DNA of 64,000 nt. It comes from Streptantibioticus silvisoli (GTDB lineage Bacteria > Actinomycetota > Actinomycetes > Streptomycetales > Streptomycetaceae). Both the position numbers and the translations under genes were made by a program. The notes beneath the pieces are model-generated. The model worked only from the letters and a program-made list of their open reading frames with translations, had not been told where the DNA came from and searched no databases. Position 1 is the first letter of the stretch. Every line of letters begins with the position of its first letter. Below are positions 1 through 64,000 of this stretch, piece after piece. The DNA lies in the NCBI RefSeq assembly GCF_027947535.2, contig NZ_JAAGKO020000006.1, positions 1 to 64,000 on the forward strand, in the 5' to 3' direction.

Positions 1-128
1 CCTGCATCCCCCGCGCCCCGCCCCGCACCGCCCGCGCAGCACCCCCACCCGCCCCTTCACCCCCGCGGCCGGCCCGACCTCCGCCCCGCGCGGCGCGGAA
101 CATCCGTGAGCGGATACCGCAGAAGACA

Positions 129-157
129 TTGACCGCGAGCGCGCCAGTCAATAATCT
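129..157 (+). promoter_or_regulatory. sigma-70-type promoter of the GH78 gene
   Basis: TTGACC at 129-134 and TAATCT at 152-157 are separated by 17 bases, which matches the housekeeping HrdB promoter form. Transcription would start near 164, placing the LacI-type inverted repeat at 175-190 just downstream of the start. The rest of 1-264 shows no gene. Confidence 0.6.
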
Positions 158-174
158 CGCCGACGGTAAAGTGA

Positions 175-190
175 AATGAATCGTTTCATT
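175..190. promoter_or_regulatory. LacI-family operator-like inverted repeat
   Basis: AATGAATCGTTTCATT is an inverted repeat with a single mismatched pair next to its central CG, the usual shape of LacI-family operators. It lies just downstream of the predicted transcription start of the rhamnosidase-like gene, a position suited to repression relieved by a sugar. No LacI gene is visible in the window, so the regulator is unknown. Confidence 0.55.
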
Positions 191-291
191 CTGCCGGTCG
201 CCTCTGCCGTCATGGGCGTCCTCACCCTGCCAGCGGCACGGCCGGCCGCTCAGGTGCTTCACGCGTGTTCCTCCTCCCCCTGGAGCCGACC

Positions 292-3200
292 ATGAGCACT
301 GAACGGCGAACCCGAAGGCGCCGCCGAGCCGTCGCGGCCCTGGGCTGCGCATTCGCCCTCCTCACCTGGGCGTCAGCCCAGCCCGCCTCCGTGGCGGCCG
401 CGGCGCCGCAGACCCCGTGGCCGACGGCCCCCGACTGGCAGAGCTACGTCGAGACGCCGACGAGCGCGACGGTGTGCCCGACCGCGGTGGTGAGCACCTC
501 GGGCGGTGTCACCGGGGCGCAGAACCTGGTGTGCGGCGCGTCGGGCGGTGCCACGCTGACCCTGGCCTCGGGCGGCGCCACCCCCACGATCGTGCTCGAC
601 TACGGCAAGAACGTCGGCGGCATACCGTACTTCGACGTCAGCGCCGAGTCCGGTTCGCCGACGCTCCAGGCCGGCTACAGCGAGTCCCAGCGGTACCTGA
701 CCGCGACCGGTGACAACTCGCTGCCGTGGGCCGAGGGCGACCCGGCCCGCCACGACTCGTACACCGTCTCCGCGCCGGGGACGATCACCAACCACTACGA
801 GCAGGGCGGCGAGCGCTACGAGGAGATCACCCTCACCTCGCCCGGCACGCTCACGCTGAGCACGGCGGGCCTGCACTACATCGCCGACCGCACCACCGCG
901 GATGGCTACCAGGGGTACTTCGTCTCCAGCTCCGACGAGCTCAACAAGATCTGGTACGACGGCGCCTACACCGCGCAGCTCGACTCCGCCGACGCCGGTA
1001 CGATGCCGGGCGACTGGAGCGTCGACGGCGGTGTGCTCGACGACTTCGGGGGCAACGCCGGCCTGCTCAAGCAGGGTTCCGGCTGGGGCGACTACACCAC
1101 CACCTTCGACACGCGGATCGTGTCCAACCAGGCCGGCTGGGTGGTGCGCGGCCAGGACGCGAACAACGGCTACGTCTTCATCCTCAACGCCGCCAACGAC
1201 ACCGCGGGCACGCCGAACACCCTCCAGGAGTTCGACCTGCACGGCGGGACGTACACCAGCGTCGGCAGCGTCGCACTGCCCTCCGCGCTGGCCGCGAACA
1301 CCTGGCACACCGTCAGCACGACGACGTCCGGCACCAGCGTGACGGTCTCGGTCGACCAGACGAAAGTGGCGACCCTCGACACCTCCTCCCTCCCGTCCGG
1401 CACCAGCACCTACCCGACCGGAACGGTGGGGCTGCGCGAGTACAACGGTGAGGAAGCCGACTTCCGCAACCTGAGCGTGGTGAGCAGCGCTGGCGCCACC
1501 CTCTACAGCAACGCCCTCAGCAGCACCGCGGCGCTGTCGGACTTCAGCGTCCCCGGCGGCAACGCGCTGCCGACCATCCTCGACGGCGCCACCCGCGACC
1601 GCGCGGTGTGGAGCGGGGACATCAACGTCGAGGGCCCCACGTCCTACTACTCCACCGACCACGCCGCCGACCTCAAGGGCGCGCTGCAACTCCTGGGCAG
1701 CTACCAGCTCTCCAGCGGTTTCGTGGCCGGCGACGAGCCGCCGCAGACGCCCCTGCACACCGGCGCCCCGATCCAGGGCACCACGGGCAGCTACTCCGCC
1801 TCGTACTCCATGTACTTCCTGCTGGGCCTGGGTTCCTACTACCTCTACACCGGCGACACCGCGTTCATCCAGCAGGAGTGGCCGGTCGTCAAGAGCGAAC
1901 TGGCCTGGAACGCCACCCAGTTGGACTCCAACGGTCTGCTGGTCACCAACAGCGACGACGGCGCCGACTGGGACTTCTACGACGGCGACAAGACCGGTGA
2001 GGTCACCGAGTACAACGTCCTGTACTACCAGGCGCTGCTCGATGGCGCGCAGATCGCCACCGGGGCCGGCCAGAGCGCGCAGGCCGCGACGTACACCCAG
2101 CAGGCCGCCGCGCTGAAGACGGCCATCAACGCCCACCTGTTCAACACCTCGACCGGGCTGTACTCCACCAGCGACACGCAGACCACCGGGGTCGCGCAGG
2201 ACGCCAACGCGCTGGCCGTGCTGTACGGCGTGGCGCCCGCGGCGAACCGCTCCTCGATCCTGGCGGCGCTGAAGACCAAGCTGTGGACCACCCCCTACGG
2301 CCCGCTGCCCTTCTCCGCCGGCTCCGGCGACGAGGCCCTGGTCAGCCCGTTCGTCAGCGGCTACGAACTCGACGCCCGGCTGGCGAACGACGACACCGCC
2401 GACGCCGAGCAGCTGCTGACCAACGTGTGGGGCCACATGATCGCCCCGGGCGCCGACTCCACCGGGACCATGTGGGAGAACGTCTCCGGCGCCGACGGCA
2501 CCCCGGGCCTGGGGTCGGGCACCAGCCTGGCGCACGGCTGGTCCACCACGCCGACCAGCGCCCTGTCCGGCTACGTGCTGGGCATCCAGCCGACGTCCCC
2601 CGGCTACGCCGGCTGGTCGGTGCAGCCGCACCCCGGTGACCTGACCTGGGCCGAGGGCCAGGCACCGACACCGCACGGCGCCCTCCAGGTGTCGTGGGCC
2701 GGGCAGAGCGGGGTCGACCAGTTCGCCATGAGCGTCACCGCGCCCTCCGGCACCAGCGGCACGATCGCGGTCCCCACCTACGGCGCCAGCAACCCGGTGG
2801 TCTCGGTCAACGGCCAAGTGGTGTGGAGCGGCGGGGCGTTCACCGCCACCACCGGCATCGGCGGCGCCCACCAGGACGGCGACTACGTCTACCTCACCGG
2901 CGTCCAGCCCGGCACCTTCGTCGTCGCCTCCAACCAGGGCGGCGCCGCCACGCCGACCGGCTACACCTCGTGCGCGCAGCAGAACGGCACCTGCGCCTTC
3001 ACCGGCACCCAGTCGGTGGCGTACGGGGCCAACGGGATCTACAGCTACCGCACGGCCACCGGCGGCACCGCCTGCGACGACACCGCGCTCACCGACGCCG
3101 ACTTCGGGTTCGTCAAGTCCTGCTACGTCGGCCCGGTCACCAACGGCCCCAGCGGATCGGCGTACTGCGCGCCCGAGAACGGCCTGTGCGCCTTCAGCGG

Positions 3201-3336
3201 CTCGCGGAAGGTGGCCTTCGGCGCCAACGGGACCTTCACCACCAAGACCCTCACCAGCGGCACCCCCTGCACCGACACGGTGTTCGGCGACCCCGTGTCG
3301 GGCACGGTGAAGGCCTGCTACCTCCTGCCGAGCTGA
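292..3336 (+). CDS. secreted GH78-like alpha-L-rhamnosidase
   Basis: Predicted 1014-residue exported glycoside hydrolase, probably removing alpha-L-rhamnose from plant or microbial polysaccharides outside the cell. The first ATG at 265 has no ribosome site; the ATG at 292 follows GGAG at 6 bases and starts an Arg-rich signal peptide ending near AAAA. An inserted concanavalin-like module (roughly residues 240-400, with GWVVRGQDANNGYVF) precedes an alpha/alpha-barrel region containing DGATRDRAVWSGD, typical of GH78. The C-terminus carries two tandem modules of about 55 residues, each with four Cys and a YGANG/FGANG core, of a kind seen on actinobacterial secreted hydrolases. It is monocistronic between a LacI-type operator and a hairpin terminator. 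Family assignment is by motif recall; substrate is inferred. Confidence 0.8.
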   Translation: MSTERRTRRRRRAVAALGCAFALLTWASAQPASVAAAAPQTPWPTAPDWQSYVETPTSATVCPTAVVSTSGGVTGAQNLVCGASGGATLTLASGGATPTIVLDYGKNVGGIPYFDVSAESGSPTLQAGYSESQRYLTATGDNSLPWAEGDPARHDSYTVSAPGTITNHYEQGGERYEEITLTSPGTLTLSTAGLHYIADRTTADGYQGYFVSSSDELNKIWYDGAYTAQLDSADAGTMPGDWSVDGGVLDDFGGNAGLLKQGSGWGDYTTTFDTRIVSNQAGWVVRGQDANNGYVFILNAANDTAGTPNTLQEFDLHGGTYTSVGSVALPSALAANTWHTVSTTTSGTSVTVSVDQTKVATLDTSSLPSGTSTYPTGTVGLREYNGEEADFRNLSVVSSAGATLYSNALSSTAALSDFSVPGGNALPTILDGATRDRAVWSGDINVEGPTSYYSTDHAADLKGALQLLGSYQLSSGFVAGDEPPQTPLHTGAPIQGTTGSYSASYSMYFLLGLGSYYLYTGDTAFIQQEWPVVKSELAWNATQLDSNGLLVTNSDDGADWDFYDGDKTGEVTEYNVLYYQALLDGAQIATGAGQSAQAATYTQQAAALKTAINAHLFNTSTGLYSTSDTQTTGVAQDANALAVLYGVAPAANRSSILAALKTKLWTTPYGPLPFSAGSGDEALVSPFVSGYELDARLANDDTADAEQLLTNVWGHMIAPGADSTGTMWENVSGADGTPGLGSGTSLAHGWSTTPTSALSGYVLGIQPTSPGYAGWSVQPHPGDLTWAEGQAPTPHGALQVSWAGQSGVDQFAMSVTAPSGTSGTIAVPTYGASNPVVSVNGQVVWSGGAFTATTGIGGAHQDGDYVYLTGVQPGTFVVASNQGGAATPTGYTSCAQQNGTCAFTGTQSVAYGANGIYSYRTATGGTACDDTALTDADFGFVKSCYVGPVTNGPSGSAYCAPENGLCAFSGSRKVAFGANGTFTTKTLTSGTPCTDTVFGDPVSGTVKACYLLPS

Positions 3337-3364
3337 CCTGCACCGGCGCCTCCGCGCCCTCCGT

Positions 3365-3415
3365 CCGCCCTCCGCGTCCCGCTCGTCACCCCGGCGAGCG
3401 GGACGCGGAGGGCGG
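3365..3415 (+). terminator. intrinsic terminator after the GH78 gene
   Basis: Two 21-base arms (3365-3385 and 3395-3415) pair perfectly around a 9-base loop starting 28 bases after the stop. There is no U-tract, which is common for terminators of high-GC actinomycetes. Confidence 0.8.
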
Positions 3416-3884
3416 CGGGCGTTCACGGTCCGCCGCGGAGCGGGCGGCGGCCACGCCGTTCGCTCCGCGGCGGGGGTGTCACGGCCCCGGCCGCGCGCCG
3501 TACCGGCGTCACCCGGCCGCGCGGCCACCCGGGTCGACGGCCGGGGTGCGGCGCAGTACCCCGGCCGCCAGCGCGGCGATGGCCGGAACCGCGCGGCGTC
3601 ATCCCGCAGGGCTGCTTGCGGTGGCCGGAAGGAGGAGGCGTGCCGGTCCCGGGCCTGCCGGCCGCGGATTCGGCGGTGTCCTGCGGCACTTGACCCTGCC
3701 GGGCCCGGGGTGCCAGCCTCGCATCCGGGCCTGCCGCCCAGCGGGTCCGCGGCGGCCACCTCCGCCGCCGGCTCCCCGTACCGCCGTGCACCGGCGCGGC
3801 CGCGCGACGGAGGGCCGCCTCCCGACCCGGCTGCACCATCCCGCCGTCGCGGTGCCAACCGCCGTTCCCGCCTCTGGAGTTGAC
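3416..3884. other. non-coding GC-rich spacer
   Basis: This 469-base stretch holds no reading frame with a ribosome site or recognisable product. It ends with GGAG five bases before the GTG of the flavoenzyme at 3885. No convincing promoter hexamers were found. Confidence 0.5.
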
Positions 3885-5126
3885 GTGACCACTGACCCGC
3901 ACAGCACGGATGCGACCGCGGCGGGCCTGCCGCTGCCGGCCACCCCGCGGGAGGTCGTCGAGCGGGCGAGGCTGCTGCGGCCGCGGCTGGCCGAGGACGC
4001 GGTCGAGATCGACGCGAAGGGCGTGGACCCGACGCGCAACATGCGGCTGATCGGTGAGGCCGGGCTGAACGCGATCAGCGTGCCAGCACGGTTCGGCGGG
4101 CTGTGGGAGGGGCCGCCGTTCGGTGGCTGGCGCCAGGTCGTCGAGACGCTGGTGGAGCTGGCGGCCGCCGACGGCTCCACCGGCCAGTGCTGGGTCTCCA
4201 CCGCGCTGGTGTGCCGCGAGGTCTTCACCGCGCCCGGGCTGGACGCGGCGACCAAGGAGCAGCTCGCGAGCGAACTCCTGCACGAGGGGCGGCGGTTCGT
4301 CGCCTCCAACGCGGAGACCGGCGGCACCGGGAAGGTGGTGGCGCGACGGGTCGCCGGCGGCATCCGGGTCAGCGGCGTCAAGACGTTCAACACCAACAGC
4401 GGTGGCGGCGGCCGGGACCTCAGCTGCGTCGCGTTCACCCTGCTCGGCGCCGACGGACAGCTGGAGAACGGCACCCGGCACCACGCACTGATCCGGCTGG
4501 ACGACCCGGCGCTTGAGGCCCACCACGACTGGGACAACATGGGCCAGCGCGGCACGTACAGCCAGACCATCACCTACCGCGACGTCTTCGTCCCCGACGG
4601 CCGGCACTTCCCGGCGCAGCCGGTCGACCCGTACTTCGTCGGTGCCGTCCTGCTGCTGCACGCGGGCCTGCTCCAGGGCATCGGCGAGGGGGCGCTGGAG
4701 GCGGCGCTGGCGTTCGTGCGGCAGCTGAACCGGCCGAGCATGCCGAAGTTCGCGACCGCGTCCCAGGACGTACTGATGCACCGTCAGATCGGGGAGATGT
4801 CCACCGAACTCGCCGCGTCCCGTGCCCTGATGCTCGCGGTGGCCGACGACCTGGAGACACCCGGCCGGGGCGTGTCGGCCGAGGAGGTGGCCGTCGGCGG
4901 CTTCCGCGCCAAGGTCGCCAGCACGCGGGCCGGGCTCGACGTCACCTCCCGCATCCATGACCTGACCGGCGCGCGGTCCACCGCGAACACCTACCGGCTC
5001 GACCGGTTCTGGCGCAACGCGCGCACCTTCGGCAGCCACGACTCGGTGGACGTCAAGAACGCGTTCATCGGCGCCTGCGAACTCGACGGCCGGTTGCCGT
5101 CCCTGTCCGACTACCTCCGCGTCTGA
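3885..5126 (+). CDS. acyl-CoA dehydrogenase-fold flavin monooxygenase (DszC/SfnB-like)
   Basis: A 413-residue protein of the acyl-CoA dehydrogenase superfamily, closest by motif recall to the group-D flavin monooxygenases such as DszC and SfnB, which oxidise sulfur or nitrogen heteroatoms or small aromatics with reduced flavin and oxygen. Visible hallmarks are STGQCWVSTAL in the N-terminal helical domain, a middle beta-domain (SNAETGGTG, SGVKTFNTNSGGG) and the C-terminal FWRNARTFGSHDSVDVKN signature that replaces the catalytic Glu segment of true dehydrogenases. The GTG at 3885 follows GGAG at five bases; the open frame extends far upstream but without a start site. It stands alone between two hairpin terminators, so its flavin reductase partner is not local. 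Substrate unknown. Confidence 0.78.
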   Translation: MTTDPHSTDATAAGLPLPATPREVVERARLLRPRLAEDAVEIDAKGVDPTRNMRLIGEAGLNAISVPARFGGLWEGPPFGGWRQVVETLVELAAADGSTGQCWVSTALVCREVFTAPGLDAATKEQLASELLHEGRRFVASNAETGGTGKVVARRVAGGIRVSGVKTFNTNSGGGGRDLSCVAFTLLGADGQLENGTRHHALIRLDDPALEAHHDWDNMGQRGTYSQTITYRDVFVPDGRHFPAQPVDPYFVGAVLLLHAGLLQGIGEGALEAALAFVRQLNRPSMPKFATASQDVLMHRQIGEMSTELAASRALMLAVADDLETPGRGVSAEEVAVGGFRAKVASTRAGLDVTSRIHDLTGARSTANTYRLDRFWRNARTFGSHDSVDVKNAFIGACELDGRLPSLSDYLRV

Positions 5127-5159
5127 CCGCGTTCCCGCCGGCGGGGCCGCGTCCGCCGC

Positions 5160-5197
5160 CGCGCCCGGCCCACCCGCGCGCCGGTGGGCCGGGCGCG
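5160..5197. terminator. bidirectional intrinsic terminator
   Basis: CGCGCCCGGCCCACC at 5160-5174 pairs perfectly with 5183-5197 around an 8-base loop. It lies between two convergent genes (ends at 5126 and 5223), so it can terminate both. Confidence 0.75.
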
Positions 5198-5222
5198 TGC
5201 CACGTCGTGCCCGGTGCGCCGG

Positions 5223-5876
5223 TCAGGCGTCGGGGGAGCCGTTCTCCGGCGGCCGGGTGCGCAGCGGCAGGCGTTCGGCCAGCAACGGCACGACGATCCA
5301 GAGCACCCACGCGTAGGTGGTGGCGAAGAAGACCGGGATGGACAGGCCGAAGCCGAGGACGGTGCCGTACAGCCGTTCGCCCCTGAGGGTCGTCGAGGGC
5401 GCCGGGCTGCCGGGGTCCAGCAGGTGGTGCGCGGCCAGGTGGCGCGACATCGCGATCAGGGCGCCGCTCGCCAGCACCTGAAGGAGGGAGTAGAAGCCGA
5501 ACCGCAGAGCGTGCGTGGCGACGGTGCCGTGGCCCTCCGTGGTGAGCAGCTTGGTCGCGAAGGGGTTCAGGACGATCATCAGCAGCCAGAACAGGTTGAT
5601 CAGCCGCACCCGCGGATCGACGAGCTTGACGGTGCTGAAGACGCGATGGTGCTGGCTCCAGGACGCGGCGATCACCGCGAAGCTGATGAGGAAGGCCAGG
5701 TAGTGACCGTCGTTCTCGCGCACCGACCTCCAGAACGCGGAGACGTCGTGCCCGGCGGGAACGGGGAGTTCCAGCGCGAGCAGGGTGATGGCGATCGCGA
5801 CCACCGCGTCGGAGAAGAGGATCATCCGGTCGGTGGCCCGTGCTTGCAGGGCCTGTTCGTTCTTCGCCGTACTCAT
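5223..5876 (-). CDS. TMEM175-like potassium channel (DUF1211)
   Basis: A 217-residue integral membrane protein. The N-terminal helix contains RMILFSDAVVAIAITLLALEL, including the R-x(3)-FSD signature of bacterial TMEM175 channels, in which conserved hydrophobic residues of helix 1 form the potassium filter. Six hydrophobic segments are visible, matching the single six-helix unit of bacterial members that assemble as tetramers. Oddly, GGGGAG on the coding strand lies directly against the ATG, so the next start (Met18) or an unusual initiation cannot be excluded. It is convergent with the flavoenzyme gene and shares its terminator. Function from family knowledge; physiological role here unknown. 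Confidence 0.82.
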   Translation of the reverse strand: MSTAKNEQALQARATDRMILFSDAVVAIAITLLALELPVPAGHDVSAFWRSVRENDGHYLAFLISFAVIAASWSQHHRVFSTVKLVDPRVRLINLFWLLMIVLNPFATKLLTTEGHGTVATHALRFGFYSLLQVLASGALIAMSRHLAAHHLLDPGSPAPSTTLRGERLYGTVLGFGLSIPVFFATTYAWVLWIVVPLLAERLPLRTRPPENGSPDA

Positions 5877-6290
5877 CTCCCCATGCGGCGCCGCACGTTG
5901 AGTACCGCGCGTCCCATCAGAACGACCCAGTAGACCATTCCGGGTCGTGCGGGGGCCGGCCGCGGTCGCGTGGGCGGGGCGCCGGCTGGAGTTGACGTTG
6001 CGTCAGATCGCGGTCGGCGGCTCGCTCGGGACCGCGGGACGGCCTTCTGCCGTGCCGCCTCGGGCGGTCCGCCGGACACCGCCGCGTTCCGCCGGTCCGC
6101 GCCGGGGGGCGTCCGCACCGGCCGCGTCCCCGGTCCGCGCCGGGGGCCGGCGTCGACCGCCTCTCCCCGCGGGTCGGCGTGCCGCCCGCCCGTCCCCCGG
6201 GGGAGCGAACGCGGCAGACGCGGCCTTCGCAGTCGCCCACCGGCCGGGCCGGCGGCGCCGGGGCTGCCGCGCTGCCGCGCAGGCGTTCGG
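5877..6290. other. non-coding GC-rich spacer
   Basis: The 414 bases between the channel gene start and the stop of the small gene at 6291 contain only low-complexity C/G-rich sequence. Overlapping long open frames exist in several frames but none has a ribosome site or plausible composition. Confidence 0.4.
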
Positions 6291-6536
6291 TCAAGAGCCT
6301 TCGCTGAAGCGCACCGACCAGGCGTACCCGCCCAGGGAGTCGTGGGGCACCCGCCGCACGTCCTGCACCTCGCAGCCGTCGTGGGCGTACTTGCGGGAGA
6401 AGCGTTCGAGGCGCTGCGCGTCCGTGAGGTCCTCCATGGACAGCGGCGCCCCGACAACGAGGTCCTCGTGGAGCGTGGTTCCTGACGCCGGGCTGGGCGA
6501 GCAGCCGGAGCACTGATGCGTTCGGGGTAGGGACAT
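6291..6536 (-). CDS. small hypothetical protein
   Basis: Predicted 81-residue protein that I do not recognise. It begins MSLPRTHQCSGCSPSP with a CxxC pair near the N-terminus, has a charged helical middle (EDLTDAQRLERFSRKYAHDG) and ends VRFSEGS. It contains three Cys in total and no membrane segment. The ATG at 6536 has only a weak GGTGG upstream. The composition (many polar residues, balanced charge) is far more protein-like than neighbouring shadow frames, which is the main reason for calling it. No operon partner is obvious. Confidence 0.5.
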   Translation of the reverse strand: MSLPRTHQCSGCSPSPASGTTLHEDLVVGAPLSMEDLTDAQRLERFSRKYAHDGCEVQDVRRVPHDSLGGYAWSVRFSEGS

Positions 6537-7170
6537 GCCACCAGTGTGCGCCCACCGCGGGGGGCATGCGAGGGCGTTTGGGTCCTTCTGCCGCGTATGG
6601 CGCAAAGTGGGCGTCGATCCTCCGGTGCCGGCCGGCACCGCGGGGACCCGGGACGGCCTCCGCGCCGGTCGGCCGCGCGGCGTCCGGTGCTCCGCGACAG
6701 GCCGGGCGCGCATCGGTCCGGTCGGCATCGGCGCCGCCCGCGCCGGGTTCCCGGCGCCCGGCGGGGCGTATGGTGCGGTTACCGAAGGCACTTCGCATGG
6801 CGCCGTTCATGGCGGCATCGTCTGCGGCGAGTGACAACACCGGGTGGCCTCGACCCGGGGCCGGCCGGCAGCACGGCCGCCGCCGCCGAAAAACCCTCGT
6901 CCGCCGGCGAGTCGACCGCCGTCGGAGCATCGCCTTCCCCATGTCGCGCCGCCCCGGCCCCGGCGAGGGACGACACTCAGCCGGTCCTGCGCCGACCCTT
7001 CCCGTCGTCCGTGGCGGGCCTGCGGCGCGGTCCGCGCCGCCCGGCCCCGTACCCGCGGCACCGGCTGACGGACCGGCCGCATCCGCCGTCCGATCCGACA
7101 TCACCGCCGCAACACAAGCCCACCGGGAGCAGCCGGCAGTCCGGCGCCCCGACGACGTCCCGGCCGGCCC
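6537..7170. other. non-coding spacer with a perfect 18-bp palindrome
   Basis: No supported gene occurs in these 634 bases. At 6623-6640, CGGTGCCGGCCGGCACCG is a perfect palindrome that could be a regulator site or a tight hairpin. Open frames on both strands here are shadow-like in composition. Confidence 0.4.
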
Positions 7171-7557
7171 ATGAACCGAGGCACCATGCCCAGTCCGCAC
7201 CTGCTGAACGTTCACCGGCACGACGGGAGGAACCGGGCGTTGATCACCCTCGACGGTGAGATCGACCTGACGTCGGCACCACTGCTGCACGCTTCGCTGC
7301 GCCAGTGCCTGTGCGACGGCGTCCACCGCATGGACGTCGACCTCAGCACCGTCACCTTCTGCGACTGCAGCGGCCTCAACGCCTTCCTGACCGCCGCCGG
7401 GCAGACCGCCGCGGTCGGTTCGGTCCTGCGGCTGCACCACCCGCAACCGATGCTGGCCCGGCTGTTCGCCATGACCGGCACCGGCCCGCTGCTCCTGGGC
7501 CCTCGGGAGGCGACGCTCCGGGGCCCTCGGGAGCCGGCCCGCCTCCGGGCGCGGTGA
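7171..7557 (+). CDS. STAS-domain anti-sigma-factor antagonist
   Basis: A 128-residue cytosolic protein with one STAS domain (about residues 10-105), the fold of SpoIIAA, RsbV and the streptomycete BldG. Members bind an anti-sigma kinase when dephosphorylated and release the sigma factor. The phosphorylatable serine motif appears as FCDCSGLNAFL, preceded by GEIDLTSAPLL. A Met six codons in (7186) is an alternative start. It is convergent with a PAS-PP2C phosphatase gene ending 48 bases away, the enzyme class that dephosphorylates such antagonists, so the two may form one switch. No anti-sigma kinase is encoded nearby. Confidence 0.82.
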   Translation: MNRGTMPSPHLLNVHRHDGRNRALITLDGEIDLTSAPLLHASLRQCLCDGVHRMDVDLSTVTFCDCSGLNAFLTAAGQTAAVGSVLRLHHPQPMLARLFAMTGTGPLLLGPREATLRGPREPARLRAR

Positions 7558-7605
7558 CCGCGGTGACCGTGCCGGTACGGACGCGGGGGACCGGGTCCCG
7601 GCGCG

Positions 7606-8877
7606 TTACCGCTGCTCAGCCGCCGGTCGCGGCACGTGAACGGCGAGGACCGCGGTGTCGTCGTCCAGGCCGTCGCCGAAGGTGGCGAGCAGGTCGCGGA
7701 TCGCGGTGACGGCGTCCGCGGCGGTGGTCGGGGCGAGGTCGCGGGCGAAGGCGAGGAGGGCGTCGTCGCCGTAGCGGCCGCCGTCGTGTCCGGTGCCGGT
7801 GCGGGCCTCGGTGAGGCCGTCGGTGTGCAGCAGCAGCGTGTCGCCGGCCGCCAGCCGGACCGCCGTCGTGGCGATGCGGACGTCGCGGAGGGCGCCGATG
7901 AGCTGGCCGCCGGGGGTGGCCAGGTACTCGGCGCCGCCGCCGGCGCGCAGCAGGAGGGCCGGGGGATGTCCGCCGCCGGCCAGGGTGACGTGGAAGCCGC
8001 CGCGCTCGCCGTCCCGGGTGAGCAGGCCGAAGACGACGGTGCAGAAGCGCGGGTCGCGGCCGTGGTACTCGCGGTGCAGCACGGTGTTGAGGTGGGTCAG
8101 CACCGCGGCGGGGTCGGGATCGTGGACGGCGGCGGCCCGCAGGGTGTAGCGGGCCAGGGAGGTGACCACCGCGGCGGCGGCCCCCTTGCCGCACACGTCG
8201 CCCAGGAACAGCCCCCAGGTGTCGTCGGCCAGCGGGAACAGGTCGTAGAAGTCGCCGCCGACCTCGTCGGTGGAGGCGACCTGGTAGTGCGCGGCGGCCT
8301 CCAGACCCGGCACGTCCGGCAGGGCCGGCGGCAGCAGCGTCTCCTGGAGCGTGGCGTTCAGGCGCTGGAGGCGGGCGCGCTCGCGGTCGGCCTCCTGGCG
8401 GGCGCGCAGCAGCTCGGTCTCGTACGCGCGGCGGTCGCGGGCGTCGAAGACCGTGGTGCGGATCAGCCGGGGCTGTCCGTCGCCGCCCGTCTTCACCGTC
8501 GAGGTCACCAGGACGGGCAGCCGGTCGCCGCCGGCGGTCCTCAGCTCCAGGGCGATGCCGCTGATCTCGCCCCGCATGCGCAGCAGCGGCGCGTAGTGCG
8601 TCTCGTGGTAGAGCCGGCCGCCGACGGTGAGCAGGTCGGCGAAGTGCTTGCGGCCCACCACGTCGGCGCGCGCGTGGCCCAGCCAGCGCAGCAGGGTGCC
8701 GTTGATCTTCGCGATCCGGCCGTCCAGCAGGGTGGACAGGTAGCCGCACGGGGCGTTCTCGTACAGGTCCTCCGCGCTGTCCTCCAGCAGGGCCGAGAAC
8801 AGGGCCCGGTCGTCCCCGGGGTGGCCGCCGCCCGCGGCTCCGGCGCCGTTCTCGTCCCCGTCGGTGTCGCACATCAT
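7606..8877 (-). CDS. PAS-PP2C serine phosphatase, RsbP-like
   Basis: A 423-residue predicted sensor phosphatase. An N-terminal PAS region (about residues 25-150, with APCGYLSTLLDGRIAKING and FADLLTVGGRLYHETHY) is followed by a charged helical linker (RARQEADRERARLQRLN) and a C-terminal SpoIIE/PP2C domain with the metal-binding motifs VGGDFYD, GDVCGKG, LAGGGHPPA, LHTDGLTEA and DDDTAVL. This order matches Bacillus RsbP, which dephosphorylates RsbV in response to energy stress. The start is the first of two ATGs in ATGATG, overlapping the stop of the upstream RsbQ-like remnant by four bases, so translation is coupled. The probable target type, a STAS protein, is encoded convergently at 7171-7557. 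Confidence 0.85.
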   Translation of the reverse strand: MMCDTDGDENGAGAAGGGHPGDDRALFSALLEDSAEDLYENAPCGYLSTLLDGRIAKINGTLLRWLGHARADVVGRKHFADLLTVGGRLYHETHYAPLLRMRGEISGIALELRTAGGDRLPVLVTSTVKTGGDGQPRLIRTTVFDARDRRAYETELLRARQEADRERARLQRLNATLQETLLPPALPDVPGLEAAAHYQVASTDEVGGDFYDLFPLADDTWGLFLGDVCGKGAAAAVVTSLARYTLRAAAVHDPDPAAVLTHLNTVLHREYHGRDPRFCTVVFGLLTRDGERGGFHVTLAGGGHPPALLLRAGGGAEYLATPGGQLIGALRDVRIATTAVRLAAGDTLLLHTDGLTEARTGTGHDGGRYGDDALLAFARDLAPTTAADAVTAIRDLLATFGDGLDDDTAVLAVHVPRPAAEQR

Positions 8878-9170
8878 CCGGTGCCGCCCGTGAAGGCGGT
8901 GCCGCCCACGAAGGACAGGACCGCGGCGGTGGTCTTCTCGGGGGCGGCGAGCTGCGGGCAGTGGCCGGCGGCGTTCCGGGGGAGCAGCCGGCCGCCGGCG
9001 ACCTCGGTGTGGACGAACGCGTCCACTTGCGGCGGGGCGATCGCGTCGTGGGAGCACTGCGCGACCCGGGTGGGAACGGTCACCGCCGCCGGATCGGCAC
9101 GGTGGTCGGACAGAAACGTCACGCGGGCGCGGCCGCTGGCCTTCACGTCGTTCCTGCTCGGCACGTCCAT
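8874..9170 (-). pseudogene. truncated RsbQ-like alpha/beta hydrolase remnant
   Basis: A 98-codon frame whose product matches only the C-terminal third of RsbQ-family hydrolases: ARVTFLSDHRADPAAVTVPT, then QCSHDAIAPPQVD and GHCPQLAAPE. These hold the Asp and His of the catalytic triad, while the nucleophile Ser domain (normally about 170 residues more) is absent and the open frame upstream shows no hydrolase sequence. RsbQ normally lies directly ahead of rsbP and is needed to activate it, exactly the arrangement here with a 4-base ATGA overlap. GAGG sits about eight bases before the ATG at 9170, so a short product may still be made, perhaps only to couple translation of the phosphatase. Confidence 0.72.
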
Positions 9171-9394
9171 ACGACCATCCTCGCAGAGCAGCACCGTTTC
9201 CCCGGTCCGGACCAGGGGGTACCGGCCTACGCCACCCCGGCGGCGGAGGGCGTCGGGGGATGAGTCCGGGGTCCTGCTGCGGGGCCGTGGTCCGGCGCCG
9301 TGGTCCGCCGCCCTGATCCGGCGCCCTGGTCCGGGGCCGCGCACGGCTCCGCGACCGACCTTCCGGCCTCCCCCCATAACCCCCGCCCGTCACC

Positions 9395-10966
9395 TCACCA
9401 GGCCGTCAGCAGCAGGTGGTTGACGAGCAGCGCGACCAGCGCCTGCGCGAGGAGCCAGCGGCGGTGGTCCCGGCGGGGGAGGAACGCGGCGGTGGCCGGC
9501 AGCCAGAGGGTGAACGGCAGCCAGATCCGTTCGGTCTCCGCCTTGCTCATCCCGGACAGGTCGGCGGCGAGCATCACCAGCAGGAATCCGCACGGCAGCA
9601 GCACCGCGGCCACCGCCCGCCGGTCGGCTCCCCTCCACCGGGCGACGAGCTGCCACCGGTCGGCTCCCCTCCACCGGTCGGTTCCGGTCCGCCGGTCGGC
9701 CGCCGTCCCCCGGTCGGCCGCCCTCCACGGCTGGGCTCCCTTCCGCCCCTCCCGCAGGCCCGCAGGCGCCACGGCGAGCACCCGGCGCAGTCCGGCGGCC
9801 GACGCCGGGCCGGCCGACACCGCGAGGGTGGCGAGGTCGCCGAAGAACCAGTAGCTGTAAGGGCGCACCCCGCCGTACCCCTGGAAGTAGCGGATCCGCA
9901 GCAGCCCGTACGCCTGCCACCAGTCGAAGCCCACCGCCGTGAAGACCGCGGCGACCGCGGCGGCACCCACGACGGCGTACGGCACCGGGCGGGCGGTGCG
10001 CGCGCACAGCAGGACCACGGCCGCCGGTATCACCAGCAGCGCCAGCCCGTACGACAGGTACACCGCCGCGCCGAGCAGGACGCCGCTGCCCAGGCCGGCC
10101 ACTGCCGTCTGCCGGTGCGAGGTGCGGGTGGCGGCGACGGCGAGCAGGGCCAGCGCCCAGGCGGCCACCGCCGCGAAGTAGCCGTCGGCGGACACCCCCA
10201 CCCACACCGCGCCCGGGGTGAGCACCACGAAGGGGGCCGCCGCCCGGGCCCGGTCCTCCCCGGTGAGCAGGCGCAGCGTGAGCAGGACGGCCACGACCAG
10301 CGAGGTGCCGGCCGTGATCACGAAGACCGCGGCGAAGGCGCCGCCGCCCAGGCCGATCCGGTCCAGGCCGACGAACGTGAGCACCGCGCCGGCCGGGTGA
10401 CCGGCGATGTGGGTGGCCCAGTTGTGCGGCGAGTGCAGCAGGATGTGGCCGGTGAACGTCCGCAGGGTCGGCCCGAGGTGGTCGAAGCGCGACAGCTGCG
10501 TCAGGTACTCGCCGCTCGCGGTCAGCCGGCCGGCGACGCCGCGCTGCCAGCCGTCGACCAGCGCGAGCGACCAGGTCCAGGCCATGGCCGCCGCCCACGC
10601 CGACCACAGCAGCGCACGCCGGCCCAGGCGGGACGCCAGCGTCGGCCCGTATCCGGCGATCAGCACGCCCACCGTCACCGCGAGCGGCGTTCCCGGACCG
10701 ACGTGGGGCAGCCACCGGGCCTCCAGCGGCGGGAACGACGACCGCAGCACGGAGCCGTCCCGCTGGAGGTAGCCGCCGATACCGGCCATGACGAGGAACA
10801 GCACGAGCACGCCGCCGCCCGCGACGACGTCCCACCGCCGGCCCCGCGGGGGAGCGGCAGCGGTGCCGGAGTCGGTCGGCGGCTGCGGGGTAGCCGCGGC
10901 GGGCGCGGCGGTGTCGGGGCCGGTCGGCGGCGTGGTGTTGCGACGGGGGAAGGGCAGGAGTCTCAC
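9395..10966 (-). CDS. polytopic membrane protein, putative GT39-like transferase
   Basis: A 523-residue integral membrane protein with about twelve hydrophobic segments. The final segments contain GMSKAETERIWLPFTLWLP, a motif I associate with a family of actinobacterial membrane proteins described as mannosyltransferase-like; the catalytic Asp/Glu pair of loop 1 was not identified, so enzymatic function is uncertain. Around residues 425-460 there is an Arg/Asp/Trp-rich insert made of DRG/DRW-type repeats, mirrored by direct repeats in the DNA at 9620-9735. The GTG at 10966 is chosen because TAGGGT lies seven bases upstream, as in leaderless transcripts; a GTG at 11005 is the longer option. 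It is divergent from the molybdopterin gene. Confidence 0.65.
   Translation of the reverse strand: MRLLPFPRRNTTPPTGPDTAAPAAATPQPPTDSGTAAAPPRGRRWDVVAGGGVLVLFLVMAGIGGYLQRDGSVLRSSFPPLEARWLPHVGPGTPLAVTVGVLIAGYGPTLASRLGRRALLWSAWAAAMAWTWSLALVDGWQRGVAGRLTASGEYLTQLSRFDHLGPTLRTFTGHILLHSPHNWATHIAGHPAGAVLTFVGLDRIGLGGGAFAAVFVITAGTSLVVAVLLTLRLLTGEDRARAAAPFVVLTPGAVWVGVSADGYFAAVAAWALALLAVAATRTSHRQTAVAGLGSGVLLGAAVYLSYGLALLVIPAAVVLLCARTARPVPYAVVGAAAVAAVFTAVGFDWWQAYGLLRIRYFQGYGGVRPYSYWFFGDLATLAVSAGPASAAGLRRVLAVAPAGLREGRKGAQPWRAADRGTAADRRTGTDRWRGADRWQLVARWRGADRRAVAAVLLPCGFLLVMLAADLSGMSKAETERIWLPFTLWLPATAAFLPRRDHRRWLLAQALVALLVNHLLLTAW
9620..9735. repeat. short direct repeats inside a membrane-protein gene
   Basis: A 21-base unit beginning CCGGTCGGCTCCCCTCC occurs perfectly at 9620-9640 and 9656-9676, with shorter CCGGTCGG-cored copies to about 9735. 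In the encoded protein it makes the DRW/DRG-rich insert just before the last membrane helices, so copy-number change in 3-base multiples would vary a loop length. Confidence 0.7.
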
Positions 10967-10973
10967 CGACCGC

Positions 10974-10979
10974 ACCCTA
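10974..10979 (-). promoter_or_regulatory. -10-like element of a probable leaderless transcript
   Basis: TAGGGT on the minus strand ends seven bases before the GTG at 10966, so the transcript would begin at the start codon. No clear -35 element is visible. Confidence 0.4.
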
Positions 10980-11059
10980 GGCAGGCCGGGACGCGCGAGG
11001 GGCACCGGGCGGCGGATGTCAGGCTTTCGTTAGGAGTTGATCCGGCCTGGTCCGGGGTG

Positions 11060-11077
11060 GCCGACCCTAGGGTCGGC
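11060..11077. promoter_or_regulatory. perfect 18-bp palindrome over the -10 of the molybdopterin gene
   Basis: GCCGACCCTAGGGTCGGC is perfectly palindromic and includes TAGGGT (11068-11073), which lies eight bases before the ATG at 11082. A bound regulator would block this promoter; equally the sequence could fold into a hairpin at the 5' end. CTAG is rare in high-GC actinomycetes, which makes chance less likely. Confidence 0.5.
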
Positions 11078-11081
11078 TCCC

Positions 11082-12368
11082 ATGAGGTTTCCCCCGCGTC
11101 CCGTCTCCGGTCCGTTCCGCAGTCCGCTGCGCGGACCCTGGCTGACCTCGGTCTTCGGCTCGGTGCTGCTGGTCGGCCTGCCGGTGCTGTTCGTCACCGG
11201 TCTGCTGTCCTACGCCGCGTACAACCCGGACTTGTCGCACATCAACGACCAGACCCCGGGCAAGGGCCTGCTCGGCTTCTACCTCTTCTCCTGGCCGACC
11301 CACCCGTACTGGCTCTACCGGCTCACCCAGGGCATGCACGTCACCCTCGGGATCGTGCTGATCCCCATCCTGCTGGCCAAACTCTGGTCGGTGGTACCGA
11401 AGTTGTTCACCCTGCCGCCGGTGCGGTCGCTGGGCCACGCCCTGGAACGGCTGTCCTTGCTGCTGCTGGTCGGCGGCGGCCTGTTCGAGTTCACCACCGG
11501 GGTGCTGAACGTCCAGCTCGACTACCTCTTCCCCGGCTCGTTCTACACGCTGCACTTCTACGGCGCGTGGGTGTTCACCGGCGCGGTCGCGGCCCACGTG
11601 GCGCTGCGGATGCCGCAGGCCGTACGGGCGCTGCGCAGCCGGGAGTTCCGCGCCGAACTGCGGACCTCGACCGCGCGCACCCGCCCCGAACCGGCCGACG
11701 GCGGCGGCCTGGTGGCCGCGCACCCGGCGGAGCCGACGATGTCGCGGCGCGGCGCGCTCGGCATGGCGGGCCTCGGCTCCCTGGTGCTCTTCGTCCTCAC
11801 CGCCGGCCAGAGCATCGGCGGCCCGCTGCGCCGGACCGCCCTGCTCGCCCCGCACGGCCGCGACTCCGGCAGCGGGCCCAACGGCTTCCCCATCAACAAG
11901 ACCGCCCTGAAGGCCCACGTGCGGCCGCAGGACATCGGTGAGGACTGGCGGTTGACGGTCCGCGGCAACGGCCGCACCGTCCGGCTCACCCTCGGCCAAC
12001 TCCAGGCGCTCGCCCGGCACACCGCGGCGCTGCCCATCGCCTGCGTCGAGGGCTGGTCGACGGAGAACCAGCACTGGCAGGGCGTACGGCTGCGCGACCT
12101 GGCCGCCCTCGTCGGCCACCACACCGACCCGCCGGGGGTGTTCGTCGAGTCGGTGCAGCTCGCCGGCTCCTTCCGGGCCGTCGCGCTGCGCGCCAACCAG
12201 GTCCGCGACCCGCGCTCCCTGCTGGCGACGAACGTCAACGGAGCGCCGCTGTCGCCCGACCACGGCTACCCGGCCCGCATCATCGTGCCGGACGCGCCCG
12301 GCGTGATGAGCACCAAATGGGTACGCCAACTCACCTTCGGTGCAACGGACTTCGAGGAGCGGGCATGA
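11082..12368 (+). CDS. molybdopterin-dependent oxidoreductase with membrane domain
   Basis: A 428-residue membrane-anchored protein. The N-terminal half has four or five membrane helices with His residues suited to haem b ligation (HPYWLYRLTQGMHVTLG, FYTLHFYGAWVFTGAVAAHVAL). A twin-Arg-like MSRRGALGMAG segment and another helix precede a C-terminal sulfite-oxidase/YedY-type molybdopterin domain from about residue 285, with the putative Mo-ligand Cys in PIACVEGWS. It therefore resembles a fused MsrP/MsrQ-like system that moves electrons through haem to an extracytoplasmic molybdopterin enzyme. The ATG at 11082 is preferred; the upstream TTG at 11037 directly abuts its AGGAG. The stop overlaps the next gene by ATGA. 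Substrate unknown. Confidence 0.8.
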   Translation: MRFPPRPVSGPFRSPLRGPWLTSVFGSVLLVGLPVLFVTGLLSYAAYNPDLSHINDQTPGKGLLGFYLFSWPTHPYWLYRLTQGMHVTLGIVLIPILLAKLWSVVPKLFTLPPVRSLGHALERLSLLLLVGGGLFEFTTGVLNVQLDYLFPGSFYTLHFYGAWVFTGAVAAHVALRMPQAVRALRSREFRAELRTSTARTRPEPADGGGLVAAHPAEPTMSRRGALGMAGLGSLVLFVLTAGQSIGGPLRRTALLAPHGRDSGSGPNGFPINKTALKAHVRPQDIGEDWRLTVRGNGRTVRLTLGQLQALARHTAALPIACVEGWSTENQHWQGVRLRDLAALVGHHTDPPGVFVESVQLAGSFRAVALRANQVRDPRSLLATNVNGAPLSPDHGYPARIIVPDAPGVMSTKWVRQLTFGATDFEERA

Positions 12369-12838
12369 AACGGCTGTTCGTCAGGGTGTACGGGGAGCCG
12401 CCGCGGCACCTGGTGATCCTGCTGCTGTCCTTCGCGGTGTGCGGCTACGCCCTGGTCCGGTTGCTGCGCACCGAGTGGCTGAGCGTCCTGGAGTGGGTGG
12501 TGGGCGCCGCGATCCTGCACGACGTGGTCCTGGTGCCGCTGTACGGCGGCGCCGACTGGCTGCTGCACAAGGGCGTACAGGCCGGAAAGCCGCTTTCGCG
12601 GTCCCGCCTGGCCGTGGTCAACCACCTCAGGGTGCCCGCGTTCCTGTCGCTGCTGACCCTGCTCGTCTACTGGCCGTCGATCTCCCGGAACGCGGGGACG
12701 AACTACCGGCGGGCCACCGGCCTGTCGCCCGACGTCTTCTGGCCGCGCTGGCTGCTGATCACCGTCGTGCTCTTCGCCGCCTCCGCCGCCCTGTTCGCCC
12801 TGCGCGCGCACCGCACCCGACGGCGGCCCGGCGGCTGA
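12365..12838 (+). CDS. small four-helix membrane protein partner of the molybdopterin enzyme
   Basis: A 157-residue protein with four hydrophobic segments (about residues 17-33, 43-62, 92-104 and 128-148) and a basic C-terminus. I do not recognise a named family. Its start codon overlaps the stop of the molybdopterin gene (ATGA at 12365-12368), so the two are translationally coupled and probably act together in the membrane, perhaps as an accessory or second electron-transfer subunit. His residues in AILHDVV and VNHLRVP could bind haem, but this is inference. Confidence 0.7.
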   Translation: MKRLFVRVYGEPPRHLVILLLSFAVCGYALVRLLRTEWLSVLEWVVGAAILHDVVLVPLYGGADWLLHKGVQAGKPLSRSRLAVVNHLRVPAFLSLLTLLVYWPSISRNAGTNYRRATGLSPDVFWPRWLLITVVLFAASAALFALRAHRTRRRPGG

Positions 12839-12924
12839 CCGGGGACGGGGCGGGTGCCGCAGGCGGGCCAGCGAGGCGGGTGCCGCCGGCGCCGCCGCCG
12901 CCCCGCCCCCGCCCGCGTCGTAAC

Positions 12925-14088
12925 CTACGCCTCCACGGGGTCCCCGCCGACCTCGTCGAGCCACTCCTGCCGCACGGCGCCGGCCGCGATCAGGAAGACG
13001 CCGAGCGGGGTGCGGGCGACGAGGTGGCGGCCGACGGTGACCAGGTCCAACCCCGGCGTGGTGTCGGGGCGTTCGTCCAGCGGTACGGCGAACAGCGGAA
13101 CGCCCGCCGCCAGGAGCCGTCGGGTGCCGACGCGCAGGTGCAGCAGGTCGGAGGCGGCGTCGTAGAACGCGGTACGCCAACCGCTGACGTCGTCCTCGGC
13201 CCCCGCCCGGGCCAGGCCGGCCAGCAGGCGTACCGGCGAGCACCAGCGCCGCACCGCGCGACCGGCGCGCAGGACCCGTTCGCGCGCAGCGGCGCGGCGC
13301 GCGTCCGGCAGGACGACGGCCGGCCGCCAGCCCAGCCGCCCGACGCGGTCCATGGCCTCGCACCACTCGGGCCACAGGCCGGCCAGGGCCAGCCCGGCGC
13401 GCAGTTCGGCCACCCCCGCCGCGTCCAGTTCGCGCAGCAGCAGCGTCAGGTCGAGCAGGTCACGGCTGCGGAACTCTCGTTCCCAGCGCTCGGCCACCAG
13501 GGCCAAGGTGGTCACCGCCAGGGGGGAGTGGACCGGGCGCGGCAGCCGGCAGGCGGGCCGGCGCAGGTCGGTGAAGACCTCCGCGGTGACCAGGCCGACG
13601 ACGTAGGGCTCGGCGCCGTCCCCGGCGTCCGTGCGGAACTCCGCGAACAGGTGCGGGGAGACGTGGTCGTCCCGGCGGGCGGGAAGGAGGGTGAACGCCA
13701 CCATCTCCCAACCGGTGCCGGCCAGTTGCAGTGCGGCGGCCCAGAACGCCTCGTGGTCGGAGCAGACGACGTCCAGGTCACCGGCAGAGCGCAGCACGCC
13801 CGGCGGGTAGAAGGCCCCGATCGCCATGCCCTTGACCACCAGCAGGCCAGGGATGCGGGCGGTCAGCCCGGACCAGACGGTGGCGTAGCGCTCGACGCGC
13901 TCGCGGGCGGCGGCCAGTTCGGCGGCCTCGGCGCCGGTGAGCCGCTCACCCCCGGCGGCCCGCAGGCTCAGCAGGGTCCCGGCGAGTTTGTGCCCCGCAC
14001 CCCGCGCGGTGGCGAGGACCGCCGCGTGCGGTGCGTCGTCGGGGGCGGCCAGCAGGTGCCGGACCGTGCCGATCGCTACCTCGGTCAA
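12925..14088 (-). CDS. nucleotidyltransferase-family protein (NTP_transf_5-like)
   Basis: A 387-residue protein. LLVVKGMAIGAFYPPG followed by RSAGDLDVVCSD matches the active-site strand-turn of the polymerase-beta-type NTP_transf_5 family (GDLD supplies metal-binding Asp), so it probably transfers a nucleotide to an unknown acceptor. The TTG at 14088 is preferred because GGAG lies five bases upstream; an ATG at 14124 has no good ribosome site. It follows a 17-codon peptide gene on the same strand (stop 112 bases upstream), both reading from the promoter at 14296-14324. It diverges from the NDK-like and peptide-processing genes, so its substrate may be the small peptide or a product of that locus. 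Confidence 0.68.
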   Translation of the reverse strand: MTEVAIGTVRHLLAAPDDAPHAAVLATARGAGHKLAGTLLSLRAAGGERLTGAEAAELAAARERVERYATVWSGLTARIPGLLVVKGMAIGAFYPPGVLRSAGDLDVVCSDHEAFWAAALQLAGTGWEMVAFTLLPARRDDHVSPHLFAEFRTDAGDGAEPYVVGLVTAEVFTDLRRPACRLPRPVHSPLAVTTLALVAERWEREFRSRDLLDLTLLLRELDAAGVAELRAGLALAGLWPEWCEAMDRVGRLGWRPAVVLPDARRAAARERVLRAGRAVRRWCSPVRLLAGLARAGAEDDVSGWRTAFYDAASDLLHLRVGTRRLLAAGVPLFAVPLDERPDTTPGLDLVTVGRHLVARTPLGVFLIAAGAVRQEWLDEVGGDPVEA

Positions 14089-14200
14089 GCGCGCTCCGTT
14101 TGTTATCGGTACCGCCGGCCGCATTCCGTATACGGCCGGTACGAAACGATCAGGACCCGTGATCGGCGTGATCAACGGATCCTGATCGCTGGACCTGGGA

Positions 14201-14254
14201 TTACTTCTTGTTCGGCTTCGGGCGAACGCGGATCCGCTTGGCAGAAACGGCCAT
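14201..14254 (-). CDS. 17-residue basic peptide
   Basis: The frame encodes MAVSAKRIRVRPKPNKK and a TAA stop. An ideal AAGGAG ribosome site lies seven bases before the ATG and a TTGTCA-17-TACCCT promoter lies about 42 bases upstream, so translation is likely despite its size. The product is strongly basic (eight Lys/Arg), has no Cys or aromatic residue, and alternates hydrophobic and Arg residues in its centre. It precedes the nucleotidyltransferase gene and diverges from the candidate RiPP-like operon. It could be a modified peptide, a leader peptide controlling the downstream gene, or a small regulator. I know no named family. Confidence 0.55.
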   Translation of the reverse strand: MAVSAKRIRVRPKPNKK

Positions 14255-14280
14255 GACAGCACTCCTTGATCTGCTCTATC

Positions 14281-14329
14281 CAACGGGTTAGCCTCAGGGT
14301 AATGCTCCGGCAGGACTCTGACAACGGGT
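14281..14329. promoter_or_regulatory. promoter of the 17-codon peptide gene with flanking CAACGGGT repeats
   Basis: On the minus strand TTGTCA (14324-14319) and TACCCT (14301-14296) are 17 bases apart. CAACGGGT occurs at 14281-14288 and again at 14322-14329, a 41-base period close to four helical turns, one copy overlapping the -35 and one just downstream of the start. This suggests a dimeric or looping regulator, though none is assigned. Confidence 0.5.
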
Positions 14330-14420
14330 CAAAAAGCGTTTTCCATACCGGGGTTGGACACGATCCCACGTTGGGGGAGTCATTCACGCGCTCTTACAGC
14401 CGCCGTTCAGTTCCGACCCG

Positions 14421-15314
14421 GTGCGCCGCGGCTTCTACCCCGACGACATCTACTTCTGTGAAACGGCCCTGCTGCTGGAGCGGGAGAGCCATCAGCGCCT
14501 CGACCTGATGCTGCGCCGCAGCAGTTTCGTGATGTTCAAGCCCGAGGCCGTCGTCGGCCGCCGGATCGGACCCGCCCTGGCCTGGCTGGCGGCCCGCGGC
14601 TTCCGGCCGACGGGCTGCGCCCGGGTGCGGGTCGACCCGCGCGTCCACCGGGAGCTGTGGCGCTACCAGCTCAACGCCGCGTCGCTGGCGATCGTGCGGA
14701 CCGTGGACATGATCCTGTCGGCCGGCCCCTGCCTGGTCGTCGCCCTGCGCGACGAGCACGGGCCGGAGCGGACCGGGATGACGGCCTCCGCCCGGCTGGC
14801 CGCGCTCAAGGGGTCGTCGAGCAACCCCGGGGCCAACGGCGGCTCGCTGCGCGGCGAACTCGGCTGCGAGCTGCTGTGCCTGAACTTTCTGCACGCCCCC
14901 GACGACCCGTCCGACCAGGTCCGTGAGCTGGGCGTGCTGTTCCCCGCGCGGGAGCGGGCCGCGGCCCTGGCCATGCTCGCCGCGGACCCCTGCGCCGCAA
15001 CGGACGCCGCCGTGGCCGCCGCGGTGCGCGCCCTGTACGCCGAGCACCCGGCGCACCCGCTGGACCCCGCCGCCGTCCCCGCGCCCCCGGCGACCGACGG
15101 GAGCGACGCCGCGCTGTTCGCCCGGCTCGACGTCCTCGACGATCCGGACAGCGACATCCCGCACTGGGACCGCGTCCTGATGGCCGCCCGGTTGGTCGAC
15201 GGCCTGCCCTCGCGCCGCCGCCCGCTGATCGGCTCTCCGCGCAGCCGTTCCACCGGTTCCGAAGATCGCCATGAATCAACCGAAGATCGACATGATTCAG
15301 CGTCAAAAGCCTGA
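14421..15314 (+). CDS. nucleoside-diphosphate-kinase-like protein
   Basis: A roughly 297-residue protein with an NDK-fold core: FVMFKPEAVVGRRIGPAL matches the canonical KPDAV strand and helix, GPCLVVAL matches the central strand, and CLNFLHAPDD aligns with the N-x-x-H-G-S-D active site, so the phosphorylatable His (about residue 158) is kept while the following GS is changed. It has about 35 extra N-terminal and 100 extra C-terminal residues relative to ordinary NDKs; the tail ends in a repeated EDRHES/EDRHDS heptad. The start is uncertain: the GTG at 14421 has no ribosome site, the frame is open back to 14322, and ATG 14508 is an alternative. It precedes the precursor-peptide promoter and is probably part of that pathway. 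Confidence 0.6.
   Translation: MRRGFYPDDIYFCETALLLERESHQRLDLMLRRSSFVMFKPEAVVGRRIGPALAWLAARGFRPTGCARVRVDPRVHRELWRYQLNAASLAIVRTVDMILSAGPCLVVALRDEHGPERTGMTASARLAALKGSSSNPGANGGSLRGELGCELLCLNFLHAPDDPSDQVRELGVLFPARERAAALAMLAADPCAATDAAVAAAVRALYAEHPAHPLDPAAVPAPPATDGSDAALFARLDVLDDPDSDIPHWDRVLMAARLVDGLPSRRRPLIGSPRSRSTGSEDRHESTEDRHDSASKA
15261..15299 (+). repeat. two direct copies of an 18-bp unit
   Basis: GAAGATCGCCATGAATCA at 15261-15278 recurs with two changes at 15282-15299 (period 21). It encodes the EDRHES/EDRHDS repeat at the end of the NDK-like protein and lies about 30 bases upstream of the TTGACA of the peptide promoter, so it could also act as a regulator-binding pair. Confidence 0.6.
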
Positions 15315-15327
15315 CTTTACATGTTCG

Positions 15328-15357
15328 TTGACAACGCCTCGCGCGGCGTGTTGCTAT
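15328..15357 (+). promoter_or_regulatory. promoter of the precursor-peptide operon
   Basis: A consensus TTGACA (15328-15333) is followed 18 bases later by TGCTAT (15352-15357), preceded by an AT-rich stretch. The start would fall near 15364, leaving a leader of about 40 bases before the ATG at 15404. It is one of the best -35 boxes in the window. Confidence 0.6.
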
Positions 15358-15403
15358 CTTTCCGAAAGGCCGTCAGCAGGATTCTTTCAACTGCGAGGAA
15401 CTC

Positions 15404-15565
15404 ATGCAGATAGCTCAGAAAGCCCCTCAGCAGACCGTCACCCGTACCGGCGCCGCTCCGGTCATGCTTCTTCCGCGTCTGGTCGAGCGGATGATCGCCG
15501 AGCGTCAGGAAGTGCACATCGCGAAGTTCCGCACCACGTGCACCGACTGCGTGCCGAACTACTGA
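15404..15565 (+). CDS. candidate precursor peptide with Cys-rich C-terminus
   Basis: A 53-residue peptide starting MQIAQKAPQQTVTRTGAAPV, passing through an amphipathic segment LPRLVERMIAERQEVHIAKF and ending RTTCTDCVPNY. GAGGAA lies four bases before the ATG. The layout (Gln/Thr-rich leader, helical recognition-like segment, short tail with two Cys, Asp, Pro, Asn, Tyr) resembles RiPP precursors or carrier peptides, and codon use (ATA, AAA, CTT, GCT) is less GC-rich than neighbouring genes. It heads a run of six genes encoding sulfur-activation, methyl/amino-transfer and peptidase functions. No known RiPP family motif is recognised, so product class is inference. Confidence 0.72.
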   Translation: MQIAQKAPQQTVTRTGAAPVMLLPRLVERMIAERQEVHIAKFRTTCTDCVPNY

Positions 15566-15597
15566 TCGAGGGCCCACGTGTCGGCGGGCATGCGACC

Positions 15598-16722
15598 GTG
15601 TCCGCCGACCTTCGCGTGCTCCCGGAGGTCGTGAACCGATGCGTGGACGGCGCCGAACACGGCGTGATCCTGCTCGCGATGGACGGCCTTTCCCACCGGG
15701 CGGCCGAGCACAGCCTCTCCGGCGCCGGCCTGTGGCGGCTGCGCTCGACGTTCCCCAGCACCTCCACCACCGCCTGGCTCACCGCTGTCACCGGCGCCGG
15801 TGCCGCTGAGCACGGCGCGATCGGCATGGTCTACCGCGCCCCCGGCGCCGACCACGCCACCCACCTGATCACCGGCGACAGGATCGCCTTCGACCCGCCG
15901 GGGCCCGGTACCGCGGCGGGCGAGCCGATCGTGCCGCACGCCACGGTCTTCGACCGCTGCGCGGCCCGGGGCACGCCGGCCGTCGCGGTCGGCGCCGAAC
16001 TGAACGGGTTGCGCGGCCCCTGGGTCACCGCGCTCCTGCACGGCGCCCGCCTGCTGCCGACCCCCCGCACACCGCTGAGCACCGACCCCGTCGCCGTCGT
16101 CGCGCGCGTCGTGGCCGAGGTCGACGCCGTACCGCCCGACCCGTCCACCGGCGAACGCCCACCGCTGATCTGGGCCTACGTCAACCTCGACGACCACATC
16201 CACCAGGCCGGCTACGACGAGCGCCTGCACGAGGCCGTACGCCTGCTGGACACGGCGGCCCGCCGCTGGGCACGGGCCGGCCGGAGCGTTGTGGCGCACG
16301 CCGACCACGGCCAGACCCGGGTGGCCCGCGACCCCGCGCTGCACGACGCCTGGGCCCGGTTGGACGCCCCCGAACACTGCCTGATGCCGGGCGGCGGCGC
16401 CGGGCGGACGCGCTGGCTGTACCCGCGTCCCGGCCGCGAGCGGGAACTCGCCGACCGCCTCGCCGACGCCCTCGGCGACCACGCCCGGGTGTACACCCCC
16501 GCCGAACTGGACGCCGCCGGGCTGCTGCCGGCGACCCCCGCCGTCCTGGAACGCATCGGAGCGGTGGTGGCCGTCGCCGCCACCGCGCGCTTCCCCGTCC
16601 CCGACCCCCGGGTGGGCTTCGAGCACGGCGCGCTCACCCAGGAGGAGACCCACGTCCCGCTCGCCGGCTGGGGCGCGGCCCTCGACGCGATCCCGCCGGC
16701 CCTGGCCGGAGCCACCCGCTGA
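15598..16722 (+). CDS. type I phosphodiesterase/nucleotide pyrophosphatase-like protein
   Basis: A 374-residue member of the alkaline phosphatase superfamily. Metal-site motifs appear in the usual order: ILLAMDG (first Asp), FPSTSTTAWLTAVTG (nucleophile Thr/Ser), VNLDDHIHQAGYD (Asp and His), AHADHGQT (Asp-His) and FEHGALTQEETHVPL (final His). Such enzymes cleave nucleotide diphosphate or phosphodiester bonds, so it may remove an adenylyl or other nucleotidyl group formed in this pathway. The start is uncertain: the GTG at 15598 has a weak GGCGGG, and the frame is open upstream into the peptide gene. It begins 32 bases after the peptide stop and precedes the ThiS-PP-loop gene by 45 bases. Confidence 0.75.
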   Translation: MSADLRVLPEVVNRCVDGAEHGVILLAMDGLSHRAAEHSLSGAGLWRLRSTFPSTSTTAWLTAVTGAGAAEHGAIGMVYRAPGADHATHLITGDRIAFDPPGPGTAAGEPIVPHATVFDRCAARGTPAVAVGAELNGLRGPWVTALLHGARLLPTPRTPLSTDPVAVVARVVAEVDAVPPDPSTGERPPLIWAYVNLDDHIHQAGYDERLHEAVRLLDTAARRWARAGRSVVAHADHGQTRVARDPALHDAWARLDAPEHCLMPGGGAGRTRWLYPRPGRERELADRLADALGDHARVYTPAELDAAGLLPATPAVLERIGAVVAVAATARFPVPDPRVGFEHGALTQEETHVPLAGWGAALDAIPPALAGATR

Positions 16723-16767
16723 CCGGCGCGACCCCTCCCACCGACCACCACGACAGGAGCACAGGCC

Positions 16768-17988
16768 GTGAGCACCGTAGTCTTCCGCAACAAGACCGGC
16801 GGTTCCGAGAACCTCCACGCGACCGCCGGTCAGAGCCTGCTCGACGTCCTCCGTGTCCACGGCATCCCGGTCAACGCCGTCCTGACCTTCCGCGACGGGA
16901 AGATCGTCCCGGAGTCGACCGTCGTCCTCGGCCAGGACGAGGTCATCGAGGTGCGCCAGGTGCGCCACTACGACCTCGAAGTCCTGCGACGGCCCAAGGA
17001 ACACACCTACGCCGCCCCCGACCCGGTGTACACCAAGTCCATCACGTTCGACCACGGCGGCACCCTGGAACGCCGCACCGAACAGCTCACCGCCGAGACC
17101 TTCGTCGAGTACGTCGAAGAGACCTTCGTGCAGAGCATCGCCTCCAGCGGCACCATGCGCGCCGGCGACCGGATCGTCATCGGCCTGTCCGGCGGCCGTG
17201 ACTCCGTCGCCTACCTCAAGCTGCTGGAACGCACCCGCGGCCGCTGGCCCGACGTGGACATGACCTGCGTGACCATCACCGGGCTGCCCGACTGGGAGGA
17301 GCCCGCCACCTTCCAGGCCGCCCTCGACTCCTGCGCCGGGCTGGGCATCGAGCACACCATCGTCACCGCCGAGGAGGTCGCCGAGGTCTTCAAGCTCCGC
17401 GAGTCCTTCGTGTCGGTGATGAACCGCGTCGTGGCCGGCGAGCACCGCAACATGAACATGGTGATCGGCCACCAGGTCCTGCGCCGCATGCTGGAACGCG
17501 AGGCCGCCACCCGCGGCGCCGGCGTGGTCGCCTTCGGCTTCAACGCCGACGACCTGGTCGCCAGCATGGTCACCTGGTTCACCACCGGCTACCGCATGGG
17601 CGGCATCCCGGTCCGCCAGCTCGGCGACCTGCGCTACGTCTTCCCGCTCTACCGCATCACCAAGAAGGAACTCACCCTCTACCTGGAACTCGTCGCCCCC
17701 GAACTGAACCGGCAGGGCGCCCCCGGCCGCTTCACCACCGGCCCCGACGAACGCTCGCTGGCCTACGCGATGGCCGACCACCTCTACGACCTGTGGCCCG
17801 GCATCGACTACTACGTCTTCAACGCCTTCGAGAACGTCCAGCGCACCCTGCTGCCCTCGGTCGACGACACCTGCCGGGTCTGCGGCGGACTGTACGTACT
17901 CCAGGAAGGCGTCCCCAACCCGGCCGGCCGGTGCGACGTGTGCGGCTTCCTCGAACGGCAGGAGGCCCTGCGGGCTGACGCCGGATGA
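16768..17988 (+). CDS. ThiS/MoaD-like domain fused to PP-loop ATPase
   Basis: A 406-residue fusion. Residues 1-75 form a beta-grasp ThiS/MoaD-like domain (AGQSLLDVLRVHGIPVNAVLT) that runs on without the terminal Gly-Gly used for thiocarboxylate chemistry. The PP-loop of adenylating N-type ATPases, GLSGGRDS, lies at residues 139-146. The C-terminus has a zinc knuckle of two CxxC pairs (Cys369/372 and 389/392), as in TtuA/TtcA tRNA-thiolation proteins. The mid-domain CxxC that holds the Fe-S cluster in TtuA is missing; its place reads HRNMNMVIGH. It therefore probably activates a carboxylate or amide by adenylation for sulfur or amine transfer to a substrate other than tRNA, perhaps the peptide. 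AGGAG precedes the GTG; the stop overlaps the next gene by ATGA. Confidence 0.8.
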   Translation: MSTVVFRNKTGGSENLHATAGQSLLDVLRVHGIPVNAVLTFRDGKIVPESTVVLGQDEVIEVRQVRHYDLEVLRRPKEHTYAAPDPVYTKSITFDHGGTLERRTEQLTAETFVEYVEETFVQSIASSGTMRAGDRIVIGLSGGRDSVAYLKLLERTRGRWPDVDMTCVTITGLPDWEEPATFQAALDSCAGLGIEHTIVTAEEVAEVFKLRESFVSVMNRVVAGEHRNMNMVIGHQVLRRMLEREAATRGAGVVAFGFNADDLVASMVTWFTTGYRMGGIPVRQLGDLRYVFPLYRITKKELTLYLELVAPELNRQGAPGRFTTGPDERSLAYAMADHLYDLWPGIDYYVFNAFENVQRTLLPSVDDTCRVCGGLYVLQEGVPNPAGRCDVCGFLERQEALRADAG

Positions 17989-19757
17989 GCCGTCCCTGGT
18001 ACCAGGACTTCTTCACCGAGCCGTTCTGGGCGGTGGCCGAACACGAGTACACCGCCGAACGCACCGACGGGGAGGCCGGCTACCTGGCCGCCGCCCTCCC
18101 CGCCGGCGCGCGCGTGCTCGACCTCGGCTGCGGCACCGGACGGCACGCCATCGCCCTCGCCCGGCGCGGCTTCGACGTCACCGGCGCCGACGTGGGCGAG
18201 TGGGCCCTGCGACAGGCCGAAGCCCGCGCCGAGCAGGCCGGCGCCGCGGTGCGGTGGCAGCGGCTGGACCTGCTGCGCGACCTGCCCTGGCCCTGGCCGG
18301 ACGGCGACTACGACGCCGTCGTGTGCGTGCAGTCCTTCGGCTGGGGCACCGACGCCCAGCAACTGCGCCTGCTGCGCGAGGTCCGCCGGGTGCTCGCCCC
18401 CGGCGGACTGCTCGTGCTCGACCACTCCAACCTCCTCGCCCTGACCGCCCACTACGTCCCGGAGGCCACCTTCGAGACCGACGGGCTCCACGCGGCGTTC
18501 CACCGCACGCTGAAGACCGTCGAGGGCCGCAGCGCGGGCACGATCGAGGTCCGGCGCGACGGCCTGCCGACGGCCGTCGTCCGCGACGACATCCGGCTCT
18601 ACCAGCCCGCCGAAATACGGGAACTGCTCACCCGCGCCGGGTTCACCGTCGAACGCGTCGACGCCGGATTCACCACCGGCGCGCCCGTCACGATGACCTC
18701 CCGCTACGTGCAGTTCCACGCCCGCCGCCCGCCCGAACCGCCCGCCGCGATCAGCACCTGGCGGCCGCCGGCGCGGGAGACCGGACCCCGCGGCCTGGAC
18801 CTGCGCTGGACCCCCGACGAGTACGACTTCGTCCGGCCCGCCGTCGAACGGGCCTTCGCCGCCGTCGACCCCGGCACGGCCCGCGCCTACCACCTCGCCG
18901 ACCCCTTCGCCGGCGCGCTCGCCTCCCCGGTGCTGTCCCGGCACTTCGCCGCGGACCTCACCCCCGCCATGGTCACCGCCGGCGCCGGCGCCACCGGCCT
19001 GCTCCACGCCCTCGCCCTGCTCGCCCTGCCCGGGCCCGTGCTGCACCTCGAAGGCGGCCACCCCGACCTGCCCCGCTGGGCGGCCGGCCTGGGCGCGCGC
19101 ACCGTCACCACCCACCCGCGCACCGCCGTCGCCGACCTCGACCGCTACGCCCCCACCCTGCTGCTGCTCGACCACCCCACCCTCGGCGGCGAGTTCCACG
19201 ACCGCGCGCTGATCGACGAACTGGCCACCGCCGCCCGCGCCCGGGGCGCCGTCGTCGTCATCGACGAGGCGTACGCCACCTACCCCGGCCCCGCCGCCAG
19301 CCACGCCCCCGCCGTCGCCGACCACGACAACCTCGTCGTGGTGCGCAGCCTGTCCAAGGGCTACTGCTGCGGCGGCCTGCGCGTCGGCTTCGCCCTCGCC
19401 GGCGAACGGCTGACCCGGCGCCTGCGCGAGAGCGCCCCGCCCCTCGGCGCCGGCAGCGCCTCCCTGGCCGTCGCCGTGCGGCTGCTGGACGAGGGCGACG
19501 TCTTCGGCCCGCTGCGGGCCAGGATCGCCGCGACCAAACCCCCGGTCGCCGCCGCGCTGCGGGCGGCCGGCGTCGACGCCGCCGCCGGCGCCGCCTGCCT
19601 GCCGTGGGTCACCGCCCCGGCGACCCCCGCGGCCCTGGCCGCCCTCACCGGCCGCGGCATCCTCGCCAAGACGATCGGCGACCGCCTGAAGATCGCCGTC
19701 CCGCTCTCGCCGGACCGCGTCGCCGCCTTCCACGAGGTGTTCACCGGTGACCGCTGA
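17985..19757 (+). CDS. SAM methyltransferase-aminotransferase fusion
   Basis: A 590-residue two-domain protein. Residues 1-245 are a class I methyltransferase (VLDLGCGTGRHAIALA SAM motif, then DAVVCVQSFGW). Residues 270-590 are a fold-type I PLP aminotransferase resembling histidinol-phosphate aminotransferases, with VVIDEAYATY and Lys458 in SLSKGYCCGGLRVG as the PLP anchor. Fusing the two suggests sequential action on one amino-acid-like substrate. The ATG overlaps the stop of the ThiS-PP-loop gene (ATGA) and its own end overlaps the peptidase gene by 11 bases, so the proteins are made together. Substrate unknown; a peptide-borne or released amino acid is the natural guess. Confidence 0.82.
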   Translation: MSRPWYQDFFTEPFWAVAEHEYTAERTDGEAGYLAAALPAGARVLDLGCGTGRHAIALARRGFDVTGADVGEWALRQAEARAEQAGAAVRWQRLDLLRDLPWPWPDGDYDAVVCVQSFGWGTDAQQLRLLREVRRVLAPGGLLVLDHSNLLALTAHYVPEATFETDGLHAAFHRTLKTVEGRSAGTIEVRRDGLPTAVVRDDIRLYQPAEIRELLTRAGFTVERVDAGFTTGAPVTMTSRYVQFHARRPPEPPAAISTWRPPARETGPRGLDLRWTPDEYDFVRPAVERAFAAVDPGTARAYHLADPFAGALASPVLSRHFAADLTPAMVTAGAGATGLLHALALLALPGPVLHLEGGHPDLPRWAAGLGARTVTTHPRTAVADLDRYAPTLLLLDHPTLGGEFHDRALIDELATAARARGAVVVIDEAYATYPGPAASHAPAVADHDNLVVVRSLSKGYCCGGLRVGFALAGERLTRRLRESAPPLGAGSASLAVAVRLLDEGDVFGPLRARIAATKPPVAAALRAAGVDAAAGAACLPWVTAPATPAALAALTGRGILAKTIGDRLKIAVPLSPDRVAAFHEVFTGDR

Positions 19758-21567
19758 CCTCACCGGTCTGGTCGCCGCCGTCCACCGCGACCTCGACACC
19801 GACCTGGCCATGAGCCAGCTGCGCCGCCTGACCGGCTGGGACCGCTACCAGGGCTCGGCGGGCCTGTCCGCCGCGGCCGGCTACGTCGCCGAGCAGGCCG
19901 AACGCGCCGGCCTGACCGGCGTCGAGATCATGACGTTCCCCGCCGACGGGCGCACCAGCTGGTGGACGTTCACCGCCCCCACCTCCTGGACACCGCGCTC
20001 GGCCCGGCTCTCGCCCGCCGACCCCGCCGGCCCGCCGCTGGTCGACTACCCCGGCCAGCCCTACACCCTCGCCGCCAACTCCGCCGCCACCGCGCCGGTG
20101 GAAGCCCCCCTCACCCTGGCCGGGCGGGCGCACTGGCCGCCCGGCAGCGTCATCCTCCTCGACCCCGGAGTACTGCCCGACCCCGAGCTGTTCGCCCGTA
20201 TGCGGCGCGACCGGGCCCGCGGCTTCTGCGTCTGCACCCACCCCGACCGCCCCGACCAGGCCGGCCGCCTCGAACTCGCCCCCGGCAGCGGCCTGTTCGC
20301 CTTCAGCGTCCCGGCCCGCACGCACGCCGCCCTCAGCCGCGCCCGCCGCGTCCTGGTCCACGTCGAACTCGACCCCGCCCCCCACCCCATGCCCGTCGTC
20401 ACCGCCCGCACCCCCACCGGCGACGGCGACGCCGAACTCCTCCTCGGCGCCCACCTGTGCCACCCCGCCCCCAGCGCCAACGACAACGGCTCGGGCGTCG
20501 TCGCGGCCCTCGCCGCCGGCCGCGTCCTGGCCCGGCGCCGGCTGCGCCGCCCGGTCCGCCTGCTGTGGGCACCGGAGTTCACCGGCACCGCCGCCTACCT
20601 CCACCACACCGGGCGCCGGCCGATCGCGGCCGTCAACCTCGACATGGTCGGCGAGGACCAGCGCCTGTGCGGCGGCCCGCTGATCGTCGAACGAAGCCCC
20701 GAGCACCTGCCGCACTTCCTCAACGCCCTCGTCGACGCCTGCGTGCGCGCGCTGCCCCCGCAGGCCCGCTCCTACAGCGGCGCCGTCGGCTGCGACACAT
20801 GGGCCTGGCGGTCCACCCCGTTCGTCGGCGCCTCCGACCACGCGATCCTCGCCGACCGCGCCATCGGTGTCCCCGCCGTCCAACTCGGCCACTGGCCCGA
20901 CCGGTTCAACCACTCCGGCGCCGACACGCTCGACAAGGTCGACCCGGCCGAAATACGGCGTGCCGCCGCCATCGCCGCCGCCGCCCTGGCCGCCGCGGCC
21001 GGCGCCGACACCGCCTGCGCCCACCACCTCGCCGCGATCGTCACCCGCTGGACCGCCCACCGCATGACCGCCTGCCTGCCACCGCACCCCGCCGGCGCCG
21101 ACCCCGCCGACCGCCTCAGCCGCCGCTGGCAGTTCGGCCGCGACGCCCTGCCCACCCTGACCGCCCTCGGCGCCGACGCGACCGTCCTGGCCGCCCACGC
21201 CGAGCTGCTGGCCGGCCTGCACACCACCTTGGCGGCCTCGGTCGAACAGCACCCCGGCCCGCCGCGCGGCCCCCGGGGACCGGCCCTGTCGCGCACCTGG
21301 CCCGGCCCGTTCAACCTGCGGGCGTTCATGGCGGCCGTCCCCGCCGACGACCGCGACTGGCTCCAGCGCGAAGCGGCCGCCGACCGCGGCGGCTTCTACG
21401 CGCGGGCCATGGCCCTGGCCCAGGGCATCGACGCGGCCTGCGACGCCGCCACGGTCCGCCGCAACGCCGCGGCGGACTCCGAGTTGGACATCGACCCCGC
21501 ATTCGCCCGCCGCTACCTCACCGCGATGGTCCGGGGCGGCTGGGCCAGAGAGGACGAGACCGCGTGA
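19747..21567 (+). CDS. M28-family aminopeptidase with DUF4910-like organisation
   Basis: A 606-residue metallopeptidase. The zinc site of M28/DUF4910 enzymes is visible in order: HLCHPAPSANDNGSG (His and bridging Asp), APEFTG (Glu), AVNLDMVGED (Asp) and GHWPDRFNHSGADT (final His). It has an extra C-terminal helical region of about 170 residues. No signal peptide is seen, so it should act in the cytoplasm, where it could release a modified residue or trim the leader of the 53-residue peptide. The GTG start lies inside the end of the preceding gene, and the stop overlaps the GNAT start by GTGA, placing it within one tightly coupled operon. Confidence 0.83.
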   Translation: MTADLTGLVAAVHRDLDTDLAMSQLRRLTGWDRYQGSAGLSAAAGYVAEQAERAGLTGVEIMTFPADGRTSWWTFTAPTSWTPRSARLSPADPAGPPLVDYPGQPYTLAANSAATAPVEAPLTLAGRAHWPPGSVILLDPGVLPDPELFARMRRDRARGFCVCTHPDRPDQAGRLELAPGSGLFAFSVPARTHAALSRARRVLVHVELDPAPHPMPVVTARTPTGDGDAELLLGAHLCHPAPSANDNGSGVVAALAAGRVLARRRLRRPVRLLWAPEFTGTAAYLHHTGRRPIAAVNLDMVGEDQRLCGGPLIVERSPEHLPHFLNALVDACVRALPPQARSYSGAVGCDTWAWRSTPFVGASDHAILADRAIGVPAVQLGHWPDRFNHSGADTLDKVDPAEIRRAAAIAAAALAAAAGADTACAHHLAAIVTRWTAHRMTACLPPHPAGADPADRLSRRWQFGRDALPTLTALGADATVLAAHAELLAGLHTTLAASVEQHPGPPRGPRGPALSRTWPGPFNLRAFMAAVPADDRDWLQREAAADRGGFYARAMALAQGIDAACDAATVRRNAAADSELDIDPAFARRYLTAMVRGGWAREDETA

Positions 21568-22595
21568 GCACCATCGACATCCACGTCGCCGCCGCCTTCC
21601 GTGAGGTCGACGCCGAAGCCTGGACCGACGTCACCACGCGGTCCGCCGCACCGGTCCAGTACGCCCCCGCCTACCTGCGGTCCTACGAAGCGGCCCCGCT
21701 CAGCCCCTTCCTGGAGGTCCGCTACCTCACCGCCGCCCAGGACGGCCGGGCCACCGCCGTGCTGCCCTGCTACCTCCAGGAACGCCCCGACCCCTACGGC
21801 GCGCTGCGCTCCGCCGGCCTGCCCGTCGGCGACGGCCCGGCCCTGCTGGGCCACAACTGGTACTGCTACGACACCCGCGTCCCCATGCTCGCGGGCACCC
21901 CCGCCCTCCGCGACCGCGTCCTGCACCGCATGCTCGACACCCTCGCGGACACCGCGCGCGCCGACGGGGCGTCCACCGCCGGCCTGGTCAACGTCACCGA
22001 GGACGACCCGGTGCTCCAGGTGGCCCGCGACAAGGGCTGGCCGACCGCCCCCATGGTGACCCGGTTCCAGCTGCCCATCGCCGGCGTCGCCGACTACGAG
22101 GGGTACCTGGAACGCCTGGGCGCGCGGACCCGCGGCACGATCCGCCGCTACCTGCGCCGCGCCGCCGACGCCGGGGCCACCACCGTCGTCGAACCGCCCA
22201 CCCCCGACGTGCTCAAGACCGTCTGCCAGCTCACCCGGCTGACCGCCGCCAAGCACGGCAGCGACGACATGTACCCGGAGGGCCCCTTCGTCGACTTCGT
22301 GATGGGCCTCGGCGACCGCGCCCTCGTCGTCCGCGTCGACCAGGGCCCCGAGACGCTGGCCGGCGCGGTGGTCCTCCTCGACGACGAGCGCCTCCACATG
22401 TGGGTCGGCGGCACCCCGTACGCCACCGTCGACAGCTACAGCCCCAACTACCTGCTGTGGGCGACCGAGATACGCACCGCCATCGACCTCGGCAAGGTCC
22501 TGGTGGAGGGCGGCCGCGCCAACCAGCCCATGAAACGCCGCCACGGCATGAACCCGCTCCCCCTGTGGGCCTGCGTCACGCCGGTCGCGCGGTGA
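21564..22595 (+). CDS. GNAT/FemX-like acyl or aminoacyl transferase
   Basis: A 343-residue protein with two tandem GNAT-like halves, as in the FemAB/peptidoglycan-bridge family and related DUF482 proteins. Typical segments are FLEVRYLTAAQDG, LERLGARTRGTIRRYLRRA (basic helix common to FemX proteins), LAGAVVLLDDERLHMWVGG and YSPNYLLWATEIRTAIDLG. FemX-type enzymes transfer amino acids from aminoacyl-tRNA to an amine; others use acyl-CoA. Last gene of the operon, coupled by GTGA to the peptidase. In a peptide-scaffold pathway it could add an aminoacyl or acyl cap to the product. Function inferred from family only. Confidence 0.75.
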   Translation: MSTIDIHVAAAFREVDAEAWTDVTTRSAAPVQYAPAYLRSYEAAPLSPFLEVRYLTAAQDGRATAVLPCYLQERPDPYGALRSAGLPVGDGPALLGHNWYCYDTRVPMLAGTPALRDRVLHRMLDTLADTARADGASTAGLVNVTEDDPVLQVARDKGWPTAPMVTRFQLPIAGVADYEGYLERLGARTRGTIRRYLRRAADAGATTVVEPPTPDVLKTVCQLTRLTAAKHGSDDMYPEGPFVDFVMGLGDRALVVRVDQGPETLAGAVVLLDDERLHMWVGGTPYATVDSYSPNYLLWATEIRTAIDLGKVLVEGGRANQPMKRRHGMNPLPLWACVTPVAR

Positions 22596-22767
22596 GGCAC
22601 GGGGTACGGCGCCCGCCGAAGCCGGTACGCGGCGGGGGGTGAACCGGCGCCGGCCGAGGTTGACACGTGGTCGGCGCGGGCGCGGCCGGACGGCGTCGCC
22701 ACGAGGTCGGCGCGGGCGACCGGCGCCGGTTGGGCGGCGGCCGGGGGTGGCGCGGGCGTCGTCGACC

Positions 22768-23142
22768 TCAGCCGTTCGTCGGGCTGGGCGTGTGGGCGGG
22801 CGGGCCGGCCGTCAGCCGTGGGAGGCCGGCGACCGGCGCGGAGGGGACCGCCTCGCGCACGGCGGGGGCGGTGAGGCGCGGGTTCACGGTGAGCGCGGTG
22901 ACCCCCAGCGGTTCGCCCAGGGCGCGCAGCGCGGGCTCGGCCAGCCGGACGCACGCCTGGCGCCGGCCGAAGACGGCGGTCAGCAGTTCCCGGCTGGTGA
23001 AACCGACCGCGGTACGCCCACCCGGCGGGGTGCGGCACAGCCGGACGGTCCAGCCCGCGGGACCCGGCCGGACGGGAACGAACAGCCCGGCCGGGACGCG
23101 TTGTGAAGGCTCCGGATCGTCCCCGTACAACTGCTCAGCCAT
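22768..23142 (-). CDS. SAV_915-like conserved actinobacterial protein
   Basis: A 124-residue protein beginning MAEQLYGDDPEPSQRVPAG, with an ideal AAGGAGG seven bases before the ATG. GPAGWTVRLCRTPPGGRTAVGFTS and RQACVRLAEPALRALGEPLG resemble the SAV_915 family of streptomycete proteins of unknown function, which have an SseB-like alpha/beta fold. No membrane or signal segment. It stands alone between the peptide-locus operon and the FxSxx region, transcribed leftward. Role unknown. Confidence 0.72.
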   Translation of the reverse strand: MAEQLYGDDPEPSQRVPAGLFVPVRPGPAGWTVRLCRTPPGGRTAVGFTSRELLTAVFGRRQACVRLAEPALRALGEPLGVTALTVNPRLTAPAVREAVPSAPVAGLPRLTAGPPAHTPSPTNG

Positions 23143-23475
23143 GCGAGCCTCCTTCAAGGGCGCCCCCGACCGGCAAGTCCGGACCCCGGGGCGCACGCTG
23201 ACGGTATACCTGCCGACCGGCCCGCCGGGCCCGTCGCTGACGCGGCGTGGGCGCGGCGTTTCACGAAGCGTGGCGGGCGTCGGCGCGTCGTCGGGAGCGG
23301 TCCGGCGGCGGTGACCACGCCGGTGGGGCCGCGCGGGCGTGCTGTCCATTATTTTCTGGCAATACGTGCACATGGGCGTCATGGCGCAAGCGGGCGGTTT
23401 GTGCGACGGTGTGAGGGAGGGCGTGGCCCGGTGGCGGGCCGGCTGTTCCGCCCGGTGGGGGCAGGGGGAGCGCTG
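23143..23475. other. intergenic region upstream of the hydrolase
   Basis: About 330 bases separate the divergent SAV_915-like and hydrolase genes. A lower-GC patch (TTATTTTCTGGCAATACG, near 23349-23366) is the likely promoter area. In-frame GTG codons upstream of 23476, for example at 23311, lack ribosome sites. Confidence 0.35.
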
Positions 23476-24393
23476 GTGCTCGGAGGGGTGCGTGCGCCGG
23501 ACGGGCGGTGTCTGACGGTGGAGACGACCGGGGATCCGACGGGGAAACCGGTCTTCCTGCTGCACGGGACGCCGGGGAGCCGGCTCGGTCCGTCGCCGCG
23601 CGGGGTGATGCTCTACCACCAGGGCGTGCGGCTGATCTCCTACGACCGGCCCGGCTACGGTGGTTCGGACCGGCTGCGCGACCGCCGGGTCGCCGACGTG
23701 GCGCAGGACGTGGCGGCGATCGCGGACGCGCTCGGCGTGGACCGTTTCGGCGTGGTGGGCCGCTCCGGGGGCGGGCCGCACGCGCTCGGCTGCGCGGCGC
23801 TGCTGGCGGACCGGGTGACGCGGGCGGCGGTGTTGGTGAGCCTGGCGCCCCGGGGTGCCGACGGGCTCGACTGGTTCGACGGTATGGCCGCGTCGAACAT
23901 CCAGGAGTACACCGCGGCGACCACCGGACCGGAGGAACTGGCCGCCAGCCTGGCGTCGCGCTCCGCGGAGATCCGCGACGATCCCATGCGGCTCCTGGCC
24001 GATCTGCGCCGGGAGTTGACCGGTCCGGACCAGGCGGTCGTCTCGGACGCCGGAATCCGCTCGCTGCTGGCGCGCAACTACCGCGAGGCGCTGCGCACCT
24101 CGGCGGACGGCTGGTACGACGACGTACTCGCGTTCAGCTCCCCCTGGGGCTTCGACCCGGCCGACATCAGGGTGCCGGTGATGATCTGGCACGGCACCGA
24201 GGACGTCTTCTCACCGGTGAGCCACTCGCGCTGGCTCGCCGACCGCATCCCCGGCGCCGTCCCGGTCTGGCAGTCCCGGGCGGCCCACTTCACCGCGCTG
24301 CACGTGATGCCGGACGTCCTGACGTGGCTGCTGACCGGCCGCTGGGTGCGGCCGGCCGGCGGTCACACCGCGGACGGTTCGAGGTCGCGGTAG
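23476..24393 (+). CDS. alpha/beta hydrolase
   Basis: A 305-residue hydrolase-fold protein. The oxyanion-hole strand FLLHGTPGSR, nucleophile elbow VVGRSGGGP (Ser), acidic residue in GTEDVFSPVSHS and final His in AAHFTALHVM give a complete triad. The GTG at 23476 is chosen because GGGGGAG lies five bases upstream; the open frame continues 165 bases further without a ribosome site. Its 3' end overlaps the convergent fxsT gene by 31 bases, which links it physically to the FxSxx operon. Substrate unknown; esterase or epoxide-hydrolase-like activities are possible. Confidence 0.78.
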   Translation: MLGGVRAPDGRCLTVETTGDPTGKPVFLLHGTPGSRLGPSPRGVMLYHQGVRLISYDRPGYGGSDRLRDRRVADVAQDVAAIADALGVDRFGVVGRSGGGPHALGCAALLADRVTRAAVLVSLAPRGADGLDWFDGMAASNIQEYTAATTGPEELAASLASRSAEIRDDPMRLLADLRRELTGPDQAVVSDAGIRSLLARNYREALRTSADGWYDDVLAFSSPWGFDPADIRVPVMIWHGTEDVFSPVSHSRWLADRIPGAVPVWQSRAAHFTALHVMPDVLTWLLTGRWVRPAGGHTADGSRSR

Positions 24394-27300
24394 ACGTGCT
24401 CGTGGTTGAGGGCCATCACCGTCTGGGGGTGGTTGGGGCCCAGCAGCCTGGTCAGCCCCTCCCGGGCCGCCGGACCCAGCCGGTCCGACTCCGCGGACCG
24501 TCCCGCGCCGGCGAGGGTGAGGGCCAGGTCGGCCTCGCACAGGACCGTGTCCGGGTGCTGCTCGCCGAGCCGGCCCCGGAATCCGGCGAGGGCGGCGTAC
24601 TGAAGTTCCAGGGCCGCCTCGTACCCGTCCGTCTCCCGCAGGATTCCGGCGAGGTTGACCATGCACCACAAGGTGTTGGGGTGCCGGTCGGGAAGGACCT
24701 CGCGCATCTCGCTCAACGCGCCCTCCAGCACCGACCGCGCACGGTCCGGTTCGCCGATGCCGCGCCAGTAGATGCCGAGGTTGTTGACGGCGACGAGGCT
24801 GGACGGGTGGTGTTCACCCAGCGACTCGCCGTACTTGGCGACGACCTCACGCGCCAGGTCGAGCGCGGCCGCCCGCTCGTCGGTCACGTACAGGTCGGCC
24901 GCCAGGTTGAGGGTGCAGGCCAGGCTTTCCGGCGTCTCGAACGGATACCGCTCGCGGTAGCAGTCCTGGGTGCGCGCGGTGAGCCGGCGGGCGTCCTGGA
25001 GGTGTCCGGACCGGCGCAGTGAGACCGCCAGGCTCTTCGCCGTCCGCAGGGTCTCCGGTGCCACCCGGCCGACGACCCGCTTGCACGCCGCGTAGGTGGC
25101 GGTCAGCAGCGTCGCCGAGGCGCCGTAGTCGCCCGAGTCGCGCAGGTCCCGGGCGAGGTTGCTCGCGGAGAACAGCGTGTACGGGTGCTCGTGGCCCAGC
25201 ACGACGCGGCGCCGGTCATAGGTGTCCTGGTCGATGTCCCGCGCCTCGTAGTACCTGCCGACCATGCGCAGGCAGACGCTGAGGTTGTTGGCGGCGGCCA
25301 GGGTGCGCGGATGGTCCGCGCCGAGCAGGTCGGTGAAGCCGGCGTACGCCTCGCGTGCCATCTCCAGGGCCTCGTCGAACCTGCCGAGTGTCGCCAGGTC
25401 GGTGGCCAGTCCGCTGGCCGTCATGAGCGTGTGCCGGTCGGGTATGCCGGGCCGGTCGAGGTTGGCCCGCTGCCACGTCAGGATCCGCGCGTCCTTCTCG
25501 CGCGCCTCGACGTACTTTCCCCGGGAGCGCAGGATGTTGGCGAGGTGGAAGTCGAGGAAGTGGTTCTGGCGCTCGAAGTGCCGTCGCCGCAACGGGGATT
25601 CGACCGACATGTCACGTGCGCTCCACACCTGCACGAGCCGGTCGCCCAGTGCGTCGGCCGCGTCGAGGTCGCCGCGCTTCCACAGGTAGCGCACCCGGTC
25701 GATGAGGAGCTGGCGGGTGTCCGGCTCGTCGCACCGCGACGCCCGGGAGGCGTCCAGGTGCGGCCAGATCTCGGCGAACCGGTCCCAGTTCTCCGGGTCG
25801 TCGGTGTCGCCCTGGACCGGCCGGGCGCCCACCAGGATGCGGTGGACCGCGTGTTCGGCCGTCACCCGCTCCTCGGGCGTCAGATCCGCGCGGATGACCG
25901 ACTGGACCAGGCGGTGGATCTGGATGCTGCGGGTGGCCGGGTCGACCTTGGCCAGGGCGAAGCGGCTCAGCTCCTGGATGAGCCGCCCGAGGTTGAGCCG
26001 GTCCTGCAGGCTCTCGTCGTACGGCATCAGCGACTCCAGCATCCGGTCGCTGTACAGCAGGTTCCCCGAGATCGGTTCGGGCGCGAAGAAGGCGCACAGC
26101 TGGAGCAGCCGGACGGCGGCCGGCGAGCGCTCGCGCAGCCGGGTCAGCGAGATGTTCCAGGTCGCGGCGACCGGCTGCGGATAGCCGGGCGGCGGGTTGA
26201 GCGCCAGCACGCGGGTGTCCTGCGCGGCCAGTTCCGCGAGGTAGTCGGAGACCGGGGTGGCGGTCTCCGCCAGCCAGGCCCCGGCCTGTTCGACGGCGAG
26301 CGGCAGGTCGCCGAGCGCCGCCGCCACGGCGTCGGCGTCCCGCGGGTCGAGCGCGGGCACCCGGCGCAGCAGGTGCTCGACGCTCTCCTCGCGGTTGAAG
26401 ACGTCGACCTCCAGGGGGTGGCCGAGATGGGACCAGTTCTGGTTGCGCGAGGTCAGCAGGACGTGGCCCTGGCCGCCGGGCAGGAAGGGCCGGATCGCCT
26501 CGGGGTCGTCGGCGTTGTCGTAGATGAGCAGCCAGCGCTCGCTGACGGAGATGCGCCGGAGGTGGTCCAGGGCGTCGTGGGCCGCCTCCGCCATGTCCTC
26601 GGGGACCGGCAGACCGAGCCGCTCGCCGAGTTCCGCCAGGGAGGTGGCGACCAGTTCCTTCTGCTGCGAGGAGATCCACCAGACGATGTCGTAGTCCCCC
26701 ATGAAGCGGTGCGCGTACTCCAGGGCCATCTGGGTCTTGCCGACACCGCCGAGGCCGTAGAGGGTCTGCGGCCTGGGCAGCACGATCGTCACACCGGCGC
26801 CGAGCTCCTCGCGGAGGTTCTCCAGCTGCATGCTGCGCCCGGTGAAGAGCGGGTTGCGGATCGGCACGTTCCACAACCGGGGCACGGTGCCGGGGAAGCG
26901 CGGCAGGTCCCTTGCCTCCTCGGGACGGGACGGCGGGCGGCCCGGCCGGCCCAGGGCGCGCAGCAGCGCCGAGCCGGCGTAGTTCTCGTCGCGCTGGACC
27001 AGGTCGACCGGCGTGCGTTCCACGAAGGGCGCGGTGACCCGCACCTCGCCGACCCGGACCGGGATGAGGAGCCGCTTGGCGCCCGTGGGATCCGCCGCGA
27101 GGGCCTGCTCCACCACGGCACGCGCCGTTGCGGACCGCAGGTAGGCGGCGGACAGCAGGGCCATGGTGCGGGCCGGGACCTCCCCGGCCGGCCGGGTGAC
27201 CCGGCCGCCCGGCGCGGCCGGCGCGTCGGTCCCGGTGCCGGCCGGCAGGACCTGGAACCCGGCGTCGGCGAGCATGGCCGCGATCCAGTCGGCCCACATG

Positions 27301-28337
27301 CGGTCCTCGGGGACGAAGCTCAGCCGGACGCCGGTGGCCGCCGAGGGACGGTAGGGGCGGCTGAAACGGTCGCGGTAGTAGAGGCGGACGTTCTCCGGCA
27401 TCGGCGGCAGCGAGGTCACCGACGACTCGCTGATCACCGTGGTGAGCCGTTCGAAGGCGGAGAGCAGCGAGTTGGCCACCCCGGTCTCGTCGCCGAAGGT
27501 GGCCAGCGTCTCCTCGTAGTTGTAGTAGGAGCGGTACGGCACCTCCACCGAACCCCAGTAGGAGGCGAGTTCGTCGTCGGACATGCCGTTGGGCAGCCGG
27601 TCGAAGACCGTCCGCACCAGGGAGCGGCCCGCGTCGGCCTTCTCCTTCTCCCCTTCGTCGATCCGCATGGGGACCGGCAGGATGCGGATGCGGCGGTCCC
27701 GGAAGCGTTCGTTGATGTTGCGGGCCACGCTCGCGGACCCGTCGACGCTCTGGCCGCTGAGGGTGAAGCAGTCCACCAGCACGTCCGGCAGCAGCACGGT
27801 GCAGATGTCGGCGACGTCGCTGATGCCGGTACGGCTGTCGATCAGCACGTAGTCGTAATGACGCTTCATGTCCTCGCGCAGCGCGTCGAAGAACCGGCCG
27901 CCGCCGAGCCGGTCGAAGAAGTTGTCCCAGTCGAAGCTGCTGACCGCCGCGGAGTACGTGCGGTCCTGCCGGCCGGCCGAGACGAAGTCGAGGGTTCCGC
28001 CGTCGGGGAACGTCCAGTCCAGCGACACCGCGTGCGGCGTGACGCGCGCGTACGGCAGGTGCCAGGCGTCCGGGCGCCCGTTGCCCGGGGTGACCGCGGC
28101 CTCCGCGAAGTCCCTGATGAGCTCGACGACCCCGGTGGTCGCGGCCAGCGTGGAGGGGTCGAGGAAAGGGTGGAAGAAGCGGTGGAGCCCCGGCGCCTCC
28201 AGGTCCCAGTCGACGGTCAGGACGCGCTTGCCGCTGGCGGCCAGGATCCAGGCGACGTTGGCGAGCGCCATCGTGCGGCCGGTGCCGCCCTTGTAGGAGT
28301 AGAAGGTGACGATGGTTCCGCCGCGATCGTCGGTCAT
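24363..28337 (-). CDS. fxsT: FxSxx-COOH system NB-ARC/TPR protein
   Basis: A 1324-residue STAND-type protein. Residues 1-300 form a ParA/MinD-like ATPase (FYSYKGGTGRTMALANVAW deviant Walker A). A TIR-like region follows (about 345-500, VRLSFVPEDRMWADWIAAML, with a Glu/Arg-rich second half), then an NB-ARC ATPase (NPLFTGRSMQLENLREEL, LYGLGGVGKTQMALEY P-loop, WLLIYDNADD Walker B, LPLAVEQAGAWL) and about ten C-terminal TPR units with the ALGHEHPYTL/LGADHPRTL pattern. This matches FxsT of the FxSxx-COOH peptide system, thought to sense or act with the modified peptide. The ATG overlaps the fxsC stop (ATGA). The combination is typical of signalling or immune-like proteins; its trigger is unknown. 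Confidence 0.88.
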   Translation of the reverse strand: MTDDRGGTIVTFYSYKGGTGRTMALANVAWILAASGKRVLTVDWDLEAPGLHRFFHPFLDPSTLAATTGVVELIRDFAEAAVTPGNGRPDAWHLPYARVTPHAVSLDWTFPDGGTLDFVSAGRQDRTYSAAVSSFDWDNFFDRLGGGRFFDALREDMKRHYDYVLIDSRTGISDVADICTVLLPDVLVDCFTLSGQSVDGSASVARNINERFRDRRIRILPVPMRIDEGEKEKADAGRSLVRTVFDRLPNGMSDDELASYWGSVEVPYRSYYNYEETLATFGDETGVANSLLSAFERLTTVISESSVTSLPPMPENVRLYYRDRFSRPYRPSAATGVRLSFVPEDRMWADWIAAMLADAGFQVLPAGTGTDAPAAPGGRVTRPAGEVPARTMALLSAAYLRSATARAVVEQALAADPTGAKRLLIPVRVGEVRVTAPFVERTPVDLVQRDENYAGSALLRALGRPGRPPSRPEEARDLPRFPGTVPRLWNVPIRNPLFTGRSMQLENLREELGAGVTIVLPRPQTLYGLGGVGKTQMALEYAHRFMGDYDIVWWISSQQKELVATSLAELGERLGLPVPEDMAEAAHDALDHLRRISVSERWLLIYDNADDPEAIRPFLPGGQGHVLLTSRNQNWSHLGHPLEVDVFNREESVEHLLRRVPALDPRDADAVAAALGDLPLAVEQAGAWLAETATPVSDYLAELAAQDTRVLALNPPPGYPQPVAATWNISLTRLRERSPAAVRLLQLCAFFAPEPISGNLLYSDRMLESLMPYDESLQDRLNLGRLIQELSRFALAKVDPATRSIQIHRLVQSVIRADLTPEERVTAEHAVHRILVGARPVQGDTDDPENWDRFAEIWPHLDASRASRCDEPDTRQLLIDRVRYLWKRGDLDAADALGDRLVQVWSARDMSVESPLRRRHFERQNHFLDFHLANILRSRGKYVEAREKDARILTWQRANLDRPGIPDRHTLMTASGLATDLATLGRFDEALEMAREAYAGFTDLLGADHPRTLAAANNLSVCLRMVGRYYEARDIDQDTYDRRRVVLGHEHPYTLFSASNLARDLRDSGDYGASATLLTATYAACKRVVGRVAPETLRTAKSLAVSLRRSGHLQDARRLTARTQDCYRERYPFETPESLACTLNLAADLYVTDERAAALDLAREVVAKYGESLGEHHPSSLVAVNNLGIYWRGIGEPDRARSVLEGALSEMREVLPDRHPNTLWCMVNLAGILRETDGYEAALELQYAALAGFRGRLGEQHPDTVLCEADLALTLAGAGRSAESDRLGPAAREGLTRLLGPNHPQTVMALNHEHVYRDLEPSAV

Positions 28338-29641
28338 CGCGGATCCTCCTTCTGGTCCGGGCGCGGATTGCGGTCCTGGGGCGGTGCGGTGGAGCCCGTC
28401 ACGTCGGGCGGGCTGAGCCGGAAGCGTTCCTTGTGGGGGCCTTCCGGTGGGAAGGCGGGCGCGCGCTTGAGGTATTGGGAGGCCGCGTACTCCACGACGT
28501 CGGGCAGGACGTCGGAGAGCGACTCCAGGCTGAGGACGCCGTGCGCCGCCCGCCGGCAGATCACCGAGCCCTGCGCGGTCTTGCGGGGCATGGTCTCGCT
28601 GAGCGCGGTCACCAGTTCCTCCTCGTGCTCGCGGCTCTGCGCGTCGTCGCGGTTCCACGGCACCACGACACCGGTCCACGGCCGGTCCGCCACGTCGAGC
28701 CGGCCGAGCCGCTCCCGCTGCCGGGGGTCGGCCACCGCCCAGCGGTCGACCAGCAGGATCTCCGGTCCGTCGACCGGTTCCGCGGACTCCAGCGGGTCGG
28801 GCTCGTCGTCGAAGGAGACCAGGGTCGGGTGGTAGTCGAAACTCCCGGCGAACTCCGCCGCCACCGAGGCGAGCGGACGGCGGGACAGCGGGTAGAAGGG
28901 GTTCCAGTCGACGGCCCGGTCCCCGTAGTACTGCGCGTCGCGGCCCGGCGGCAGGTGGTGGCGGCTGGCGGCGGCCACGGTGATGCGCAGGTTGCGGGTG
29001 CCGCGCGGCGTGCCGAAGGCGCTCGGTATCCGCCGGTAGTCGACCGGCTGGCCCGGGCCGATGTGCGAGATCTCCGCCACCTTGACGATGTGCCTGGCCA
29101 GTTCGTAGACGGCCACCTCGTACTCCTCACGGAGCCTGCGCAGCTTGATCAGCCCGTAGAACCCGTCGGCGGTGTACCTGGCCCCGAACGCCGCGTGGTT
29201 GAACTGGAGTTGCTCCGCCGCGCTCGGCGTGGACTCCGGTGGCATCGGCACCCATAACGCCGGCACGATCGCCTGGATGGGCCGGTCGCTGCGCGCCTGC
29301 TGCTGGATGGCGCGCTGCTGGAAGGCGAACCACTCCTTGCCGCAGTTCAGGCTGCCGAAGTAGCGCGGCGAGGTGAGGGGGACGAAGACCCGGCAGGTGG
29401 CGAGCGCCTCCGACAGCCGGTCCGACCAGCCCTCCCCGGTCCGGATGTCGCGGTCCATGAAGCCGACCGTGGAATGCGGAAGATCGGTGAGGGAGAGGAT
29501 GTGTTCGCACAGGTCCTGGTAGAGGCGCTCGACCCACAGATTCGGATCGGCGACGCTCGCGTCCTGGCTCGGCGTGTGAGCGTAACTCAGGAAGAAATAC
29601 GGGTACCGCTCGTCACCCCACCGCTTCCCCGATGTGAGCAC
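28334..29641 (-). CDS. fxsC: FxSxx-COOH system TIR-like protein
   Basis: A 435-residue protein. The N-terminal TIR-like domain starts YPYFFLSYAHTP, continues with VGFMDRDIRTGEGWSDRLSEALATCRVFVPLTSPRYF and has GKEWFAF further on, the pattern of TIR/FxsC proteins. The C-terminal half carries DYHPTLVSFDDEPD and a second alpha/beta region of unknown role. The GTG at 29641 is preferred (GGGGGA upstream) but not certain. A Leu codon at residue 129 is TTA, so efficient translation would need the bldA tRNA. It lies 74 bases after the AAC(3)-like gene and is coupled to fxsT by a 4-base overlap. Confidence 0.85.
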   Translation of the reverse strand: MLTSGKRWGDERYPYFFLSYAHTPSQDASVADPNLWVERLYQDLCEHILSLTDLPHSTVGFMDRDIRTGEGWSDRLSEALATCRVFVPLTSPRYFGSLNCGKEWFAFQQRAIQQQARSDRPIQAIVPALWVPMPPESTPSAAEQLQFNHAAFGARYTADGFYGLIKLRRLREEYEVAVYELARHIVKVAEISHIGPGQPVDYRRIPSAFGTPRGTRNLRITVAAASRHHLPPGRDAQYYGDRAVDWNPFYPLSRRPLASVAAEFAGSFDYHPTLVSFDDEPDPLESAEPVDGPEILLVDRWAVADPRQRERLGRLDVADRPWTGVVVPWNRDDAQSREHEEELVTALSETMPRKTAQGSVICRRAAHGVLSLESLSDVLPDVVEYAASQYLKRAPAFPPEGPHKERFRLSPPDVTGSTAPPQDRNPRPDQKEDPR

Positions 29642-29715
29642 GCGTCCCCCATCTTCCGCCGGAGGGGACAGTGTAGGAAGCCATGTCTCTTCTGCGGAAC
29701 AAGGCAAGCAGGAAT

Positions 29716-30570
29716 TCAGGTGGGAAGTGTGCCGCGCGGACGTTTTTCGGACAGCCAGGGGACCGCGAAGTCCACGGCGTCGCGCATGACGAGGGAACGC
29801 GTCTCCGCGCCGCCCACCGGGCCGCGCAGAATGCGCGAACTGTTCCGGTCGAGATCGCTCTTCTCGTAATCCGTGCCGAGGTCCGTGAAGTCCGTGTCGT
29901 CGAGATCGACATCCTCGTAACTGATCCACACCGCCTTTCCCTTACGCACCACGACGCACGCGTAGTCACGCCGGGGCGGATTCGGCAGACGGTATTCGGC
30001 CAGGTGGAATGCGCTGCACACCTGGTATCCGACGCCGATGAGCAGCACGCGGGCCCCGACGTCGTACAGCCAGCGCAGCGGGGACTCCTCGCCCAGGTGG
30101 CACGTCTCGCCGTGCCGGGCGACCGCCTCCGGGGCCCGGGCGCCGAGCGCCACGAACGAGGTCTGGGGGTGGCCGCTGCGCCGGGCGCCGGCTGCCCGGC
30201 GCACGGTCTCGGCGAACCTCCCCATGCCGTCGGACGGGGAGTGGTCGGCCTCGAACGCCGGCATTCGGGTGCGGAACGCGGTGCGTTGGGCTGCCGTCAT
30301 CCCCGCCGTGCGACGCCGGTGGACCCGCGAGCTCATGGAGTTGCCCTCGGTGAACGACGGAACGACCACCGTCCCGCGTCGTCCGAGCACGTCCCGCAGG
30401 GCCCCCAGCAGCGGCTCGGCCACCGGATCACGCGCGGGGGCGCCGGGCGGCTGTTCGACGTCCCCCACGGCGCTCATCCGGGCGTGCACCAGGACGACCG
30501 CTCCCGGCCGCACGCCGAGTTCCGCGAGATCGTCGGCGAGGGAGGCCCGGGTCGGCAGGACGGGCGGCAC
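29716..30570 (-). CDS. aminoglycoside N(3)-acetyltransferase-family protein
   Basis: A 284-residue AAC(3)-fold protein. PGAVVLVHARMSAVG, GTVVVPSFTEGNS, then MGRFAETVRRAAGARRSGHPQTSFVALG contain the family's substrate and CoA-binding motifs (R-S-x-H-P), and SPLRWLYDVGARVLLIGVGYQVCSAFHLAEY carries the catalytic-region His. Such proteins recur inside FxSxx-COOH operons. The GTG lies six bases after the fxsB stop, so it is co-transcribed. In this context it is more likely to acetylate an operon-specific substrate than to give drug resistance, but real aminoglycoside activity cannot be excluded. Confidence 0.83.
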   Translation of the reverse strand: MPPVLPTRASLADDLAELGVRPGAVVLVHARMSAVGDVEQPPGAPARDPVAEPLLGALRDVLGRRGTVVVPSFTEGNSMSSRVHRRRTAGMTAAQRTAFRTRMPAFEADHSPSDGMGRFAETVRRAAGARRSGHPQTSFVALGARAPEAVARHGETCHLGEESPLRWLYDVGARVLLIGVGYQVCSAFHLAEYRLPNPPRRDYACVVVRKGKAVWISYEDVDLDDTDFTDLGTDYEKSDLDRNSSRILRGPVGGAETRSLVMRDAVDFAVPWLSEKRPRGTLPT

Positions 30571-30576
30571 CGGTCG

Positions 30577-32850
30577 TCACCGATCCGCCGGCAGACCCGC
30601 GCGGATCCCCGCCACGAACTCCTCGCCCACGCCCGTCAGCACGTCGGCCTCCGTCAGCGCGTCGAGCGCCCGTGCCGTCTCGTGCGCGTACCGGCCCGGG
30701 TCGGCGGCGAACGCCGTCGTCGCGGAACGGGCGTACGCCTGCGCCAGCACCTCTCCGGTCAGCAGCGGGCTCTCGGTCCACGGCACCGTGAACGACCAGG
30801 GCGCGGCCTCGTCGTAGAGCTCGGTCTGCTCCACGAGGGCGTCCAGCGTGGCGAGTTGATGGCCGTGCAGCAACTCCCGGGCCAGCGCGGCCGGATCGCC
30901 GGTCGGCGTCAGACCGACGGCACCCATGCCGCGGATCCCGCCGGCGAGGCGGAGGTCGGCGGCGTCGTGCGGTGTCCCGGCGAGCGGGGTCAGCGTGGTG
31001 AGCACGGCGGTCAGTCCGGCGAGGCGCTGCGGTACCGCCTCGTGCAGCAGGCGCCAGGCGCGCTCCACCGTTTCCCCGAAGTGGTCCGCCCCCGCTCCCG
31101 ACAGCCGTTCCCGGGCCGGGCGGGCGTAGCGGTCGCGGTACGGATCGAGGTCGTCCAGTACGACCGCGCCGGTGAGCCGCCCGACCGGTTGCCACCGGGC
31201 GTCCGGGGCCGTACCGGGGACGACACGCGCCTCGTCGCCGGCGAGACGTACGACGATGCCGTCGCCGTCCGCCACGGCCTCGGCCATCGGCACGTCGGCC
31301 GGTGCCATCCGGATCAGCCCGAGCGCGGGCAGGAACACCGTGCCGTCGGCCCGCGCCGGGACCGGCACCGCACCGGGGAGCCCGCCGCGCAGGGCGGCCG
31401 AGGCGGCGAACGCGGTGAGCGGGGCCATCGACGCAAGGCCGTCGGAGCCGTCGGCGGCCAGCAGGTCCGCGGCCCAGCCGCGCAGATACGGATGGCCGAG
31501 CAGCAACTCCATGGCGTCCGGGTACTCGTCCAGCCGCGACAACAACTGCCGCGTGACAGCGGGGAGTTCAGCGCCGCGGTCGGCGGCCCGCTCCTCGATG
31601 ACCGTCAACCAGCCACGCGTCACCAGCCGTTGGGCCGCGGCCAGCGTCAGCAGTGGTTCCCGGTCGTCGCTCCCGGCGGCCAGCCGGTCCACCGCGGTGA
31701 GCGGGCCGCCGGGTCCGGCCGCGACGGTCGGCTCCGCCGCGAGGCGTGAACTCACGCCGGTCACCAGGGCCTTGAGGTCGGTGCAGTACACCGAGGGGTT
31801 GTCGAAGCCGTTCTCGGCGCGGTAGCGGTGCGCGTAGAGACCACCGCCGCACGAGCGGACCACCGGGCAGGCACGGCACGTGGCGCTGAGGCCGGCCACC
31901 CCTTGTTGCCGGGCCACCACACCGGGATGGCCCGCCGCGGTGTCGAAGCTGTGGGCGAAGACGTCGTATCCGGTCTCCGGAGCGCCGTCGTAGGCGATCT
32001 TCAGCGAGTCCGCCTGCTCCAGCGTGCCGTCGGTCTCGATCACCACGAGGTCGGAGGGGCCGACCCCCATCGACTCGGTCAGGCTCGGACCGCCGCGGCA
32101 GGTGCTGATCACCGAGTCGAACAACCGCACCGGCATCGGCCGTCCGGCGGCGTCCCAGCGGTCGAAGACACCCAGCAGCCACTGCGCGTAGGTCGGGCGG
32201 TCCTCCGGGCGGACCGGCGGCTCGTCCCAGGTCGCGTGCGGGAGCAGGAAGTCGACGCGGGGTGGCGCGAGGCCGGCCAGCGCGTCGTACACGGCGACCG
32301 GGTCGTTGGCGACATCAATGGTGCACAACAGGCCCGCGTACAGGTGGCGGTAGCGGTCGCGCCGCAGTAACTCCACCGCGTTGAGCACGTGTTGATGGCT
32401 GCTGCGGCCGTCGGCGTAGCGGCGATGCCGGTCGTTGGCGATGCGGTCGCCGTCGAGGGAGATACCCACCTTGACGTCGAACTCGGCGAACAGGTCGAGG
32501 TAACGCTCGCTCAGCTGGACGCCGTTGGTGTGGACGCGCAGGTCGAGTTCGGCGATGCCGGTCAGCGCGTCACGCAGGACGGCGCAGATCCGGCGCAGTG
32601 CGGCCGGACCGGCGAGCAGCGGCTCGCCTCCGTGCAGGATGACGTGCACGGAGGGCAGAGCGTGGGTCCTGGCGTGTTCCGCGAGTCGTGCGGCCACCCG
32701 GACAACGGTCTCCTCGGAGACCACCTTGGGCCGCCGGCTCCAACTCTGGTCGGCGTGCTCGTAGACGTAGCAGTACCGACAGGCGAGGTCGCACCTGCTG
32801 TGGACCTTCAGGACGAACTGGCGGAACGGAACCAGTGGTGGAGCCACCAC
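30577..32850 (-). CDS. fxsB: FxsB-type radical SAM/SPASM maturase with degenerate HExxH-type domain
   Basis: A 757-residue protein. The N-terminal radical SAM domain has the CxxxCxxC cluster motif CDLACRYC (about residues 19-26) and HGGEPLLAG; a SPASM segment with CRACPVVRSCGGG and a later Cys follows near 340-380. FxsB enzymes make cyclophane crosslinks on the FxSxx tail of the partner peptide. The C-terminal half corresponds to the HExxH-containing domain fused to many FxsB proteins, but the motif reads HGHQL (residues 662-666), so Glu and the second His are lost and the domain is probably inactive or structural. Leu161 is a TTA codon. GTG start, six bases after the fxsA stop. Confidence 0.88.
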   Translation of the reverse strand: MVAPPLVPFRQFVLKVHSRCDLACRYCYVYEHADQSWSRRPKVVSEETVVRVAARLAEHARTHALPSVHVILHGGEPLLAGPAALRRICAVLRDALTGIAELDLRVHTNGVQLSERYLDLFAEFDVKVGISLDGDRIANDRHRRYADGRSSHQHVLNAVELLRRDRYRHLYAGLLCTIDVANDPVAVYDALAGLAPPRVDFLLPHATWDEPPVRPEDRPTYAQWLLGVFDRWDAAGRPMPVRLFDSVISTCRGGPSLTESMGVGPSDLVVIETDGTLEQADSLKIAYDGAPETGYDVFAHSFDTAAGHPGVVARQQGVAGLSATCRACPVVRSCGGGLYAHRYRAENGFDNPSVYCTDLKALVTGVSSRLAAEPTVAAGPGGPLTAVDRLAAGSDDREPLLTLAAAQRLVTRGWLTVIEERAADRGAELPAVTRQLLSRLDEYPDAMELLLGHPYLRGWAADLLAADGSDGLASMAPLTAFAASAALRGGLPGAVPVPARADGTVFLPALGLIRMAPADVPMAEAVADGDGIVVRLAGDEARVVPGTAPDARWQPVGRLTGAVVLDDLDPYRDRYARPARERLSGAGADHFGETVERAWRLLHEAVPQRLAGLTAVLTTLTPLAGTPHDAADLRLAGGIRGMGAVGLTPTGDPAALARELLHGHQLATLDALVEQTELYDEAAPWSFTVPWTESPLLTGEVLAQAYARSATTAFAADPGRYAHETARALDALTEADVLTGVGEEFVAGIRAGLPADR

Positions 32851-32856
32851 TCGATA

Positions 32857-33027
32857 TCAGATGGCCGAGTTGAACGTGGGGACCCCGGTGTTTCGGCCGT
32901 GGACGGCTGCTGCGCCCCGGCGCAGGCTTCTCGCCAGCACCCGGCCGTCCTGTGGAACGGATCGCGGCGGGCGGACACGGAGAGCCGCGGCGGTTTCAGG
33001 GTGCCGGGTGTCCACGGAAGTGTTCAT
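32857..33027 (-). CDS. fxsA: FxSxx-COOH precursor peptide
   Basis: A 56-residue peptide starting MNTSVDTRHPETAAALRVRP and ending TGVPTFNSAI, whose last five residues F-N-S-A-I fit the F-x-S-x-x-COOH rule exactly. GAGGA lies five bases before the ATG. Being directly upstream of the radical SAM gene, it is the expected substrate: the Phe and Ser of the tail would be crosslinked. Arg/Pro-rich middle (RVRPPRSVPQDGRV) is the leader. First gene of the five-gene leftward operon. Confidence 0.88.
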   Translation of the reverse strand: MNTSVDTRHPETAAALRVRPPRSVPQDGRVLARSLRRGAAAVHGRNTGVPTFNSAI

Positions 33028-33301
33028 GATGTCCTCGGGGGATGGGGATGCGGCGTGCGATCCCGCATCTCGGCGAAGACCGACCGCGACAGGTGGTTGA
33101 CGTGATCCTAGCGTCGATTCCCGCCTACCGCGCGTGTTCCTCAACCACACCCGGGGCTATCCTGGTAGATGCTCCAGAAATACCTGAACGAGCTATAGCC
33201 CTGATTGACACGTCGTTATGGCGGGGCCCGGGCTTCTGCTCCGCTTCGGGGGACGGATCGTGCGGCGTCCTCCGTTCGGGGGACAAGGGACGGGGTCGTG
33301 C

Positions 33302-34234
33302 ATGAGAGATCCTCGGGCCGACGAGCCCTCGAGTACCGAATTCCGCAACGCGGACCTCCCGCGGTTGTTCCACGACACCGACCGTGCCGCGGTGAGCAGG
33401 CAGAAGGACGCCCTGCGGTGGGTGCGGCGGCAGCTCGCGATGCTGCTGATCGCCGCCGGCTGTTCGGCGCTGCCCTGGCGATTACCCGTCGGCCGGGTCG
33501 ACCTCCTCGCCCTGGCCAGCGCGGCCGGGTACGTCGGGGCGCTGTGGTACGCCTGGCAGGCCGCCCGTTACCGCCATCGGGCCAAGTGGCAGCTGCACCG
33601 GTCGGCCGCCGAACTCCTGCGCTCGCAGTGCTGGCGGTACGCCGTCGGAGGTGCGCCGTTCGGCCCCGGGGTGGCGGACCCCGACAGTGCCTTCGCCTTC
33701 CGCATCACCGAGAGCCTGACGCAGCTGCGGGCGGCCGGCTGGCAGGCTCCGGTCGAGGCGGCCGACCCGATCCCGGCGCCGGAGATGATCACCCCGGCGA
33801 TGCGGGCGCTGCGGGGCAAACCGTTCACCGTCCGCCGCGGGGTCTACGTCCGTGACCGGCTGATGGAACAGCGCGACTGGTACCGCCGCAGGTCCGGTGA
33901 GTCACGGCGCTCCCTCGCGCTGTGGCAGGCCCTGTCCACGCTGAGCACGGCCGTCGCCCTCGCCGCCGCGGCCGCCAAGATCTTCGAGTGGGGCTCCTCG
34001 ATGGACCTCGCCGGTCTCGCCTCCTCGATCGCCGCGTCCGGCGTGGCCTGGAGCGAGGTGCGGCAGTACCGCCCGCTGATCGCCGCCCACGCCCGGGTGG
34101 CCCAGGAGCTGAGCGCCATGGAGGTCACCCTGCGCAAGGAGACGGCGGAGGCCCGGTGGGCGGCCGGTGTGGAGAGTGCCGAGGAGGCGATCTCCCCGGA
34201 GCGGACCGCCTGGCTGACCCGGCACGGCGAGTGA
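33302..34234 (+). CDS. SLATT/DUF4231 membrane protein
   Basis: A 310-residue protein with two hydrophobic pairs, about residues 46-90 (LAMLLIAAGCSALPW, LLALASAAGYVGALWYAW) and 210-255 (ALSTLSTAVALAAAAAKIF, GLASSIAASGVAW). VYVRDRLMEQRDWYRRRSGES before the second pair is the DUF4231/SLATT signature. SLATT proteins are proposed two-helix pore effectors in nucleotide-triggered conflict systems, usually paired with SLOG or SMODS sensors; a SLOG gene is convergent 10 bases away. The ATG at 33302 follows a GGGACGGGG stretch. Leu61 is a TTA codon. Divergent from fxsA, so it shares that intergenic region. Confidence 0.8.
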   Translation: MRDPRADEPSSTEFRNADLPRLFHDTDRAAVSRQKDALRWVRRQLAMLLIAAGCSALPWRLPVGRVDLLALASAAGYVGALWYAWQAARYRHRAKWQLHRSAAELLRSQCWRYAVGGAPFGPGVADPDSAFAFRITESLTQLRAAGWQAPVEAADPIPAPEMITPAMRALRGKPFTVRRGVYVRDRLMEQRDWYRRRSGESRRSLALWQALSTLSTAVALAAAAAKIFEWGSSMDLAGLASSIAASGVAWSEVRQYRPLIAAHARVAQELSAMEVTLRKETAEARWAAGVESAEEAISPERTAWLTRHGE

Positions 34235-34244
34235 GCCGGCCCCG

Positions 34245-34775
34245 TCACGCCGGATCGCGTACGACCCCCGCCTTCCAGATCACGGACACCGGTGTGCCGC
34301 GGCGCCGGGCGTAGTCGACGATCTCACCGGTGCCGCCGTGTCCGCGGGCCGGCCGGCCGTCCCAGACGGCGAGGACGAGGTCGCTGTGGTCGGCGATGTA
34401 GGTGCCGGCCTCGTAGTACGCCTCGTCGCACACCGTGGCGTGGCCCATCACGATCTGGCGGTCCGCGCGGTCCAACAGCCGCCTGAAGAGCACGAGTTCA
34501 CCGGCGTCGAAGGTCTGCTCGTAGTCGGAGGAGGGCAGTACCGCGGTCAGCCGGGCGCCGTGGGCGAGGGCCACTTCGGCGAACAGCTGGTCGGCGCCGA
34601 TCGCCAGACTGCTCAGCACCTCCAGCGGTCGGCGGTCCGCACCGTTCGGGTGCCCGGCCGCCCTCAGCGCGGTGACCAGTCCGGCGTGAACGTGGCGGCA
34701 GGCGGCGGGCGGGATGGCCCGGTGGCCGGTGATACCGACCGTGGTGGCACGCGTCGACTGGCCGTCGCTCTTCAT
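34245..34775 (-). CDS. SLOG-family nucleotide-sensor-like protein
   Basis: A 176-residue Rossmann-like protein. VGITGHRAIP at the N-terminus and LSSLAIGADQLFAEVALAHGARLTAVLP, then DHSDLVLAVWDG, fit the SLOG superfamily (DprA/LOG-related), which binds or processes nucleotide-like ligands. GAGG lies eight bases before the ATG. Its stop is 10 bases from that of the SLATT gene, so sensor and putative pore are convergent rather than in one operon. Ligand unknown. Confidence 0.8.
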   Translation of the reverse strand: MKSDGQSTRATTVGITGHRAIPPAACRHVHAGLVTALRAAGHPNGADRRPLEVLSSLAIGADQLFAEVALAHGARLTAVLPSSDYEQTFDAGELVLFRRLLDRADRQIVMGHATVCDEAYYEAGTYIADHSDLVLAVWDGRPARGHGGTGEIVDYARRRGTPVSVIWKAGVVRDPA

Positions 34776-35479
34776 GTTGGGGCCTCGATCGCAGGGGCGC
34801 CATCACCGGGCACGACCGGGTGCCCGGCTCGACGCGAGCCGTGAGGAGCGGTTCAACACGTCCAGTCTATAGACGGTTTGAACGCTTTTGCTGCCCGAAC
34901 AGCACCTGCCGTTGGCATGTGACCGGATTCGTACGGTAACCGACGGCTCACTGCTGAGTTGCGAGCCGAGACGCACCCGGACCCCGCAGGCCACCGGCGG
35001 GGAGTGCGTCGCCGTCTCGACACGCGGACACCGATGCCGGTGGCGGAAACAGACCCGGTGAAGGAGCGGCGCACGGCGGCGGAGGGGCGTGCCCCGGCGG
35101 AGAGAGGTCGGCGGTGGCGCAAACGACCCGCGGCGGCGCAAACGGGCCCGCGGGCGGAGAGGCGTGCGGCCGGGGAGAGAGGTCCGGCGACCGAACGGGG
35201 TGCGGGGGAGGAGTGTGCCCCGGCGGAGAGCGGTCGGCGGTGGCGCCGGGGCCGGGTGCGGTGGTGACGCGGAGGCGGGCCGGCGCCTTCCGGAGCCCGG
35301 TCCGCCGACCGGCGAATAGGCCACCGGTGACCTGCAACCGCCGACAGGCCACCGGTGACCCGCGACCGCCGACCGGCGAACGGGTCACCGCCGACCGCCG
35401 AACAGCCCCCCGCCGACCCGCGACCGCCGACCAGCGCGCCGAGCTGTCGTGGTCGGCCCGCCGGAGGCACCCGTGCCCG
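34776..35479. other. gene-free, repeat-rich spacer
   Basis: No supported gene occurs in these 704 bases. An AT-richer patch near 34860-34900 contains the perfect palindrome GTCTATAGAC (34865-34874). From about 35090 the sequence is C/G-only low complexity with direct repeats, including two near-identical 30-base copies and several GGCCACCGGTGACC and GCCGACCGGCGAA copies. Confidence 0.5.
35091..35246. repeat. 30-bp direct repeat, two copies
   Basis: Bases 35091-35120 and 35217-35246 share 29 of 30 positions (core GCCCCGGCGGAGAG then GGTCGGCGGTGGCGC). The copies lie 126 bases apart in non-coding DNA. Confidence 0.7.
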
Positions 35480-35503
35480 TAGGATATTTGCATGGAAGCG
35501 CAA
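35480..35503 (+). promoter_or_regulatory. -10 element and ArsR operator-like repeat over the arsR-type start codon
   Basis: TAGGAT (35480-35485) lies six bases before the ATG at 35492, implying a leaderless transcript. TTGCAT-GGAA-GCGCAA (35488-35503) overlaps the start and has the same spacing as the perfect repeat TTGCGT-CAAT-ACGCAA upstream of the neighbouring ABC operon. This suggests autoregulation by the encoded ArsR protein. Confidence 0.5.
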
Positions 35504-35914
35504 GTTGTGTCGTGGGACTCTGCTGGTGCCGACCGGGCGGTGGCGGTGCTGAAGGCGGTGGCCGATCCGACGCGCTACCGGCTGCTGTGGGCACTGGGGC
35601 AGCGGGAGCACTCGGTGGGTCAGCTCGCGGAGCTGGTTGGCGCCCATGTCGCGGCCGTCTCGCAGCACCTGTCGCGGCTGCGGTCGGCCGGGCTGGTGGC
35701 GTCCCGGCGGGAGGGGACGCGGATCTACTACCAGGCCGCGGGGCCGCATGTGCGGGGTCTGCTGGAGGAGGCGTCGCTGGTGGCCTCCGGTCCGGTCGAC
35801 GGGGCGGATTCCGGCGAGGGCGGAGCGCCCGGGGCGGCGGCCGTCCAGGAACGCGGGACGGCCGCTTCGCCGGCCCGGTCGCCCCGGCCGCGCCCGCTGG
35901 CCATCGGGCGGTAG
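35492..35914 (+). CDS. ArsR/SmtB-family transcriptional regulator
   Basis: A 140-residue winged-helix regulator: LKAVADPTRYRLLWALGQREHSVGQLAELVGAHVAAVSQHLSRLRSAGLVASRREGTRIYY covers the ArsR fold and recognition helix. There is no CVC metal motif in helix 3 (it reads SVGQLAE), so it probably senses something other than arsenite or cadmium. The C-terminal 40 residues are low-complexity. The gene converges on an ABC transporter operon, and operator-like inverted repeats of the same design occur at its own start and at 39546-39561 upstream of that operon, so it is the likely regulator of both. Confidence 0.83.
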   Translation: MEAQVVSWDSAGADRAVAVLKAVADPTRYRLLWALGQREHSVGQLAELVGAHVAAVSQHLSRLRSAGLVASRREGTRIYYQAAGPHVRGLLEEASLVASGPVDGADSGEGGAPGAAAVQERGTAASPARSPRPRPLAIGR

Positions 35915-35995
35915 CGCCCCCGCCGCGTGCGGTCGCTCCGCCTCCGCCGCGCGCCTGGTCGCGCCCGGTTCGCGGAGGAGCGGCCGGCCGGGCGC

Positions 35996-37366
35996 TCAGC
36001 CGGCTGGCGGGGGTGCGGCGGCGGTCGCGTCCAGGCGGTATTCCTCGGGGCCGGCGTCGTAGGAGTACAGCTCGGCGTAGCGGCCCCAGTCGGTCGCGGT
36101 CTCCAGCTGCCGGGTGACCTGCTCGCTGGTGTAGTGATGCGCGAGCAGGTCACGGAAGAAGCCCGCGCGCAGGGTGCGGGCGGGGGTGATCTGGAGACTC
36201 GTCACGATCAGGCGGACCAGGGGGATCTCCAGCGCGGCGGTGGCGAAGATCTGCTTGGACCGCTGGACGTCGGCGCGGCCGAAAGCGGAGCCGCGCGCGG
36301 TGAGGGCCAGGTCGTTGCCGGTGACCATGGCCAGGCCGAGCAGGTCCAGGGCGTCGACCAGGGGCAGGAGGTCGTCGACCTCCAGGCCGAGTTCGTCCGC
36401 GAGGTCGGCGAGGTCGCGGCGGTTGTCGTGCTGGATGAGGATCTCGGCGAGGCCGGACAGGCCGTCGACGCCGGCGCGGGGCAGCGGGGTGTTGGCCGGA
36501 GTGCGCCTGGCCGGTGTCGCCGGCCGGCCGGGCAGGTGTCCCGCGGTGTCCTTCTCACGGCCGGTCATGACCTGGTACACCGCGTCGATGAGGGCGCCGA
36601 ACTGCGGCGCGTTGCGGTCGCGGGGGCGCGGGAGCGGAACGTCGAACGTGGCGCGGATGCTGCCGAACGGCCGCGCGCCGAGGATCACGACGCGGTCGGC
36701 CATCAGGACGGCCTCCTCGATGTTGTGGGTGACGATCACCACCGCGCGGGTGGGGAACTCGCCGGACTCCCACAGCTCCATCAGCTCGCCGCGCAGGTTC
36801 TCCGCGGTGAGCACGTCCAGGGCGGAGAACGGCTCGTCCATCATCAGCACGTCGGGCTCGGTGACCAGGGCGCGGGCGAAGCCGACGCGCTGGCGCATGC
36901 CGCCGGACAGCTCCTTCGGGTACGCCGTCTCGAAGCCGTCCAGGCCGATCAGGTCGATGGCCTGCCCGGCGGCCGTCGCGCGCTCGGCGGCCGGCAGCCC
37001 GCGTGCCTCCAGGCCGAGTTCGACGTTCTGCTGGACGGTCAGCCAGGGCAGCAGGGCGAAGGTCTGGAAGACCATGGCGGTGCCGGGGTTGGCCCCGGTC
37101 AGCGGTTCGCCGCGGTACAGGGCGGTGCCGGAGGTCGGCGGGATCAGCCCGGCCAGGCAGCGCAGCAGGGTGGATTTGCCGCAGCCGGACTTGCCCAGCA
37201 GCGCGACGATCTCCCCGGCGCGCACTTCCAGGTCGATGTCGGCCAGCACGGGGAGCTGCTTGTCGGCGCCGGCGTAGGACTTGGTCAGGTTCCGGGCGGC
37301 GAGCAGCACCTCGCCGTCGGCGGCGCGGGCGGTGGCGGGCAGGGCTCGGGTGGCACGCTGGGCCAT
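35996..37366 (-). CDS. nitrate/sulfonate-type ABC ATPase with AAA-associated domain
   Basis: A 456-residue ATPase. The first 260 residues are an SsuB/NrtD/TauB-like ATP-binding cassette: GKSGCGKSTLL Walker A, FQTFALLPWLTV Q-loop, LSGGMRQRVGFARAL signature, VLMMDEPFSALD Walker B and VTHNIEEA. The remainder (about 300-440) is an AAA-associated helical domain with GLSGLAEILIQHDNRRDLADLADELGLEVDDLLPLVDAL, found on a subset of these ATPases. GGAG precedes the ATG. It follows the permease gene by 98 bases filled with a tandem repeat. No substrate-binding protein is encoded nearby, so the substrate is unknown. Confidence 0.85.
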   Translation of the reverse strand: MAQRATRALPATARAADGEVLLAARNLTKSYAGADKQLPVLADIDLEVRAGEIVALLGKSGCGKSTLLRCLAGLIPPTSGTALYRGEPLTGANPGTAMVFQTFALLPWLTVQQNVELGLEARGLPAAERATAAGQAIDLIGLDGFETAYPKELSGGMRQRVGFARALVTEPDVLMMDEPFSALDVLTAENLRGELMELWESGEFPTRAVVIVTHNIEEAVLMADRVVILGARPFGSIRATFDVPLPRPRDRNAPQFGALIDAVYQVMTGREKDTAGHLPGRPATPARRTPANTPLPRAGVDGLSGLAEILIQHDNRRDLADLADELGLEVDDLLPLVDALDLLGLAMVTGNDLALTARGSAFGRADVQRSKQIFATAALEIPLVRLIVTSLQITPARTLRAGFFRDLLAHHYTSEQVTRQLETATDWGRYAELYSYDAGPEEYRLDATAAAPPPAG

Positions 37367-37381
37367 GGCGAGGCTCCTTCC

Positions 37382-37445
37382 GGATGTCTCGGTGGTACGG
37401 GTGGGATGTCTCGGCGGTACGGGCCGGATGCCTCGGTGGTACGGG
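37382..37445. repeat. 22-bp tandem repeat, three copies, between two ABC genes
   Basis: GGATGTCTCGGTGGTACGGG and two variants start at 37382, 37404 and 37426. The array occupies most of the gap between the permease stop and the ATPase start and so lies in the operon transcript. Confidence 0.8.
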
Positions 37446-37464
37446 AACCGGCGCGGGGCCGCGG

Positions 37465-39219
37465 TCAGAGGGCGTAGCGGGTTTCGGCGAGCCGGTACAG
37501 GGGGCGCCACAGCAACCGGTTGAGGCCGACGACGTACAGCGACATGACCGCGACCCCGGCGATCAGGTGCGGGTAGTCGCCGCGTTCGGTGGCGTGCGCG
37601 ACGTAGGCGCCCAGGCCCGTGGCGGTCAGGGTGGTGCCGCCGAAGGTGACGATCTCGGAGACGATGGAGGCGTTCCACGCGCCGCCGGAGGCGGTGATGC
37701 CGCCGGTGACGTACGCGGGGAAGATCCCGGGGAGGATCAGGCGTTTCCAGCGCAGCCGGCCGGTGACGCCGAGGTCGTCCATGGCTTCGCGCAGGTCGGC
37801 GGGGACGGCCATGGCGCCGGCGATGGTGTTGAACAGGATGTACCACTGGGCGCCGAGCGCCATCAGCATCATGCCGCCGACGTTGATCGACAGGCCGGTC
37901 CGCAGGAAGAACCAAGTGGCCAGCGGGAAGAGGAAGTTGGCGGGGAAGCCGGCCAGGACCTGCACCAGCGGCTGGGCGATTCGCGCCAGCCGCGGGCTGA
38001 AGCCGATCCGCACGCCGACCGGCACCCACACCGCGGTGGCGACCGCGACCACCACGACCACCCGGGCCAGGGTGGCGAGGCCCAGCAGCAGCGGTTCGGC
38101 GAAGACACCGAGGCCGGTGCGGTCGCGCAGGTAGCCGAGCAGGTCCAGCAGGCCCCAGCCGATCAGGCCGCCGGCGACCAGGGCGAACACCGCGTCACCG
38201 CCGCGGCGGCGGACCGGGTCGACCGAGAGCGGCCGGTCGTCGGTGCCGAGAATCCGTGCGGCCCGGCCCAGTACCTCGGCGGCCGGTCGGGCGAGGCGGC
38301 CCAGCGCGTGCGGCCAGTGCGAGCGGCGCAGGAAGTCCAGTACCAGCGAGCGTTGGACGTCGGTGGCCTCGGACTGCTCGTTCTTGAACTTCTCCACCCA
38401 CGCGGTCAGCGGCCGCCAGAAGACGAAGTTCACCCCGACGACCATCACCGCCATCGTCAGTACCGCCCAGCCGACCCCGCCCAGGTCGCCCTCGGCGATC
38501 GCGGTGCCCGCGTAGGAGCCGATCCCGGGCAGCGCGTACCGATGGCCGGACACGCTGATCGCCTCCGAGGCGACGAGGAAGAACCAGCCGCCGCCGAAGC
38601 TCATCATCCCGTTCCACACCAGGCCGATCGCCCCGGACGGCAGCTCCACCTTCCAGAACCGCATCCAGCGGGTGAAGCCGAACGACCGTGACAGCTCGTC
38701 GAGTTCGCGCGGCAGCGTGACGAGGGAGTGGTAGAAGCCGAAGGTCATGTTCCACGCCTGCGAGGTGAAGATCGCGAAGACCGACGCGCACTCCGGGCCC
38801 AGCGACGAGCCCGGGAACAGCGCGATGAACCCGGTCACCGCGACCGACAGGAAACCCAGCACCGGGACCGACTGGAGGATGTCCAGCGCCGGGATCAGGA
38901 CGCGCTCCAGCCGGCGGCTGCGCGCGGCGGCGTAGGCATAGACCAGGGTGAACGCCACGGACAGGGCCAGCGCGGCGAACATGCGCAGCAGGCTGCGCGC
39001 CGCGTAGTACGGCAGGTCCGCCGGATCGGTGCTGACCCGGGTGACCCGCGCCGGGTTGAAGGAGACCGCGGTGCCCGCCCCCACCCGCAGGATCACGTAG
39101 AGGACGACCAGCACCGCCGCGGCCACCACGAGGTCGATCCAGGTCAGGCGGGTCAGCCGACCCGCCATCCGGGCCGGAAGGGACGTGCGTACGGCGGGCG
39201 GACGCGTCGACAGCGTCAT
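37465..39219 (-). CDS. fused two-domain ABC permease
   Basis: A 584-residue membrane protein composed of two BPD-type permease halves (about residues 20-300 and 340-584). Each has the EAA-like loop that contacts the ATPase: ELDELSRSFGFTRWMRFWKVELPSG in the first half and LREAMDDLGVTGRLRWKRLILPG in the second. The halves replace the usual homodimer of SsuC/NrtB-type permeases. The ATG at 39219 has only a GGGGG run at a distance; the open frame upstream is not protein-like. Operon partner is the ATPase at 35996-37366. About 200 bases upstream a 15-codon Cys-ending ORF and an ArsR-type operator suggest sulfur-linked or ArsR control. Confidence 0.83.
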   Translation of the reverse strand: MTLSTRPPAVRTSLPARMAGRLTRLTWIDLVVAAAVLVVLYVILRVGAGTAVSFNPARVTRVSTDPADLPYYAARSLLRMFAALALSVAFTLVYAYAAARSRRLERVLIPALDILQSVPVLGFLSVAVTGFIALFPGSSLGPECASVFAIFTSQAWNMTFGFYHSLVTLPRELDELSRSFGFTRWMRFWKVELPSGAIGLVWNGMMSFGGGWFFLVASEAISVSGHRYALPGIGSYAGTAIAEGDLGGVGWAVLTMAVMVVGVNFVFWRPLTAWVEKFKNEQSEATDVQRSLVLDFLRRSHWPHALGRLARPAAEVLGRAARILGTDDRPLSVDPVRRRGGDAVFALVAGGLIGWGLLDLLGYLRDRTGLGVFAEPLLLGLATLARVVVVVAVATAVWVPVGVRIGFSPRLARIAQPLVQVLAGFPANFLFPLATWFFLRTGLSINVGGMMLMALGAQWYILFNTIAGAMAVPADLREAMDDLGVTGRLRWKRLILPGIFPAYVTGGITASGGAWNASIVSEIVTFGGTTLTATGLGAYVAHATERGDYPHLIAGVAVMSLYVVGLNRLLWRPLYRLAETRYAL

Positions 39220-39420
39220 AGGGACAACCCCCAAGGGCAACTCGGCGAGCCGCACACCGGGGCCACCGGCGGGGAGCAGACCGCGACGAGGAATCCGGCA
39301 CGCGACGATCGGCCGTCGGCACCGGAACGGAGAGCCGGCCGCGCCAGGCGCCCGGTACGTGACACAGCGCGCCGCGGTCCGACCGGAGGGCCGGACCGTC
39401 ACAGGCACGTCAGTGGGAGA

Positions 39421-39468
39421 TCAGCAGCTGCCGACGAGGCAGCCGGGACTATGGGGATCGCCGCTCAC
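39421..39468 (-). CDS. 15-residue leader peptide
   Basis: GTG start with an excellent GGGAGG five bases upstream; the product MSGDPHSPGCLVGSC ends in Cys followed by TGA. It lies about 200 bases before the permease start on the same strand. Streptomycetes have short leader ORFs with Cys-rich ends upstream of sulfur-assimilation genes, where ribosome stalling or cysteine supply may tune downstream expression. That role is inference here; the ORF and ribosome site are seen directly. Confidence 0.55.
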   Translation of the reverse strand: MSGDPHSPGCLVGSC

Positions 39469-39545
39469 GACTGCCTCCCTTCCGCACGTTCACAGCCCCC
39501 GGCACGACACGCCTGGGGGTCTGGCGGGAGCAGTCTGGCATCTTC

Positions 39546-39561
39546 TTGCGTCAATACGCAA
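39546..39561. promoter_or_regulatory. ArsR-type operator upstream of the ABC operon
   Basis: TTGCGTCAATACGCAA is a perfect 6-4-6 inverted repeat in a locally AT-rich patch, 78 bases upstream of the leader ORF start. The same 6-4-6 form (TTGCAT-GGAA-GCGCAA) overlaps the start of the arsR-type gene at 35492. Confidence 0.6.
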
Positions 39562-39586
39562 ATACGAAGGCCGGGGGGTTGCTCCG

Positions 39587-40421
39587 CCGGTGCGTTCACC
39601 GAATAGGGAGGCGACTGCTGCGGTTGCCGGTGCGTTCACCGAGAGGGGGCAACTGCTGCGGGCGCTGGCGCGTTCGCCGATTAGGGAGGCGGCGGCCGAC
39701 GGTTGACGCGAGTGGGGTGCGCGGGCGTTGGCCGGGGTGCCGCTCGATCATCCGCGTCGGCGCAGGGTGCTCCGGGGGTGGTCGCCGGCCGGCGGCGTCT
39801 GCGGGGCCGGCGGTGTCTGCGGGGGCGGCGGTGTCTGCGGGGGCGGCGATGTCGATCGGCGGCGTCTGCGGGGGCGGCGGTGTCGATCGGCGGCGTCCGG
39901 CGGTGCGACGGGTGGCGGTGCGCCGGCCGGCGGTGCCTGCCTCGCGCGGACAGCGGTGGCCCGGTGGCCGCGGCGCCGGTGTGCCACGCCCACGGCTCCG
40001 CCTGCGACCGCGGCCGGGGAGTGGCCCTCCCCGGCCGCGGTGCCGGCGGCCCCCGTCGACAGCGCCGTGGCACCGGTGGTCTCCGCCCACGCTGCCGCAG
40101 CGCACCCGGCCCCCCGGCACCCGAGACGGAGCACCTCGGGCGCCGGGAACGGGGGCCGGTTCGTGCGGGCGGTCGGCCGGTGCCGGGGCCAGCCGGTGCC
40201 GGGATGAGCCGGAGCCGGGGCCAGTTGGAGCCGGGGTCAGCCAGCAGGGACCAGTTGATGCAGAAGCCGACCGGTGCCGACCTCAGCCGGTGCCGACCCC
40301 GGTCGAAGCCGGATCAGCTGAAGCCGGATCAGCCGAAGCCAGGAGGCGATCGGGGCCGGCGATCGGGCGACGTGGTGGGTCGGAGGCGGTCGATCGGCGG
40401 TGCGCGATCGACGGCGATCGG
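39587..40421. repeat. gene-free minisatellite and low-complexity region
   Basis: About 835 bases without a supported gene. A tandem unit of about 40 bases (core GGTGCGTTCACCGA) starts at 39587, 39627 and 39665. From about 39780 to 39910 GGCGGTGTCTGCGGGGGC-like units repeat, and from 40190 to 40360 GCCGGTGCC and AAGCCGGATCAGC units recur. Long open frames here are artefacts of repeats. Confidence 0.6.
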
Positions 40422-41357
40422 TCAGCCGGTCGGGGCGGTGAAGTAGTGGCCCTTGTCGAGGTCGTCGATGAGTCCCGGCTGGGTCGGCTGCCACCCCAGC
40501 AGTTCGCGGGTGTGCGCGCTGGCGGTGGGGCTGTCCAGGCCGAGGAAGCCGGCCAGCCAGGTGAAGTGTCCGGCCGCGTCCTCGGGGGAGACCGAGGCCA
40601 CGGGCAGGTCGAGGTGCCGCCCGATCACCTCGGCGACGCTGCGGATCGGCACGCCCTCCTCCGCCACCGCGTGCAGCGTGGAGCCGGCCGGGGCGTTCTC
40701 CAGGGCCAGCCGGAACAGGTGCGCGGCGTCGGACCGGTGCGTGGCGGGCCAGCGGTTGGCGCCGTCGCCGATGTAACCGGAGACGCCCTTCTCGCGGGCG
40801 ATGGCGACCACGGTGGCGAGGAAGCCGTGGTCCCCGTCGCCGTGCACGGTCGGAGGGAGCCGTACGACCGAGGAGCGGATGCCGCGGTCCGCGAGGGCGA
40901 CCGTCACGTGCGCGTTGGCCAGCCGCTTGGCCGGACCACCGGTCACGTGGGCGCCGACCTGGCCGCCCACCTGGCCGTCCTGCTCGGTCGCGAGCCGCCC
41001 CGGCGCCAGCCCGAGCGTTCCGGAGGCGATGAGGAACGGGCGGCCGGAGCCGGCGAGCGCGTCGCCGAACGTGTCGATGGCACGCCGGTCCGCGTCGGCG
41101 GCGTCCTCGAAGCCGCCGCTGAACGCGATGTCGTGCTTGAAGGCGAGGTGGATCACGCCGTCGGACTCGGCGGCCGCGTCGCGCAGGACGTCGAGATCGT
41201 CGAGCGTGCCGCGGCGCACCTCGGCGCCGGCCTCGGTCAGGGCGGCGGCCGAGGCGTCGGAGCGGGCGAGCCCGACGACCTGGTGGCCGGCGTCGATGAG
41301 CTCCGGGACAACGGCTGAACCGATCCAGCCGGACGCGCCGGTGACGAACACACGCAT
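40422..41357 (-). CDS. NAD(P)-dependent epimerase/dehydratase-family protein
   Basis: A 311-residue extended [22 protein letters not shown] is the Gly-rich cofactor loop (GxSGxIG, here TGASGWIG). The canonical YxxxK active-site pair is not evident, the corresponding segment reading [10 protein letters not shown]; this is typical of the atypical SDR subgroup that includes nmrA-like and WcaG-like proteins. [23 protein letters not shown] follows. It is divergent from a TetR gene, with two perfect or near-perfect operators between them, so it is probably induced by a ligand of that regulator. Substrate unknown. Confidence 0.82.
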
Positions 41358-41430
41358 GAGGAGAACCTCCGGATAGGTCGACCGTCCCCGCCGCGAGTCC
41401 CGGGACACGCGGACACGCTGCGGAGGAATC

Positions 41431-41490
41431 GATGTCAGTTGCTGACATCAACCGTAGCACCCGATGTCAGTCACTGCCATCGCGTAGGAT
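41431..41490. promoter_or_regulatory. paired TetR operators and leaderless promoter
   Basis: GATGTCAG-TTG-CTGACATC (41431-41449) is a perfect inverted repeat; GATGTCAG-TCA-CTGCCATC (41463-41481) is a one-mismatch copy 32 bases on. TAGGAT (41485-41490) lies seven bases before the TetR ATG at 41498, so the second operator covers its -35 area. The first lies where the divergent epimerase promoter should be. Confidence 0.7.
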
Positions 41491-41497
41491 CACGGGC

Positions 41498-42064
41498 ATG
41501 GGTCGATGGCAGCCGAACGCACGCGGACGGCTCGAACAGGCGGCGCTGGACCTTTTCGGCGAGCGCGGGTTCGAGCAGACCACCGCCGCGCAGATCGCCG
41601 AACGCGCCGGGCTCACCGAGCGCACGTTCTTCCGGCATTACGGTGACAAGCGCGAGGTGCTGTTCTCGGGGGCGCGCGAGCTGGAGGAGGCCTTCGTGAC
41701 CACCCTGGCCGACACCCCCGAAACCGCCGCGCCGATGGAGGCGATGGCCTCGGCGCTGGAGACCATCGCCGCCTTCTTCCTGGACAGCCACGAGTTCGCC
41801 CGGCGGCGCCACGCCGTCATTACGGCCAACGCGGAGCTGCGCGAACGCGAACTCATCAAGCTCGCGTCGCTGGCCGCCGCGCTCGCCGCCACGCTGCGCC
41901 GGCGCGGCGTCAAGGACCCGGCGGCGAGCCTCGCCGCGGAGGCGGGCATGGCCGTCTTCAAGATCGGGTTCGAACGCTGGGTCGGCGGGACCGGGGAACG
42001 CACGCTGGCGGACCACCTGCGCGAGTCGCTCGCCGAACTCAGGGCGATAACCGCGGGCGCGTGA
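41498..42064 (+). CDS. TetR-family regulator
   Basis: A 188-residue TetR protein. The N-terminal helix-turn-helix reads ALDLFGERGFEQTTAAQIAERAGLTERTFFRHYGDKREVLF. The ligand domain is helical with no recognised subfamily motif. The ATG lies seven bases after a TAGGAT -10 box with no ribosome site, consistent with leaderless translation. It is divergent from the epimerase-like gene and flanked by two operators, so it probably represses both itself and that gene. Confidence 0.88.
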   Translation: MGRWQPNARGRLEQAALDLFGERGFEQTTAAQIAERAGLTERTFFRHYGDKREVLFSGARELEEAFVTTLADTPETAAPMEAMASALETIAAFFLDSHEFARRRHAVITANAELRERELIKLASLAAALAATLRRRGVKDPAASLAAEAGMAVFKIGFERWVGGTGERTLADHLRESLAELRAITAGA

Positions 42065-42469
42065 CTGCGGGCCGGGTCGATCCGGCGGACTGCCGACGGG
42101 CTGTCCCTTTCCGGCCGGCCACCACCCGGTCGCCCGGGCGGAGCCGGCTCACGCCCGGGCGGAGCTGCCTCGCGCGCACCAGTGCGCTGCCCTGTCCGAC
42201 GTCGCACGCGCCGCGGCCCGCCCCGGCGGCGCGAACCACCCCAGGCCGCCCCCGCGAACACCCGGAAACGCCCCCGAACGCCCCCACGAAACCCCCGCGA
42301 TGCCTCCCCATCGGCACCCGACGGCAGCCGTCAGCGCCGGCCCCCACCGCACCGGGAAGCCCGACTCACGCCCCACCGGGAAGCCCGAACCGCCCACCGG
42401 AGAGCCCGACCCACCCCCGGGAGAGCCTCGCCCCACCACGGCCCCCGCCGGGGACAACGCCGAGCCGGA
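42065..42469. other. spacer between convergent TetR genes with degenerate tandem repeats
   Basis: No gene is supported in 405 bases. CACCGGGAAGCCCGA occurs at about 42350 and 42374, with a variant CACCGGAGAGCCCGA near 42395 and a further decayed copy near 42415. Confidence 0.5.
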
Positions 42470-43039
42470 CTACTCCGGAGCGGGCAGGCCCAACAGGTCG
42501 CGGCCGGCGCGTACCAGGGTTCGGCGTACGGCTTCGGGGTCGTCGAGTTGGGCGCCGGACAGGGCGCCGTCGTGCAGCAGGACCAGGACGCGGCCGGCGT
42601 AGTCCGGGTCCGGGTGGCCGGAGCGGGCGGCCAGGTCGGTGACCGCCTGCTGGAACCAGGCGCGGTGTTCCGCGATCGCGACCCGCACCGGGGCGGACGC
42701 GTTCGGATACTCCGCCGCCGCGTTGATGAAGTGGCAGCCGCGGAAGCCCGCGGCGCAGGTCGTCTCGCCGATCAGGTCGAGCACGCCGGACAGGCCGCTG
42801 TCCGCGCCGTCCCGCGCGACCGCGGATTCGACGGCGCCGCGCAGCCGGGCGTCGGTGGCTCGCAGGTAGGCCACCACGAGGTCCTCCTTGGCCGGGAAGT
42901 GCCGGTAGAAGGTGGCCCGGGTGACGCCGGCCTCGGTGACCAGCCGGTCCACCGGGACGGTGTGGATGCCCTCGCTGTAGAACAGCCGGTTCGCCGTTTC
43001 CAGCAAGCGGTCGCGGGGGCTCGGGGCGGTGGTCGGCAT
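42470..43039 (-). CDS. TetR-family regulator
   Basis: A 189-residue TetR protein with HTH LLETANRLFYSEGIHTVPVDRLVTEAGVTRATFYRHFPAKEDLVVAYL. The C-terminal domain contains CAAGFRGCHFINAAAEYP, a pattern shared by TetR proteins of the YcdC/LfrR-like group. It is divergent from an alpha/beta hydrolase gene, with three copies of a 16-base box between the starts; two flank the hydrolase promoter and one lies close to its own start, so it probably represses both. Confidence 0.87.
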   Translation of the reverse strand: MPTTAPSPRDRLLETANRLFYSEGIHTVPVDRLVTEAGVTRATFYRHFPAKEDLVVAYLRATDARLRGAVESAVARDGADSGLSGVLDLIGETTCAAGFRGCHFINAAAEYPNASAPVRVAIAEHRAWFQQAVTDLAARSGHPDPDYAGRVLVLLHDGALSGAQLDDPEAVRRTLVRAGRDLLGLPAPE

Positions 43040-43053
43040 GGGATCGAGTATAG

Positions 43054-43164
43054 AGAAGCAACGTTCTGTCGCGGTGGTCCACGATCACGCGAGAGAGAAG
43101 GAACGTTCTGTTTGACGTGCTCGCCGGAGGTGCGTACGGTCATCAACAAGAACGAACGTTCTGG
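43054..43164. promoter_or_regulatory. three TetR operator boxes in the divergent promoter
   Basis: The 16-base boxes AGAAGCAACGTTCTGT (43054-43069), AGAAGGAACGTTCTGT (43096-43111) and AGAACGAACGTTCTGG (43149-43164) share AGAAnnAACGTTCTG; the third has fully inverted AGAACG/CGTTCT arms. The first lies 15 bases from the TetR start, the other two bracket the hydrolase promoter. Confidence 0.75.
43112..43140 (+). promoter_or_regulatory. promoter of the alpha/beta hydrolase gene
   Basis: TTGACG (43112-43117) and TACGGT (43135-43140) are 17 bases apart. The -35 abuts operator box 2 and box 3 lies just downstream of the start, so repressor binding would block it from both sides. Confidence 0.65.
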
Positions 43165-43200
43165 CTACCTCGGTGGTCCGGTCCGCGAACGGAGACGATC

Positions 43201-43920
43201 ATGAAGGACACGTCCCACGGTCAGCCCACCGTGGTGCTCGTGCACGGCGCGCTGACGGACGCGTCGGTGTGGAACGGCGCGGCCTCGCGCCTGCGGAAAG
43301 CCGGCTGCCGGGTCGTCGCCCCCGCGCTGCCGATGCGGGGGCTGGGGTCCGACGCCGCCTACCTGCGGAGTTTCCTCGGCAGTGTGCCGGGGCCGATCGT
43401 GCTCGTCGGGCACTCGTACGCCGGATCGGTCATCTCCCACCCCGCCGCCGTGACCCCCGGGGTCAAGGCGCTGGTGTTCATCTCGGCCTTCCAGCCCGAC
43501 GAGGGGGAGAGCTCGGGCGGGCTGAACGAGAAGTTCGCCGGCAGCAGGCTCGGCCCGGACACCACGACCGTCCTCGCCCACCCCGGCGGAAACGACATGT
43601 ACCTGAAGCCGGAGTGCTTCCGGGAGGTGTACGCCGGGGACCTGCCGCCCGAGACCGTCGCGACGATGGCGGCGAGCCAGCGGCCGATCGACCCGGCGGC
43701 GCTCGGCGAGACCCTCCCCGGGAAGGCGGCCTGGCACACCCTGCCGTCCTGGTCGCTGGTCTCGACCCAGGACTTCTCGCTGCCGCCGGAGCTCCTGCGG
43801 TTCATGGCCGGGCGCGCCGGTTCCCGGGTCGTCGAGGTGGACTCCTCGCACGCCTCCCCGGTGTCGCGTCCGGACGAGACCGCGCGGCTGATCGCGGAAG
43901 CCGCGCGGAGCGTCGGCTGA
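43201..43920 (+). CDS. alpha/beta hydrolase
   Basis: A 239-residue hydrolase of the salicylate-esterase/EstC-like type. VVLVHGALTDASVW supplies the oxyanion hole, VLVGHSYAGSVIS the nucleophile Ser elbow, STQDFSLPPELLRFMAGRAG the acidic region and EVDSSHASPVSRPDETARLI the final His. GGAG lies six bases before the ATG. Regulated by the divergent TetR protein through three operators. Probably a detoxification or ester-cleaving enzyme; substrate unknown. Confidence 0.85.
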   Translation: MKDTSHGQPTVVLVHGALTDASVWNGAASRLRKAGCRVVAPALPMRGLGSDAAYLRSFLGSVPGPIVLVGHSYAGSVISHPAAVTPGVKALVFISAFQPDEGESSGGLNEKFAGSRLGPDTTTVLAHPGGNDMYLKPECFREVYAGDLPPETVATMAASQRPIDPAALGETLPGKAAWHTLPSWSLVSTQDFSLPPELLRFMAGRAGSRVVEVDSSHASPVSRPDETARLIAEAARSVG

Positions 43921-44063
43921 TCGACGGCCGGGCGCCGGGCCACCGGGTGCCGGGTCACCGGGCGGTTCCCGGGAAGCGCGCGCCTGGCGTGGCGGTCCCG
44001 GCGGCCGTGGTGGAACTTGGAATGAACCCGGTAGCTCACCCTCCCCCGGTTCTCCCAGTTCCT

Positions 44064-44090
44064 CAGAACCACCAGAACCACCAGAACCAG
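44064..44090. repeat. 9-bp tandem repeat, three copies
   Basis: CAGAACCAC repeats three times (the last imperfect) 26 bases upstream of the carbonic anhydrase start, in its probable 5' untranslated region. Confidence 0.7.
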
Positions 44091-44115
44091 ACTTACATCC
44101 GACAGGGAGCACAGC

Positions 44116-44643
44116 GTGTCGAATTTCGCTACGTACATCGGGCGCAACAAGGCTTTCGCGGAGACCGACGCCAAGAGTGACGTCCCCGCCATCCCCTTCA
44201 TCCCGTTCCAGCAGACGTTCGTGATCACCTGCCTCGATCCGCGCGTCGAGCCGGGCGCGGTCCTGGGGGTCGGGCTGGGGGAGGCGATCGTCCTGCGCAA
44301 CGTCGGCGGCCGGGTCACGCCCGCCGTCCTTCAGGACGTGGCCTGGCTCAGCCACCTGCACGAGGCCAAGGCGCCGGACGCCGACTGGTTCGACCTGGCG
44401 GTCATCCACCACACCGACTGCGGCGCCGGCCTGTTCGCCGACGACGAGCTGCGGCACGGCTTCGTCGAACGCGGCGGTTACGACGACGCGACCATCGCCG
44501 GCCTCGCCGTCGTCGATCCCGCACGGACGGTCCGCGAGGACGTCCGAACGCTGCGCTCCTTCCCCCGGCTCTCCTCGCGCGTCCACGTCTCCGGACACGT
44601 CTACGACCTCAGGACCGGCCTGCTCACCACGATCGTCGAGTAG
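44116..44643 (+). CDS. beta-class carbonic anhydrase
   Basis: A 175-residue cytosolic zinc enzyme that interconverts CO2 and bicarbonate. Zinc ligands and the Asp-Arg dyad are seen as CLDPRVEP (C-x-D-x-R) and VIHHTDCGAGLF (H-x2-C). AIVLRNVGGRV between them is the family strand. Slightly short compared with plant enzymes but usual for the bacterial clade D type. GTG start with AGGGAG six bases upstream. Monocistronic. Confidence 0.88.
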   Translation: MSNFATYIGRNKAFAETDAKSDVPAIPFIPFQQTFVITCLDPRVEPGAVLGVGLGEAIVLRNVGGRVTPAVLQDVAWLSHLHEAKAPDADWFDLAVIHHTDCGAGLFADDELRHGFVERGGYDDATIAGLAVVDPARTVREDVRTLRSFPRLSSRVHVSGHVYDLRTGLLTTIVE

Positions 44644-44893
44644 GGCGGCCGGCTGAACCGGCCACGCGGTCGCTCGCGGCAGCGGTCGTGCTGGGGGCGG
44701 GAGCCGGTGCGCGTCCCGTCGCCCCACGTCGCGCGGACGGACATCGCCGCCGGAAAGCTCCGGCAGCGATGTCCGTTCCGGCTGCCCTCACCCCTCCGCG
44801 GGCGGTTCCGTGCCGCTTGCGCGACCGTGCCGCCGCAGGAGTCGCGGGCCGCCGGGGAGCACGGGAAACGTGGTGGCCCCGGCGGCCGGGGGA

Positions 44894-46621
44894 TCAGCTG
44901 TAGACGCCGAACTCGTAGAGGGAATAGCCGTAACCGGTGCCGCGGGCGGTGGCGTCGAGCCGGACGTAGCGTCCGCTGCCCGAGACGTCGAAGTCGTCGA
45001 TCCCGCCGTCGCCGCCCGTGGTGGTGTGGATGGTCTGCCAGGTCTGGCCGTCGTTGGAGACCTGGATCGTGTAGTCCTTCCCGTAGGCGCTCTCCCAGTC
45101 GAGCTGGATGTGGTGCAGGGCCGTCACCGTGCCGAGGTCGACCTGGAGCCACTGCGGGTCGCTCCAGTCGCTGGCCCAGCGGGTGGTGAGGTCGCCGTCG
45201 GTGGCGTCGGCCGGGCCGCACGGGCAGCCGCCGTAGCCGTCGGACTCGAAGGACGAGGCGGTCGTCGGCCTGCCGAGGGCCACGTTGGTGCCGCTGACCG
45301 GCGGCGGCACGACCCGGACCGACAGCGAACCCACCCCGACGTTGCCGTGGCCGTCGTGCGCCTTGACGAAGATCTTCCACACGCCCGGCTTGCTCGGCGC
45401 GGTCACCTGGAGCCGGCCGCCGCCCAGGTCGGTGGAGGACTGCGACGTCAGCCCGCCGTCACCGTCGACGTACTTGCTGCTGTACAGCACCTCGTAGCTG
45501 ATCGCGTCGCCGTTCGGGTCGGTGGCCTGCGCCGTCAGGGTCAGCGGCTGGCCGGCCACGACGGACGACGGGTTCGGCACCGTGACCGAGCTGACGACCG
45601 GCGGGGTGTTGTCGTGCGAGGTGTCGCCGCCGTACGCCTTCTTCACCGCGTAGTACGACAGTTGGCGCTCACCGGCGGGGATGAGGTTGAACCACAGGCC
45701 GCCGAAGTCGTACTCCGTACCGTAGTTGAACATCGTCGCGCCCAGCGAGACGCCCGGGTCGGACTCCACGCAGTTCCAGGCGTTGGTGTAACCGTCCGCC
45801 GACTGCTGCTCGTTGGGCTCCAGCGGTACGCCGTTGGCGTCGTTGGGCACCTCCCACTCACCGGGCGGTCCGGACTCGGTGACGATGTACGGCACGGTGT
45901 AACCACCGTTGTGCCAGTCCGACTTGATGCCGCAGACACCCTGGTAGGAGTTGACGGCGTACAGGTCGAGGTGCGGTGCGTAGGCCTTGAAGTACGGCCA
46001 CGCGCCGGTCCACGCGTCGGTCGAGGTCACCGGGTGGTTCGGGTCGATGCCGTGGATCGCCTGCGCGGCCTGGTCCACGAACGACACGTAGGCGTCCCGC
46101 TCCTGCTCCAACTGGGCGCCGCTGTAGCAGTTCTGCATGCCGAGCACCGACTCGTTGCCGACGTCCCACATCAGCACGCCGGCGTTGTCCTTGTAGGCGG
46201 TGACCCACTGGGTGATCGCGCTGAGCTGGCTGGACTTGTACGCGGCGTCGTTCACGTAGTCGACGCAGCCGCCGGCGCCGGGGCCGCCGCCGGGCTGGAG
46301 CCAGAAGCCGGCGATCACCTTGATGCCGTTGGCCGCGGCCGCGTCGAACAGCGGCTGGCTGGTGGCGTCGGTGCCCCAGGTGCGGACGGTGTTGACGCCC
46401 ATCGAGGTCAGGTCGGGCATGTCGGCGGCCGCGTCACGGGGTGAAGGGCCCCAGGTGACGCCCTTGATGGTGTACGGCGAGCCGTTCACCGTCAGCTGCC
46501 AGGCGCCCTGGCCGCCGGTCACCTTCACCACGCTGCCGGCCGCCTGCGCCTGGGTCGCGGGCAGCAGCGCGGTCGCCGCGGCGACCAGGGCCACCAGGGC
46601 CATGGGTGCGTGCAATCGCAT
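44894..46621 (-). CDS. secreted TIM-barrel glycoside hydrolase with F5/8-type domain
   Basis: A 575-residue exported enzyme. A signal peptide (MRLHAPMALVALVAAATALL, cleavage near AQA-AG) is followed by a clan-A TIM barrel (about residues 35-320): WDVGNES holds the acid/base Glu and PYIVTESGPPGEWE the nucleophile Glu, as in GH2- or GH5-like glycosidases. An Ig-like module (about 325-425, PDPNGDAISYEVLY) and a C-terminal discoidin/F5-8-type carbohydrate-binding domain (about 430-575, ATDGDLTTRWASDWSDPQWLQVDLG) follow. GAGGAGG precedes the ATG. Second gene of a two-gene operon behind a CebR-like palindrome. Likely polysaccharide-degrading; exact substrate unknown. Confidence 0.82.
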   Translation of the reverse strand: MRLHAPMALVALVAAATALLPATQAQAAGSVVKVTGGQGAWQLTVNGSPYTIKGVTWGPSPRDAAADMPDLTSMGVNTVRTWGTDATSQPLFDAAAANGIKVIAGFWLQPGGGPGAGGCVDYVNDAAYKSSQLSAITQWVTAYKDNAGVLMWDVGNESVLGMQNCYSGAQLEQERDAYVSFVDQAAQAIHGIDPNHPVTSTDAWTGAWPYFKAYAPHLDLYAVNSYQGVCGIKSDWHNGGYTVPYIVTESGPPGEWEVPNDANGVPLEPNEQQSADGYTNAWNCVESDPGVSLGATMFNYGTEYDFGGLWFNLIPAGERQLSYYAVKKAYGGDTSHDNTPPVVSSVTVPNPSSVVAGQPLTLTAQATDPNGDAISYEVLYSSKYVDGDGGLTSQSSTDLGGGRLQVTAPSKPGVWKIFVKAHDGHGNVGVGSLSVRVVPPPVSGTNVALGRPTTASSFESDGYGGCPCGPADATDGDLTTRWASDWSDPQWLQVDLGTVTALHHIQLDWESAYGKDYTIQVSNDGQTWQTIHTTTGGDGGIDDFDVSGSGRYVRLDATARGTGYGYSLYEFGVYS

Positions 46622-46633
46622 CGGACCGCCTCC

Positions 46634-47731
46634 TCAGACGCCGGGCAGGCGGTAGTCGAGGCCGAGGGCGGCGCCCTTGTCCGGCTGGGTCTGGTCGTAA
46701 CCGCGCGCGTCGCACTGGAGGCCGCCCACGATGCAGTGGTCGACCAGCGCCGCCTGCGTGGCGTCGTCCCAGGCGTTGAAGAAGTCGTAGTGGAACGAGT
46801 AGCTCGCCCCGCTGGAGAACCGCACGCCGGACATGTCACCGCTGACCGGGAAGGCCATCTTGAACTCGATCATCGGCAGCGCGACCGGGTGGTCGGTCGG
46901 GCACACGTCGTCGTTCGTGCCGGGCTTGACGATCGGGTAGGCCATGTGGCTCTTGTGGTCCGGGGTGTCCAGGTAGAGGCCGTCCCAGCAACTGGGCGCC
47001 TGGAAACGGACGTTGAGCTGCGAGCCGGCCGGGCAGCTCGGTGGGAAGTCGACGTTGCCGTAGCTGTCACCGCACTCCCAGCCGTCCACCCAGCCGGGAC
47101 TGGCGCGGAACTGGTCGGCGGTCGTCGTCGGTGAACCCACCACGAAACGCAGGCCCTTGGGGAACGGGCGGACGCTCGTGTAGTCGGTGACACCGGACTT
47201 GTAGTAGATCGTCTGCGGTCCGACCGGCAGGATCTGCTGGGTGCCGTTGTACAGCGTCGGCATCCAGTACCCCGACAGGTCGTCGGGCGCCTTGCAGCTG
47301 CTGGACCCGGCGGAGAGCGACGCGGTCGTGCTGAACGCGTCGGTGGTCGTGTTGCCCATGAACGTGTGGTCGTGCGACGCGCCGGGCTGCTGCGGGAAGA
47401 CGATCGGGTCGTCCGGGGCGGTCTTCGTCACCGAGCAGTTGGCCTGGAACTCGTGGAAGTAGGCGTGCGGGGGGTCGTTGTACGACGGCGTCACCCCGGT
47501 GACCTGCGGGTTCGCCAGGATATAGCCGTCGCCGTCCGGGTCGTCGCCCGAGGCGTGCTGCGGAGCGGCCATCCCCGGCATGTCCGCCATGGTCGTCATG
47601 GCGTGCGCCGCGGCGGGGGCCTTGGGCGCGGCGGACGCGGACGGTGCCGCTCCGCTGACGCCGAGTCCGGTGACGACGAGCGCCATACCGGCCAACAGCG
47701 TCGACGCGGCTCTGTATCTCCTTCTCACCAT
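46634..47731 (-). CDS. secreted DUF1996-domain protein
   Basis: A 365-residue exported protein. After an Arg-rich signal peptide and a Met/His/Ala-rich stretch (TTMADMPGMAAPQHASG) comes a DUF1996 domain (about residues 85-330) with ECxx-type Cys pairs and PGASHDHTFMGN, YWMPTLYNGT and CWDGLYLDTPDHKSHMAYP. The domain is known from actinobacteria and fungi, often on extracellular proteins next to carbohydrate-binding modules, but its activity is not established. GGAG precedes the ATG; the glycoside hydrolase gene starts 12 bases after its stop. Leading gene of the operon. Confidence 0.85.
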   Translation of the reverse strand: MVRRRYRAASTLLAGMALVVTGLGVSGAAPSASAAPKAPAAAHAMTTMADMPGMAAPQHASGDDPDGDGYILANPQVTGVTPSYNDPPHAYFHEFQANCSVTKTAPDDPIVFPQQPGASHDHTFMGNTTTDAFSTTASLSAGSSSCKAPDDLSGYWMPTLYNGTQQILPVGPQTIYYKSGVTDYTSVRPFPKGLRFVVGSPTTTADQFRASPGWVDGWECGDSYGNVDFPPSCPAGSQLNVRFQAPSCWDGLYLDTPDHKSHMAYPIVKPGTNDDVCPTDHPVALPMIEFKMAFPVSGDMSGVRFSSGASYSFHYDFFNAWDDATQAALVDHCIVGGLQCDARGYDQTQPDKGAALGLDYRLPGV

Positions 47732-47848
47732 GCACTCCTGCCGTTCGTGGCGGTGCTGGAAACAGGCATGCCTTCTTTCCGGTCCTCGGTGGCCGTGACG
47801 TATCCGGAACGCGGGGCGGACCTGCGGGAATCGGAGCGCGGACGTCGT

Positions 47849-47896
47849 GAGAGCGCTCTCTTCGTTGAGAGTGTCGTTGCCCCAAGGGACTGTCAA
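47849..47896 (-). promoter_or_regulatory. promoter with CebR-like LacI operator
   Basis: On the minus strand TTGACA (47896-47891) is followed at 17 bases by CACTCT (47873-47868), a weak -10. GAGAGCGCTCTC (47849-47860), a perfect 12-bp palindrome sharing the GAGCGCTC core of CebR sites, lies just downstream of the start. This suggests repression by a cello-oligosaccharide-type LacI regulator not encoded in the window. Confidence 0.55.
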
Positions 47897-48453
47897 GGGA
47901 AGGGAACAAGAAGGGAACGGACGCCCCCTCAGCACGGGGAACATCGCGCCAAGATCTGTGTGCCCCCTGTGGGACCGCGACGCGCCCGCCATGACACCGC
48001 GACACGACCGTCACCGCCGGCGGGGTACGGGACGGCCCGACCGGCGCCCGGCGTGCCGGTTCGCGGGCGTGGGTCCGCCCGCCGCACGGGCCGCCGTGAT
48101 CGCGCCGGACCCGGGCAGCGGCTGCCGCGACGCGTCACCGTGGTGATGGGACGTCGGTCACCGGTTCGGCGGCACCCGGGGCCATCGCACGTGGTGGGCG
48201 CCGGTGCGCCGCCTCGCGCCGGGCCGCCCGGACGGCCCGGCGCGTCGGTGGCCGGTCGACGACGGTCGGCGGCCGATGATGAGCAGCCCACGGTCGGCGA
48301 GGGGTGGCGGACGCGGGGTCGACGACACCGTCCGTCCGGCGCACTTCCGTCCGGCGCGGAGAACCGGTCCGACGTACAGTCGACCGACGAAACACCGCCG
48401 TCACGCGAACCCGGCGAGGGTCGCAGGACGGCAGCGATGGAGGATCGCCTGTC
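47897..48453. other. non-coding spacer
   Basis: These 557 bases lie between the divergent secreted operon and a methyltransferase gene. No supported gene, clear promoter or repeat array was found; GGAGG lies 10 bases before the ATG at 48454. Confidence 0.4.
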
Positions 48454-49101
48454 ATGGCCGAGCATCTCTCACCCGACGACATCAGCGGCATCAACCCCGG
48501 GCAGCCGCTGGACGACCTGTACACGCACCGGCCGCCGTGGGACATCGGACGCCCGCAGTCCGCGTTCCTCGGCCTCGCGCGGTCCGGCGCGATCCGGGGA
48601 CGGGTGCTGGACATCGGCTGCGGGACCGGCGAGCACGTCCTGATGTGCGCCGGCCTCGGCCTGGACGCCACGGGCCTGGACCTGGCGGACACCGCGCTGC
48701 GCACCGCGCGGGACAAGGCACACCGGCGCGGCGCCGCCGTGCGGTTCCTCCACCACGACGCGCGGGCGCTGACGGCACTGGGCGAGCGGTTCGACACGGT
48801 GCTCGACTGCGGCCTGTTCCACATGCTCGCCGCCGCCGACCGCGCCCGCTTCACGGCCGGCCTGGACGCGTCCCTGCGCCTCGGGGGCCGCTACTTCATG
48901 CTGTGCTTCAGCGAACGGGAACCCAGCGAACCGGGGACCGTGGGACCGCACCGCCTGACGCGGGACGACATCACCACCGCGTTCGCCGGCACGCTGCGCG
49001 TCGACTCCATCGAGCCGGCCGTCATCGAGATCACCCTGGACCCGGCAGGCGTCCAGGGGTGGCTCGTCGCCATGACGAAGGTCTCCGCCTTGGAGCAGTA
49101 G
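48454..49101 (+). CDS. class I SAM-dependent methyltransferase
   Basis: A 215-residue cytosolic methyltransferase. VLDIGCGTGEHVLMCAGLGLDATGLDLADTAL is the SAM-binding motif I and II, and FDTVLDCGLFHML the motif IV region. The N-terminal PLDDLYTHRPPWDIGRPQSAF resembles thiopurine/tellurite-resistance-like methyltransferases. The start is chosen for GGAGG upstream; the frame is open further. Monocistronic; substrate unknown. Confidence 0.82.
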   Translation: MAEHLSPDDISGINPGQPLDDLYTHRPPWDIGRPQSAFLGLARSGAIRGRVLDIGCGTGEHVLMCAGLGLDATGLDLADTALRTARDKAHRRGAAVRFLHHDARALTALGERFDTVLDCGLFHMLAAADRARFTAGLDASLRLGGRYFMLCFSEREPSEPGTVGPHRLTRDDITTAFAGTLRVDSIEPAVIEITLDPAGVQGWLVAMTKVSALEQ

Positions 49102-49296
49102 GCGTCCCGCGCGGGGTGACGGGGGTCTCCTCCAGCGGGCGCGGGGCCGTCCGGGGCCGCGATGCCGTCCGTGCGGGGCGGTGGCGGGCGGTGCGCGGTG
49201 CTGTCCGTGCGGGGCGGGGCGTGCGGGGTGCGCGGTGCCGTCCGGGAAGGCTGAGGTGTCCCCGCTTCCCGGCCGCCGGTCGTCGTCGTCGCGTCC

Positions 49297-50802
49297 TCAG
49301 TCGAGATGGCGCAGCCGCGGCCACATCTGCGCCCAACTGCCGTGCGGCTGACGGCAGGTGTAGATGGCGCCGTGCTCGGTGGTCTCCTGGTTGCGCAGGC
49401 CGGGAGCCAGGCGGATCGGGGCGATCTCGGTCACCCGGGACCAGTTCTGGCGCAGGTAGCGGGTCTCCCACACGCCGACGCACAGCACGGTGTCCGGTCG
49501 TCCCGGGGGCGGCCCCCACTCACCGTAGGAGGTGTGGCCGCTGTAGACCGGCGCGCGCAGGCCGTCGGCCGGGCCGAGGAGGGTGAGCGCGCCCGCCTCG
49601 GCGTAGTTGCTGGTGAAGATGACGGTGCCGGGCGGCATGGTGGCCGCGACTCTGGCGACCTGGTCGACGAACTGGGGCCAGCCGTAGGTCTCCATCAGGT
49701 TGGCGTTGAGCGGGCGCAGCCGTGTCGCCATGCTCGGCGGCAGTACGGGCAGGCCGACCAGCACCGCGATCGCCGCGGAGACCGCGATCGCCGCCGGCCA
49801 CCCGATCCGGCCGCGCGCGGTGCCGGCGGCCTCCACCCGCACCGCGCCGGCGGCGAACAGGCCGACCAGCGCCGGGGCGGGGTAGTACGGCTTGCCGCCG
49901 CCCGCGGTGAACGCCACGACGGCCACCACCACGACCACCAGCACCCACCGGTGCCCATGCCCGTCCCGCGAGGCCAGCCACCGTGTCCCCAGCAGCCACA
50001 GTACGATCAGCGGCGGCCCGGCCAGGAACAGCACCAGTTCCGGCAGGTGCGCCAACGAGCCGAGTGCACCGCCCTGTTGAGCCGCCAGCACGCGGGACAT
50101 CCGCAGCTGCGGCCAGCCGTGCAGCGCGTTCCACACCAGGTCGGGGGAGGCCAGCAGCACGGCGGCCCCGGCGGCCAGCCACGGCCCCCGGGCGCGCAGC
50201 GCGTCCCGGCGGAACCACCACAGGCCCGCGGCGGCACCGATCAGCAGGACGGCGAGGGTCTGCTTGTTCTCCAGCCCCACGCCCGCCGTCACGCCTGCCG
50301 CCAGCCAGGCCCGGACCGTGCCCAGCCGCAGCGCCCTGGCGATCAGGACGAACATCGCCGCCCACGCCAACTGGTCCAGCACGGTGGTGCCGAAGAGCAG
50401 GGCCGCCGCCTCGAACGCCGGACAGGCCGCGATCGCGGCGGCGGTGACGACCTGGGCACGCCGCCGCCCGCCGAACTCGGCGGCCAGCTTGGCCGCGAGC
50501 AGTACGCACCCGGTCTGCGCCGCGACGGCCAGCAACCGCAGCGGCAGCAGGCCGTTGTCGAGCGCGTAGGCCAGCCGGGCCAGCAGCGGGGCGAGCGGCG
50601 GCTGGTCGACGTATCCCCAGGCCAGGTGCCGGCCGCAGATCACGTAGTAGAACTCGTCCCGGTTCCAGCCGTACCGCGTCGCCACCGCCAGATGGATGAG
50701 CGCGGTCACCGCGGCCACCGCCGACACCGGGCGCCACGCGATGCGTTGCCACTCGCCCGTGGCCTGCCTGGTCCGGACGAGTAAGACGCCGGTCTCAGCC
50801 AT
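49297..50802 (-). CDS. GT39/ArnT-like membrane glycosyltransferase
   Basis: A 501-residue polytopic protein with about twelve hydrophobic segments. The first extracytoplasmic loop contains YGWNRDEFYYVICGRHLAWGYVDQPPLAPLLARL, including the Asp-Glu pair and the YVDQPP motif of PMT_2/ArnT-type transferases that use polyprenyl-phosphate sugars. The C-terminal 100 residues form a soluble domain (VIFTSNYAEAGALTLLG). GGGAG lies before the ATG. Convergent with the methyltransferase gene. Acceptor (lipid, protein or polysaccharide) unknown. Confidence 0.8.
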   Translation of the reverse strand: MAETGVLLVRTRQATGEWQRIAWRPVSAVAAVTALIHLAVATRYGWNRDEFYYVICGRHLAWGYVDQPPLAPLLARLAYALDNGLLPLRLLAVAAQTGCVLLAAKLAAEFGGRRRAQVVTAAAIAACPAFEAAALLFGTTVLDQLAWAAMFVLIARALRLGTVRAWLAAGVTAGVGLENKQTLAVLLIGAAAGLWWFRRDALRARGPWLAAGAAVLLASPDLVWNALHGWPQLRMSRVLAAQQGGALGSLAHLPELVLFLAGPPLIVLWLLGTRWLASRDGHGHRWVLVVVVVAVVAFTAGGGKPYYPAPALVGLFAAGAVRVEAAGTARGRIGWPAAIAVSAAIAVLVGLPVLPPSMATRLRPLNANLMETYGWPQFVDQVARVAATMPPGTVIFTSNYAEAGALTLLGPADGLRAPVYSGHTSYGEWGPPPGRPDTVLCVGVWETRYLRQNWSRVTEIAPIRLAPGLRNQETTEHGAIYTCRQPHGSWAQMWPRLRHLD

Positions 50803-50887
50803 TCTCGTGGTCTCCCTGTCGCGGTACGGGCCGCTCGTGGCCGGTGGGGACTTCCGACGTGCCGGCCCGCGGGCCGCGCGGGGTCCG

Positions 50888-51103
50888 TCAGTTCGGGGTG
50901 GCACCGCCCGCCGCACCAACGCGTTCGTCGCGTTCGTCGCGTTCGGAGAGACTGCCGAGGGTGCGCGAGTCGCGGTCCAACTGCCGTGCGAACCAACCCG
51001 GTTCGAGCCCGGCGCAGTGCGACCGGCTGGTTCGGACGATCACCTCGTCGGCGCAGTCCTTCGTGGGGCGCACGTCGCCGACCGGGAGTACTCCGATGTT
51101 CAT
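50888..51103 (-). CDS. small hypothetical protein
   Basis: A 71-residue frame starting MNIGVLPVGDVRPTKDCADE and continuing VIVRTSRSHCAGLEPGWFAR, with balanced composition in its first 50 residues. AGGA lies four bases before the ATG. The C-terminus is acidic-basic repeat (ERDERDERV) arising from a short DNA repeat. No family is recognised. It may be a real small gene or the remains of a larger one. Confidence 0.4.
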   Translation of the reverse strand: MNIGVLPVGDVRPTKDCADEVIVRTSRSHCAGLEPGWFARQLDRDSRTLGSLSERDERDERVGAAGGATPN

Positions 51104-51240
51104 GACGTCCTGTCAATTCGTCGCGACGATGGGCGAACTGAATCCCGGCGGGAGTCAAGCGTTCGTCTCGGTGGACGACGCACCGCCGAGTCGATGAAAC
51201 GCGGGCACTGCCGTCCATCGTCGCGGATCACCGGTCAACC

Positions 51241-51738
51241 TCAACGGCCGTCCGCTGGCAAGTAGTCTCCGGCCTTTTCTGCCGCCGTGGCCCCGACGTC
51301 ACGCGGGAGATCGAGCATCCGCCCGCGCCGGTGCCAGTTCGCGCCCCGGGAGATGTCGTGCTCGTCCTTCATCCACCCCAGTCCCACGCCGACGTCGAGA
51401 CGGCCGCCGCTGAGCACGTCGAGTGTGGTCAGCGTCCGGGCCAGGTGCGGTGGCTCCCAGTAGAAGGTGCTGAGCGTACTGGCGTTCAGCCGCACCCGGC
51501 TGGTCGCCGTCGCGGCGACGGTCCACAGCAGCACCGGATCGAGGCAGCGCTTCATCTGCGGCGGGTACGGCCGCTCCTTGCCCGGATGGACGCTGTGCAT
51601 GTCCACCGGCTGGACCAGGCGATCGCCGACCCACAGCGTGTCGTAGCCAAGGTCCTCGATCCCGCGGCAGAACGTACTCAGGCCGGCTGCGCCACTGACA
51701 GCGGGCCCGATGACGGGAAGTGTGAAACCAAGCTTCAT
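51241..51738 (-). pseudogene. truncated LLM-class (F420-type) flavin oxidoreductase
   Basis: A 165-codon frame whose first 145 residues match the N-terminal half of luciferase-like monooxygenases (MKLGFTLPVIGPAVSG, GYDTLWVGDRLVQP, LSTFYWEPPHLARTLTTLDVLSGGRLDVGVGLGWMKDEHD). Family members run about 290 residues; here the match stops after HRRGRMLD and an unrelated tail ending DYLPADGR leads to the stop. The substrate and half of the barrel are missing, so it is probably inactive. It follows an F420-reductase-like gene by 34 bases on the same strand, a natural functional pairing. Confidence 0.7.
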
Positions 51739-51772
51739 GGCGAGCCCCTTCGGTGTTCCGTCGACCGTCCGG

Positions 51773-52396
51773 TCAGACGGGAAGCTCGGTGATGCCCAGG
51801 GCGAAGTCCAGGTTCCCCACCCCGTGGTTGGCGAGGCCCACCGTGACCACGCCCGCTCCTTCCAGCCAGTGCGCCATCTTCAGGCCGCCGACGTCCAGCG
51901 GGCGCATCCCGAGGCTCTCGACGAACGCCGCCACACTCGCCTTGGCCCGCGCGTCGTCGCCGGCCAGGAAGACGTCGGGCCGGCCCTTCTCCAGGACGTG
52001 GCGGAAGACGGTGTTGAACGCCTTCACCACGCTGGCACCGGCCGGGACCGCTTTGGCGGCTTCCTGCGCGATCGAGGTCTCCTCGCGGTGGGCCAGCCCG
52101 TCGAAGGTGGAGTTGAAGGGGTTGCTGATGTCGACGACGACCTTGCCCGCGAGAGCGTCGCCGTACTGGGCGATGGCCGGCACGACGCCGTCGTACAGCA
52201 GGGCCACGATGACGATGTCCCCGGCCGGGGCGGTGCCCCATTCGCCTGTCGTGGTGCCGCTGCCGAGAGCCTGGGCCAGGTCGGCGGCCTTGGACCGGTC
52301 GCGGCCCATGACCTCGACGGTGTTGCCGCCCGTTATCGCCCGTGCGCCGATGGTGCGGGCCATGTTGCCGGTGCCGATGATGCTGATGCTGCTCAT
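51773..52396 (-). CDS. NADPH-dependent F420 reductase-like oxidoreductase
   Basis: A 207-residue Rossmann protein. ISIIGTGNMARTIGARAITGGNTVEVMGRD is the cofactor-binding strand-loop; VDISNPFNSTFD, VVKAFNTVFRHVL and DVFLAGDDARAKASVAAFVESLGMRPLDVG follow the order of F420:NADP reductases and related YcfH-type proteins. It may supply reduced F420 for LLM enzymes; the adjacent LLM gene is truncated. Divergent from a TetR gene, which probably controls it. Confidence 0.82.
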   Translation of the reverse strand: MSSISIIGTGNMARTIGARAITGGNTVEVMGRDRSKAADLAQALGSGTTTGEWGTAPAGDIVIVALLYDGVVPAIAQYGDALAGKVVVDISNPFNSTFDGLAHREETSIAQEAAKAVPAGASVVKAFNTVFRHVLEKGRPDVFLAGDDARAKASVAAFVESLGMRPLDVGGLKMAHWLEGAGVVTVGLANHGVGNLDFALGITELPV

Positions 52397-52576
52397 GAGA
52401 TGTCCTGCCCTGGTTGTGTGGGGTTCGGTTCGGATGGCGGTGGTGCCGCCGTCGGCTATATCGGTGGTGCCCTGTGGACCCGGGGCTACGGTGTTAAGTA
52501 AACCGCCCTGTGTGCTTACGGTACGGGGTGGGTGGCCCGTGCGCAACTATGTACACCGGTCGTTACCTGGCTGCGG

Positions 52577-52582
52577 TACGAT
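52577..52582 (+). promoter_or_regulatory. -10 element of a probable leaderless TetR transcript
   Basis: TACGAT ends six bases before the ATG at 52589. The GGAG between them is only two bases from the ATG, too close for ordinary use as a ribosome site. Confidence 0.4.
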
Positions 52583-52588
52583 GGAGCC

Positions 52589-53200
52589 ATGACGGAGTTG
52601 GAGAAGGGCCCCACGGGCCGCCGCCGCGGCCGGGGCGCCCGCGAGCGCATCCTCGGCGCGGCCCAGCAGCTGTTCCGCGAGCAGGGCATCAACCGCACCG
52701 GCATGAACGAGCTCTGCGCGGCGGCGGAGGTGTCCAAGCGCACGGCCTACCAGCACTTCACCGGCAAGGACGAACTCGTCGCCGAGTACCTGCGCCGGTT
52801 CGACCCCTCCGTTCTGCCGGGCGTGTTCGACCGCACCGACCTCACGCCCCGCGAACGGCTCCTCGCCGCCTTCGACATCCCTCCCGGCACCCCGCTGTGC
52901 CCCTACATCGGCGCCGCCGTCGAACTCCACGACCCCCAGCACCCCGCATCCCGGTACGCGAGCGACTACAAGAAGGCGGTCGCCGCGCGGCTCGCCGACA
53001 CCGCCCGCGAAGCCGGTGCCGCCGACCCCGAGCGGCTCGGCGAGCAGCTCGCGCTGCTCATCGATGGCGCCGCAGCCCGCACCCGGGTCCTCGATGCCGA
53101 TGCCTTCCCCACCGCCGCCGCCATCGCCGCCGTCCTCATCGACAACGCTCTCCCCGCGACTACGGGCCACGACCGCCGACGGGAAGAACTGTCGAGCTGA
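52589..53200 (+). CDS. TetR-family regulator
   Basis: A 203-residue TetR protein with HTH ILGAAQQLFREQGINRTGMNELCAAAEVSKRTAYQHFTGKDELVAEYL. The ligand domain has TPLCPYIGAAVELHDPQHPASRY. Divergent from the F420-reductase-like gene with about 190 bases between starts. No perfect operator palindrome was found there; GGTGTTAAGTAAACC near 52489 is a weak candidate. Convergent with the StrR-like gene. Confidence 0.87.
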   Translation: MTELEKGPTGRRRGRGARERILGAAQQLFREQGINRTGMNELCAAAEVSKRTAYQHFTGKDELVAEYLRRFDPSVLPGVFDRTDLTPRERLLAAFDIPPGTPLCPYIGAAVELHDPQHPASRYASDYKKAVAARLADTAREAGAADPERLGEQLALLIDGAAARTRVLDADAFPTAAAIAAVLIDNALPATTGHDRRREELSS

Positions 53201-53260
53201 CCCGGCACTCCGGCCGGGCCGAACCATGTCCGCGTTAATTGATGCGCCGTCACATCACAC

Positions 53261-54313
53261 TCAACGGCGGGGAATCGCCGTCGGATTGCCGTTGGCCTGT
53301 TCGAGTTCCTCCCCGAACTGGCGCAGGACGTCGGCGTATCCGTGCATCAGCTCGGCGAGCGGGCCGAGGCAGTGCGCCGGAACCGTGGTGAGGATGCGCT
53401 GGCGGCGCTGGGCGGTGGCCGTGCAGATGCTGAGCAGCCGCAGGACCTCGCGTCCGGTGTCGTTGAACCGCAGTGCGGGATCCCGGCGCAGCCGGAGGAG
53501 CGTCTCCGTCAGCCCGGCGAGAGACCTGCCTTCGCCGTCCGGCCCCTCGTGGGCGCGGGACATCGCGGGAGCGGAACGATCCATCCGGCACTCCCCGGCC
53601 CGCCGTCCGCGGGGTACGGGGTCGACCCCGCGGCGCAGGCGGTCGCGGACGTCCGCCACGGTGGCGGGGGAGATGCCGGCCGCGGCGGCCACCTGGCGCA
53701 GGGTGGCGGTGGGATTCGCCCTGATGAACTCACTCGCCCGCTCCCGGCCGATCGCGCGGTCGACCGGTCGCAGGCGGCCGTCGCGCCCGATGCGCACCGC
53801 CGGCCGGTCGCCGGCGGGGGTGGCTCGGCGTCTCAGCGCGGCCACCGCACTGGCCGACATCCCCGCGACGGTGGCCACGGCGCGGTCGGACCACGCCGGG
53901 TGGGCGGTCAGGATGCGCCGGGCGGCGCTGACGCGGTCCACGACCGAAAGCGGCAGCCCGTTCGTGGTGTTCACCGAGACGGACAGCAGGAACGCCTCGT
54001 CCTGACTCCCGCCGAAGACGTACGCCGGTATGCGCTCCCTGCCCTGGAGCAGCGCGGCCCGGACGCGGTGCGCGCCGTCGATGACCGCCAGGGTCGGCGC
54101 ATGGACGGTGATCGGCGGCAGGGGCGATTCCAGGTTGGCGAGCAGCCGGACATGGTTGTCGTCCAGGCCGGAAACGCGCGGAGAGTCATCCCAGGTGAGC
54201 GAACCGATGGCCAGTAATCGCACGGGAGACGTGTGGATCTCTTGCAGGTGCGAGGCGATTCGGCGAAGGAAGTCGGCTCCGCCATCGATGGTCACACCAT
54301 CGTCTTGGGACAT
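53261..54313 (-). CDS. StrR-like pathway-specific transcriptional activator
   Basis: A 350-residue protein, the same length as StrR. The N-terminal ParB-like domain has LAVIDGAHRVRAALLQGRERIPAYVFGG; an HTH follows in RAVATVAGMSASAVAALRRR and RQVAAAAGISPATVADVRDRLRRG, features shared by StrR, NovG and related activators of antibiotic clusters. GAGGAG lies five bases before the ATG; an in-frame ATG at 54388 is a weaker option. Leu33 is a TTA codon (54217-54215), the classic bldA control point. It lies at the border of the radical SAM/ACP cluster, and a StrR-type inverted repeat at 55117-55144 sits upstream on its side. Confidence 0.8.
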   Translation of the reverse strand: MSQDDGVTIDGGADFLRRIASHLQEIHTSPVRLLAIGSLTWDDSPRVSGLDDNHVRLLANLESPLPPITVHAPTLAVIDGAHRVRAALLQGRERIPAYVFGGSQDEAFLLSVSVNTTNGLPLSVVDRVSAARRILTAHPAWSDRAVATVAGMSASAVAALRRRATPAGDRPAVRIGRDGRLRPVDRAIGRERASEFIRANPTATLRQVAAAAGISPATVADVRDRLRRGVDPVPRGRRAGECRMDRSAPAMSRAHEGPDGEGRSLAGLTETLLRLRRDPALRFNDTGREVLRLLSICTATAQRRQRILTTVPAHCLGPLAELMHGYADVLRQFGEELEQANGNPTAIPRR

Positions 54314-55571
54314 CGGTGCTCCTCGGAGAAGTAAGATCATTCGGCCGGCTGCTTTCGGCCGACCCGCTACTTTCCGCCGTGGCATTGCCACACCTTCTGT
54401 TCGTCCCGTTTTTCCGCCGAGGGGGCCGACGTTCCGGCGACCGCGCGCGTGACAACCTGAACCCGTTACGGCCGGAGGGTCCACCGGCGCAGCACTGAAT
54501 GCCGCGCCATGGGTGCGATCGCGCCGAGGGCTCGGTCCGAGTTCCGTCGAAGTGGGGGGCGGTGGTGCGGGCCAGCGTTTCAGGGTCGGCTGTGAGCGCC
54601 AATCGCGCAATACCAAGAAGTCGCAATGCGCAGATTGGCCGAAATCGACTTCTCCTGACCGGTGGGCGCTCCGCGCATTCGATCGCATGGTGGTCCCGTG
54701 ACGCGGCGGCCTCGGAATTTCGGGCCTGCCGGCACGGCTCATGATCGGGGTTTGCCCTCTTGCGCTCCCGGCCCCCGCCCCGCCCCAGCACCGGCTCCGC
54801 CCGCGCCCCTTCTCCGGTCCCCGGCCCGGCACCGGCTCCGGCACCGGCGCCCGCTCCCGGCTCCGCCCTCGCCCCGCCCCGGTCGTCGTCGCCGCTTCCG
54901 CCCACGTCGCCGCTTCCGCCCACGTCGCCGTTCCCGACCCCGCCCGACGTATTCCGGCGAATGTCCTCACCGGGCACGCACGCCCCAAGGGGCACACCTC
55001 ATTGGCCGAATCGCCGCGCGCGACCGCGTCAACCCCCTGCTATCGGGGCACACCATCGCCGGCGGTGATTATCCGCTGTTTCGGCAGGTTGCCGCTCTCC
55101 GGTGCCTGCGAGAGGCGTTCAACTGTCCGGGCGATCAGTTGAACAACCGTTCCGGCGTACCCGTTCGTCCGGCGCGGGCAAACCGAAGAAAATCCCGGTG
55201 TGCGTATGCGTATGCAGGCGCGTGTGCGGGTGCTCAGGATTTCGGGAAAGGCGGTGCTGCTGATCTTCGGGGCGCCGTGGGAATCCGCCGAAGAGGCATC
55301 GGAAATCGCCGAGCGCGGCCCGGTCAGGCAGGCGGCATGGTCGTCGTCATCCCCGGCACGACGAATCCAGATCACCTGCGCGCCACCCTCAATCCTCCCC
55401 GGCCCGCGACGGTGAACTCCCACGGAGCAACTGCCGCACATCGATGGCCGGTTCGCCGGGCTGGCCCGCCTCCGTCCGGCGGCGCCTCGTCCGGTGCGCG
55501 GCAACAAGCCGGCAGCGCAGGCCGGTTCACCGGTCGGCCCGCCGCCGGTGCAGCTGCACGGGGCGGCCGGT
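54314..55571. other. long gene-free region with StrR-like site and simple repeats
   Basis: About 1.26 kb with no supported gene lies between the regulator and the condensation gene. From 54770 to 54950 it is C-rich low complexity (GCACCGGCTCCGGC and CGCTTCCGCCCACGTCGC repeats). Minus-strand frames there give Gly-Ala or Gly-Asp runs that look non-genuine. The AT-richer 54300-54700 part adjoins the regulator start. Confidence 0.5.
55068..55144 (-). promoter_or_regulatory. StrR-like activator site and -10 element
   Basis: GTTCAACTG (55117-55125) and CAGTTGAAC (55136-55144) are perfect inverted arms separated by 10 bases. StrR sites follow GTTCGACTG, about 11 bases, CAGTCGAAC, so this differs by one base per arm and one base of spacing. 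On the minus strand GATAAT (55073-55068) lies 44 bases downstream, consistent with an activated promoter reading toward the regulator gene. Confidence 0.55.
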
Positions 55572-57047
55572 TCAGCCGGAACCGCGCACGGTGCGGGCGA
55601 TGTTGTCGACGTGGTCACGGAGGAAGTCGTCGGCCCACGCGTCGCTGTAGAGGTCGGACCGCACGCGCAGCTCGACCACCGGGCCGGTGCCGGTGTGGCG
55701 GACGAGGACGCGGATGCCGCCGCGCGGTACCTCGTCGCGCGGGACGCGGATCTGCTCCACCACGAGATCGGCGACGTCGCGGGTTTGAACAGCCGTGCCG
55801 TCGGTGACGTCGAAGTTGACGTAGTGCGGGACGTGCCGCAGTCCGGCCCGGTGCCTGGCGCCGTACTGGAGGGGATTGAGCGCCTTGGTGATGAGGGCGT
55901 GGGGGAGTTCCTGGTGGCGCAGGGCGGCGAAGATGACGGCGTTCTCGCGCCTGGCCAGCTCCAGCAGCGGTGCCTCGCCGGACACGTCGGTCCGCAGGAC
56001 GCACGGGGTGGCGAAGTAGCCGACGGTGTCAGCGATCTGACGGTTCATCCGGTTGGCCAGCGACCCCATGATGGCGACGTCGCCGGCCCGCTCCGGTCCC
56101 ATCCCGGCGGCCCGGCGCCGGTCCCTGATGACCGCCTTCAGGCAGGCCGCGTAGACGGCGGAGGGCGTCACGCGGTGGGCGCGCGACGTGGTCCGCAGCG
56201 CCCGCCGGGTGTCGTCGTCGAGCGCGGTCCGCCGCACGACGAGCCGCGGCACGCCGCCGCCGGCCGCCGGATCGGTGAGCCCCGAGGCCGGAATGGGGTC
56301 GACGCCGTCAAGAGTGGTCCGCCAGTGGGAGATCAGCCGCCGCAGGGTCTCCCCGCTCAGGTGGGCGCGTTCGGAGGCGGCGAAGTCGGCGAACTGGAGC
56401 GGCAGCTGCGGCAGTTGGGCCGGCCGGCCGGCGTGCCGGGCGGCGTAGAGGGCCAGCAGGTCGTTGCGCAGGATGTCGCAGGACAGCCCGTCCGCGACGA
56501 GGTGGTCGACGACGACGGCCAGCAGATGCCACCGCGGGGACAAGGTGACGACGTCCACCCGGAACAGCGGTCCGGTCGCCAGGTGGAAGGGCCGGGACGC
56601 CGCCTCGGTCAGCAGGCCGATCCCCCGCTCGCGAAGGCGCGCGTCGCTGTCGACCTCGCCGTCGCCCGTGCCCCCGCTGTTGCCTGTGCCCCCGCTCCCG
56701 CCGTCTCCCTCGCCCTCGCCCTCACGGTCTCCGTCGTCGCGCGGTCCGGCGGACGAGAGGTCGTGCTCGGTGATGTCGACCGCCTGCTCGGGCGGCAGGA
56801 ACCGCAGGACGGGCTGCCCGTCGCCGCCCTGCGGGAAGACCGTGCGCAGGCTTTCGTGACGTTCCGTCACCTCGCCGACGCACCGCCGCATCAGGGCGAC
56901 GTCGAGCGGGCCGGTGATCTCCAGGCCGAAGGTGAGCGTGTTGTTGGGGAAGTGGTCGTCCCGGCCGGTCAGCAGCCGTTCCTCCTGGGTGAAGGAGGGC
57001 AGGAGTCGCCCGCCGCGGTCCGCCGGGGCCATCCGCATTCTCAGCAC
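55572..57047 (-). CDS. free-standing condensation-domain protein
   Basis: A 491-residue NRPS-type condensation or acyltransferase protein. The His motif HHxxxDG appears as DHLVADG (first His replaced by Asp, catalytic second His kept). N-terminal FTQEERLLTG and C-terminal MGSLANRMNRQIADTVGYFATPCVLRTD match condensation motifs. A Gly/Asp/Glu-rich low-complexity insert (about residues 100-130) is unusual. GTG at 57047 follows GAGGAG at six bases and overlaps the glycosyltransferase stop by seven bases. Last gene of the operon; it could join a carrier-bound acyl or aminoacyl group from the ACP to an amine or sugar. Confidence 0.83.
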   Translation of the reverse strand: MLRMRMAPADRGGRLLPSFTQEERLLTGRDDHFPNNTLTFGLEITGPLDVALMRRCVGEVTERHESLRTVFPQGGDGQPVLRFLPPEQAVDITEHDLSSAGPRDDGDREGEGEGDGGSGGTGNSGGTGDGEVDSDARLRERGIGLLTEAASRPFHLATGPLFRVDVVTLSPRWHLLAVVVDHLVADGLSCDILRNDLLALYAARHAGRPAQLPQLPLQFADFAASERAHLSGETLRRLISHWRTTLDGVDPIPASGLTDPAAGGGVPRLVVRRTALDDDTRRALRTTSRAHRVTPSAVYAACLKAVIRDRRRAAGMGPERAGDVAIMGSLANRMNRQIADTVGYFATPCVLRTDVSGEAPLLELARRENAVIFAALRHQELPHALITKALNPLQYGARHRAGLRHVPHYVNFDVTDGTAVQTRDVADLVVEQIRVPRDEVPRGGIRVLVRHTGTGPVVELRVRSDLYSDAWADDFLRDHVDNIARTVRGSG

Positions 57048-58150
57048 GGTCCGCTCCTCCCGCCGGCCGGTACCCCGGTCCCCGCCCCGGCGAGGTGGGC
57101 CGCCAGGTCGCGCGGCCCGTCCACCGCGCGCAGCAGGTTGCGGTGCAGCCGGGCCAGGGTCTCGCGGTCGAAGCCGGTCGCGCGCCACGCCTCGTAGGTG
57201 ATGCCGTGGCCGAGCGCGCACCACAGTTCCGCGTTCCGCGCCTCGTGGTCGCCGACCGGTTCCAGCAGGACGAGCGGGGTCGCGGACCACAGGGAGTCCA
57301 GCAGGGTGCCGCCGCCCGGCTTGCTGACGATCGCCTCGGCCCGTGCCGCCAGGTCGAACGACGGATGCCGGCCGGCCCCGCGCGTGTACCGCACCGGCTC
57401 CCGGCCGCTCCACCCCGCGGGTACCTGGGCGAGCGGCGGATAGCCGTCGTCGTGCCAGGGGTGCCAGTCCGGGTCCATGGCGAAGTACCGCACCCCTGAG
57501 CGCTGTTGGGAGGGAACGTCGTGCGGTTCGTGGACGACGAGGTCCACCGCGTGGCCGTGCTCCAGCAGTTCCTGCGCCCGTTCCCGGTACGTGCCCATGC
57601 CCCAGCCGCCACCGTGCACCAGCAGCCGGCGCGGCCGTTCGGTCCACGGCACCGGGGGACCGCCGACCGGGATCGTCCACGGCACCGTCCCGTGTTCGGC
57701 GCTCGCCAGCCACACCTGCGTCGCGCCGCCCGCGGTCAGGTCGGCCCGGCGGAAGGACGGCGAAACGGCCGAGTCCACATGGCAGATGACGACGCGCGGC
57801 CGGTCCGCCCGCGTGCCCAGGGCGCGTTCCAGGACGGGCAGCCAGAAGCCGGAGAACACCACCAGCGTCTCCACGCCGGTCCGCCTCCAGCGGCGTCCGA
57901 GTTCCTCCGCCGCCTCGTCCGGTATCGCGGTGGTCGGGTCGGCGGCGATGCGCTGGCCCGCGCGGGCGAACCGGATGTCACGGTGGAAGTGGCCGCGGGA
58001 GCGTTCGATGCCCCGCAGCCGCTCCGGCGGTAACAGGCGTTCCAGCACCAGCGTCTCGGCGCGCACTCCCCGGTCCCGCAACCGGTCGGCGAGCAGCAGG
58101 CCGGGGGTGTGCACCCCCAGGGCCACGCCCGAGGTCAGTACCGCGATCAC
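57041..58150 (-). CDS. GT-B glycosyltransferase
   Basis: A 369-residue protein resembling MurG/UGT-type GT-B enzymes: IAVLTSGVALGVHTPGLLLADRLRDRG at the N-terminus, RLLVHGGGWGMGTY in the linker and AEAIVSKPGGGTLLDSLWSATPLVLLEPVGDHEARNAE as the donor-sugar binding region. Probably transfers a nucleotide-activated sugar to the pathway product. GTG at 58150 overlaps the kinase stop by GTGA, and its own stop overlaps the condensation gene. Confidence 0.8.
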   Translation of the reverse strand: MIAVLTSGVALGVHTPGLLLADRLRDRGVRAETLVLERLLPPERLRGIERSRGHFHRDIRFARAGQRIAADPTTAIPDEAAEELGRRWRRTGVETLVVFSGFWLPVLERALGTRADRPRVVICHVDSAVSPSFRRADLTAGGATQVWLASAEHGTVPWTIPVGGPPVPWTERPRRLLVHGGGWGMGTYRERAQELLEHGHAVDLVVHEPHDVPSQQRSGVRYFAMDPDWHPWHDDGYPPLAQVPAGWSGREPVRYTRGAGRHPSFDLAARAEAIVSKPGGGTLLDSLWSATPLVLLEPVGDHEARNAELWCALGHGITYEAWRATGFDRETLARLHRNLLRAVDGPRDLAAHLAGAGTGVPAGGRSGPC

Positions 58151-59202
58151 GCGCCGCCTCCGCTCGGTGCGGCGAGCACGTTCAGGGCCGCCTCCAGCGC
58201 CGGGTACACCAGGGTCCGCGTGCGGGCCGCCTCGAGCGGGGTGAAGCGGCGGGGCACCGTCTCGGTGAGCATGATCAGGTAGAGGTAGCAGCGGTACAGC
58301 GCCAGCCGGGTGCGGGCCGCCTCGTCGTCGGGGATCGTGCCGCCGGCCGCCCGGTAGCCGGCGGTGAAGTGCGGGTCGTCCTCGGCGCGGTCGAAGAGCC
58401 GCAGCGAGGGGAGGTCCGCCAGCGGATCGCCCCAGAACATCCGCTCCCCGTCCACGATGCCGCTGACCCGCCGGGCGCCCGGCGCGCCCTGGAGCAGGAC
58501 GTTGCCCTCCCACAGGTCGAAATGGACGGCGACGGGGACCGTCACCTCCTCCAGCGCCCAGGACCCGGCGGCCATCAGCGCCTCGATGTCCGGCAGGGGC
58601 CGGGGCAACCGGGGGCCGAACCGCTGCGCGTCCGCCACGAGCGCGCGGGTCATGGCCGTGAACGCCTGCCGCCACGAGGCGTCCAGCGGCGCGACCGACT
58701 CGGCGGGATAACCGAAGGCCGGCCCGGTGACCGTGTGCGCCCGGGCCACGATCCCGCCGAGTCGCGTACGCAGCGCCCGCCGTTCGCGTTCTTCGACCTC
58801 GTCGGCGAGGGAGGCCCAGGACTCGCCCGGCAGCACCGACATCAGCAGGAACGCCCTGCCCTGCGCTCCCGGGGGCGTCCCGCCCTGCGCTCCCGGCGCA
58901 GCCCCGGCGTCGTCCTGGTGGAGGACGGTCGGCATCGGCCCGGCCCCGGACGGCCCGACGGCGCGGTAGTAGACGGCCTCGCCCCGCAGCAGGTCGGTCT
59001 CGTACCGCAGGCACGGGAGGTCCGCCGGGGGCGCCACCTTCAGCATCAGCGGCGGCCGGGCGGTGAAGGTGACCCGGTACAGGTCGTTGTAGCCGTTGTG
59101 GGACATGGCCCGCGCGTCGGTCACCTCCCCGTCGACACCGGCGCGGTCCAGGTGGTGCCGTACCAGTCGGCCGGTCTCGTCTCGCACGTCAGAGGAGGGC
59201 AT
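58147..59202 (-). CDS. aminoglycoside-phosphotransferase-family kinase
   Basis: A 351-residue APH/choline-kinase-fold protein. The Brenner-type catalytic loop reads VHFDLWEGNVLL (H-x-D-x4-N) and the metal Asp lies in SGIVDGERMFWGDPLADL. The N-terminal lobe has SHNGYNDLYRV and LMLKVAP (ATP Lys). It may phosphorylate a sugar or amino-sugar intermediate, or give self-resistance by inactivating the product. The start overlaps the oxidoreductase stop by 14 bases; coupled on both sides. Confidence 0.8.
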   Translation of the reverse strand: MPSSDVRDETGRLVRHHLDRAGVDGEVTDARAMSHNGYNDLYRVTFTARPPLMLKVAPPADLPCLRYETDLLRGEAVYYRAVGPSGAGPMPTVLHQDDAGAAPGAQGGTPPGAQGRAFLLMSVLPGESWASLADEVEERERRALRTRLGGIVARAHTVTGPAFGYPAESVAPLDASWRQAFTAMTRALVADAQRFGPRLPRPLPDIEALMAAGSWALEEVTVPVAVHFDLWEGNVLLQGAPGARRVSGIVDGERMFWGDPLADLPSLRLFDRAEDDPHFTAGYRAAGGTIPDDEAARTRLALYRCYLYLIMLTETVPRRFTPLEAARTRTLVYPALEAALNVLAAPSGGGA

Positions 59203-60211
59203 TCGGGTTCCGATCTGTCGACGGGCTCTGCCGCTCGACCGCGTCCCGGTGAGCCGCGGCCATCAGCCGGACCCGCGCGGTCGCCTCGTCGATGCCGGCT
59301 CCCCATTCCCCGGGGGCGCCGGCGAGCAACTGGAGGACGCGGGCGAACTGGACACGGTAGTAGTCGACGGGGGCGCACGCGACGACCGTGCGTGATCCCG
59401 TGTGCGGCCGGATCACGATGTTCAGCGGCACGGCGAGGCCGATAGCGGGCAGCAGCACCTTGGGGACGCGGACGTCGGCCTGCTCGAACGCGAATTCGTG
59501 TTCCGCCAGGTGGCCGGTGCCGAAGGCGCACTCCAGGACGGCCGTCACCGCGTTCGGAAGGTCCAGCCGGGCGCGGAAACTCCGGTCGACCCCGTTGGGC
59601 CCGTCGAAGTCCGAGACGCCGCTCGCGACGGCACCGCCGATCCCGGCCGTCGCCTGGACCGCCTGCAACCAGTACGAGGCGGTGTCGTAGAACGCCCCGC
59701 CGCCCAGCTCCGGCCGCAGCCGGAACCCGGACCCGGCGGCGACCTCGAAGCGCATCCGCGAGCGGATGCCGCGCAGTCGGCCGAACCGGCCGCCGGTGAC
59801 GAGGTCGCGCACCCGGGACTGCCACTCGTGGCCCGCCGTCATCACCATCTCCACCACCCGCACGCCGGAGGTGGCGGCGGCCCGTTCGATCCCCGCGGCC
59901 TCCTGCGGCGTCAGGCAGAGGGGCTTTTCGACCAGGACGTGCTTGCCGGCCGCCGCGGCCGCCCGCGCCCACCGGGCGTGCGCCGAATGGTGCAGCGAGA
60001 TGTAGACGGCGTCGACCGAGGGGTCATCGAGGACGTCCTCGTAGCGCTCGTGGACCACCGCCACCCCGTGCCGGGCGGCGAACCGGCGCGCCCGCTCCAC
60101 GTCGTGCGCCGCGACCGCGGCGACCAGCACGCCGGGACGGTCGGCCGCCGGGCCCACGATCGCCCGCTCGGCGATGCCGGTCGCCCCCAGCAGGCCGATG
60201 CGCACGCTCAC
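59189..60211 (-). CDS. Gfo/Idh/MocA-family oxidoreductase
   Basis: A 340-residue NAD(P)-dependent dehydrogenase. VRIGLLGATGIAERAIVGPA is the Rossmann motif, VYISLHHSAHARWARAAAAAGKHVLVEKPLCLT carries the catalytic EKP Lys, and YDTASYWLQAVQA lies in the C-terminal alpha/beta domain. Members oxidise or epimerise sugar or cyclitol hydroxyls. GTG at 60211 overlaps the ATP-grasp stop (GTGA). It suggests a sugar- or cyclitol-derived part in the product, in keeping with the StrR-type regulator. Confidence 0.85.
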   Translation of the reverse strand: MSVRIGLLGATGIAERAIVGPAADRPGVLVAAVAAHDVERARRFAARHGVAVVHERYEDVLDDPSVDAVYISLHHSAHARWARAAAAAGKHVLVEKPLCLTPQEAAGIERAAATSGVRVVEMVMTAGHEWQSRVRDLVTGGRFGRLRGIRSRMRFEVAAGSGFRLRPELGGGAFYDTASYWLQAVQATAGIGGAVASGVSDFDGPNGVDRSFRARLDLPNAVTAVLECAFGTGHLAEHEFAFEQADVRVPKVLLPAIGLAVPLNIVIRPHTGSRTVVACAPVDYYRVQFARVLQLLAGAPGEWGAGIDEATARVRLMAAAHRDAVERQSPSTDRNPNALL

Positions 60212-61503
60212 CGCGCCGGCACCCGGTCGGTCCGCGCCGACCGTGCGGTGGCCAGGCACCGCCGCACCCGCTGCGCCCAGTGGTCGAACGCGCCCGGCGG
60301 GCACAGCACCGCGCAGCACAACCGGCCCCGGGGCGGCGTCAGGCACCCCCCGCTCAGCGGCAGGACACCGGGCTCGGACCCACCCGTGTACAGCAGCCCC
60401 TCCCCGGCGAGGGCGGCCAGCACCTGGTCGATGCCCTCACCCTCCGCCAGGGCGATCTCCTCCTGCCACAGGTGGGATTCGAGCCCCCGCCGGCCGGCCA
60501 CGTCGTTCAGCCGCAGGTTGAGCCGGCCCAGCGACTGCCGTGCGTTGACCTCCAGCACCGGTACGAGCATGCCGTCGGCGCACACCATCGAGTCGACGCA
60601 CACCGGCCCGAACCAGCCTTCGCCGGCCAGCCGCTCGGCGACCGCGGTCAGCACCGCCGCGTAGCCCTGCCCGCGCAGTTCGGCGGCGAGCGCGGCCGGC
60701 AGCGGACCGGAGACGGCGTGCCGGTAGCCCTGGTTGCGCAGGTGCTGCACGCCCACCACCCGGGCGGTGCCGTCCCGGGCGATCTCCAGGTGGGCGGAGA
60801 AGTCCCACCGCCGCTCCCACCGCGGCTGGACCAGCAGGCGGACCTCGCAGCCGGCCTCCTCCTGCCGGCGCAGGTGCCGCGTCAGCCGGGCGGCGGTGGC
60901 GGCCGACCCGATCTCCAAGGTGCCCTGGCCCGCGACACCGAAGGGGTCCTTGACGAGGACGGCACCGGTGACCCGCGCCGCGCGCTCGACCAGCCCCGCC
61001 ACCTCCGCGCTGCCGCGGGCCTCGTACGCCTGCCCGGGCAGCCCGAGTTCGCGAACGCAGGCGTTCGACCACAGCTTGCCGTTCACCCGGGCGGCCACGT
61101 CCGCGGCGGGCAGCGCCCCGGCCAGGCCCATGCGCTGCGCCAGAGCCACGGTGTCCGGCAGCACGGCGAACGGCTCCAGCCGGTGGTGGCCGGCCGCGAC
61201 ACCGGTCAGGAACGGCTCCTCGGCGGCCAGCGCCTCCGCGGACGCCCCGGCCGGCCCCTGCGGCAGCAGCTGGTGGGCGAAGGTGATTCCGGCGTGCGCC
61301 AGGACCTCGCGCAGCGCGCCGGACAGCGGCCTGCGGGTGGCCAGGGTGTCGCCCGGCCGGGTGAGCAGCACGAGCAGCTCGTCCATCGCCGCCACCCACG
61401 CCACCGCCCGGGGGTCGCGCACCCCGGGCAGCCGCGCCATACCCTCCGGCCGCCAGTGCTGTTCGGCGCCGAAGGTCCCCAGCACCAGCGCGGCGTCGGT
61501 CAC
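60208..61503 (-). CDS. ATP-grasp ligase
   Basis: A 431-residue protein with ATP-grasp features: AVLVKDPFGVAGQGTLEIG supplies the nucleotide-binding Lys and Gly-rich loop, CEVRLLVQPRW the hinge, and PVLEVNARQSLGRLNLRLND the metal-binding Glu-Asn pair. ATP-grasp ligases join a carboxylate, through an acyl phosphate, to an amine or thiol. Lying directly after the carrier-protein gene (GTGA overlap), it may load an amino acid or acid onto the carrier or form an amide with it. Substrate unknown. Confidence 0.8.
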   Translation of the reverse strand: MTDAALVLGTFGAEQHWRPEGMARLPGVRDPRAVAWVAAMDELLVLLTRPGDTLATRRPLSGALREVLAHAGITFAHQLLPQGPAGASAEALAAEEPFLTGVAAGHHRLEPFAVLPDTVALAQRMGLAGALPAADVAARVNGKLWSNACVRELGLPGQAYEARGSAEVAGLVERAARVTGAVLVKDPFGVAGQGTLEIGSAATAARLTRHLRRQEEAGCEVRLLVQPRWERRWDFSAHLEIARDGTARVVGVQHLRNQGYRHAVSGPLPAALAAELRGQGYAAVLTAVAERLAGEGWFGPVCVDSMVCADGMLVPVLEVNARQSLGRLNLRLNDVAGRRGLESHLWQEEIALAEGEGIDQVLAALAGEGLLYTGGSEPGVLPLSGGCLTPPRGRLCCAVLCPPGAFDHWAQRVRRCLATARSARTDRVPAR

Positions 61504-61754
61504 CGCGTCGCCCCGGCCGCCTCGACGACCACCGCGAACTCCCGCACCGAGCGCAGGTGGTCCAGGCTCAGGTTCTCGTAGTCGAGCTCGATGTCGAACT
61601 CGTCCTCGATCCGCAGCAGGAACTGGATCGCCTGGAGCGAGTCCATGCCCAGTTCCTGCACCATGTCCGCCTCGACGGTGACCGCCTCGGGCGGCACGAC
61701 CTCGTGCAGCACCTCGGCGAGTACCTTCTTGACGCGGTTCTCGGTCTCCGTCAT
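61500..61754 (-). CDS. acyl carrier protein
   Basis: An 84-residue carrier protein. The phosphopantetheine site is LGMDSLQAIQFLLRIEDEFDIEL with Ser39 as the attachment residue; overall four-helix, acidic composition matches ACP/PCP domains. Its start lies five bases after the radical SAM stop and its end overlaps the ATP-grasp gene. No phosphopantetheinyl transferase is encoded in the window. It presumably tethers the substrate for the radical SAM, ATP-grasp and condensation enzymes. Confidence 0.9.
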   Translation of the reverse strand: MTETENRVKKVLAEVLHEVVPPEAVTVEADMVQELGMDSLQAIQFLLRIEDEFDIELDYENLSLDHLRSVREFAVVVEAAGATR

Positions 61755-61759
61755 GCCCC

Positions 61760-62935
61760 TCACACTCCGTTCAGGTAGAGAAGAATGCACTTGGAGCACA
61801 CGGGCATCATTCCTCGTTCCGCGAGAAGACCGCGCACCCTGGTGAAACTCGGGCTCCGCCACAATTCCAGGACCGGCGTCTCGTAGAGATTCCCCACCAC
61901 GAATTCCGGAAAGAACTTGCACGAACTGACGTTGCCGTCGGCGTGCACTTCCATGCGGTTGGTCACCGCGAGACAGCGGTTGCGCCCCTGCGCCGGCCGG
62001 GAGGTGCCGCGGATGAAGTCCTCGATCTCGTCCGCCTCCAGTTGCGGCTGGTAGCGGACCCGCGAGCGCCAGGAACGGGCCGCCAGCCGGGCCATGGACT
62101 CGCGCAGGTGCGGCAGCCGGTCCTCAGGCAGGCGGTAGGTGTAGGAGTGCCAGGTCGGGCGCTTGGTCCCGGTCTCGGTCCCCAGCCAGCTGAAGGCCTC
62201 CTCGTACACCGCGTCCATGGCCTCGGCGACCTGCGGGCTGATGTACCACGGGAACTGGAAGTACACCGTGTTGACGCCGATGTCCTCGGCCCACTCCATG
62301 AACTCGTACATGCGGTCCACGGTGGCGTGCGAGACCATGCAGGAGACCGAGATCTCGCCCTTGAACTCCCCGCGCCGCTTCATGTCCAGCATCAGCCGGA
62401 GGTTCTGCACGGTGCGGGCGAAGGTGCCCTTCCCGCGCAGGGCCTCGTGGTCGTCGTCCAGGCCGTCCAGGCTCACCAGCAGGTTCAGGTTCTCGTTGAT
62501 GCGCAGCAGGTCGTCGAGGTGGCGCTGGAAGAGCAGACCGTTGGTGCACATGTTGACGGTGCGCGGATAGCGTTCGAGGAGGCGGGATATCTCGTCGAAC
62601 CGGCTGTGCATCAGCGGTTCCCCGCCCCACAGGAAGAGCTTCGAACGCACCGGGGCGGTTTCCCGGAGCACGTTCTCCACCACGTCGAGCGCGAGTTCGG
62701 TGCGCTGCCGTTCCACACTCCAGTCACGGAAGAAGCCCTGCTCGTTCCACTGGTAGCAGTGCGTGCAGCGCAAGTTGCACCGGTAGGTCAGCTGGAGGCT
62801 CACCTCACGCGGAATGTCCGCCGCGTAGGAATGATCGGCGCGCAGACCGGCCCGGGAACGCGACCGGATCGATACGGTGTGTTTGATGTCGGCGAACTCT
62901 TTCGCGCTGAGTGTCCGGCTCGTTCGAGGGTGCAT
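61760..62935 (-). CDS. radical SAM/SPASM enzyme
   Basis: A 391-residue radical SAM protein. YRCNLRCTHCYQW is the CxxxCxxC motif for the SAM-binding 4Fe-4S cluster; LFLWGGEPLMH is the GGE motif and VNMCTNGLLF follows. A C-terminal SPASM-type region (NRCLAVTNRMEVHADGNVSSCKFFPEFVVGNL, then PVCSKC) has Cys for auxiliary clusters. SPASM enzymes usually modify peptides or carrier-bound amino acids. No precursor peptide is seen in this operon, so the ACP-bound intermediate is the likely substrate. Start overlaps the MFS stop (ATGA). Confidence 0.88.
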   Translation of the reverse strand: MHPRTSRTLSAKEFADIKHTVSIRSRSRAGLRADHSYAADIPREVSLQLTYRCNLRCTHCYQWNEQGFFRDWSVERQRTELALDVVENVLRETAPVRSKLFLWGGEPLMHSRFDEISRLLERYPRTVNMCTNGLLFQRHLDDLLRINENLNLLVSLDGLDDDHEALRGKGTFARTVQNLRLMLDMKRRGEFKGEISVSCMVSHATVDRMYEFMEWAEDIGVNTVYFQFPWYISPQVAEAMDAVYEEAFSWLGTETGTKRPTWHSYTYRLPEDRLPHLRESMARLAARSWRSRVRYQPQLEADEIEDFIRGTSRPAQGRNRCLAVTNRMEVHADGNVSSCKFFPEFVVGNLYETPVLELWRSPSFTRVRGLLAERGMMPVCSKCILLYLNGV

Positions 62936-64000
62936 CACAATCCCCTGCCATCGGATGAGCTGACCGTTTTCCGGAGCGGGCGGTTCGGGACCTGGTTTTC
63001 GGTGGACCGCAGCCGCGCCACCGCGGGCAGTGCCAGGAGGACCAGGCAGCCGGCGACAGTGAGCACGGCCCCTCCCAGCAGGACGGCCGTCGTGCCCGCC
63101 AGAGCGACGGCCGGTCCGCTCAGGGCCCGGCCGATCGGTGTGAAGCCGGTGGAACCGACGACGTCGTAGGCGGATATCCGGCTCATCGCCTCCACCGGAG
63201 AGTGCGTCTGGACGGCCGTCGACCACATCACCGACCAGAAGGCGAGACCGATGCCGCCGAGCAGCATGGCGGCGGCGACCAGCCAGAACGGCGCGCCCAG
63301 CGCGATCACGGCGGGAACGGTCGCGAAGGACAGCAGCATCGCCGCACCGGTCCGCAGCGGCCGGCCGGGATCGCTGTGCAGCGCCAGCAGACCGCCGGCC
63401 AGCGACCCGAGCCCCTGGGCGGCCACCACCAGCGCGTAGGCCGACGCCCCGAACCGGCGGGTCAGCACCACGGCCTTCAGCACGTCGAAGGGGCCGAAGA
63501 CCAGCAGCCCGAACAGCGCGAAGACCACGATGACCGAGCACAGCCACGGCCGCGAGGAGAACTCCTGCCAGCCGTGGGCGAGTTCCTTCCAGACCCCCGG
63601 CCTCGTCTCCGGCCGCGCCCGGCCCGTGATCCGTATCCGCGACAGGAGCAGGGCGCTCAACCCGAAGGTCACCGCGTCGAGAGCGATGACCAGAACCGGC
63701 CCGGTCAGCACGATGATCACAGCGGCGACGGCGGGGCTGGCGAAGGTCATGACGGACTCGCCGGTGCGGATCAGCGCGTTCCCCTCCCGCAGCCGGCCCG
63801 GCACCAGGTGGCGGATGAGCGTGGCCAGCCCCGGCTGGAAGAACGCCTGGGCAGCCCCGCAGACCAGGGTCAGCAACGTCATCACGACGAGCGACGGCTG
63901 CCCGCAGAAGAAGAGCACGACCAGGACGCCCTCGGCCAGGAAACGCACCGTGTCGGCGGAGATCATCAGGCGCCGGACGGGAAAGCGGTCGGACAGCACG
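62935..64000 (-). CDS. MFS transporter, 5' end beyond the window
   Basis: The last 354 residues of a major facilitator protein. VLSDRFPVRRLM at the right edge is the motif A loop between helices 2 and 3, so about 60 N-terminal residues lie outside. About ten membrane segments are visible, with PETRPGVWKELAHGWQEFSSRPWL as the central loop, resembling the EntS/macrolide-exporter-like MFS group. It is coupled to the radical SAM gene and probably exports the product. Confidence 0.85.
   Translation of the reverse strand, partial: VLSDRFPVRRLMISADTVRFLAEGVLVVLFFCGQPSLVVMTLLTLVCGAAQAFFQPGLATLIRHLVPGRLREGNALIRTGESVMTFASPAVAAVIIVLTGPVLVIALDAVTFGLSALLLSRIRITGRARPETRPGVWKELAHGWQEFSSRPWLCSVIVVFALFGLLVFGPFDVLKAVVLTRRFGASAYALVVAAQGLGSLAGGLLALHSDPGRPLRTGAAMLLSFATVPAVIALGAPFWLVAAAMLLGGIGLAFWSVMWSTAVQTHSPVEAMSRISAYDVVGSTGFTPIGRALSGPAVALAGTTAVLLGGAVLTVAGCLVLLALPAVARLRSTENQVPNRPLRKTVSSSDGRGL

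Follow-up and report, generated by a model that had tools for sequence, protein, structure and literature searches.

What does a Streptantibioticus silvisoli locus make in which a 53-residue peptide (PEP) heads a rightward run of a phosphodiesterase (PDE), a ThiS/PP-loop fusion (PPL), a methyltransferase–PLP-enzyme fusion (MT-PLP), an M28 peptidase and a FemX-like protein (Table 1)? From gene conservation and co-occurrence, predicted folds, intact catalytic motifs and missing Fe-S cysteines in the 64,000-nucleotide stretch that we analysed (the window) and in related loci, we think it probable, although far from assured, that this gene cluster carries out peptide-scaffolded biosynthesis and belongs to a class found nowhere described. 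In our best reading, it represents a new scaffold-peptide class that parallels the pearlin and AmCP pathways but lacks the loading enzymes of both. The proposal of the first-pass annotation, made from the DNA alone, that the pathway is undescribed is supported by full-text searches of the open-access literature, which found no description of such a pathway.

Table 1. Features of the locus, with positions in the window.
Feature	Position	Strand	Basis or remark
NTase, PF14907-type nucleotidyltransferase	12925..14124	-	Pfam 21.3 bits; start ATG 14124 assigned by position
17-aa Lys/Arg-rich micropeptide, MAVSAKRIRVRPKPNKK	14201..14254	-	SD AAGGAG; first gene ahead of NTase
NDK, NDK-fold kinase-like protein	14421..15314	+	PF00334 2.6e-8
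Upstream element, TTGACA-N17-TTGCTATCT	15328..15359	+	similar spaced elements ahead of PEP in L010, L016, L017, L018
PEP, 53-aa peptide, C-terminal end KFRTTCTDCVPNY	15404..15565	+	SD GAGGAA
PDE, alkaline-phosphatase-superfamily phosphodiesterase/phosphatase	15598..16722	+	PF01663 4.7e-9
PPL, ThiS/PP-loop fusion	16768..17988	+	PF01171 weak; NcsA/TtuA/TilS models; SGGRDS motif
MT-PLP, SAM methyltransferase + CobD/HisC-like PLP enzyme fusion	17985..19757	+	PF13649 1e-22; PLP part 1.2e-26
M28/DUF4910 metallopeptidase	19747..21567	+	PF04389 5e-15
FemX-like double-GNAT	21564..22595	+	PF13480

All genes named in the first-pass annotation were found where it had placed them, and the last four (PPL, MT-PLP, M28 and FemX-like) overlap by 4, 11 and 4 bases, as it had said. 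Its rightward run stands, but the conserved set is wider and also takes in NDK, NTase and the 17-codon micropeptide. Comparison with homologues indicates that catalytic motifs are intact across the cluster enzymes. Thus, D29, T55, D198, H202, D236, H237 and H343 of PDE, the predicted metal ligands and Thr nucleophile, are invariant, as are D109/D111 of the NTase GDxD motif (in the query's own numbering) and the PLP lysine, K188 (numbered within the PLP half), of MT-PLP, which is still fused in 14 of 15 loci checked; the phospho-His position of NDK, H158, is nearly invariant; and the predicted metal-ligand positions of the M28 peptidase are conserved. NTase homologues are present in every complete locus, with the window protein falling below and its Pantoea homologue above the Pfam cut-off for PF14907.

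We found 18 window-like loci, all actinobacterial and with rearranged gene order; PEP is present in each, and the whole set in 15. Eleven more distant PPL loci, from Actinobacteria, Geobacillus, Photorhabdus, Xenorhabdus, Pantoea and Parcubacteria, each have a peptide of 45-69 residues just upstream; it is PEP-like and lies immediately 5' of PPL in the Geobacillus, Photorhabdus, Xenorhabdus, Pantoea and Parcubacteria loci as well as in actinobacterial L013 and L053-L056. Their tailoring genes differ. For example, L053 encodes three radical SAM enzymes, an M20 peptidase, an ATP-grasp protein and an MFS transporter, and the Photorhabdus locus consists of PEP, PPL and MFS genes only (two of three Photorhabdus PPL copies are broken). 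PPL homologues were therefore not widespread without a linked peptide, the circumstance that the first-pass annotation had named as contrary to its proposal: PEP or a like peptide accompanies PPL in 29 of the 31 loci examined, the exceptions being a Bacillus pseudogene and a divergent Paenarthrobacter homologue. Because the distant loci pair the peptide with different tailoring genes, PEP and PPL look like a portable core, in support of the carrier-peptide idea, and the remaining genes co-travel with this pair across rearranged loci. Gene order and strands differ between Streptomycetaceae, Streptosporangiales and other groups, so linkage is maintained by selection; these comparisons indicate that the genes did not come together by chance. 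Even where present, the cluster is infrequent (13 of 299 genomes in one scan), and the divergent PPL group is under-sampled in this count because the scan used a narrower alignment, one from all five first homologues being too divergent. An MFS or ABC transporter occurs in related loci; the ABC permease that the sister loci encode had no match elsewhere in the window genome, in a search run without a positive control. Two scans found no relatives on viral contigs, and a role in anti-phage defence was set aside, the PADLOC match being to a generic methyltransferase only.

The peptide itself is most informative at its C-terminus. Across the 18 window-like loci, the N-terminal part of PEP varies but its tail, KFRTTCTDCVPN[YFLM], is nearly invariant at the protein level while its codons drift synonymously. 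Cysteines, to which the earlier proposal gave weight, are present in most tails, but not every tail has a Cys-Cys pair: the peptide from Geobacillus contains a single Cys, and that from Photorhabdus none. An acidic residue at position -6 is conserved among the peptides that accompany Zn-type PPLs and is not evident in those of a divergent Zn-less group (L007, L008 and L013). The recurrent pairing with PPL supports, at the level of sequence, the suggestion that the peptide is the precursor or scaffold of a peptide-linked pathway, and we infer that PPL acts on PEP. Such a pairing, in which a precursor made by the ribosome goes together with an enzyme that modifies it, is also the mark of a RiPP, here by linkage only, and the modified tail could itself be the product: PPL would then be the class-defining enzyme of an ordinary RiPP, a peptidase would cut off the leader and the exporter would send out a short modified peptide. 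The variable N-terminal part and constant 13-residue tail do resemble a leader and core, the minimal Photorhabdus locus offers just a precursor, an enzyme and an exporter, and the Streptosporangiales loci carry an additional M16 peptidase. We nonetheless give this alternative a limited chance. The tail is near-constant between genera, unlike most RiPP cores; FemX-like, PLP, NDK and M28 enzymes are better suited to small-molecule chemistry on a tether; and M28 enzymes are mostly exopeptidases.

PEP and the micropeptide are both small open reading frames at operon heads, and upstream leader peptides can control translation. Both could thus be regulatory leaders, or protein partners, in a cluster that makes a free small molecule. 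Several observations make this improbable. First, conservation lies in the amino acids of the PEP tail and not in its codons. Second, PEP stays with PPL when the genes are rearranged, and in L023, L050 and L051 the only gene that it heads is PDE, PPL lying on the other strand. Finally, micropeptide homologues are present in all 18 window-like loci, and the single copy of the window is replaced in Streptosporangiales by tandem arrays of 2-10 separately translated Lys/Arg-rich peptides of 16-20 residues; arrays of up to ten diversified frames are unlike attenuators. The 'consensus promoter' claimed ahead of PEP needs correcting: a strict sigma-70 scan upstream of PEP gave no sites, but TTGACA and a second conserved element recur in related Streptomycetaceae loci, and the spaced element of Table 1 is a possible promoter of the PEP operon.

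PPL combines an N-terminal ThiS/SAMP-like beta-grasp domain (profile matches 1ryj and 5lda), a PP-loop ATP pyrophosphatase and C-terminal zinc-finger cysteines. Its model (pLDDT 86) has the fold of an N-type PP-loop ATP pyrophosphatase, closest to TtuA/NcsA (Foldseek E 2e-14 to this type of PP-loop protein) and then to TilS, and SGGxDS is invariant among homologues. In NcsA, the [4Fe-4S] cluster needed for catalysis is held by Cys142, Cys145 and Cys233 (PMC10067955); none of 26 PPL homologues has a Cys counterpart of them, and in the Zn-type subfamily a His, His235, is invariant where these cysteines are absent. Sulfur transfer, with PPL thiolating the peptide or a tethered molecule and the ThiS domain as sulfur carrier, would suit the fold, the sulfurtransferases that are PPL's nearest relatives and the Cys of most tails, but we reject it as very improbable, and with it the sulfur chemistry of the first-pass annotation, because PPL lacks both the cluster cysteines and a Gly-Gly end for thiocarboxylation on its ThiS domain (which runs on via IEVRQVRHYD into the PP-loop part), and because no Cys is constant among the peptides; the conserved set also has no desulfurase gene. 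Compared with the [4Fe-4S] tRNA thiolases TtuA/NcsA and their TtuB/SAMP carriers, PPL thus shares the fold, SGGxDS, zinc-finger cysteines and a carrier-like Ubl domain, but its Ubl domain is N-terminal and it is encoded beside a short peptide. We propose that PPL is the class-defining, tail-activating enzyme.

To our knowledge, pearlins and AmCP are the only amide- or isopeptide-linked carrier-peptide logics for amino-acid-derived products. M20 and M28 peptidases are kin. The AmCP/LysW pathway resembles the cluster in aminotransferase-type PLP and kinase-type enzymes, in an M20/M28-kind release peptidase and, as proposed here, in using an acidic side chain of the carrier as the point of assembly. 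By contrast, LysW ends in a C-terminal Glu and PEP in Y/F/L/M, PEP has no LysW match in Pfam, and the AmCP loading enzyme is unrelated to PPL; no ATP-grasp ligase of the LysX type is encoded in the window cluster, an ATP-grasp protein being seen only in L053. Microcin C also joins a tiny ribosomal peptide (MccA) to nucleotide-handling enzymes, but MccB is ThiF/E1-like, not PP-loop, and here there are a 53-residue scaffold and arrays of 16-20-residue peptides. A pearlin pathway attaches an amino acid to the C-terminus of its peptide and releases it later. In pearlin pathways (3-thiaglutamate, 3-thiahomoleucine and ammosamide), a small ribosomal carrier peptide with a conserved, recognised C-terminal part, which is all that the enzymes read, is combined with a methyltransferase, metallopeptidase release and a transporter (PMC9303977). 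PEP is likewise a small peptide with a conserved C-terminal part. Nevertheless, Pfam and NCBIfam scans found no LanB-like PEARL (peptide aminoacyl-tRNA ligase) among the cluster proteins; tail activation would here fall to a PP-loop enzyme, and the cluster also encodes FemX-like, NDK, NTase and PLP enzymes, together with the micropeptide as a second small peptide.

The scaffold-peptide reading suggests the following scheme, in which the choice of PEP as PPL substrate, the modified site, the joining nucleophile, the sequence in which the enzymes act, the product and the role of the micropeptide are proposals. PEP would serve as a small scaffold that the enzymes recognise by its C-terminal tail. 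PPL would bind it, perhaps with help from the fused beta-grasp domain (a guess), convert ATP to AMP and PPi in adenylating a carbonyl of the tail, and then join a non-sulfur nucleophile, by analogy with TilS, which attaches lysine to an adenylated base; this would most likely take place on the side chain of the acidic residue at -6, as in AmCP. The FemX-like enzyme would then add an aminoacyl group from tRNA. Its AlphaFold2 model (pLDDT 93.5) has the double-GNAT FemX fold, with FemX (1xf8, TM 0.73; 1ne9) and the peptide synthase Sbb17 (9wqx) as closest PDB folds; this supports the earlier assignment of FemX-type transfer and makes the protein a probable aminoacyl-tRNA-dependent ligase, although it shares only 13-17% identity with FemX and Sbb17 and, unlike them, sits in a peptide-scaffold cluster. 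Next, MT-PLP and the NDK/PDE pair (phosphorylation, then its removal) could modify the moiety on its tether, and the M28 enzyme, a proposed release or trimming peptidase, could trim or free it. In related loci, the MFS or ABC transporter would export it. If this is right, the locus would embody a third carrier-peptide logic with an unrelated loading enzyme, and thus a new natural-product class and a new peptide-activating enzyme. PPL loci, whose tailoring sets are interchangeable, span Actinobacteria, Bacillota, Gammaproteobacteria and a Parcubacteria bin, and genome mining could simply look for a Ubl/PP-loop gene with a small peptide encoded directly ahead of it.

The Lys/Arg-rich micropeptides may provide another substrate or carrier, to which NTase would probably help to link the finished moiety. 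The fullest form of this idea, which we regard as a doubtful extension, is a two-peptide system: an Fe-S-free Ubl/PP-loop enzyme would charge the acidic side chain of the scaffold, tRNA-derived aminoacyl, phosphoryl and methyl groups would build a warhead, and this would be moved to a diversified array of tiny cationic carriers, giving a library of conjugates. The first-pass annotation had correctly seen the diverging 17-codon peptide but had treated it as incidental, whereas it is a conserved and often multi-copy component. An array search of 366 kb of control DNA gave no match, and an exact array-junction pattern, used to look for arrays outside the cluster and strict enough to miss known ones, matched two of 299 genomes, each of which also has PPL. 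Tandem arrays in which every 16-20-residue peptide is translated separately are an unusual architecture in themselves, and one that ordinary gene callers are likely to miss.

An invariant pair, the putative 53-residue scaffold or precursor peptide PEP and the PP-loop protein PPL, fused to a ThiS-like β-grasp domain, lies at the center of the locus, whose gene content and arrangement are as the first-pass annotation described. PPL occurs at 86–89% identity in three of 100 relatives, with a distant homologue in a fourth. A scan of one genome per species and a family search, with duplicates then dropped, gave 18 window-like loci, the window included: a window type (the window, L010, L016 Streptacidiphilus jeojiense, L017 Streptomyces aureus and L018 Streptomyces sp.), a Streptosporangiales type (L021–L025, L028 and L050–L052, from Streptosporangium, Acrocarpospora, Sphaerisporangium, Nonomuraea and family members), L020 (recorded as Nocardia sp. 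NRRL S-836), L026 (a Pseudonocardiales bin), and L019 and L027. The last two share one actinobacterial bin, one complete and one reduced to PEP, PPL, NTase, MFS and a possible micropeptide.

Coordinates of the PEP/PPL locus, its neighbors and features in other loci.
Feature	Locus	Coordinates	Remark
NTase (PF14907-type nucleotidyltransferase)	Window	12925-14124	Opposite strand to PEP run, same direction as micropeptide
Micropeptide, 17 codons	Window	14254-14201	Opposite strand to PEP run
NDK (NDK-fold kinase-like)	Window	14421-15314	Upstream of PEP
PEP	Window	15404-15565	MQIAQKAPQQTVTRTGAAPVMLLPRLVERMIAERQEVHIAKFRTTCTDCVPNY
PDE (phosphodiesterase)	Window	15598-16722	Next after PEP
PPL	Window	16768-17988	After PDE
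MT-PLP (methyltransferase/PLP-enzyme fusion)	Window	17985-19757	After PPL
M28 metallopeptidase	Window	19747-21567	After MT-PLP
FemX-like GNAT	Window	21564-22595	After M28, last
FxSxx-COOH cyclophane RiPP cassette	Window	24363-33031	Minus strand, complete
Likely FxsA ORF	Window	ends 32857	Ends FNSAI
SLATT_3/SLATT_1 tandem membrane protein	Window	33218-34234	Adjoins Fxs cassette
Micropeptide array	L023	6113-6720	10 copies
Micropeptide array	L050	6217-6715	8 copies
Micropeptide array	L021	6297-6670	6 copies
PEP+PPL, radical SAM/M20/ATP-grasp set	L053	1025-10540	Different pathway, same scaffold type
Zn-less PPL, 54-aa peptide	L013	7909-12712	Actinobacterial
PPL homologue	L009	8551-9759	Paenarthrobacter plasmid
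Broken PPL	L032	8869-9653	Bacillus stratosphericus

NTase, NDK, PEP, PDE, PPL, MT, PLP, M28 and GNAT are all present in 15 of the 18; L020 and L026 are cut by contig ends and L027 is reduced. The MT-PLP fusion is intact in 14 of 15 loci checked. Window-type loci run NTase-NDK-PEP-PDE-PPL-MT/PLP-M28-GNAT, and those other than the window add a calcineurin-like phosphoesterase and an ABC exporter (read by eye), whose permease found no match in the window genome. The Streptosporangiales order, with inversions, is NTase-M16-array-NDK-GNAT2-GNAT-PPL-MT/PLP-M28-MFS-PEP-PDE, adding an M16 peptidase, an MFS exporter and a second FemAB-like GNAT. The consensus promoter claimed for PEP was not recovered, a strict sigma-70 scan ahead of the gene yielding no site; a spaced TTGACA element there is common to all five window-type loci.

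PEP is encoded in all 18 loci. Its N-terminal part varies; the tail, KFRTTCTDCVPN[YFLM], is nearly constant in protein over silently varying codons (Thr -7, ACC/ACG/ACT; Pro -3, CCG/CCC/CCT/CCA). Distant PPL genes likewise have a peptide immediately 5′, ending ...RFRTCATDPITSW (Geobacillus plasmid), ...RFRTCCADPRAS[KR] (L053–L056), ...SITCDLMSHI (Parcubacteria), ...MSVGESIAHI (Photorhabdus), ...TICGASCETGAQ (Pantoea), ...DICGGSTRVVSG (Xenorhabdus) or ...SVSCCNSVIAFG (L013). Position -6 is Asp or Glu without exception in peptides paired with Zn-type PPLs, which carry C-terminal zinc-finger cysteines; Cys is frequent in the peptides, not constant.

Profile searches match PPL to NcsA (6scy, 1.6e-21), TtuA and TilS, and residues 1–60 to ThiS/SAMP-type proteins; the AlphaFold model (pLDDT 86, pTM 0.84) lies nearest TtuA and NcsA (5ztb, E 2.4e-14), then TilS. 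In NcsA, Cys142, Cys145 and Cys233 hold the catalytic [4Fe-4S] cluster (PMC10067955). Among 26 PPL-family sequences, neither the CxxC equivalent (V232 and H235 in the window PPL) nor the third position carries Cys, and SGGxDS is invariant; H235 and four C-terminal cysteines are invariant in all 22 Zn-type sequences. The sulfur transfer first assigned to the fusion is therefore not supported: judged from these residues, the family is without sulfur machinery and its ATP chemistry is probably intact. TilS provides a precedent, as a PP-loop enzyme that couples an amine to an adenylated carbonyl-type center.

Partner enzymes also keep the positions at which their families would be expected to carry catalytic residues: PDE D29, T55, D198, H202, D236, H237 and H343, PLP Lys188, NTase D109/D111, a nearly invariant NDK His158, the predicted M28 ligands and the methyltransferase SAM motif. 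For the GNAT, the predicted model (pLDDT 93.5) has its nearest structural matches in FemX and in the tRNA-dependent peptide synthases Sbb17/Sba18, which supports aminoacyl-tRNA chemistry.

By analogy with pearlin and AmCP pathways (PMC9303977), the simplest reading is that PEP would be the carrier and PPL its charging enzyme, with tailoring by the GNAT, MT-PLP, NDK and PDE and release by M28. We lean modestly toward such a scaffold role; that the modified PEP tail is itself the final product seems rather unlikely. The cluster belongs to neither known pathway, because the defining loading enzyme and carrier of each are absent, and full-text searching of a library of open-access papers found no matching pathway.

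More broadly, an invariant PEP/PPL pair with swappable partners is the pattern to be expected if PEP is a scaffold and PPL the enzyme that charges it. In L053 the pair is accompanied by three radical SAM enzymes, two of them SPASM, along with an M20 peptidase, an ATP-grasp ligase and MFS; further reading frames look by eye like a second ATP-grasp and a PhyH-like oxygenase. L054–L056 retain PDE, PLP, GNAT, M28 and MFS; Pantoea retains NTase, PDE, PLP and DUF4910/M28 and gains kinase-, PEP-utiliser- and flavin-type genes; in Photorhabdus, MFS is the sole partner, and two of the three genomes (G794, G801) have a broken, decaying PPL. Together with the disrupted copy in Bacillus stratosphericus, these suggest that PPL is often lost. 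L013 has another tailoring set (thymidylate-kinase-like, xylose-isomerase-like and, by eye, DegT-type), and L009, with no recognisable peptide, has oxygenase-like and cytochrome P450-like ORFs read by eye.

A micropeptide-like peptide occurs in all 18 window-like loci; L027 and L026 give the weakest matches, recognised by their length, charge and ribosome-binding site. Loci of the Streptosporangiales type carry arrays of such peptides with a period of ~60 bases, in which each ORF has its own start and the consensus is MDRxxxxxRRP[RK]xxKPKKG; the three arrays tabulated hold 6–10 Lys/Arg-rich ORFs of 16–20 residues, L028 has six copies, L051 and L052 four, and others two or three. Translation signals may account in part for the Lys-rich end, since the Shine–Dalgarno of the next copy often lies within the AAG AAG GGG codons of its predecessor. 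Applied to control loci totalling 366 kb, the identical census gave no hit, and shuffled sequence gave 0.12 per locus; an exact junction pattern occurs in two of 299 family genomes, both carrying PPL. Because arrays are absent from L053–L056, they are a window-type elaboration outside the PEP+PPL core. Micropeptides adjoin NTase, M16 peptidase, NDK or ABC exporter genes, and we therefore favor a role as second substrate or carrier.

Elsewhere in the window, the Fxs cassette comprises an FxSxx_TPR protein, FxsC, an AAC(3)-like acetyltransferase, the radical SAM enzyme FxsB and the likely FxsA ORF, and the SLATT protein beside it is of a kind associated with nucleotide-second-messenger defence systems.
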